Source: a virus
Virus record (IMG/VR): IMGVR_UViG_3300017786_003967
Span: 1-27,452 of that record
Reading direction: 5' to 3' (one strand)
Length of the DNA stretch: 27,452 nt
Part shown: positions 1 through 27,452 of the stretch, piece by piece
Layout: each line of letters begins with the position of its first letter
Position numbering within the stretch: the first letter of the stretch is position 1
Position numbers and translations under genes: made by a program
The notes under the pieces: model-generated
What the model saw: the letters and a program-made list of their open reading frames with translations, nothing else
Told to the model about the DNA's origin: nothing
The model's database searches: none

Positions 1-166
1 CGAACTTTGCAATAGGTTGCAGTTTACGATCAAAAGATCCAGGATTGAATATGTTCTGTGCTCTAGCAAATGATTCTGCATCTGCTAATAACATTTCAAT
101 ATACAATTTCTGTACATCAAACGAATAATCTTTAGCCTGCGATTGTTGTTCTTTATATTCAGCCAT
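1..166 (-). CDS. 41: Replicative DNA helicase gp41, N-terminal part (cut by window edge)
   Basis: The reading frame from an ATG at 166 runs off the left edge, giving the first 55 residues. It contains a segment reading LYIEMLLADAESF followed by NIFNPGSFDRKL, which resembles the N-terminal domain of gp41 helicases of T4-like cyanophages as I remember them. In T4, gp41 is the DnaB-type hexameric 5'-3' helicase that partners gp61 primase. The start overlaps the 3' end of the gp61 gene by 8 bp, which suggests translational coupling, and the gp61-gp41 adjacency supports the call. The helicase core with its Walker motifs lies outside the window, so the identification rests on the N-terminus and the neighbour. 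Confidence 0.72.
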   Translation of the reverse strand, partial: MAEYKEQQSQAKDYSFDVQKLYIEMLLADAESFARAQNIFNPGSFDRKLQPIAKF

Positions 167-1172
167 ACATCTTTCTCTTTAAATCTATTTTCAGTTTACT
201 TGACTCTGTTGTTTTCAATATCGATTGTATAGTAAACAGTCTACCATATTTTAACACAGCATCCGCCACATCGCCAACCGTTTTGTCCCATTCTGGAAAA
301 GCAACGCTCCATCCAAATTCTGTTGCTTGGTCTACCAATTTTTGTCCGGGAGCATCTCTGTCTGGCACAACAATTACCTGTCTACCAAGACCATCAATCA
401 ACTCTCGCTGTGTGTCATTTATCTCCGATCCCAGTATGCTCACACCAGAAACGGTAATAGCATCAAATGGTCCTTCTGTTACTATCACGAACTTCCTTGT
501 CCAATCCTGTGCGTCCATGTTAAACACATACCCGGGCTGTACGTCCGTGTAATATTTTACTTTGTCTGATTGCTCAAACATCCTTCCTGTGAATCCAACA
601 ACGTCTCCACGCCAGTAGAATGGTATCAGCAATCTCTGATGCACGTCCCAAGTCTTATCGGGCGAGTACATGAAATCATACCAGTCTGCTCCGATTCCCC
701 TGCCTTCTAAATATTTCAATAGACCATCTATCTTCTGCCATTGCTGTTCAGTTAGATCGTTAGCCACATACTTTTCTAACCACACATCCAGTTTGTGTGT
801 ATCCTTAGGCAACGTCTTGTTCTTGAATGTAACGAATTTCTTCTTCTCGTACTTGACATCACTTTCTTCTTCACGCATGGCCTCTATGGCCAACTTACGT
901 ATGGTGTCCTCTGGTATGCCTATGTAACTCATAAACTGCCTCATCTTGTAGGTTAGTTTACGTCCTATCACATAACTGGTTTTGAAGCCACAGTTGAAAC
1001 AATGGTAACTCACAGTGCCGTCAGCACTGGTCATCAGTCCGCCACGCTTCTTCTTGTCAGCGGTCTCTCCATTGTACACACAACAAGGTGCATTGAAACT
1101 TATCCAACCGCTTGGGGTCTTCTTTCTGTTCGCAGGTAAACTAGTCAGAATTGTATTCTGTATAAGATTCAT
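159..1172 (-). CDS. 61: DNA primase gp61 (zinc-binding + TOPRIM)
   Basis: This 337-residue protein is close in length to T4 gp61 (about 340). An N-terminal zinc-binding region has C30/C31 and the pair C58-x2-C61 (motif HCFNCG). A TOPRIM fold follows: the catalytic Glu is E233 in VTEGPFDA, and the metal-binding pair D271/D273 lies in VVPDRDAPG. The segment LLIPFYW...GFTGR (about 181-197) is typical of DnaG/T7/T4 primase cores. It makes RNA primers for lagging-strand synthesis with the gp41 helicase, whose gene overlaps its 3' end. The upstream tail-protein gene ends 13 bp before this start. No clear Shine-Dalgarno sequence precedes the ATG, so translation may depend on the upstream gene or an AT-rich leader. 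Confidence 0.88.
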   Translation of the reverse strand: MNLIQNTILTSLPANRKKTPSGWISFNAPCCVYNGETADKKKRGGLMTSADGTVSYHCFNCGFKTSYVIGRKLTYKMRQFMSYIGIPEDTIRKLAIEAMREEESDVKYEKKKFVTFKNKTLPKDTHKLDVWLEKYVANDLTEQQWQKIDGLLKYLEGRGIGADWYDFMYSPDKTWDVHQRLLIPFYWRGDVVGFTGRMFEQSDKVKYYTDVQPGYVFNMDAQDWTRKFVIVTEGPFDAITVSGVSILGSEINDTQRELIDGLGRQVIVVPDRDAPGQKLVDQATEFGWSVAFPEWDKTVGDVADAVLKYGRLFTIQSILKTTESSKLKIDLKRKMYG

Positions 1173-1185
1173 AATCTATACTATT

Positions 1186-1989
1186 TTACTGTCTATATAG
1201 GATTTTGTCAATCACGCCAGTGTTGTCACTGTCGTTGCCCCAACTGAATCTTACACTGTGGTAAACACCTGTGAAGTTAAAATTGGTAACAGTTGTGGAG
1301 TCGGTAAATGAGTTTGCAGTTGATGCCGCACCTTCCATGGTAATATCAAAGTAATCAGCGTCGCTTGGTGAGGCACTCATGGTACCTTGCACTCTCAAAG
1401 CACCTGAGAAGTTTTTTGTGTACACAGCAATAGTGTGTAAGGCCTTGTTATTATTGATGCCAGGCTTAGCATCTATAGATCCTGATGTGTATGTCAGTGG
1501 GCCACCCGTTCCTGTGAAACTGGAAACACTTGTGCTTGATAAAAATTCTGGGTATGCACCATCTAGTAATTCTATTGTGCCAGCGGCCGCGTATCCTGTG
1601 TCTGCATATGTGATCTCTCTGCTACCATCCGACTTAACTTCTCTTACTGCGAAGTTGTAAAATTTAGCATCCAGTGGTAACAGATCGCCCTCTGTGATCG
1701 TACAACTAGCATCGCCTTTTGTGCTCACAGTCGAACCATCGTCGAGTATGGAAAGTGTCTTTGTGAGAACTGCTTTCTTACTGTCAGAATCAATCATGTT
1801 GAACTCATAAGTCTTGGATGTGATGTCCTGGGCCTTCTGATCCTCGTTTTTGAACGTGAATGAGATCGGGTTTGACACCCCTCTGTGCAGTGTTAAGCGT
1901 CTATCGTACACTTTTGAGTTCCTCCCGTGATAACCACTTATGTAGGCGATTACCAATTGATTTATTAAATACCTTTGGACTGTTTGCAT
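1186..1989 (-). CDS. Probable virion tail/baseplate-associated protein, BppU-like N-terminus
   Basis: A 267-residue protein rich in Ser, Thr, Gly and Asn, with a beta-strand pattern typical of phage tail proteins. Residues about 30-130 (a stretch beginning LHRGVSNPISFTF) resemble the BppU/DUF2479 immunoglobulin-like domain found at the N-terminus of baseplate upper proteins and tail fibres. The C-terminal half resembles a beta-sandwich. A perfect T4 late-promoter box (TATAAATA) lies 17 bp upstream of its ATG, which independently fits a late structural gene. It sits directly upstream of gp61, an unusual place for a structural gene. No receptor-binding residues can be named. It could instead be a neck or fibritin-like decoration protein. 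Confidence 0.6.
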   Translation of the reverse strand: MQTVQRYLINQLVIAYISGYHGRNSKVYDRRLTLHRGVSNPISFTFKNEDQKAQDITSKTYEFNMIDSDSKKAVLTKTLSILDDGSTVSTKGDASCTITEGDLLPLDAKFYNFAVREVKSDGSREITYADTGYAAAGTIELLDGAYPEFLSSTSVSSFTGTGGPLTYTSGSIDAKPGINNNKALHTIAVYTKNFSGALRVQGTMSASPSDADYFDITMEGAASTANSFTDSTTVTNFNFTGVYHSVRFSWGNDSDNTGVIDKILYRQ

Positions 1990-2005
1990 AGTACATATTT
2001 AACAG

Positions 2006-2013
2006 TATTTATA
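2006..2013 (-). promoter_or_regulatory. T4-type late promoter (TATAAATA)
   Basis: Read on the minus strand, the sequence is an exact match to the T4 late -10 box TATAAATA, which is recognised by the phage sigma factor gp55 and needs no -35 element. It lies 17 bp upstream of the ATG of the tail-like gene at 1989. Transcription would begin a few bases after the box, leaving a short leader of about ten bases. Its position in the short divergent gap (1990-2021) and the structural character of the downstream gene support it. Confidence 0.65.
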
Positions 2014-2021
2014 GATATAGA

Positions 2022-2396
2022 ATGAACGAAATTTTTAACACTTTGAGGGACAAATTCCCGTTCCTGAGCCTTATAAGAAAGGGTGACCTGGAGTATGTGG
2101 GCATAGTGCAGAACGAGGATGCAAACGTGATCAGTTTCTACGACTATGGTAGGCTCATGATGCCACAAGACAAGATGAAGTACTTGAAATGTGGGGAGAC
2201 TTGGTGGCACGAGTCCAATCGTAAATTACCAATTAACATATTTCTCAAGGGTGAATTTAGGTATTTCCGTTCGACGTTGATTACACTTAATTCTAAGGAT
2301 GTTCAAATAGTGCATGGACCTACAGTGAAACTTTCAGAAATTTCGAAGAAGCGTGTGAAAAGAAGAACAATCCAATTGGTAAGAAAACCAATCTAA
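2022..2396 (+). CDS. Conserved-looking phage protein of unknown function (124 aa)
   Basis: I do not recognise a named family. The protein has an aromatic-rich N-terminal half (including WWHESNR near residue 66-72) and a very basic C-terminal tail with KKRVKRRTIQLVRK, which suggests nucleic-acid contact or an internal virion or membrane-proximal role. It reads divergently from the tail-like gene, with a 32-bp gap that holds the minus-strand late promoter. No clear plus-strand promoter was seen. The next gene follows 8 bp after the stop, so the two are probably co-transcribed. The open frame has normal amino-acid use and no internal breaks. Confidence 0.6.
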   Translation: MNEIFNTLRDKFPFLSLIRKGDLEYVGIVQNEDANVISFYDYGRLMMPQDKMKYLKCGETWWHESNRKLPINIFLKGEFRYFRSTLITLNSKDVQIVHGPTVKLSEISKKRVKRRTIQLVRKPI

Positions 2397-2404
2397 GAAT
2401 TTTC

Positions 2405-3010
2405 ATGGGATCTCCCTTTAGAAGTATAGTTCAGTGTGCTTCTGTCTTGCAAGGTTCGGTTGTTGAAATTGGATCAGAAAGGGGAGAAGGTTCTACTGCT
2501 TTTTTATCTAGTTTTTGCAAACAATTAGGTTTGAAATTTTATTCGGTAGACTTCGAGCAAGAGGCATATCTCAAAGCCAAAGGCACGCCAAACACCATTG
2601 CTGTACACTCGACCGGCGAAGAGTTTTTAAAGAACTTTCCTAAAAATGAAAAAATTTGTTATGCTTATCTAGACAATTATGATTGGAATTATGGCCATGA
2701 GGATCTTCATAATAGGCAGAAAAAAACATACGAACTTTACGGTCTAACCCTGTCAAATGAAAATTCACAAAAAGCACATCTAGATCAAACGATATTAATT
2801 TCCCAACTGGCCGCTGATAAATGCATTATATCTTTTGATGATACATTTTATGATAATGAACTCAAATGTGTGTCCGGCAAAGGAGGCACCGCACATGATT
2901 GGTTGACCGGCGAAGGGTGGAGCAATTACAAGAACACCGATTATTTTAATTTTTATGATAGAGATTTTTTGAAAAACTATATCAGGTATCGAGTAGAAAA
3001 TATCACTTAA
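2405..3010 (+). CDS. Class I SAM-dependent methyltransferase-like protein
   Basis: The 201-residue protein opens with a hydrophobic strand and the glycine-rich SAM-binding motif VVEIGSERGEGS (about 19-30). A YSVDFE strand follows where motif II usually sits, then YAYLDNYDWNYG, then CIISFDDTFYD, a pattern of Methyltransf_24-type enzymes that act on sugars or small molecules. The ATG at 2405 is used because it is the first ATG, but the frame is open for about 33 codons upstream, overlapping the end of the previous gene. The gene is AT-rich compared with the replication genes and may be an accessory insertion. It converges on the minus-strand gene at 3003 with an 8-bp overlap. The substrate is unknown. 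Confidence 0.55.
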   Translation: MGSPFRSIVQCASVLQGSVVEIGSERGEGSTAFLSSFCKQLGLKFYSVDFEQEAYLKAKGTPNTIAVHSTGEEFLKNFPKNEKICYAYLDNYDWNYGHEDLHNRQKKTYELYGLTLSNENSQKAHLDQTILISQLAADKCIISFDDTFYDNELKCVSGKGGTAHDWLTGEGWSNYKNTDYFNFYDRDFLKNYIRYRVENIT

Positions 3011-3287
3011 TAACAGTCAAAAAAAAAGATCGCTGTCTGCGATCCCATCTAATTTTAATACCACGTTCCTTCCACAGTTTTTGCCAATAGGGCAGTTCCT
3101 GTTTGATCCAACGACCATCCAATTGGTCCTCTTTGTTTAGGATTTTCCACGTGTTCTTTTCCTTGTGCTTCCAGTAGTCTGTGAGGAATTTGGACAACGA
3201 CACAACCGAGAACGGTCCATCATTGGATAGGTCTACTATTGTGGGTTTGGATTTTTTAGTGAGTTTTTTATTTGTCTTGTTGTACAC
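3003..3287 (-). CDS. Small basic protein of unknown function (94 aa), last gene of the uvsW operon
   Basis: A Lys-rich N-terminus (NKTNKKLTKKSKP) is followed by a compact region rich in Trp and charged residues, ending in RWDRRQRSFFLTVIK. I do not recognise a family; the composition suggests nucleic-acid binding. The start overlaps the DnaE-like gene by 20 bp. An intrinsic-terminator-like hairpin with a run of nine T lies inside the last dozen codons, ahead of the stop. Efficient termination there would give transcripts without an in-frame stop. A later in-frame start is possible because of the long overlap. Confidence 0.55.
   Translation of the reverse strand: MYNKTNKKLTKKSKPTIVDLSNDGPFSVVSLSKFLTDYWKHKEKNTWKILNKEDQLDGRWIKQELPYWQKLWKERGIKIRWDRRQRSFFLTVIK
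3019..3044 (-). terminator. Intrinsic terminator of the minus-strand uvsW operon
   Basis: On the minus strand there is a perfect 6-bp stem GATCGC / GCGATC with a 5-base loop (AGACA), followed at once by nine T residues. This is the classical rho-independent layout. It sits at the convergence with the plus-strand methyltransferase gene and at the end of the nine-gene minus operon. It lies inside the coding end of the last gene, 14 bases before the stop codon. The plus-strand reading lacks a T tract right after the stem, so it should act mainly on minus-strand transcription. Confidence 0.65.
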
Positions 3288-3858
3288 TAAAGTTATATTT
3301 ATCTTTTGTGATTAGATTCATCTGCACCACTATGGCCTGTGCATATGCCACAGCATGTGATTTCTTGAAGAAGTAACTGCCGTCTGTGGGTTTGATCCAT
3401 ACTTCCTTCATTATGTCTATCCAGTCCTTGTACATGAGATGTCTCTTGGCCGGACGTATTATGGCCAACACGGCCGCTAGTTGTTCTATGGTTTTTGGTT
3501 CTAACTTGGACACTATGTTGTAATGGCCATTCAGGTGGAATAGGTTCTCCACTATTTTAGGATCATTGAGCATCCCCCAGTCTGGTTCCAGGATCATAAG
3601 TTCAACCAGTTCCTGTTCCGATTTTACATCCTTGTATATGTTCACATTCAGACAGTCTATCTTGAAATATCCTCGGTCCTCTGCTTGTTTGTAATCAAGC
3701 GATGCATGGCCTGTAACAGGATGCTCAGGCACGGCATGGAAGTAGACTCCCGTCTTGTGTTTCTCTGACTTGCCGTCTTTGATCATTGAAGCAGGAGTGT
3801 GTTTGAATAATTTTAATGTGTTGTCTCTGTCAAAGAAGTCTATGTCTACATCAGGCAT
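3268..3858 (-). CDS. Miniature DnaE-like protein (bacterial DNA polymerase III alpha palm remnant)
   Basis: The 196-residue protein begins MPDVDIDF, matching the DnaE motif (PDFDVDF in E. coli) that carries two catalytic aspartates; here D3 and D5. A segment with HKTGVYFHAVPEHPVTG (about 34-50) and GYFKIDCLN (63-71) aligns with the DnaE stretch leading to VKFDFLGL, placing D68 at the third catalytic Asp. Then LEPKTIEQLAAVLAIIRPA (119-137) parallels the DnaE L-P-FEDI-A--AL-RPG motif, and FFKKSHAVAYAQ (163-174) parallels FNKSHSAAYAL. The order is conserved, but the region is about half its usual length, and the PHP, little-finger, clamp-binding and OB domains are absent (DnaE is about 1,160 aa). 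It overlaps the upstream gene by 1 bp (ATGA-type junction) and the downstream gene by 20 bp. Polymerase activity is doubtful; a regulatory or host-interacting role is possible. Confidence 0.65.
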   Translation of the reverse strand: MPDVDIDFFDRDNTLKLFKHTPASMIKDGKSEKHKTGVYFHAVPEHPVTGHASLDYKQAEDRGYFKIDCLNVNIYKDVKSEQELVELMILEPDWGMLNDPKIVENLFHLNGHYNIVSKLEPKTIEQLAAVLAIIRPAKRHLMYKDWIDIMKEVWIKPTDGSYFFKKSHAVAYAQAIVVQMNLITKDKYNFSVQQDK

Positions 3859-4091
3859 TAGTGAACGCTCCCTTTATCTTTCTCTGCATGTTGTATCATT
3901 TTATCTCTCGAGCCTGGTTGTAACACTTCCAACACGTCAAGCAGTTTCCTGTATCCTTCTGTTTTCAATATGTCCTTGTTGACTTTTGGCATTATGACTC
4001 TTCCTACAGATCCGTCTTCTTTGATTATTACAGCACAGTCGCCGTCATCAAACTCTAAGTTATCAGACACTTCTAAATCTATCTTAGACAA
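3858..4091 (-). CDS. Small acidic protein of unknown function (77 aa)
   Basis: A short protein with an acidic first half (DNLEFDDGDCAVIIKEDGSVG, a likely beta-hairpin) and a helical second half ending in a His/Lys-rich tail. No family recognised. It overlaps the zinc-finger gene upstream by 8 bp and touches the DnaE-like gene downstream, so it is firmly inside the operon and probably translationally coupled to the DnaE-like protein. Because it directly precedes that unusual gene, a partner role is conceivable, but nothing in the sequence shows it. Confidence 0.55.
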   Translation of the reverse strand: MSKIDLEVSDNLEFDDGDCAVIIKEDGSVGRVIMPKVNKDILKTEGYRKLLDVLEVLQPGSRDKMIQHAEKDKGSVH

Positions 4092-4767
4092 TCTTGGCCT
4101 CCCTTGCTGTGTCCTGCACTAACATGTGATCCGCCGGATAACTTTTCAACTTGCTAGGCCAGAAACTTGTGTTTATAAATCTTTCTATCATTTGTAATTG
4201 TTCGTCGTTAAATGATTTTAACATCCTTTTGCCTGCGTTGCAACCTAGCAACAACCAAGGACTTATCTTGCCTTGCTGTATGTGTTGCACTGCTCTGTTC
4301 TTGTTTACAAGTCTGAAGTAGTCCGACCACTGTGCGTTCTGTTCTGTGGCCCAGTCCATCATTGTGGCTATGCTTCTCTGTAGTGCGGCCTCCACGGGTT
4401 CTGACTTCAGTGCTTCTATCAAGTACATCTCGTAAAGATCATCCCTGGCCCAATGATCCAGTTTCACTTTTGATTGTAGCACATAGTCTATGTACTTCTC
4501 AGGATACAAAGGGTTGATGTGCATTATGAATCTTCCAAACTTGACGAATGCGTTGTAGTATGAACTCTTAACGAAATCGTCGTATGTTTTTGTTTTTGAA
4601 TTATGTTGATGTATCTGATAGAATCTCTGGAACACCATAAATGCATTCACCACCCATTTTTCATCACGTTGTAGATATCTTCTCTTTGGTTCACACAAAT
4701 GTACTTGCAGTGTACGTTCCTTAGCAAACTCCTTGCCACAGTATGTGCATTTATTTGTCGATGCCAT
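4084..4767 (-). CDS. C2H2-type zinc-finger phage protein
   Basis: The 227-residue protein starts with a single zinc finger: C7-x2-C10-x12-H23-x-C25 in a context reading CTYCGKEF...LQVHLCEPKRR. The first three ligands fit a C2H2 finger; the last is a Cys only two residues after the His, which is shorter than usual. The remainder is alpha-helical, with many aromatic and charged residues and no catalytic motif I recognise. Zinc-finger proteins of this layout occur among uncharacterised T4-like marine phage proteins, to my recollection. It overlaps the gp62-like gene by 17 bp. The position next to clamp-loader and polymerase-like genes suggests DNA or replisome binding; this is inference. Confidence 0.6.
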   Translation of the reverse strand: MASTNKCTYCGKEFAKERTLQVHLCEPKRRYLQRDEKWVVNAFMVFQRFYQIHQHNSKTKTYDDFVKSSYYNAFVKFGRFIMHINPLYPEKYIDYVLQSKVKLDHWARDDLYEMYLIEALKSEPVEAALQRSIATMMDWATEQNAQWSDYFRLVNKNRAVQHIQQGKISPWLLLGCNAGKRMLKSFNDEQLQMIERFINTSFWPSKLKSYPADHMLVQDTAREAKIV

Positions 4768-5203
4768 GTGCCTCTATCAGTTCCTCTAGTTCTCTGTCTG
4801 TAATCACTTTGTCCAATGTCTCTAGGTCTGCTTCCTTCCATGTAGGGTATATTGCCTGCAGTTTCTTTAGACTCTTGTTGGGCACACGCTTCATGGGTTT
4901 TAGCCATGGATGGAACTGCTGTGTCTCTGCTCCACACATGGCGGTCAGTATCCATAACAGTTTCTTGTGTTTGCCCAACGTGAAGCAGTGCTTGTTCACG
5001 CACTCGTTGACCATCTCTATGTAGTGTTCTACGTAAAAAGTATCCTTGGATGACACATTGGAAACGTATCTCATCAGCATGTACGGAGAGTACAACGATT
5101 TCTCCTTGTCGTCGATCCTGTCGAAGTAGTCCTTGTTCCTGAAGTCTACCGCTTTCAGTCCGTTCCTTAGATCAAAAAATTTTCTATTTTTTTCTGCTGG
5201 CAT
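4751..5203 (-). CDS. 62: Probable clamp-loader small subunit (gp62-like)
   Basis: The 150-residue protein contains SPYMLMRYVSNV (about 39-50) and later KLLWILTAMCG...FHPWLK. These match the pattern I recall for gp62: a Y-xF/Y-M/V-N/R-x-L/V-S segment followed by an L-x-x-L...K-x-W-x-K segment (T4 has YSKFMVENALS and YLMAAVPRGKRYGKWAK). T4 gp62 (187 aa) joins gp44 to load the gp45 clamp. The protein is shorter than T4 gp62, which is normal for marine relatives. Neither gp44 nor gp45 is in the window, so genomic context gives only partial support. It overlaps its neighbours by 20 and 17 bp. The alternative is an unrelated small helical protein. Confidence 0.55.
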   Translation of the reverse strand: MPAEKNRKFFDLRNGLKAVDFRNKDYFDRIDDKEKSLYSPYMLMRYVSNVSSKDTFYVEHYIEMVNECVNKHCFTLGKHKKLLWILTAMCGAETQQFHPWLKPMKRVPNKSLKKLQAIYPTWKEADLETLDKVITDRELEELIEAHGIDK

Positions 5204-5417
5204 ATTTTAGTGCAAACATTGTGCAATCTTTCGCTGTTGCAAATGTTAATTTTAGTTTCTTGTTCTTGTGATGTAAACCTGAAAATTGGAATTTGTGTTT
5301 CTTGATGAAGTCAAAGAAATTGTGCATCCAGTCCTCGTCCATCCATACAGCGATCTTGTTGCTGGTTATAAGAATTGGTGCATCGATTGTTATTGTTTTC
5401 CTACCAGACCGAGCCAT
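5184..5417 (-). CDS. Small basic protein of unknown function (77 aa)
   Basis: The frame is open from 5465, but the start chosen is the internal ATG at 5417, giving MARSGRKTITIDAP and a 17-bp overlap with the upstream gene, like the other junctions in this operon. The protein alternates short beta strands with a Lys-rich region (HHKNKKLKLTFA) and ends with a helix. The fold looks like a small alpha/beta domain; no family recognised. The longer version starting at 5465 would add 16 residues and overlap more deeply. Confidence 0.55.
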   Translation of the reverse strand: MARSGRKTITIDAPILITSNKIAVWMDEDWMHNFFDFIKKHKFQFSGLHHKNKKLKLTFATAKDCTMFALKYASRKK

Positions 5418-5904
5418 AGTCCACCTGTTCACACTGTCTTGATATGTCCTTGACAAAGTAGGCACACATAGGTTTTGGACCGTTATGTAAGGGTACTGCC
5501 AACATCTGTCCTGATTTGATCTTTGGAAAATACCATTTCACTTCTGTATAGATATCCACCACGTCTATTGGATAGAAGTCGGGTTTTGGACTTGATAACG
5601 GATTGAATGTGAAAGCATCAAATCCTCTGTCGTTTAGACTTGTGATTGGTAACACGTGCATCTCAGATTGTCCTGCTTCGCCTATCAACATCTTCCAATC
5701 CAGTGGCATCTTTATCTTATGTGGCCCGATCTCTAACACCGCCGCTGGTGCATTGAAGCTCTCTAAGAAAATTAAAGGTATGTAGAAGAAATCAGGATTA
5801 GCGGGATCTGAATTGTCAAGCACTGCGAATCTCAACTTCTCGTCCACCCACTCGGGTATCTTCTCTAACTTGTATGTTCTGTTATCCAGTGTAAGGATTT
5901 TCAT
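5401..5904 (-). CDS. Phage protein of unknown function (167 aa)
   Basis: The protein is predominantly beta-rich, with hydrophobic strands such as FYIPLIFLES and DVVDIYTEVKWYF and a C-terminal stretch HNGPKPMCAYFVKDISRQCEQ. I do not recognise a domain and see no catalytic signature, signal peptide or membrane segment. Its start overlaps the 3' end of uvsW by 23 bp, so it is tightly coupled to the helicase gene. That placement suggests a DNA-metabolism or transcription-accessory role, but this rests on position only. Confidence 0.6.
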   Translation of the reverse strand: MKILTLDNRTYKLEKIPEWVDEKLRFAVLDNSDPANPDFFYIPLIFLESFNAPAAVLEIGPHKIKMPLDWKMLIGEAGQSEMHVLPITSLNDRGFDAFTFNPLSSPKPDFYPIDVVDIYTEVKWYFPKIKSGQMLAVPLHNGPKPMCAYFVKDISRQCEQVDYGSVW

Positions 5905-7348
5905 AATTTATCTTTTCTATATTATACGGGTAATTGGCCTCTTTGTAAAACTTTTTCCTTGCCCCTAAGTGTCTTTTCGCAAACTTGCAACTGCTGGTAA
6001 TATCCCAGATCTGTACACTGTCTTTGTCTTCCGCTTTCCTGATACCACGTCCTATGCTCTGTATTACCCTCACGAACGACTTGCCTGGTTCTATGAGAAC
6101 AAGATTAAAAATCCTAGGAATATTAATACCAACAGCGGCCACTCCATATGTGGCGATAATAACTTTATTTGTTGCAGTAGATATTTCATCATATTGTTCC
6201 TTCCTGTCTGTGTTTTTGGTTGACCCGGACACGAATACTGCATCTTCGATTTGTTCTTCTAGAATTTCACCTGCAGATATCCTGTCCACAAGTATCAGTG
6301 TATTGCCCGAACTTGATATGTCTTTGATTGTGTTGGCCACCCACTTCATCCTGGTCTTGTCTGTGGTAAGCCATTTAAGTTCCTCACCGTACGTTTTGAA
6401 CTGTGGATGATCTTGTGTCTGCAACACATTCACATGACAATTCGCCAACACACCCTTGTCTTGCAGTTCACTGGCCTGTATCCTGTTGGACACATCACCT
6501 ATGCTACATTTTAATCCCATGAACTCGTAATCTGCTTTTGGTACTGTTCCTGTTAGTCCCCAACGTATGCCACAGTGTGCGAATGGCCCGGTCAACAATC
6601 TTTTCAACACATCTGCTTTGGCCATATGCACCTCATCGATGATCACTGTGTTTATTCCTTGTATTGCCTCTAGGAAGTCCGTCGTGTGTTCGTCTTTGCT
6701 TTTCTTTTCTAGTACGTTTAGTGACTGCCATGTTGCTATCGTGTTGAATCTGCCTAGTTCCTTCCTGTCTCCGTAGTACACACCTACGTCTAAGTTACAA
6801 GCAAGGAAATCTTCCTCGGTCTGTGTCACGAGACTCTTGTTTGGTACAATAGTAAGTGTACGACCGTATGGCTCGACCAGTTGGCACAAGGCCGCTGTGA
6901 TTATGGTCTTACCTGCACCAGTGGCTATCTCTTGTATGCTTTGTGGATGTTCTATGAACTTGTTAATAGTCTCCACTTGATAGTCTCTCAATTCGATTGG
7001 CTGTCCCGCCGCTGGATGATTCTCCGGCCACGTTATGTGTGACAGGTAATTTTTATCCACCGCTTTGAATTCAAAGTTGTGTTGCTCTCTCCTATCCTCG
7101 ACATCAATATAAACACCACCCTCGTCTAGTATGGGAAGTATTTGATCAACTAGGTTTAGATATGTTGTGCCACCCAACCCAAAGAATGATACCTTCCCGT
7201 CCCACCTGCCTAACTTCACTGCTGGAAGATGTCTCGCATATGGTATTTCGTATTTGAATTTGTTGGAGAGCCTCTTACGCCATTCGAGACTCAAGTTCTC
7301 GAACTTCACATTTACCTCATCTTTTATTACTAATTTACAACTGCTCAT
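5882..7348 (-). CDS. uvsW: UvsW-type SF2 DNA/RNA helicase
   Basis: At 488 residues, it is close to T4 UvsW (about 500). The SF2 motifs are in order: RDYQ (121-124), Walker A ATGAGKT (142-148), DEVH (238-241), motif III LTGT (265-268), and motif VI QSIGRGIRK (430-438). The N-terminal 100 residues form the small wing-like domain expected in UvsW. The enzyme unwinds D-loops, R-loops and regresses stalled forks, moving the phage from origin-dependent to recombination-dependent replication. It starts 1 bp after the HARP-like gene stop (TAG-A-ATG), with no independent Shine-Dalgarno sequence, so translation is probably coupled. Transcription likely starts at the sigma70-type promoter at 8734-8761. 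Confidence 0.93.
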   Translation of the reverse strand: MSSCKLVIKDEVNVKFENLSLEWRKRLSNKFKYEIPYARHLPAVKLGRWDGKVSFFGLGGTTYLNLVDQILPILDEGGVYIDVEDRREQHNFEFKAVDKNYLSHITWPENHPAAGQPIELRDYQVETINKFIEHPQSIQEIATGAGKTIITAALCQLVEPYGRTLTIVPNKSLVTQTEEDFLACNLDVGVYYGDRKELGRFNTIATWQSLNVLEKKSKDEHTTDFLEAIQGINTVIIDEVHMAKADVLKRLLTGPFAHCGIRWGLTGTVPKADYEFMGLKCSIGDVSNRIQASELQDKGVLANCHVNVLQTQDHPQFKTYGEELKWLTTDKTRMKWVANTIKDISSSGNTLILVDRISAGEILEEQIEDAVFVSGSTKNTDRKEQYDEISTATNKVIIATYGVAAVGINIPRIFNLVLIEPGKSFVRVIQSIGRGIRKAEDKDSVQIWDITSSCKFAKRHLGARKKFYKEANYPYNIEKINYENPYTG

Positions 7349-7349
7349 T

Positions 7350-8699
7350 CTAAAGTTTTACTATTATGTGATCATGCCAATCCCAACTACTCGGTTGGTG
7401 ATCACTATAATACAACTTTTTTGGAAGATTTTCAAGCATTCTTTTCAGGTTGTCCGTGCCCGTGGCATAATAACCACCGCCTAGTGTGATCAGTGATGCT
7501 TTTGGTTTTACTTTGCTCTTGATTAATGCCCTTGGTATTCTATTCCTCACGAATATTATTTTGGTATCTTGGTTAATCAGTTTAAATTGTTTGCTCATTT
7601 GATGTAACTCATATAGGTTCTCAAAGAACTCTTTTGATTTTTGATTGTCCAACAGATAGGTCCTCTCACTGGTGAAACGGTCTATGTCCTTCTTGTAGAT
7701 GGGCTCTTTGACATCGAATCCCCAACTGCACTCATTCAATAAATCAATACCATGTGCCTTGAAAGCATTCATCCATTCCCAGAATTCTTTTACATCTTCC
7801 TCCATATGGATGTCACCACTCACGGGCATCATTAATGGGAAACATTCCAGCTCTATTAATCCTTTGACTACCTCATTCTTAGAACAAGTCTTTGAATCGA
7901 TCCATAACTTATGATATTTGTTGTGTGAAATTTTTTTACCTATGTGTGTCAATGCAGGCACGTCTATACCTTGTGTAGATATATTGAAATTCTTTAATGA
8001 GTCCACTTGTTCTAATGCAGTGCGTGGTTTAAGATTTTTGTCCCAATAAGTTTGTAGTGATTCAGGAGCATTGTTCAATACAATCTGCCCGGCAATTAAA
8101 TTTGCCGTTGGTTGACGATGTCCTATTATTTCTTTTTTGATTTCTTCATAGTCATTTAGTAAACTGTCGTCTGTGAATTTGAAATCGTATCTCACAGCGA
8201 TCAAGGTCAGATAGTAAGCAGTAACATCACTGTGTTGGAAGGTCCATCTCTTTTTCTCACCATCGTACAATGCGTACATGCCAGGCAAGTCACGTGTATC
8301 TTTCAAGCAACGTATAAGTTGTATCACTTTCTTGTTGTAAGGAAATCTCATCTCTATCCTATCGATATTATCATCGTCTGTGTACTTCTCAATGACCTTG
8401 TCAAAACTGATCACCCGGAAGTCGTCCTCATATTGTGGATTGTCTAACAATTTCTTGATGTCCATGCCATGTGCTTGGAACTTGGTCAGATATCTTTTGA
8501 GTATGACCAGTGCTAGTCTGGCCTGCTTCTCTGTCCAAGCATACTGTGATTCTGCCAAGGATCTCACTGTGTCGTAATCTTTAGGGTGTGGCTTGATTAC
8601 GGCTGTATTTCCTATCATTGACGGATTTGCCCAAAAATAATCATTATATGCTAGTATTTTGAGTGCTTCGTTAATTGTTTTTGGCAAATCTGACTGCAT
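7350..8699 (-). CDS. Unknown protein with a HARP-like segment, partner gene of uvsW
   Basis: The 449-residue protein has no Walker motifs. Residues about 113-160 (RIEMRFPYNKKVIQLIRCL...GMYALYDGEKKRWTF) follow the pattern of the HARP/annealing-helicase accessory domain: a beta strand, the phrase 'pY-x-x-x-hIxxhK', then 'YD--KK-W-F'. In SMARCAL1-like and related phage enzymes this module sits on the same polypeptide as an SF2 helicase. Here the SF2 helicase UvsW is the very next gene. The C-terminal half has conserved-looking aromatic clusters (WEWMNAF, ECSWGFDV) of unknown role. It is the first gene after a strong promoter and has an AGGA Shine-Dalgarno sequence about 7 bp before the ATG. The HARP assignment is by eye and moderate at best. 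Confidence 0.6.
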   Translation of the reverse strand: MQSDLPKTINEALKILAYNDYFWANPSMIGNTAVIKPHPKDYDTVRSLAESQYAWTEKQARLALVILKRYLTKFQAHGMDIKKLLDNPQYEDDFRVISFDKVIEKYTDDDNIDRIEMRFPYNKKVIQLIRCLKDTRDLPGMYALYDGEKKRWTFQHSDVTAYYLTLIAVRYDFKFTDDSLLNDYEEIKKEIIGHRQPTANLIAGQIVLNNAPESLQTYWDKNLKPRTALEQVDSLKNFNISTQGIDVPALTHIGKKISHNKYHKLWIDSKTCSKNEVVKGLIELECFPLMMPVSGDIHMEEDVKEFWEWMNAFKAHGIDLLNECSWGFDVKEPIYKKDIDRFTSERTYLLDNQKSKEFFENLYELHQMSKQFKLINQDTKIIFVRNRIPRALIKSKVKPKASLITLGGGYYATGTDNLKRMLENLPKKLYYSDHQPSSWDWHDHIIVKL

Positions 8700-8733
8700 T
8701 TTATATCCTGGTAATATTGATAATTATTAGTAT

Positions 8734-8761
8734 ATTATAGCATACTTGGTAATATAGTCAA
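8734..8761 (-). promoter_or_regulatory. Strong sigma70-type (early) promoter of the uvsW operon
   Basis: On the minus strand there is a -35 box TTGACT at 8761-8756 (five of six to TTGACA), a 16-bp spacer and a perfect -10 box TATAAT at 8739-8734. A TG two bases before the -10 gives an extended -10. Transcription would start near 8727, giving a leader of about 28 bases with AGGA properly placed before the ATG at 8699. Host-sigma-dependent promoters of this kind drive early genes in T4-like phages. The -35 box abuts the start codon of the divergent SprT-like gene. Confidence 0.8.
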
Positions 8762-8763
8762 CC

Positions 8764-9240
8764 ATGAAAAAGGTAAAGAATAAAGCAGTAAATGTAAGGA
8801 AGCAACTGAAAGTCAAGTTGGAAAATACTGCGACTAGGTATAAAAATATAGTTGGATTTAGACCAACAGAACACCAGGCATATCAGTGGTTTAGATACAT
8901 TAACAAAGCACTATTCAACAGCAGATTACCAATGGTACCATTACATGTAAAAAAACTGCACAAGGACTGGGGCAGATGTGTTGTCAATTGGGACAACAGG
9001 AAAACACCCAAAGGCAGGTTCAATCAAAAAATAATTCCTTATCATATAGATTTAGAACATTACATAGAAATACACTGTAAGTTCCCCACGTGGAAAGACT
9101 TCATAGAAACTCTAGCACACGAAATGGTACACCTTTATCAAATGACTTGGGTCAAAGATCCTTATGCAAACCACAATGCAAACTTCTTTGCTTGGAAAAA
9201 TAAGTTTAAACTTGCAGGGCTAGGCCTGTCAAGATGTTAA
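8764..9240 (+). CDS. SprT-like zinc metallopeptidase
   Basis: The 158-residue protein has the zincin motif HEMVH (H119-E120-x-x-H123) in the helix ETLAHEMVHLYQ and a third likely ligand H137 in NHNANF, which is the layout of SprT/Spartan-like domains. The segment KDWGRCVVNW (67-76) with GR resembles the strand preceding the active site. The N-terminus is strongly basic (eight Lys/Arg in the first 20 residues), consistent with DNA binding. Spartan-type enzymes cleave DNA-protein crosslinks; a role in clearing DNA-bound proteins during phage replication is inference. It is the only plus-strand gene between two minus operons, and its 3' end overlaps the convergent gene by 12 bp. No clear plus-strand promoter was seen. 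Confidence 0.8.
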   Translation: MKKVKNKAVNVRKQLKVKLENTATRYKNIVGFRPTEHQAYQWFRYINKALFNSRLPMVPLHVKKLHKDWGRCVVNWDNRKTPKGRFNQKIIPYHIDLEHYIEIHCKFPTWKDFIETLAHEMVHLYQMTWVKDPYANHNANFFAWKNKFKLAGLGLSRC

Positions 9241-9978
9241 GACCTTCTCAAATTCAGCGTAACTAATCACTTTACTGTTTCCTAGATCGGTTCCTGTCTG
9301 TGAGTTGTGTAGATACTCCGGCGGATTGTCATGTACCATTGTGTAGTTCACATGTGGTCTCATCTTCAACATGTCTCTAAACTGTTTGAACCAGCCTTCA
9401 AATATCTTGTCGTCGTTACGTTCACCGTAACAGATTGTGTCTTGGTATATGTTGTTTAACTGTCCCTTGCCATACTCCCTGAAGTCGTATCCAATAAGGT
9501 ATATGTTCTTGTGTCCATGCACCCCTGCAGTCCAGAATGCGGCATTGCCTGATATCCAGTGCGGGTTATTGGGTATCAGAGTTATCATGCCCTTGCTCTG
9601 TTTCCTGTTGGCTTCCAGTGCCGGGGCGTAGTGTACTGTTTTTAATCCAACCTCGTCCTCCACCATCTGCATAGACATCTTAGTGTCCACGGAGAATATA
9701 AAGTCGGGAATAAAATCTCTGTAAAGTGCGTTACACCCATACGTCTGTCCTGTCGCTTTAAGTTTATTGAGATCAAAACCCTTACGTGAAGGTCCATTAC
9801 CTATGCAATAGGCGTTGCCTCTTGGAGTGGCCTTTACTCTGTCCTCATAGAAAGCGGTCTCTTGTATTTTTTTACCGTTACGTATGATGAGGTTTGTGTT
9901 TACAGTTTCTCCTTCGTAGGGTTTCCATTCGATTGTCTCTATCTCGTTCCTTTTTTTTCCTATGTTAATTTTTTGCAT
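9229..9978 (-). CDS. GT42/DUF115-like glycosyltransferase-type protein
   Basis: The 249-residue protein has CIGNGPSRKGFDLNKL (58-73), then TYGCNALYRDFIPDFIFSVD, and later ISGNAAFWTAGVHGHKNIYLIGYDF (about 142-166). These three blocks, in this order, match the GT42 sialyltransferase / Maf-like DUF115 superfamily, whose Campylobacter CstII member has GNGPSLKEIDY, FRCNQFYF and SGVYMCAVAIALGYKEIYLSGIDF as I recall it. That superfamily transfers nonulosonic acids or related sugars from CMP donors. The first 50 residues are an extra, charged extension. It is the last gene of the minus-strand glycan operon and is coupled to the upstream gene by a TAATG overlap. No CMP-sugar synthesis genes are in the window, so the donor would come from the host. 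Confidence 0.6.
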   Translation of the reverse strand: MQKINIGKKRNEIETIEWKPYEGETVNTNLIIRNGKKIQETAFYEDRVKATPRGNAYCIGNGPSRKGFDLNKLKATGQTYGCNALYRDFIPDFIFSVDTKMSMQMVEDEVGLKTVHYAPALEANRKQSKGMITLIPNNPHWISGNAAFWTAGVHGHKNIYLIGYDFREYGKGQLNNIYQDTICYGERNDDKIFEGWFKQFRDMLKMRPHVNYTMVHDNPPEYLHNSQTGTDLGNSKVISYAEFEKVLTS

Positions 9979-10847
9979 TACAAGTATCTCTCCTCAAGTT
10001 TCGCTCTAATTCTGGCCCATGGTAGTCCTTGTTCTATCTCGTCCTCAAACCATTCCGTGTATGCTAATTTATTCGCCCATGCCAATCTGTTGGGCATGGC
10101 CGGTGTGTTGATGTCTGCTAATTTTATGTTGCCCACATCATGGCACAGGCTTGATTTAGACACGAACACAGGTATACCTTTCATTACTGCCTCCATGGCA
10201 GGATTGCTTGAATGGTTTACAACTGCCCAGGTCCCCTCTAGTGTTTCTTTGAAATCTGTGTCATCGTAAGTTCTGAAATCTCGTTTTGGCAGTCTAACTT
10301 TCACGTTTTTAAATTTGTTTTCATCGAATGTGATAATGTTCCTAGGGTGTGGCCTGACTAATATTGGCCTGGCCGTGTACTTCCGAATTTCTTGAATCTG
10401 TTGTTCAATCCAGTTTGACATTTTAGGAAGTCCGTTCCATTGTTCAGATGTGTCTTGTTGACCACATATGACAATAAGATCTCCTGTGGGATTCCATGGA
10501 CGCAATTCATGTTTGAACAGAGGCCAACGCTTGTCATCGAATTCTTGGTTGGCAAAATCAGCATCTCTGTTTATTCCGTTTATCCCAATCTTGAAACTGA
10601 GATTTCTACGCAGTCCCCCCACTTCCACAACAATTACAGGCTTGCCTTGCTTCCTGTACCTGTCCCATATTGGTTTGTAACCCTGCATTCTACCACGCCA
10701 TAATACACTCCATATGACCGCAACGTCGCCGTTGGTCTCTTTGTTAACAGATACGTTATCGCCTGTCTTCTGCATTGACTGTATTAGTTTTGCAAAAATG
10801 TTTTTACTGTTGAGTGGGCCATGCATTGGCCACGCTTCTATTTTCAT
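9978..10847 (-). CDS. Capsule-synthesis-like GT-B protein, paralogue A
   Basis: The 289-residue protein has a GT-B-like arrangement: an N-terminal Rossmann-like half with VIVVEVGGL, and a C-terminal half with RPILVRPHPRN, a TWAVVNHSSNPAMEA strand-turn and GIPVFV, then a closing LAYTEWFEDEIEQG helix. RPHP, NHSS..xEA and GIPxF are shared with three other proteins in this island and resemble the capsule polysaccharide synthase (KpsC/KpsS-type) fold. It probably transfers a sugar or acts on a glycan polymer; donor and acceptor cannot be told. It is coupled to the genes on both sides (TAATG overlap downstream, 1-bp gap upstream). Confidence 0.55.
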   Translation of the reverse strand: MKIEAWPMHGPLNSKNIFAKLIQSMQKTGDNVSVNKETNGDVAVIWSVLWRGRMQGYKPIWDRYRKQGKPVIVVEVGGLRRNLSFKIGINGINRDADFANQEFDDKRWPLFKHELRPWNPTGDLIVICGQQDTSEQWNGLPKMSNWIEQQIQEIRKYTARPILVRPHPRNIITFDENKFKNVKVRLPKRDFRTYDDTDFKETLEGTWAVVNHSSNPAMEAVMKGIPVFVSKSSLCHDVGNIKLADINTPAMPNRLAWANKLAYTEWFEDEIEQGLPWARIRAKLEERYL

Positions 10848-10848
10848 T

Positions 10849-11712
10849 TTATATTTTTTTCCAGTAGTCCAGACCTTTTATGTGGTCACCGGCACCTTTG
10901 AAGTCTTTCAATTTACTTTTGCCTTCTGATTTCCTGTTGCCTTTGAAATGATCCATGTACAGGCCCAGTTCACTGTTGATGAACACGTGATGCCCTCGGA
11001 CTCCTTTCCAGTAACCTATGTCGTTTACTTTCACGTTTTTTTCTTTCTGATATCTTTTAGACAAGTACCATAATGTAGAACAATCAGTCCACTCAATTAG
11101 TTCAAATATTTTGTCAGACACATACAGTTCTTCCCAGTCCTTGGTGTAGTTTTGTATTTCAGGATGATTTAGGTTGTATCCTACAAATCCGCATTCTGGA
11201 TACTTTCCACCGTCACTTAGGTTTGGATTTTCCCTACCCAGGTAAGTCAACATTGAATCACCGGGCAGTAAGCCTTTGAAAAACTCTTTTGGTATTGGCC
11301 TAAAGGAGTATGTGTCAGCATCCAACCATATGAGATAATCATAGCCTGCGGAATTTTTAATTGCATGAGTTACACAAAAAACTTTGTTTGCAAATCTCAC
11401 TGCATTCCAAAGGAAAGATCCTTTAGGTGCCATGGGTATTGGTCTACGCACACCGTTTGGTATTTCGTCTATTTCACCGTTTGCCACAGGATCGTCTTTG
11501 TACTTGTTCTTAAATTTTAATAACTCGGGCTGTACCTCATGTGCATCCAACCATTCTACTCTCGGGTGTTCAAATACATCTTGAAACTGTGCTTCATGAT
11601 ACACTGCCACTTGTATATCCTGTGGCCAATGTTGCAACACACTGTCAACTGCTCTCTTGGCATACTCGTTCCAGGTACCTGGTTTGTAAGATGTCAAAAC
11701 TTTGATTTTCAT
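10849..11712 (-). CDS. GT-A-type glycosyltransferase, copy 1
   Basis: The start is placed at the ATG at 11712 (MKIKVLTSYKPGTW), because it matches the start of its paralogue at 17101; an upstream in-frame ATG at 11763 would overlap asnB. The 287-residue protein has a nucleotide-sugar-binding DxD in YLIWLDADTYSF (D131-A-D133), then MLTYLGRE and YPECGFVGYN, and ends with GHHVFINS and DHFKGNRK. This is a GT-A fold enzyme specific to this kind of phage island, as far as I can tell. It lies between asnB and GT-B paralogue A in the same operon. The substrate is unknown. Its first 43 bases are nearly identical to those of the second copy. Confidence 0.7.
   Translation of the reverse strand: MKIKVLTSYKPGTWNEYAKRAVDSVLQHWPQDIQVAVYHEAQFQDVFEHPRVEWLDAHEVQPELLKFKNKYKDDPVANGEIDEIPNGVRRPIPMAPKGSFLWNAVRFANKVFCVTHAIKNSAGYDYLIWLDADTYSFRPIPKEFFKGLLPGDSMLTYLGRENPNLSDGGKYPECGFVGYNLNHPEIQNYTKDWEELYVSDKIFELIEWTDCSTLWYLSKRYQKEKNVKVNDIGYWKGVRGHHVFINSELGLYMDHFKGNRKSEGKSKLKDFKGAGDHIKGLDYWKKI
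11670..11712 (-). repeat. Near-identical 5' end shared by the two GT-A genes (copy 1)
   Basis: The first 43 bases of this gene match those of the gene ending at 17101 almost exactly, including the 12-bp palindrome CCAGGTACCTGG that encodes Pro-Gly-Thr-Trp. The rest of the two genes has diverged much further at DNA level, although the proteins stay similar. The block could be a remnant of gene conversion or a conserved translation-start region. Confidence 0.6.
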
Positions 11713-11728
11713 GATATCGATATTTAAT

Positions 11729-13477
11729 CTACCTAGACATGTTATATTTTTTAATCCAGTCACTTACCAACCATGCGGGTACGAGTGCCTTGCCGGCTTT
11801 CTGACTGGCCTTCGTTACGTCTAATCCAGAATTTTCACCTGTCCTGCCTTTGTAAAAATTATTTAACTTGGCACTGGCACTTGTGGTAAGCCAGTGTCCA
11901 ACAGGAACAGTCCATCCGGTTTTAATTTTATTGATAATCTCATTTGGCAGTTTACCTAGGTATGCTTTCTTAATAAAAGTCTTGGTATTGCTCTTTTTAG
12001 GACCCATTTTCAAATCAGTGTGCATACTCATGCAATATTGCATGAACATTTTTGTTGCTAAAGGAAAACGTCCTTCCATGCTATATGCCATTCCATATTT
12101 GTCGTTTCGACTAAACATCTCTTCCGGAACCTGTGCCACGCAGTCCAACGCCATGTGTGATCCTATAGGATCATCTGGATTCCATAATTCTCCCGAATAA
12201 CATTTACGAAACTCTTCGATTAGTGTGTCATCACTAACAGGATTGTTGGTTAATTGTAATGGACGCTTAATGCGATTGAGCCAAAGTTTCAGCACATCGT
12301 CCCAATTTTCTATTTGCCTTTTTTCTATTTTTTTCAGCAAGAATTCTGGATTTTTCATTTTCCAATACTTTGGATAGCCTGCGAGTATTTCGTCTCCCAT
12401 ATCACCTGCCATGGTTACTACAATATTATTTTGTGATAAAAACTTGTTGGTAGAACAGTACATTGACATACTAGGATTGTATACAGGTTGCTCCATGTAG
12501 TACACGCTGTCATCCCAACTATCTATGAATGCTTCTGGAGTTATCACAACTTCTTTGTGGTTGAAGTTGTTTTGCTGTGCAAGTATGTTGGCACAATTAG
12601 CATCACTGTTGTAATCCTCGTCTGCCTGTACGTTGGGCTCCATCCTGTTTGTGAATGTGTTTGCTTGGCCTTTTAGTTGTTTTAACTCATAAGCAATCAC
12701 ACTCGAATCAAGTCCACCACTGAGGAACACACCGATCTTTCTCCTGCCAATAGAACACATCTCAACTGTTTTTTTAACTTTTGATCTGAATTCCTCCGCA
12801 TTGAATTTTTTATCGCTTGTAGGTTTAATATAGACTCTGTGTGTTTGTGTAATTTTTTTACTGTCAATATCGTATACTATTGTTTCTCCGGCCAGCAATT
12901 TTTTAACTCCAGTGAAGAACGTGTTACGTAAGGCGTTGATCCCTGTCCTTGCCATGAAACTTACTGCAAGGTTATCCATCGTCCTACTGTTGGGAACTTT
13001 GTCCAACATGCCTTTTATCTCAGAGCCGAACACCAATCCCTCTTTTATTTCTGCGTAGTACACAGGTTTCACACCTGCATGATCTCTGCTTAACGTAAGT
13101 GTGCTCTTATCCCTTTCGTAGTATGCAAAGCCGTGCATTGAGTCTATCTCGTCGATAAATGACAATCCAAACTTATCCAATCCCCACGCAAGTAGTTCAG
13201 TATCACAACCCGAAGTGTCTGTGAACTCTTTGTATTTGTCCTTTAGCTCGTAGTAGTTGAAGATTTCTCCATTGTAAACCAGTATGTTTCCTTTTGGAGT
13301 TGTCCATGGCTGGGTTGCATTACCTGGTTCACCCATTATGCTCAACAGGTTATGACCTAATGTTATCTTATCGTTGTGCCAGACACTGGAACCATCCGGC
13401 CCTCTGTGTTTGCAAACTTCTATGAATTGTTTTATGAACGCTGGATTGTGTTCGGTTATGCCGTATATGCCACACAT
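11729..13477 (-). CDS. asnB: Asparagine synthase (glutamine-hydrolysing)-like amidotransferase
   Basis: The 582-residue protein begins MCGIYGI, so Cys2 is the N-terminal nucleophile of a class II glutaminase. The RGPDG motif (25-29) and YNGEIFN (68-74) complete that domain. The ATP pyrophosphatase PP-loop SGGLDSS is at 253-259, followed by AGDMGDE (about 363) typical of the synthetase domain. Length and order match AsnB. In glycan clusters, AsnB homologues are often thought to amidate sugar carboxylates rather than make free asparagine; which applies here cannot be seen. It is coupled to the upstream gene by a TAATG overlap and lies inside the glycosyltransferase operon. Confidence 0.88.
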   Translation of the reverse strand: MCGIYGITEHNPAFIKQFIEVCKHRGPDGSSVWHNDKITLGHNLLSIMGEPGNATQPWTTPKGNILVYNGEIFNYYELKDKYKEFTDTSGCDTELLAWGLDKFGLSFIDEIDSMHGFAYYERDKSTLTLSRDHAGVKPVYYAEIKEGLVFGSEIKGMLDKVPNSRTMDNLAVSFMARTGINALRNTFFTGVKKLLAGETIVYDIDSKKITQTHRVYIKPTSDKKFNAEEFRSKVKKTVEMCSIGRRKIGVFLSGGLDSSVIAYELKQLKGQANTFTNRMEPNVQADEDYNSDANCANILAQQNNFNHKEVVITPEAFIDSWDDSVYYMEQPVYNPSMSMYCSTNKFLSQNNIVVTMAGDMGDEILAGYPKYWKMKNPEFLLKKIEKRQIENWDDVLKLWLNRIKRPLQLTNNPVSDDTLIEEFRKCYSGELWNPDDPIGSHMALDCVAQVPEEMFSRNDKYGMAYSMEGRFPLATKMFMQYCMSMHTDLKMGPKKSNTKTFIKKAYLGKLPNEIINKIKTGWTVPVGHWLTTSASAKLNNFYKGRTGENSGLDVTKASQKAGKALVPAWLVSDWIKKYNMSR

Positions 13478-14457
13478 TACAATCCCAACTTATCTTTGAA
13501 TCTTTTGAACACTGTGCCATCTCTTATTTCCTTTTCGCTCCATAACTTGTAACCGAGGTCATAGAGCCATTGGGTCCTGTCCGGGTACTCTGGTGTTTCT
13601 ATGTTGTTTAGGTCTTTATTTGCCACGGGCCAACTGAGTGCAAGATCTGAAGTATTAAATGTAGGGATTCCACGAACACACGAGTCTACACCGGCAGTGG
13701 AATTATGTGTAACAACAGCATGGCAGTTGGATATCGCTTCTTGATAATTGAACCTATAATATTTTTTTTCGTCTCCGTTGAAATATTTTTGACCTATGAC
13801 AACTTCAACGTCCTCTGGAAATTCTCCCATCCTGTTTTCCATGGCAACAACATGATTAGGATGTGGTCTCACAACAAACTTCCTTTCTGTTATTGGTCTT
13901 AATTTTTCATACACCCCGTGGAACCAATCTATTGGATCGAGCTCGTTCATACTCCAGTTGTCTTTGGGTTGTAGTACAAACATGATTGGATCTTCCTGAT
14001 CTGACTTGCGCCATGGTTCATTTTTGATATTCCATCGGGCCTTCGCCGCTTCCCACCGATCGGGAGGACTGTTGTCTGACAAGAAGTCGCCGTTGTTCAT
14101 GGGTGAAAACAATGCAACTCGCCAGTGATGGTTAGGTCCATGCACGTTACCAAAACTTGAAAGCAATCCACCGTCAAACGTTATTATCTTGATTCCTTTT
14201 TTCTTTGCACGTTCCACTAGGTCTCGTCTACGACCTTTTGTGTGATGCATCTGCTTATTGCCTCCATAACCAAACATGCACCCGATCGGTGCTGTTGGTT
14301 CCATTTCGTTTGGCCGCCACTCTCCGGTCAAATTTTCATTTACTATTATAGGTTCATCTCCGCAGGCTTTTACACCTTCAGCCATGTATTGAAGTAAGTC
14401 CCAACTGGCACCTCTCCGTCTGTCTTTTACTGTACGCCTAAATATTTCAACTTTCAT
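13477..14457 (-). CDS. Capsule-synthesis-like GT-B protein, paralogue B
   Basis: The 326-residue protein is the longest of the four related proteins. Its C-terminal half has KFVVRPHPNHVV, CHAVVTHNSTAGVDS and RGIPTF, then IETPEYPDRTQWLYDLGYKLWSEKEIRDG, the same motif string as in paralogues A, C and D. The N-terminal half contains KIITFDGGLLSSFG, a Rossmann-type strand. The RPHP and HNS-x-A-x-D/E residues are the expected nucleotide-sugar contacts in this fold. It overlaps paralogue C by 11 bp and asnB by 1 bp. The sugar transferred is unknown. Confidence 0.55.
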   Translation of the reverse strand: MKVEIFRRTVKDRRRGASWDLLQYMAEGVKACGDEPIIVNENLTGEWRPNEMEPTAPIGCMFGYGGNKQMHHTKGRRRDLVERAKKKGIKIITFDGGLLSSFGNVHGPNHHWRVALFSPMNNGDFLSDNSPPDRWEAAKARWNIKNEPWRKSDQEDPIMFVLQPKDNWSMNELDPIDWFHGVYEKLRPITERKFVVRPHPNHVVAMENRMGEFPEDVEVVIGQKYFNGDEKKYYRFNYQEAISNCHAVVTHNSTAGVDSCVRGIPTFNTSDLALSWPVANKDLNNIETPEYPDRTQWLYDLGYKLWSEKEIRDGTVFKRFKDKLGL

Positions 14458-15262
14458 CTAGTATTCTCCATGCATAACCATTTCTCATCTCTTCAGCAGT
14501 GAACTGACCGTAAGCCAATGAATGATATAAAGGTTCTCTATCTGTGTATTTAGGTGTCTCTATTTTTGTAAAATCTGTTTCTGATATAGGTGCACAGGCA
14601 TTATGTGGATCAGTGAAACATGGTATGCCTCGTGTGGTTGCTTCTAACGTGATGTTAGAATTGTAAGTTACTATTGCGTATGCGTCATCCCAGTCGATGG
14701 GCCCACTTGGTTTTTGATTATCTTTTCCGGTGACAACATAACCACCGTTTTCGTCCACTCCTATAAGTGGATTGTATCCTTTAGTCTTTACGATAATTGG
14801 TCTGTCAGTATTCTCTTTGAGTGTTTTCAAGGTCTGGTCAAGCCAGTTGTGTACTCCACGGAATTCTTTTATAGCATTGGACGGTGGACAAACAATTATA
14901 TTTTTGCCGGTCTTTTGCCATGGTTTGATCGGCCATGGAAATGTTTGTTTGAAACGATCATCTGGCCTAGACTCTTGCCAGTTTTTTAAGAAATTATTTT
15001 TGACTATCTTCATGAAGTATGGGTGGTTACGTGTTTCTCCCCAATACGGTCTGTCTATATAGAAGAAGTCTATTTTATTTTTTTCAGCCCATTTGTACAC
15101 AAGATGTGTACCACGTAGTAAACCAAGTAAGACTGCTTTGGTGCAGTCCTTTTTTGTTATCATTTCAAGCGGTGATAGTTTTTTGCAATCTGGAAGTCCT
15201 GCAACTGCCCAATCTATATATTTTTCAGTAAGTTTTCTGTTTGTTGAACTAACGTAAATCAT
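14447..15262 (-). CDS. Capsule-synthesis-like GT-B protein, paralogue C
   Basis: The 271-residue protein has DRPIIVKTKGYN where relatives have the RPHP motif, so that element is altered. It keeps YAIVTYNSNITLEA, RGIPCF and the tail IETPKYTDREPLYHSLAYGQFTAEEMRNG. It is most like paralogue D (18888-19700) in overall plan, including an early FFYIDRPYWGETRNHPYFM segment like D's YWFTDTPYFGRF. The loss of RPHP may change donor specificity. It overlaps gmd upstream by 14 bp and paralogue B downstream by 11 bp. Confidence 0.55.
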   Translation of the reverse strand: MIYVSSTNRKLTEKYIDWAVAGLPDCKKLSPLEMITKKDCTKAVLLGLLRGTHLVYKWAEKNKIDFFYIDRPYWGETRNHPYFMKIVKNNFLKNWQESRPDDRFKQTFPWPIKPWQKTGKNIIVCPPSNAIKEFRGVHNWLDQTLKTLKENTDRPIIVKTKGYNPLIGVDENGGYVVTGKDNQKPSGPIDWDDAYAIVTYNSNITLEATTRGIPCFTDPHNACAPISETDFTKIETPKYTDREPLYHSLAYGQFTAEEMRNGYAWRILDES

Positions 15263-16232
15263 GAGACAATCGCCTTATATCTTCTTTAACCATAAAAGAA
15301 ATCATGTCTTTGAATTCGGTTTTAGGTTCCCATCCTAATTTTTCTTTTGCTTTGGCGTATGAGCCGTGAAGTGCAAATACTTCTGCCGGACGTTTGTAAC
15401 GAGGATCCGATTCAACATACTGTTCCCAATCATCTATTTCCGCAGTCTGGAAAGCGATAGTTAATAATTCTCTTATGCTGTGTTGTATTGCCGTGCAAAT
15501 CACATAGTCACTTGGTTCTTTTTGTTGCACCATCGTGTGCATGGCCTTAACGAAATCTCCAGCAAAACCCCAGTCTCTTTTGGCTTCTAAATTTCCTAAA
15601 GTAATTTTTTTAGCAAGTCCTAGTTTAATTCTTGCAACACCATCTGTAACTTTTCTTGTTACAAATTCTTTACCTCTGATAGGAGATTCATGGTTAAACA
15701 ATATTCCATTTGATGCGTGTACGCTATAACTTTCTCTGAAGTTTACAGTCATCCAGTATGAACAAAGTTTTGAAATTCCATACGGTGAACGTGGATGAAA
15801 AGGAGTCTTTTCGTTTTGAATACCCTCATCGTTTGCGTTTCCATACAATTCACTAGTACTGGCCTGATAGAATCTTGTTTGTGGATTTTGATTCACTATT
15901 GCATTTAGTATATTCAACACACCCATTGCATTTACTTCCGTTGTTTGCTTGTTAAGGTCCCAACTTGAACCAACAAAACTTTGTGCGGCAAGGTTATAGA
16001 ATTCGTGAGGTCTAATTGATCTCACTAGGTGATTCATATTTGCATCATCAGTGATGTCGCCTGTGATCAGATCAACATCATTTTCTATTCCTAGATAATC
16101 TAGATTTGAGAAATTTGGATTACTATATCTTTTTACCAAACCATAAACTTTGTAATCTTTCTCCAACAAGTATTTTGCTAGGTAAGGACCGTCTTGTCCT
16201 GTCATTCCTGAGATGAAAGCAATCTTTTTCAT
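15249..16232 (-). CDS. gmd: GDP-mannose 4,6-dehydratase
   Basis: The 327-residue short-chain dehydrogenase has the NAD(P)-binding motif GMTGQDG (9-15), the catalytic triad region ASTSELYG (T126) and YGISK (Y151, K155), plus NLAAQSFVG and RDWGFAGDFVKAM, all characteristic of GMD. It converts GDP-mannose to GDP-4-keto-6-deoxymannose, the precursor of fucose, rhamnose, perosamine and colitose. The enzyme for the second step (for example GDP-fucose synthase) is not in the window. It is the fourth gene from the right in the minus glycan operon. A TATAAT-like box lies just ahead of its start. Confidence 0.9.
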   Translation of the reverse strand: MKKIAFISGMTGQDGPYLAKYLLEKDYKVYGLVKRYSNPNFSNLDYLGIENDVDLITGDITDDANMNHLVRSIRPHEFYNLAAQSFVGSSWDLNKQTTEVNAMGVLNILNAIVNQNPQTRFYQASTSELYGNANDEGIQNEKTPFHPRSPYGISKLCSYWMTVNFRESYSVHASNGILFNHESPIRGKEFVTRKVTDGVARIKLGLAKKITLGNLEAKRDWGFAGDFVKAMHTMVQQKEPSDYVICTAIQHSIRELLTIAFQTAEIDDWEQYVESDPRYKRPAEVFALHGSYAKAKEKLGWEPKTEFKDMISFMVKEDIRRLSHDLR

Positions 16233-16240
16233 TTGTATTA

Positions 16241-16246
16241 ATTATA
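16241..16246 (-). promoter_or_regulatory. Possible -10-only promoter before gmd
   Basis: A TATAAT box on the minus strand lies 9 bp before the gmd ATG, in the only non-coding gap (16233-16252) of this part of the operon. No matching -35 box is present 16-18 bp upstream. A -10-only promoter would fit phage gp55-type late recognition, though the box differs from the TATAAATA consensus. An AT-rich ribosome-binding region is an equally simple explanation. Confidence 0.3.
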
Positions 16247-16252
16247 GTTTTT

Positions 16253-17101
16253 TTACGATGGCGGAATATTTTTCCAATAATCAACGTCATGGAATTGACG
16301 GATATCTTTTCTAGTTGATGTCTGTCGTATTTTCCTGTTACCCTTAAAATGATCTATATAATTTCCAAGCACACTGTTTACAAACACATGATGTCCTGTG
16401 ACACCTTTTCGGTAGCCAATATCATGAACCATGATCTTTTTTTCCTGTATAAATTTTTTTGATAGTTCCCAAAACACGGCCGAATCATGCCATTCTAATA
16501 GTTTGAACACGGAACCGGTAATGTACAACTGCTCCCATTCATTTATGAAATTAAGTGTTTCTTTATGTTTCAAATTGTATCCAACAAAACCGCACTCTGG
16601 ATACACTGATTCTCGCCCAAGATAAGTCAGCATTGTATTTTTTGGCAATACGTCTACTAGGAAATCTAAAGGTACAGGTCTAAAAGTAAATGTGTCAGCA
16701 TCTAACCACACGACATAATCATAGTCTTTAGAATTCCGGATAGCGTTGATCACACAAAAAACTTTATTTGAGAATCTTACTGCGTCCCATAAGAAGGATT
16801 CATTATCCTTGTCCAATCCTTCCAACTTGTCTGATCTCCTCACCCCGTTTGGTATTAGGGTGGTCTTCCCGTTTGCTACAGGATCATTTTTATATTTCTC
16901 TTTGAATGCAAATAAATTTGGTTCTGCTTCTATTAGCTCAACACATTTGATTCTAGGGTGAACATCTTTTGGTTGTTGTTCTTCGCAATACATAACTATA
17001 TCTACATTGTTTGGAAACTGTTCTGCTATAGAATGTATCCCTCGTTTTGCAAACGCTTTCCAGGTACCTGGTTTGTAAGATGTTATAACTTTGATTTTCA
17101 T
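16253..17101 (-). CDS. GT-A-type glycosyltransferase, copy 2
   Basis: The 282-residue protein is a paralogue of 10849-11712. It shares the start MKIKVxTSYKPGTW, the DxD in VVWLDADTFTFRPVP (D134-A-D136), MLTYLGRE, YPECGFVGYNL, and the ending GHHVFVNSVLG.YIDHFKGNRK. The two differ mostly in the middle loops and the C-terminal tail, which suggests different acceptors. It touches GT61 upstream (1-bp overlap) and is followed by gmd after 20 bp. The fold assignment rests on the DxD and the start-strand pattern. Confidence 0.7.
   Translation of the reverse strand: MKIKVITSYKPGTWKAFAKRGIHSIAEQFPNNVDIVMYCEEQQPKDVHPRIKCVELIEAEPNLFAFKEKYKNDPVANGKTTLIPNGVRRSDKLEGLDKDNESFLWDAVRFSNKVFCVINAIRNSKDYDYVVWLDADTFTFRPVPLDFLVDVLPKNTMLTYLGRESVYPECGFVGYNLKHKETLNFINEWEQLYITGSVFKLLEWHDSAVFWELSKKFIQEKKIMVHDIGYRKGVTGHHVFVNSVLGNYIDHFKGNRKIRQTSTRKDIRQFHDVDYWKNIPPS
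17059..17101 (-). repeat. Near-identical 5' end shared by the two GT-A genes (copy 2)
   Basis: This is the counterpart of the block at 11670-11712. It shares the palindrome CCAGGTACCTGG and the flanking bases almost base for base, while downstream DNA is clearly more diverged. Confidence 0.6.
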
Positions 17102-18183
17102 TAGTCGAGATATTTAAGTAGGTCAGGAACATCGATTTTAAAATTTATTAGATCGCTAAGTCTCTTTATACCTTTGGGTTTTTTGCCACCTTCTAGTTTT
17201 ATTGGCACTGTGTTGGCCAAGTATAGTTCGTGTTTTAATCCTAGGTGGTGTGAAAGTAACGGATAGACTTTTTTATGAATCATTTTGGTATCTTGTATCT
17301 CAATTACTTTTGTTCCTGGTTTGCACCAAAGTAGATTGACCAATCCTGCCCCATGAGCCGCAACAATGTGTGTTGCTTCTGCAAATGTTTTCATTTGTTC
17401 TCGTATTGTCATTGTTTCTAACACAACTGTTTCCCATCCTTTCAGGGCCAATAACAGTTCGTCCGAATTTGTCATTCTTCTTGTTTTTGCTCCTGGACGT
17501 AGCACCACAATCTTTCGATGTGGTTCTTTGTACTCTGAACCATGGAGACCTTTGAAGTGTCTCAGCCATGGTGCTAGGTGAGGAGTAATCACTCCATCCT
17601 TTGTATTACTAGCACTGGGCACTAGCAAATGTTTAAACTGCCATGTCTCGTTTTTTGGCATGACGAGTACTTTTATTTCTGGAAACAATTCCTCGATTAC
17701 TTTCTTAAAATATTTGCTCTCGTTGGCCAACACGTAGCAGTATTTTGTAAAATCTGTTGACCAGCGTTTCTCTAAAAGTCTAAATTTTGATATCACATCA
17801 ATCCATATGTGCCATGGGTTGTTCACACTCTCCTCATCAATGGGCAACCATACATACAGATATTTCTCATGGAAGTGTTGGCTGACAGGTGGCAGATCCG
17901 CTTGGACCTCATCACCCCATTGCTTCCAGAGTTTGTGTGTCTTGCCTGGTTTGTTTTTGCGTTGATCCGTGAGACCCCAGATGTAATTGGTTATCAATTT
18001 CTGTTGATAGGTTACTAGTAAAGGACAACTATGCACTTTGCAGTCATAGAATTCAGCAACGAAAGTTGGTAAACTTGTAAAGTTTGGATCAATATTTTCG
18101 TGATATGGTACGCTGTAGTTGTAACTGGTATCTACAGTTTCCCATTTTTCCAAAAAGTATTTGATAGAATCAATGTTTTTCAT
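17101..18183 (-). CDS. GT61-family glycosyltransferase
   Basis: The 360-residue protein has the GT61/DUF563 signature: VVLRPG then a basic RR (about 227-236), MTIREQMKTFAEATHIVAAHGAGLVNLLW (AHGAGL at 276-281) and KPGTKVIEIQ. The N-terminal half varies, as usual in this family. GT61 members include plant xylosyltransferases and bacterial capsule enzymes. It is the first gene of the leftward glycan operon, 40 bp from the divergent SGNH gene, and its promoter would lie in that gap. No signal peptide or membrane span was seen, so it acts in the cytoplasm. Confidence 0.8.
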   Translation of the reverse strand: MKNIDSIKYFLEKWETVDTSYNYSVPYHENIDPNFTSLPTFVAEFYDCKVHSCPLLVTYQQKLITNYIWGLTDQRKNKPGKTHKLWKQWGDEVQADLPPVSQHFHEKYLYVWLPIDEESVNNPWHIWIDVISKFRLLEKRWSTDFTKYCYVLANESKYFKKVIEELFPEIKVLVMPKNETWQFKHLLVPSASNTKDGVITPHLAPWLRHFKGLHGSEYKEPHRKIVVLRPGAKTRRMTNSDELLLALKGWETVVLETMTIREQMKTFAEATHIVAAHGAGLVNLLWCKPGTKVIEIQDTKMIHKKVYPLLSHHLGLKHELYLANTVPIKLEGGKKPKGIKRLSDLINFKIDVPDLLKYLD

Positions 18184-18185
18184 GT

Positions 18186-18214
18186 TTGCATTTTGTGAAT
18201 AACTACACTATAAT
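18186..18214 (+). promoter_or_regulatory. Divergent promoter region with a perfect TATAAT
   Basis: On the plus strand, TTGCAT (18186-18191; three of six to TTGACA), a 17-bp spacer and TATAAT (18209-18214) sit directly before the gene at 18224. Predicted transcription start is near 18221, so the mRNA would have almost no leader. The -10 lies in a 12-bp palindrome CTATAATTATAG (18208-18219), so it also presents TATAAT to the minus strand, where the -35 match is poor. It serves the only intergenic gap between the two divergent glycan operons. Confidence 0.5.
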
Positions 18215-18223
18215 TATAGCACT

Positions 18224-18913
18224 ATGCCCTCTAATCTATTCATTAATGGTTGCTCGTTCCTTACCACCAGACCGAAAGATAATGTAAACACTCACTGTGG
18301 TCTAGAACTAGCAAAACTAATGGGACTGGATGTTGCAGTTAGTCTGGCCGGAGGCGGCAGGGGTTCAAAACGATTGATGTGGACAACTAGAACGTGGTGT
18401 GAGAAGTTCCCAGAACAGGCAGAAAAATGTTTCTTCTTGATTGGATCCAGTGGCGGAAATAGATTTGATTACCCCACCGGAGACGGATACAAAGCACATA
18501 AATTTCCAACAATGAAAACTACATGGAAAACGTGGGATCCAAATAGGGATGAACACACAAAAAGTTTTACAAAATACCTATTCAGAGCAGGAATGGACTT
18601 AGACCAAACTACGCAGATAGAATCAACACTGGCGTTGTTAGATTTACAAGACTATTTTCAAAATAAAAAATATCCATATGTGTTTTATAACACACTCTCG
18701 GATGCAAAAATAACAAATGAAGATATCAAGTTTATGTTTAACAAGATAGACAATAAAAGATTCTTCAAACCAGAGACCAGTCATTTAGATCACACTGTTG
18801 CAAACAAACAAGAATGCAAACCCGGAGATCCACATCCTAGCGTAGAAGGACATAAAGACTGGGCGGGCCAACTTAAAGAGTTTATAGATGCTAACAATTT
18901 ACGCACCATTTAA
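18224..18913 (+). CDS. SGNH/GDSL hydrolase-like protein
   Basis: The 229-residue protein opens with FINGCSF (block I, with S11 as nucleophile and Cys in place of the usual Asp before it). A glycine-rich SLAGGGRGSKR (block II) follows, then GSSGGNR (74-80) near the block III position, and DPHPSVEGH (202-210), which supplies the catalytic Asp202 and His204 of block V. SGNH enzymes in glycan clusters remove or transfer acetyl groups. Its position at the head of the rightward operon with FkbM methyltransferases suggests glycan de-acylation. The ATG is close to the predicted transcription start. It overlaps the next gene by 26 bp. Confidence 0.65.
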   Translation: MPSNLFINGCSFLTTRPKDNVNTHCGLELAKLMGLDVAVSLAGGGRGSKRLMWTTRTWCEKFPEQAEKCFFLIGSSGGNRFDYPTGDGYKAHKFPTMKTTWKTWDPNRDEHTKSFTKYLFRAGMDLDQTTQIESTLALLDLQDYFQNKKYPYVFYNTLSDAKITNEDIKFMFNKIDNKRFFKPETSHLDHTVANKQECKPGDPHPSVEGHKDWAGQLKEFIDANNLRTI

Positions 18914-19700
18914 TAATAAGAACAGCAAAGCATGGGAGGTGTTCAACGGTGTCGAGAAATCGTGGCCCGATCAAATTACAAAACTAGATAACGCTGTGGA
19001 AACAGATCCGGTAGGCAACAGCATGTTCTGGGGATTCGTCAACAACAACAGAGAAATGGTCAAGAAGTTGGAAGCACGTAATCACAACTACTGGTTTACT
19101 GACACACCTTACTTTGGAAGATTCGACAACAACAATCTGAAACCTGACAATCATTATTGGCGTGTTTGCAGGAATGGCATACATGTTCCTTACATCAAAA
19201 ATTGCAAGGCCGATAGATTTGAGAAGTTTGGAATGAAGATCAAGGCACCAAACTTCGCTGGCAAGTATATTTTAGTTTGTCCTAGTAGTACAGGTATACA
19301 CAATTATTTAGGTAGACCCAATTGGACCAACGAGACCATGGAACAGATCAAAAGGTACACGGACAGACCAATCCGACTTCGACACAAGCCTAGGGGCAGG
19401 GGTACTTCAGGACCGAGCGAGGCTAAGGTACCCCTATCCGAGGATCTCAAGGAAGCCTGGTGTGTGGTCACTAGTTGTTCCATAGCGGCTGTAGAGGCCA
19501 TGTGTGAAGGAATACCTGTATTCTGTGACAACAAAAGTTTTGCTGTAGACGTTGGAAACGTGGAACTGTCTGACATAGAAAATCCCTACTACGGTGGGCC
19601 AGAAACTTGGCTGTACAGCCTAGCATACCAACAGTTCACTCCCGAAGAGATAGAAAACGGTACAGCGGTTGAGATACTGATGGACAAAGGAATACTATGA
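18888..19700 (+). CDS. Capsule-synthesis-like GT-B protein, paralogue D
   Basis: The 270-residue protein has YILVCPSSTGIHNYLG, then DRPIRLRHKPRGRG in the RPHP position, WCVVTSCSIAAVEAMCEGIPVF, and IENPYYGGPETWLYSLAYQQFTPEEIENG. It matches paralogues A-C along the C-terminal half and C also in the N-terminal half. It is the only plus-strand copy. The ATG lies inside the 3' end of the SGNH gene; no later start is plausible without losing the first strand. It is coupled to the next gene by an ATGA overlap. Confidence 0.55.
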   Translation: MLTIYAPFNNKNSKAWEVFNGVEKSWPDQITKLDNAVETDPVGNSMFWGFVNNNREMVKKLEARNHNYWFTDTPYFGRFDNNNLKPDNHYWRVCRNGIHVPYIKNCKADRFEKFGMKIKAPNFAGKYILVCPSSTGIHNYLGRPNWTNETMEQIKRYTDRPIRLRHKPRGRGTSGPSEAKVPLSEDLKEAWCVVTSCSIAAVEAMCEGIPVFCDNKSFAVDVGNVELSDIENPYYGGPETWLYSLAYQQFTPEEIENGTAVEILMDKGIL

Positions 19701-20338
19701 AGATAGAAAAATTGAGTGGAGGCCTGTGGGTGCCATCGATGGATTCTCAAATAGAGGAATGGCGTGAAAAAGGAAAGCCATTTATGCAGGAAACTGGCCT
19801 CAATCAGTTTCTTCAATGGTGCGATACTCAACACAAAAGATTTAATCTAATAGTAGATGTGGGAGCATGGTGCGGAACATGGTCATTGGCGATGCAAAAA
19901 TATGCAAAAAATATGCATTGTTATGAACCAAACAAAATACATCATGAATGCCTTACAAAAAATTTAGCACCATACAGCCATGTTAGATTGTACAATCAAG
20001 CAGTAGGTAATGAAGATGGATTTGTTAAACTAACTGAGGAGTCTGCTACACAGAATACTAGAGTCCTGATGGAAAATGGAGAAACAAAGATCAATAAATT
20101 AGATTCCTTGGATACAACAGGCATTGACATGATCAAGATAGATGTCGAGGGCCTCGAAATGGAAGTTCTTAAAGGTGCAAGAAACACTTTAGAAAATGTT
20201 GAATACTTAATGATCGAATTGAATGGTAACACTGAGAAATACGGTAGCAGTAAAAAAGATGTTAAGGAACATCTAGAATCCATCGGGTTCAGGATATTAA
20301 TGAAAACCTGGCCTGACCTTGTATATTACAAAGCATGA
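19697..20338 (+). CDS. FkbM-family methyltransferase
   Basis: The 213-residue protein has the SAM motif IVDVGAWCGTWS (52-63), CYEPNK for ribose binding, and the FkbM hallmark MIKIDVEGLEMEVLKGA (145-161). FkbM enzymes O-methylate sugars and other hydroxyl groups. It overlaps its neighbours by 4 bp on each side (ATGA junctions), so it is co-translated with paralogue D and the next methyltransferase. The first 40 residues are a charged extension before the Rossmann fold. The target is unknown, but the context implies a glycan. Confidence 0.82.
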   Translation: MKIEKLSGGLWVPSMDSQIEEWREKGKPFMQETGLNQFLQWCDTQHKRFNLIVDVGAWCGTWSLAMQKYAKNMHCYEPNKIHHECLTKNLAPYSHVRLYNQAVGNEDGFVKLTEESATQNTRVLMENGETKINKLDSLDTTGIDMIKIDVEGLEMEVLKGARNTLENVEYLMIELNGNTEKYGSSKKDVKEHLESIGFRILMKTWPDLVYYKA

Positions 20339-20940
20339 TGTACGAATACTTGAAAAAACTAAAAGTAGAACACGATTTCATGCCCGCAAAGATCCTAGAC
20401 ATAGGTGCTTGGAATGGTTTTTGGACTAACAATGTTAAAAAAATCTGGCCGGAGGCAGAATACACATGCATAGAAGCAGGACAAAAGCATGAGAATAAGT
20501 TGAAAAAAATCACATCCAACTATCATATCGCAGTGTTAGGAGATTCAAATAAGGAAATTAAGATGCATCTGATCCAAATTTCAAAAGGGAACAAAAAGAA
20601 AATAACGTACACAAAAGGTTCAAGTGTGTTTGGTGTGTATGAAAATTACGAGCTGAGACAGATGCAAACACTGGATGAATTGGTAGGCAGTGGCGCACAG
20701 TTTGACCTAATAAAACAAGATGTTCAAGGTGCAGAGATCATGATAATGAAAGGTGCACCAGAAATTTTCAGGAGAGCAAAGTATGTTATACAGGAAGTTA
20801 ATTTACATAAAGATGAAAATTTTCCCGACATGCCCTACGAGGAAACTATGGACAGTTACATGAGCACGTTGGGATTTAACAACAGTGACACCGTAGCAAC
20901 GCACGACGGATTCGATCAAGTGGACAAAATCTATTTTTAG
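20335..20940 (+). CDS. Divergent FkbM-like methyltransferase
   Basis: The 201-residue protein has LDIGAWNGFWTNN (21-33) as SAM motif I, CIEAG for the acidic ribose-binding residue, and LIKQDVQGAEIMIMKGAPE (125-143), where family members usually read KIDVEGxE. Ile to Gln and Glu to Gln changes in that hallmark make it a divergent copy. Start could be either Met of an ATGATG pair. It ends by overlapping the convergent oxygenase gene by 4 bp, with no terminator between. Either it methylates a different group or it is partly decayed; the frame is intact. Confidence 0.72.
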   Translation: MMYEYLKKLKVEHDFMPAKILDIGAWNGFWTNNVKKIWPEAEYTCIEAGQKHENKLKKITSNYHIAVLGDSNKEIKMHLIQISKGNKKKITYTKGSSVFGVYENYELRQMQTLDELVGSGAQFDLIKQDVQGAEIMIMKGAPEIFRRAKYVIQEVNLHKDENFPDMPYEETMDSYMSTLGFNNSDTVATHDGFDQVDKIYF

Positions 20941-21539
20941 TCTCTATAAAAACATTTAGAATTTGAATTCATCAAGAATAGGTTCAGTGTGATCCTCTGT
21001 TCTACCTGATCACTTTCATAACTGTGCCAAGTCTTACCCGCTTGTCCACAGAATATGAATGTAGAGTTTGGTTGCCATTTTGCTTCCTTGACGAAAGACT
21101 TTTCATCCTGTGCTGAATACATTTTAGTACCTACGTTTTTCTCAGGTGTGATGTATGTCACACTGCTCCATATCTTATCTATGCCCTCTTGGTGTATGTA
21201 AAATTTATATGGCAGTGGTGGAGTGATAGATAGGTGAGCATTGACACCTAAATTTTCAAACCATCTGTGAGTTTTATATTTGCTACACAATAGTTTTGCA
21301 TTGTCTTTTATGACTTTGCTTATATTGTATATTTTGTCATAGAATGATATGTTATGTTTCTTGAAGTCTTCCGGATGTATCACTACAAGTTTATCTTTTG
21401 GTACATCCAACTGTTCACACTCTTTCCTTAGCGTGTTGAAATCATCTTGCGGCAGTGTGTCCTCTATTATTTGATGACTCCATGGTTCATCTGATGTTGC
21501 ACCGTTGAGGCACTTGTTTAGAAAATAATCTGCTGGCAT
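20937..21539 (-). CDS. Fe(II)/2-oxoglutarate-dependent oxygenase-like protein
   Basis: The 200-residue protein shows the double-stranded beta-helix pattern. H116-x-E118 in YIHQEG (instead of HxD) and H172 in KTWHSY are the likely iron ligands, and R182 in EQRITLNLFL is the likely 2-oxoglutarate contact. The segment STFIFCGQAGKTWHSY resembles the second metal strand of prolyl-hydroxylase-like and phytanoyl-CoA-like phage proteins. It starts 2 bp after the radical SAM gene stops, so the two are one unit. It probably hydroxylates a sugar, a lipid or a protein side chain; the substrate is unknown. Confidence 0.65.
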   Translation of the reverse strand: MPADYFLNKCLNGATSDEPWSHQIIEDTLPQDDFNTLRKECEQLDVPKDKLVVIHPEDFKKHNISFYDKIYNISKVIKDNAKLLCSKYKTHRWFENLGVNAHLSITPPLPYKFYIHQEGIDKIWSSVTYITPEKNVGTKMYSAQDEKSFVKEAKWQPNSTFIFCGQAGKTWHSYESDQVEQRITLNLFLMNSNSKCFYRD

Positions 21540-21540
21540 C

Positions 21541-22542
21541 TTATAAATTTCCTATCCTATCTATTGCGTGTTGTTGCCTTGCAAGTAATTTTGACTCCAT
21601 GCCTTTGGTCCATTTACCTATAAATTTTCCTCTTGAACATGTGTTGCATATTAAATTTTTCTTGTCGTGAGAGTATTTGACATTGTATATTATGTCATGC
21701 TCTTTTTGTAAATTTTTCCATGCTTTCTCTAGGCCAATCTCAAACACGTTCCCGTAATTGGTCTTTCCTTCGGCGTCATCACAACACAATACAGTCTGAC
21801 CGTCCACAAGTATTTCCATCTGCCTTAGTATACGTCCACCACCCATGGCACACCCTTGCATATAATTCTTTTCATTTATTACAGCATCATATGGTTGTGT
21901 CCAATCGCCGTCGCCGTCTCCCATTCTGTTTTCAACCCAGTCTCTTTTAGACTTTACTTTTCCTAGTATTGCATTTTGATATTCTGCTATTGTCGAGGAA
22001 CTTGCCGTGGCAGATTGATTTTTATGTTTGATGCCAATCCTAATTTTCTTAGATAGCTCTGGATAGTTTTCTTTGACGAATCTTAAACTGTTTAATGTTT
22101 TGTCTTTTTTGATCTTCATGTACTCCCACAATTCTTCTGCTGTGTGGCCAATTACACTCATGTGAACATTGCCTATTAGGTGTATGTACTTGTTTAAGAT
22201 TTCACACTGTTTTTTAGTAAATGACACACCATTAGTGCAAAGGCCAACTTTAATTTTATAATGATCGCATAGATCCATTATGTACTCAAGGTTAGGCTGT
22301 ACCAGTGGATCACTATATCTCCATGGGCTTACAGCACAAGTGTAATCTTTTACTCTATATTTTTTAATGAGAGATCCATAATCATGTAACAACATACCTA
22401 ACTGCTCTTTTGTCATCTGCTTACCATGATATGTTTTGTCTTCACTTAAAGTAGTGTAAGGGCAACAATAACATTTTGCGTTGCATAAGTTGATAGGTTC
22501 AAACGCTATTGATGTGGGTAGTGGTATTGGTTGGTATATCAT
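21541..22542 (-). CDS. Radical SAM/SPASM-domain enzyme
   Basis: The 333-residue protein has the [4Fe-4S] motif C20-x3-C24-x2-C27 (LCNAKCYCCPY) near the N-terminus. The SPASM-like C-terminal region has GCAMGG (about 230), TVLCCDDAEG, YGNVFEIGLEKAW and CNTCSRG, providing cysteines for auxiliary clusters. SPASM enzymes modify peptides or act as dehydrogenases or epimerases on sugars and small molecules. It overlaps the upstream FkbM gene by 4 bp and is followed closely by the oxygenase. A sugar or aminoglycoside-like modification fits the setting better than a peptide, since no precursor peptide is evident. Confidence 0.85.
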   Translation of the reverse strand: MIYQPIPLPTSIAFEPINLCNAKCYCCPYTTLSEDKTYHGKQMTKEQLGMLLHDYGSLIKKYRVKDYTCAVSPWRYSDPLVQPNLEYIMDLCDHYKIKVGLCTNGVSFTKKQCEILNKYIHLIGNVHMSVIGHTAEELWEYMKIKKDKTLNSLRFVKENYPELSKKIRIGIKHKNQSATASSSTIAEYQNAILGKVKSKRDWVENRMGDGDGDWTQPYDAVINEKNYMQGCAMGGGRILRQMEILVDGQTVLCCDDAEGKTNYGNVFEIGLEKAWKNLQKEHDIIYNVKYSHDKKNLICNTCSRGKFIGKWTKGMESKLLARQQHAIDRIGNL

Positions 22543-23084
22543 TCTTTCACCATAAGATAATCACTATTGAACATGTCATCTATGCCTTTAAGTTTATATC
22601 CCCAACTTTGTAATAATTCTACGGCGTCTGTGTTACCTTTGTTTTGTTCAACAATTATTACAGGAAAATATTTTTTTATAGTTTTTTCGCTTCCTTTGAT
22701 TGCTCTCAATTCATAACCTTCAATATCATATTTTATAAAACCAACATTTTCGTAATTAAAACTATCAATTGTTTTGATAGGCACTTTTATGTTACCATTG
22801 TCTTTAATCCTACCAACCTTGTTACTGGTAGTGAACGAATAACCATTTTGTTCACCAATACCACAAACAGTATAGGTAAACTTTTTAATATCTTTAACAT
22901 TCTTACTAAATTCTTTGACCTTATTTCTAAAATCAAAAGCAAATACGTGTTTGAAGTCCTGTTCCATCTGTGCTGAGAATCCTCCTTCTCTGCAACCAAC
23001 GTCTATCCCGACAGTGTCTTGTGGAATATAAGGTTTAGCCATTGCGTATGTTTCTCGCCAGTTTCTTAGATGTTGCTCGTCCAT
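22539..23084 (-). CDS. FkbM-family methyltransferase
   Basis: The 181-residue protein has the SAM motif GIDVGCREGGFS (26-37), FAFDFRNK for the acidic residue, and FIKYDIEGYELRAIKGSEKTI (117-136), the FkbM hallmark. It is compact and very AT-rich, clearly unlike the UvsX/UvsW genes in base use. It starts on the stop codon of the upstream 87-residue gene (TAATG) and overlaps the radical SAM gene by 4 bp. Likely to O-methylate a sugar. Confidence 0.82.
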   Translation of the reverse strand: MDEQHLRNWRETYAMAKPYIPQDTVGIDVGCREGGFSAQMEQDFKHVFAFDFRNKVKEFSKNVKDIKKFTYTVCGIGEQNGYSFTTSNKVGRIKDNGNIKVPIKTIDSFNYENVGFIKYDIEGYELRAIKGSEKTIKKYFPVIIVEQNKGNTDAVELLQSWGYKLKGIDDMFNSDYLMVKE

Positions 23085-23347
23085 TATAAATTCTTTGCGT
23101 ATTCAGTTAACCATTTTTCCAATGCCTGGCCATCCAACGGTTCGGGTGTAAGCCATTCTTGAACACCTGGGGTTGAAGCCCATTTGCCACTGGGCATCTG
23201 CCAAGCATTATGCTTTGGCTCTTCCTTGTGTCTACCTACCATGTATCTTCTCGTGCCAGGACCATAAGGCTTTATTTCAGACTGAACAACAATCAATCCT
23301 AATCTATCAATCCACTCGAGCATCCGTTCTTTGTGATTCTTTTTCAT
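23084..23347 (-). CDS. Small protein of unknown function (87 aa)
   Basis: A basic, Trp- and Pro-rich protein with three predicted pieces: an N-terminal amphipathic helix and strand (MLEWIDRLGLIVVQS), a central Gly/Pro/Arg loop and a C-terminal helix (QALEKWLTEYAKNL). No family recognised. It lies between the unknown gene at 23361 and the FkbM gene, coupled to the latter by TAATG. It is not cysteine-rich, so it is a poor candidate for a radical SAM peptide substrate. Confidence 0.55.
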   Translation of the reverse strand: MKKNHKERMLEWIDRLGLIVVQSEIKPYGPGTRRYMVGRHKEEPKHNAWQMPSGKWASTPGVQEWLTPEPLDGQALEKWLTEYAKNL

Positions 23348-23360
23348 TTGTAAACAGTAG

Positions 23361-23789
23361 TTATCTGAATTTGGAAAGCAGTGTTTGCCACTGATTGTTT
23401 GTCATATCTATTTGCACAAACGGATGTCGCAAGTACTTTTTTTTGGTTTGCACATGTCCAATGTCTTTTGATTCTGCTATTAAGAATGTGTTTGGTAGAT
23501 AGGTTAGTTGCTTACCATTTACACTTACGTATGATCGTGTATTATCTGAACGTTCTTTGAAAAACCAAAGACAGATTATTTCTTTGTTAAAATCTATATC
23601 TGAAAAATTATCTTTGAATTCAAATCCAGTTCTATACTTTGAATCAAACTCTTGCCATGTTTGATGATTAAGGTTATTTTGGTTTTCGTATAGCCTATCG
23701 TATTCATTGGCATTGAACACATTCTGTGCATAGATGTGTGTCACAGGATCTTCAAAGTAGTGATTTTGTTTAAGTCTTTCCCAGTTCAT
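23361..23789 (-). CDS. Unknown protein (142 aa), possibly a degenerate oxygenase-like fold
   Basis: The protein has beta-rich segments (EIICLWFFKER, SYVSVNGKQLTYLPNTFLIAES, HPFVQIDM) in an arrangement that faintly recalls the 2-oxoglutarate oxygenase at 20937-21539, but no HxD/E iron motif was found. The fold guess is weak. It is coupled to the upstream glycosyltransferase by TAATG and is AT-rich like the other island genes. No transmembrane segment or signal peptide was seen. Confidence 0.5.
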   Translation of the reverse strand: MNWERLKQNHYFEDPVTHIYAQNVFNANEYDRLYENQNNLNHQTWQEFDSKYRTGFEFKDNFSDIDFNKEIICLWFFKERSDNTRSYVSVNGKQLTYLPNTFLIAESKDIGHVQTKKKYLRHPFVQIDMTNNQWQTLLSKFR

Positions 23790-24463
23790 TATGAGCTGAA
23801 CAGATTGATCAATTCCTTCTTCCAGTCATCCGCGTACTCGCAATCTCTGTAACCGTCAAACCACGGACCGCCTTCTGTGTAGTGTAGAATTTTAGGCGAG
23901 CCGTCCTTGGGTTCTTTGTACCACTCCACTAACCAATTGTATTCTAGTGGCAACGAACCTATCTCATTGTCTTCCAACCAACTAAATCTATGTAGAAATT
24001 TAGGGGACTCTTCATTGAGTAATTCTGGTGTTAGTATTTTATTTTTAGGATGTTCGCAGTTCCAAAGCACCATGCTAGACCAGTTTTTTCTTGGATACAC
24101 TGTTTGTGTTTGTCCATCCATTTTTGTTGTTTCTTTGGGGGTGTAATCGTGCTGTACGACTACAACCGCCTTACTTGGATCACAGTATTTCACAAGTTCG
24201 TGGCTTGGTATCTTCCACAGAAAGTCACAATCACAGAACACTGCCCATCCTTTGAAGTCATTCATAAAAGGCACAAAGAATCTAGTGAACGTGAACTCGG
24301 TTGATGCAAGTTTATCCACGGGACGTGTGTACAAACCTTGATCTCTCATTTGTTTTTGTTTTAATGGTATGACTTCTGCTGACGGATCTCTACGTTTGAT
24401 GCTGTGTTCACATACCTGGTATGCTATGTCTTCTCTGCTATCGTGTCCAACGTAAATTTTCAT
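23789..24463 (-). CDS. GT8-like glycosyltransferase
   Basis: The start is the ATG at 24463 (MKIYVGHDSRED), which gives a 4-bp ATGA overlap with the HAD gene; a longer frame to 24499 adds only a basic tail. The 224-residue protein has the N-terminal strand IYVGHDSR, TRFFVPF, and a DxD metal site in VFCDCDFLW (D78-C-D80), the layout of GT8-like enzymes. Later LPLEYNWLV and KILHYTEGGPWFDGY fit the family, in which a His near the C-terminus binds metal. The sugar donor is unknown. It opens the minus-strand modification cluster after the HAD gene. Confidence 0.72.
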   Translation of the reverse strand: MKIYVGHDSREDIAYQVCEHSIKRRDPSAEVIPLKQKQMRDQGLYTRPVDKLASTEFTFTRFFVPFMNDFKGWAVFCDCDFLWKIPSHELVKYCDPSKAVVVVQHDYTPKETTKMDGQTQTVYPRKNWSSMVLWNCEHPKNKILTPELLNEESPKFLHRFSWLEDNEIGSLPLEYNWLVEWYKEPKDGSPKILHYTEGGPWFDGYRDCEYADDWKKELINLFSS

Positions 24464-25089
24464 TTTCTTCCTGATAATAATTCGTGTATTTGTTTCCAAT
24501 TACTTACACGGATAATATCCGGATGATTAAAGTCTTGATTGTATGGGCGGTCTATTACTATAGGCTTTAAACCGTATTTGAGCCCGGCTACAGCGTTCTT
24601 TGGCTTGTCCTCGACCCAATATAGCCCGGTGTCATGGAACTCGGATAATGCGGAATCTTTATCGGCTCCTGTGCCTAATATATGGTAATTTGTGAATACA
24701 TGATTGCCGAATAGTTCTCCCATTCTTCTCTTACGTAATTGTTGTGCTGGTATATCTGATGTCTGAGATGTTATAGGAATGAATGTCCATCCTTCTGCCG
24801 CTAATAATTTTACCCATGTTTGTGATTCAAGCATTGGACGTTGTGTCCCCATCCAAGCACTACGGTTGAATTCTCTGATGTGTTTCCTGATCTCATCCTT
24901 TGTAACGCCAAACCGTTCGGCCATCTCATACGTGTTCTCTTTGTCTGGAAGTAATCTGTGTGGATGATATCTAGCACCACGTTCGTCGAATAGAGTTTTC
25001 TGTAGCATCCATTTTGTGAAATGGTGTTCCCATTCCAGTAACACGCCGTCTACGTCTGTGAGTATTATTCTATTATTTGATGTCGGCAT
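24460..25089 (-). CDS. HAD-superfamily phosphatase-like protein
   Basis: The 209-residue protein has HAD motif I in ILTDVDGVLLEW (D12-x-D14-G), a Ser/Thr motif II region in FIPITSQTSD, and motif IV in LYWVEDKPKN. The insertion between motifs I and II (about 25-95) is a helical cap. The pattern is close to phage HAD/NT5C-like phosphatases that act on nucleotides or sugar phosphates. It overlaps UvsY by 17 bp, so it sits at the joint between core and island. It may serve nucleotide recycling or dephosphorylate a sugar precursor; the sequence does not decide. Confidence 0.75.
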   Translation of the reverse strand: MPTSNNRIILTDVDGVLLEWEHHFTKWMLQKTLFDERGARYHPHRLLPDKENTYEMAERFGVTKDEIRKHIREFNRSAWMGTQRPMLESQTWVKLLAAEGWTFIPITSQTSDIPAQQLRKRRMGELFGNHVFTNYHILGTGADKDSALSEFHDTGLYWVEDKPKNAVAGLKYGLKPIVIDRPYNQDFNHPDIIRVSNWKQIHELLSGRK

Positions 25090-25534
25090 CTTCCATTCCT
25101 GCTACTCTCAACTTAACAATGTTTGTGATCTGCCATTGTTTTTGATCTAAACCTTTGGTGATGCCCAACCATTGATTCCTTATCAACGCAAAGTCATTTA
25201 TAATTTTATCCATGTCGACCACATCGTCTTCGCCGTCCACGTACTTCTCTGCATCTCTGCTTGATAACGCTCTGTTGTAATTTTCTAAGTATTTCCTGAA
25301 GGTCTTTGATCTTAATCTACGTAATTCTATGTTTAGGTATTCTAGTATTGCTTCTAGTTGCTGTAGTTGGCTAAACCTTTCTTCTACTATTCCTGGCAGT
25401 GACGCACTGGCTCTTTCTAGGTTACCGTATATCTTGCACTGCTTCTTGGCCTCTAACAATTCTTTGTCAAAGTATGCCACGCAGTCTGGTATCTTGTCTA
25501 GGTTCCTGCTTACTTCGTTGTACCAATTAATCAT
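25073..25534 (-). CDS. uvsY: UvsY recombination mediator
   Basis: The ATG at 25534 (MINWYNEVSRNLDKIPDCVAYF) is preferred: it overlaps the upstream stop by 8 bp, whereas the longer frame to 25582 would run deep into that gene. The resulting 153-residue protein is close to T4 UvsY (137). It is highly helical with Lys/Arg-rich segments such as LRRLRSKTFRKYLENYN. UvsY loads UvsX onto gp32-covered single-stranded DNA, and both partners are encoded just upstream, which supports the call. Confidence 0.8.
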   Translation of the reverse strand: MINWYNEVSRNLDKIPDCVAYFDKELLEAKKQCKIYGNLERASASLPGIVEERFSQLQQLEAILEYLNIELRRLRSKTFRKYLENYNRALSSRDAEKYVDGEDDVVDMDKIINDFALIRNQWLGITKGLDQKQWQITNIVKLRVAGMEDADIK

Positions 25535-25760
25535 CTTCACCGTATCCGTCTGACTCTTCGTCTTCCTCGAACACAGTTGCAACGGCTTCTTCTAGTTTTG
25601 GATCTAGCTCTGCAGATCCTTTGAGTACGTCATGCTCCACTCCTATGTCCTCTAGGCTTTTAATAAAGTCTATGGCACAGTCCAGTTTCTGTCTCTCTGG
25701 AACGTAGTGTGTTATGGCGTTCCATAACCTTTCGATGTCCTCGTGTGTAAAGTCTATCAT
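25527..25760 (-). CDS. Small acidic protein between uvsX and uvsY (77 aa)
   Basis: The protein begins with a helix (FTHEDIERLWNAITHY) and ends in a strongly acidic tail (EEDEESDGYGEDD). No family recognised. It is coupled to uvsX upstream by TAATG and to uvsY downstream by an 8-bp overlap. An acidic tail is a feature used by single-stranded-DNA-binding partners to compete with DNA, so a role in UvsX/UvsY/gp32 assembly is a reasonable guess only. Confidence 0.6.
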   Translation of the reverse strand: MIDFTHEDIERLWNAITHYVPERQKLDCAIDFIKSLEDIGVEHDVLKGSAELDPKLEEAVATVFEEDEESDGYGEDD

Positions 25761-26851
25761 TACTCTTCTTTTTTACTCTTTGTTTTTGTTTCTACTTCGA
25801 TAGGGGCATCGGTATCTTCCATTTCAGTAGGTGCTTCTTCTTTGAATTCCGCCATTATCATATCTAATTTATCACCAACCCATGCTTTCCTAAAGTCTAT
25901 GTGTTCTTTACCCGCTTTATCAACATACTTCAGTCTGTTTCCTGTCTGAACTAATAGGCCTTTCTTCTCAAAAAGATCAACTAGTCCACTGTACGGATTC
26001 ATACCCGTTTCGTACGGAATCTTGACCTGTACACCTTCAAACGGCTTGGCATATCTAGTCTTCATAACTTTACAAGCGGCTCTTATACCCCTCACATCTG
26101 AAACCTTGTTTCCTGCTTCATCTTCTTTTAATTTTAATTTCTTCATTGCAACCACAATACTTGATGCATAGATAAATCCCTGTCCGCCTGATATCTTATC
26201 ATCTGGATCGAACATATCTTGCGATGCGTATGTGTGATTGGTTGCTATAAGTCCAACATTCCAACTACCAAACATATTAACACAGTTTCTTACAAGTGCC
26301 GTTAGTGCTTTGGGTTTTCTACCCAAGTCACCTTTCATGTCACCTGCTTCAAACTGATTAACGTCTGTTGGTGTAAGCATCATACCCAAACTGTCTATAA
26401 CAAATAGTACTTTAGGTGCACCTTCTTTGTTGTCTGCATGTTGCTCTTTGTAACCTTTCATGAACTCTGAAACAGTTTTTGCAACATCATCGACCATTGA
26501 CATGCTTAATTTCAAAAGTTTGTCTTCTGACGTGTCCACTTTCAATGCCTGCAACCATTTCTCATCTAGTGCGTTCTCTGTGTCTATCAGGATAACGAAT
26601 ATGCCTTGCTCTTGTGCATTCTTGATAATGTTTCCAGATGCTATGTAACTTTTACCTGCACCCGATTCACCCGCAAGTACTGTAACCTTGCCTAGTGGAA
26701 TACCTTTGTTGAAATCACTGGTCATTAAATAGTTCAATGCGTAATTTCCTGTTGAGATCCAATCTGTGGGATCGCTGAATCCAATACCTAAACCTTGTAT
26801 TGACTTTGTGATACTTTTTCTAAATTTTGTTGCGTCAAACACTTTTGTCAT
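25760..26851 (-). CDS. uvsX: UvsX RecA-like recombinase
   Basis: The 363-residue protein has the RecA core: Walker A GESGAGKS (61-68), the catalytic Glu in DTENAL (E93), Walker B VLFVID (148-153), the ATNHT motif (203-207) and the L2-like ISGGQGFIYASS loop (220-231). Length agrees with T4 UvsX (391) and its marine relatives. It catalyses strand invasion for recombination-dependent replication and repair with gp32 and UvsY. A good Shine-Dalgarno sequence (AAGGA) lies about 9 bp before the ATG. The acidic C-terminal tail (EEAPTEMEDTD) is typical. Confidence 0.95.
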   Translation of the reverse strand: MTKVFDATKFRKSITKSIQGLGIGFSDPTDWISTGNYALNYLMTSDFNKGIPLGKVTVLAGESGAGKSYIASGNIIKNAQEQGIFVILIDTENALDEKWLQALKVDTSEDKLLKLSMSMVDDVAKTVSEFMKGYKEQHADNKEGAPKVLFVIDSLGMMLTPTDVNQFEAGDMKGDLGRKPKALTALVRNCVNMFGSWNVGLIATNHTYASQDMFDPDDKISGGQGFIYASSIVVAMKKLKLKEDEAGNKVSDVRGIRAACKVMKTRYAKPFEGVQVKIPYETGMNPYSGLVDLFEKKGLLVQTGNRLKYVDKAGKEHIDFRKAWVGDKLDMIMAEFKEEAPTEMEDTDAPIEVETKTKSKKEE

Positions 26852-26861
26852 TTTGTTTTCC

Positions 26862-26960
26862 TTATAATACTATCCAAAGGATGATTGCTACAATCAACAT
26901 CCACGCAGGTATTTGTTTGTACAAGATCCATTCAACAGCCTTTTGTATTTTCTTTTTCAT
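26862..26960 (-). CDS. Possible 32-codon membrane microprotein
   Basis: An open frame from ATG 26960 to TAA 26862 encodes 32 residues: a basic helix start (MKKKIQKAVEWILYKQ) and one hydrophobic span (PAWMLIVAIILWIVL). The positive-inside pattern fits a single-pass membrane peptide. It fills the gap between gp32 and uvsX, ending 10 bp before the uvsX ATG. The predicted promoter just upstream would start transcription at or near this ATG, so translation would need a leaderless message or read-through from gp32. Small size alone makes it uncertain. Confidence 0.4.
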   Translation of the reverse strand: MKKKIQKAVEWILYKQIPAWMLIVAIILWIVL

Positions 26961-26966
26961 GTTATT

Positions 26967-26995
26967 ATATTACTACACAAGGCCTCAATAGTCAA
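26967..26995 (-). promoter_or_regulatory. Possible sigma70-type promoter between gp32 and uvsX
   Basis: On the minus strand, TTGACT at 26995-26990, a 17-bp spacer and TAATAT at 26972-26967 form a sigma70-like pair. The -35 is identical to that of the uvsW operon promoter. An alternative -10, TATAAT at 26969-26964, has a 20-bp spacing that is too long. The -35 box lies in the loop of the neighbouring inverted repeat. Start of transcription would fall near 26960, upstream of uvsX. Confidence 0.45.
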
Positions 26996-27008
26996 TATCA
27001 AGGCCTTG
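26978..27008 (-). terminator. Inverted repeat after gp32 (possible attenuator or terminator)
   Basis: A perfect 8-bp inverted repeat, CAAGGCCT / AGGCCTTG, with a 15-base loop, lies 12 bp after the gp32 stop. The sequence after the stem on the minus strand is TGTGTAGTAA rather than a T tract, so it is not a standard intrinsic terminator. It could protect the gp32 mRNA 3' end or partially block transcription into uvsX. Confidence 0.4.
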
Positions 27009-27020
27009 GTAAATGTCAGA

Positions 27021-27452
27021 TTATTTTGCTTGTCTTGATCTAATCAACTTCAAGATGTCTTCTGCTCTCTTGGCACTGTCGCCCGCCGGAGCCGCCGTTG
27101 CCGGGGCCGCCTCAGGTTGTGGTGCTGGTGCACTTTCAGTAACTGGAGCCGCTGTTGGAGCCGCTTCTGCCACTGGTGTCGACGCTGGAGCCGATGCTGT
27201 TGGTACTGCTACCTGTGGTTTGCCTTGGTAAGCCACGCCCGCTGGTCTGAAGTACTGTCCGTACTGTTCAAGATCATAGGCCTCACCTTCCACAGATTTC
27301 GCAAATAGTTCTGCGATTATTTTTACCTCTGCTTCTGTTGGCTCTTTTGGTCTGAAGTCTCCTAGGTTGTGTAAACCATGTGTTTCGATTGCGGCTCTCT
27401 CTGCCTCGTCTAATGCACGTTCTCTTCTTGACCATTTTGATGTTGAGTAGTC
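27021..27452 (-). CDS. 32: Single-stranded DNA-binding protein gp32, C-terminal part (cut by window edge)
   Basis: The frame is open to the right edge, giving 143 residues. It begins DYSTSKWSRRERALDEAERA, continues with HNLGDFRPKEPTEAE and FAKSVEGEAYDLEQYGQYFRP, then passes into a 44-residue Ala/Pro-rich low-complexity linker and ends RAEDILKLIRSRQAK. The non-repetitive part resembles gp32 of T4-like marine phages as I recall it, and the next genes are uvsX and uvsY, the usual partners. T4 gp32 ends in an acidic tail that contacts gp43 and UvsX; here the tail is a flexible A/P linker with a short helical, basic tip. The DNA-binding core and its zinc site lie beyond the window. Confidence 0.72.
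   Translation of the reverse strand, partial: DYSTSKWSRRERALDEAERAAIETHGLHNLGDFRPKEPTEAEVKIIAELFAKSVEGEAYDLEQYGQYFRPAGVAYQGKPQVAVPTASAPASTPVAEAAPTAAPVTESAPAPQPEAAPATAAPAGDSAKRAEDILKLIRSRQAK

Follow-up and report, generated by a model that had tools for sequence, protein, structure and literature searches.

Work on the UvsW helicase of phage T4 has treated it as a motor that acts on its own in fork regression and branch migration. In XPB and SMARCAL1 a DNA-recognition module is placed ahead of the RecA1 lobe, and RecC and AddB are pseudo-helicase proteins, with dead lobes of the RecC type packing against partners within complexes. Utp25 is also presented as a pseudo-helicase protein (PMC9539457), and according to a 2022 review prokaryotes have no known SMARCAL1 homolog (PMC9368896). 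Concerning UvsW itself, the accessible text of a 2021 comparison of 224 jumbo phages gives the T4-type recombination set as UvsX, UvsY, UvsW and UvsW.1, the last of these being a trihelical, potential DNA-binding partner of UvsW in T4, and the same text makes no mention of a UvsW companion of the kind described below (PMC7824862). Likewise, a literature search of the open-access subset returned no description of such a protein. UvsW.1 and the companion are both candidate UvsW partners, but they differ in size and in predicted fold. We rate pseudo-helicase accessory proteins as already known, and UvsW in the proposed role of partner as what is new.

The DNA analyzed here (the window, 27,452 nucleotides, comprising IMG/VR record IMGVR_UViG_3300017786_003967) carries a gene directly upstream of uvsW, whose product we refer to as the companion. 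As the first-pass annotation had it, this is a 449-residue protein, and UvsW begins one base past its stop codon; the open reading frame has an ATG start and lies on the minus strand, a strand that the annotation did not give. The median dN/dS of the companion was 0.069 (range 0.033-0.121), calculated from those pairs of relatives (233 out of 528) in which synonymous changes were unsaturated, and so we regard the reading frame as a real gene under strong purifying selection. The positions of its features and of the adjoining helicase gene are collected in Table 1.

Table 1. Coordinates of the companion, its predicted parts, the gene junction and UvsW in the window.
Feature	Position	Strand	Basis
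Companion of UvsW, 449 aa, apparently ATPase-dead	7350..8699	minus	ORF and translation, dN/dS, family alignment A2
N-terminal helical region (predicted), residues 1-90, with conserved TxxQ motif (55-59, WTEKQ)	8430..8699	minus	model and alignment
HARP/DRD-like module (putative), residues 102-170	8190..8396	minus	model, Pfam
Sub-cut-off Pfam HARP match, residues 116-158	8226-8354	minus	Pfam
Degenerate RecA1-like lobe (predicted), residues ~250-449	7353..7952	minus	structural matches to SF2 lobe 1, XPB Z 9.6
Lost Walker A loop position, residues 264-276	7872..7910	minus	48-member alignment, placed by eye
Possible motif II strand without acidic pair, residues 380-392	7524..7562	minus	48-member alignment, by eye
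Stop-N-ATG junction (TAG A ATG) of companion and UvsW, with no SD-like motif ahead of the UvsW start	7346..7352	minus	
UvsW SF2 helicase, 488 aa, complete	5882..7348	minus	

The companion gene is separated from the UvsX gene (25760-26851) by ~16 kb of mostly unannotated genes (9229-25582), among which epimerase-like, sialyltransferase-like and radical-SAM-like matches were found. Downstream of UvsW, the window encodes a PHROG 11058 protein (4084-4767, minus strand) with a weak N-terminal match to a C2H2 zinc finger, which falls below the cut-off (E 0.0025).

Two AlphaFold models of the companion, one from a shallow alignment (pLDDT 74) and one from a deep alignment (pLDDT 82), largely agree in secondary structure. 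In VIA-align, residues ~234-449 were superimposed on lobe 1 of SF2 motors, and SF1/SF2 motor chains accounted for all 50 of the 50 matches listed for each of the two models. The best structural match was XPB, with a Z of 8.7 that rose to 9.6 with the deep model (139-143 residues, rmsd 3.4-3.5 A), followed by SNF2-family remodellers (Z ~8) and T4 UvsW (Z 7.3), on a scale where a Z of up to about 8 counts as common. Foldseek returned no match at E<=0.001 for the deep, better model, and the companion sequence matched no SNF2 or helicase family. A profile comparison between the family and UvsW found nothing (E 0.81), and so the relation to RecA1 is one of fold alone. Structure prediction supports a RecA1-like SF2 fold for the C-terminal half of the protein, with no second RecA lobe in the companion, as the model ends after one.

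XPB/Rad25 and UvsW, whose first lobes are the best structural matches of this region, are active motors, whereas the companion has neither a recognizable motif I or II nor a lobe 2. Inspection by eye bore out the earlier remark that ATPase motifs are absent: no Walker A or DEAH motif was seen in the companion or in any of its 48 aligned relatives (48/48). At the Walker A loop position, placed by eye in the 48-member alignment, the near clade reads DSK-x-x-x-K and the distant clade displays nothing recognizable, and at the possible motif II strand the acidic pair is absent from 48 of 48 members, again by eye. RecC, AddB and Utp25 provide precedents for an inactive helicase fold that persists in the role of partner or scaffold, as we propose for the companion, though they differ from it in their partners and processes, and any complex of the companion is putative.

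The companion is conserved in many large environmental phages, where it lies directly before the UvsW gene. In IMG/VR, 169 matches were confirmed as close relatives; each scan was carried forward with its best 80 relatives, here the best 80 of the 169. Other databases yielded less: the window companion had no match among 50,697 phage records, phage-record searches with two distant relatives found no isolate, and PDB sequence searches with the companion and with both family alignments (A1 and A2) returned nothing. Alignment A1 was made of close relatives only and left out 7 of 39 non-redundant near relatives. Alignment A2 combines 8 near members with 40 distant ones, the latter 17-23% identical to the window companion, and omits 4 of 44 distant reading frames (L157, L207, L224 and L225) that were unrelated or of the type found in Sinorhizobium phage Phosso.

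A wider search used Phosso UvsW as the query and took the best 80 loci. These contained 69 reading frames longer than 300 aa that end near the UvsW start, and 62 of the 69 fell into one BLAST cluster. The A1 profile, which is independent of these loci, was positive in 55 of the 80 (E<=1e-3, best 4.7e-16). The deep A2 profile, which includes members drawn from them, was positive in 71, of which 70 abut UvsW and one (L157) lies at 1.56 kb, and it was negative in 9 of 80. PHROG 21015, a group of unknown function, was matched by 20 of 48 family members (best E 1.8e-6) and not by the window companion at E<=0.01; it brings no functional annotation to the companion family.

Linkage to UvsW was nearly invariable. 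Among the near loci, which were searched from the companion, UvsW was the next gene in 75 of the 75 with at least 300 bp downstream (five lacking this room were set aside), and exactly one base separates the two genes in 56 of the 75. Among the distant loci, found with the companion alignment, UvsW was adjacent in 76 of the 79 with room, one locus being set aside. Two of the three exceptions (L262 and L309, the third being L263) have a UvsW N-terminal reading frame that still begins at the companion stop, the helicase gene being broken by an intein-like insertion. At L262 and L309 (~4190-6980), UvsW is laid out as an N-terminal reading frame, a reading frame of ~300 aa and a C-terminal reading frame with an intein-like splice end (HNYIANDAVVANC), and this points to an intein, possibly split, with an inserted gene, situated beside the DEAH-type motif. 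As for a fusion of the companion with UvsW, no reading frame longer than 610 aa occurred in two sets of loci, where fusion was judged by reading-frame length only.

The junction also bears on translation. In the near clade, an SD-like motif was missing at 70 of 74 UvsW starts, against a background of 353 of 716 reading frames of at least 150 aa in the same loci. In the distant clade, gene overlaps of 4 or 8 bases are common at the junction, but an SD-like motif was present at 53 of 70 UvsW starts, and so strict translational coupling is not general. Coupled translation is therefore probable for the near clade, and for the distant clade it is possible.

The reading we tentatively favor, at what we judge to be close to an even chance, is that the companion serves UvsW as a dedicated partner: with no ATPase activity of its own, it would bind branched DNA and steer the motor. 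Its predicted layout would start with helices at the N terminus, continue with a HARP/DRD-like module for DNA recognition and end in one degenerate RecA1-like lobe. Companion and UvsW would be made from one message and in step; the basic HARP-like module would grip branched DNA (forks, D-loops or Holliday junctions), the dead lobe would dock on UvsW, and the companion would load, orient or clamp the motor, leading to fork regression and branch migration in recombination-dependent replication. That large phages of deep divergence keep a dead helicase lobe together with UvsW suggests that the motor of these lineages has a partner of its own, and a hitherto unannotated protein family gains a function-linked home. 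If the companion is such a partner, the pair would offer a simple, expressible two-protein system for learning how an SF2 translocase is made into a fork remodeller by accessory modules.

The main rival, which we consider unlikely though by no means negligible, is that the companion mediates recombination or replication independently, akin to UvsY or gp59, in the pathway of UvsW but with no contact between the two, and neighbors UvsW by virtue of a replication operon. The surroundings in the window, with genes for a primase, a DNA polymerase and UvsX, are of this replication and recombination kind, and named jumbo phages have other replication genes beside UvsW. A mere operon neighbor is nonetheless hard to reconcile with a downstream gene that is almost always UvsW across divergent phages and often overlaps the companion, or with a predicted fold that resembles a helicase lobe rather than the known mediators.

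In the model, residues 102-170, the putative HARP/DRD-like module, follow the order strand-strand-helix-strand-strand-helix, and the 48-member alignment displays a conserved basic stretch, RFPY/F-x-K-K, within this module (RFPYNKK at residues 118-124). The HARP-like segment named in the first-pass annotation was found again by Pfam, but at 11.8 bits and E 0.18 it stayed under the curated cut-off of 25 bits (PF07443). Twenty-nine of 33 close relatives gave the same match (best E 0.0021), and since these 33 proteins are 70-93% identical to the window companion, its recurrence among them is not independent; the highest score in a relative, among the matches listed, was 18.4 bits. Counted by record, HARP was matched weakly in 5 of 5 members of the near clade and in 0 of 10 of the distant clade. 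In the mixed alignment A2, whose members include the 8 near ones, 7 of 48 matched, and none was found in the distant-clade consensus. The fold-match lists cover mostly residues 222-449, being filled by the C-terminal lobe, and so the lack of HARP chains in them is not evidence either way. The likeness is suggestive only, and we take it as a lead and not as membership of the family.

The companion resembles SMARCAL1 (HARP) in the succession of a putative HARP-like module and a predicted RecA1-like lobe, with a weak HARP match in the window clade, and departs from it in having neither an ATP site nor a second lobe, in being a separate protein and in a HARP score below the cut-off. A bolder form of the partner reading, decidedly unlikely in our estimate, would have UvsW and a HARP-like dead half-helicase, supplied in trans, make up a two-protein fork remodeller, the phage counterpart of SMARCAL1, in which the pseudo-lobe clamps the motor on the fork. 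If true, a HARP relative would be tied to the motor of a prokaryotic virus, and the textbook T4 helicase would have a widespread second subunit.

The first-pass annotation had instead proposed a possible split annealing helicase whose specificity module acts in trans. On this reading, a true HARP domain would endow UvsW with SMARCAL1-like fork annealing. It could draw on the sub-threshold HARP match shared by close relatives, on the HARP-like order of strands and helices and on the tight linkage to UvsW, and we still find it highly doubtful, since the HARP score is under the curated cut-off wherever tested, the domain is undetected in distant relatives and UvsW is itself complete. Residues 27-473 of the window UvsW align with residues 25-476 of T4 UvsW (2OCA), N-terminal domain included, and its alignments with complete phage UvsWs run from residues 1-5 onward, the 40 phage matches listed covering 97-99% of it. 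The closest UvsWs among the matches listed belong to the jumbo phages Phosso, PA5oct-like Pseudomonas phages, Atu_ph07 and 121Q, all at less than 60% identity. As UvsW is complete, a missing specificity module cannot explain the separate companion, and the split was not upheld. The accompanying idea of action in trans stands in part: a separately encoded, ATPase-dead protein so tightly tied to UvsW makes such action plausible, but what would act goes beyond a HARP module, since the models give the C-terminal half the fold of a degenerate RecA lobe of the SF2 type.

Phosso was the only phage isolate in which a detectable relative was found, and this concerned the N-terminal part. Its gene 418 (212 aa) corresponds to family residues 22-222 (hhalign probability 97.5, E 6.7e-12) and was also recovered by hmmsearch from a test set of ten proteins (E 8.7e-13). 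Gene 419 (500 aa) comes next, with UvsW after it; L157, a relative of Phosso, has the same layout, and so the N-terminal half can be its own gene and still lie upstream of UvsW. The Phosso-type arrangement was seen at L093:3747-5880 and L157:1068-3264, where the protein of ~500 aa has, by eye, worn SF2/SNF2-like motifs, a GTFEERL tail being one example. Gene 419 was considered as a worn SNF2 helicase and set aside, the likeness being one seen by eye for which Pfam, PDB and the other searches gave no support, and a viral-contig scan with gene 419 confirmed no relative. That the companion might be a remnant of an active two-lobe SF2/SNF2 protein, kept as a DNA-binding scaffold, or else a translational leader setting UvsW dosage, would suit this intervening protein in Phosso and L157 and the near-clade UvsW starts devoid of SD-like motifs, but with the SNF2 likeness statistically unsupported and strong purifying selection speaking against a mere leader, we hold it to be very improbable.

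In 121Q, GAP32, Vibrio phage 2.275, Paride and Atu_ph07, the profiles gave no persuasive match to a companion where UvsW is encoded. Six jumbo phages searched by profile over their whole records likewise yielded nothing, in a first pass that was too coarse, as it missed Phosso, which is positive with the direct profile. Since no convincing companion was seen beside UvsW in five of the six named jumbo phages, and 9 of the 80 Phosso-UvsW loci lack one, UvsW can work without it. A candidate relative in Vibrio phage 2.275 (L096:11284-12303) matched the A1 profile weakly at E 0.0044 and was discarded, as it was not recovered with the deep profile. At six loci (L207, L209, L224, L225, L226 and L231), an unrelated gene family of ~357 aa occupies the position directly upstream of UvsW, and L158, L159 and L173 have no companion match and carry a reading frame of 336 aa that ends ~130 bp upstream of UvsW.

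In Atu_ph07, the protein AUZ94890 (181 aa) may be the same as the BFVD match A0A2L0UZF7, which has the same length; profiles gave no confirmation of this candidate as a companion. The one relative found of the Atu_ph07 protein (E 1.1e-5) is encoded downstream of UvsW on a 516,805-bp contig (L246:7771-8388), which suggests that this type of small protein moves around the UvsW locus.
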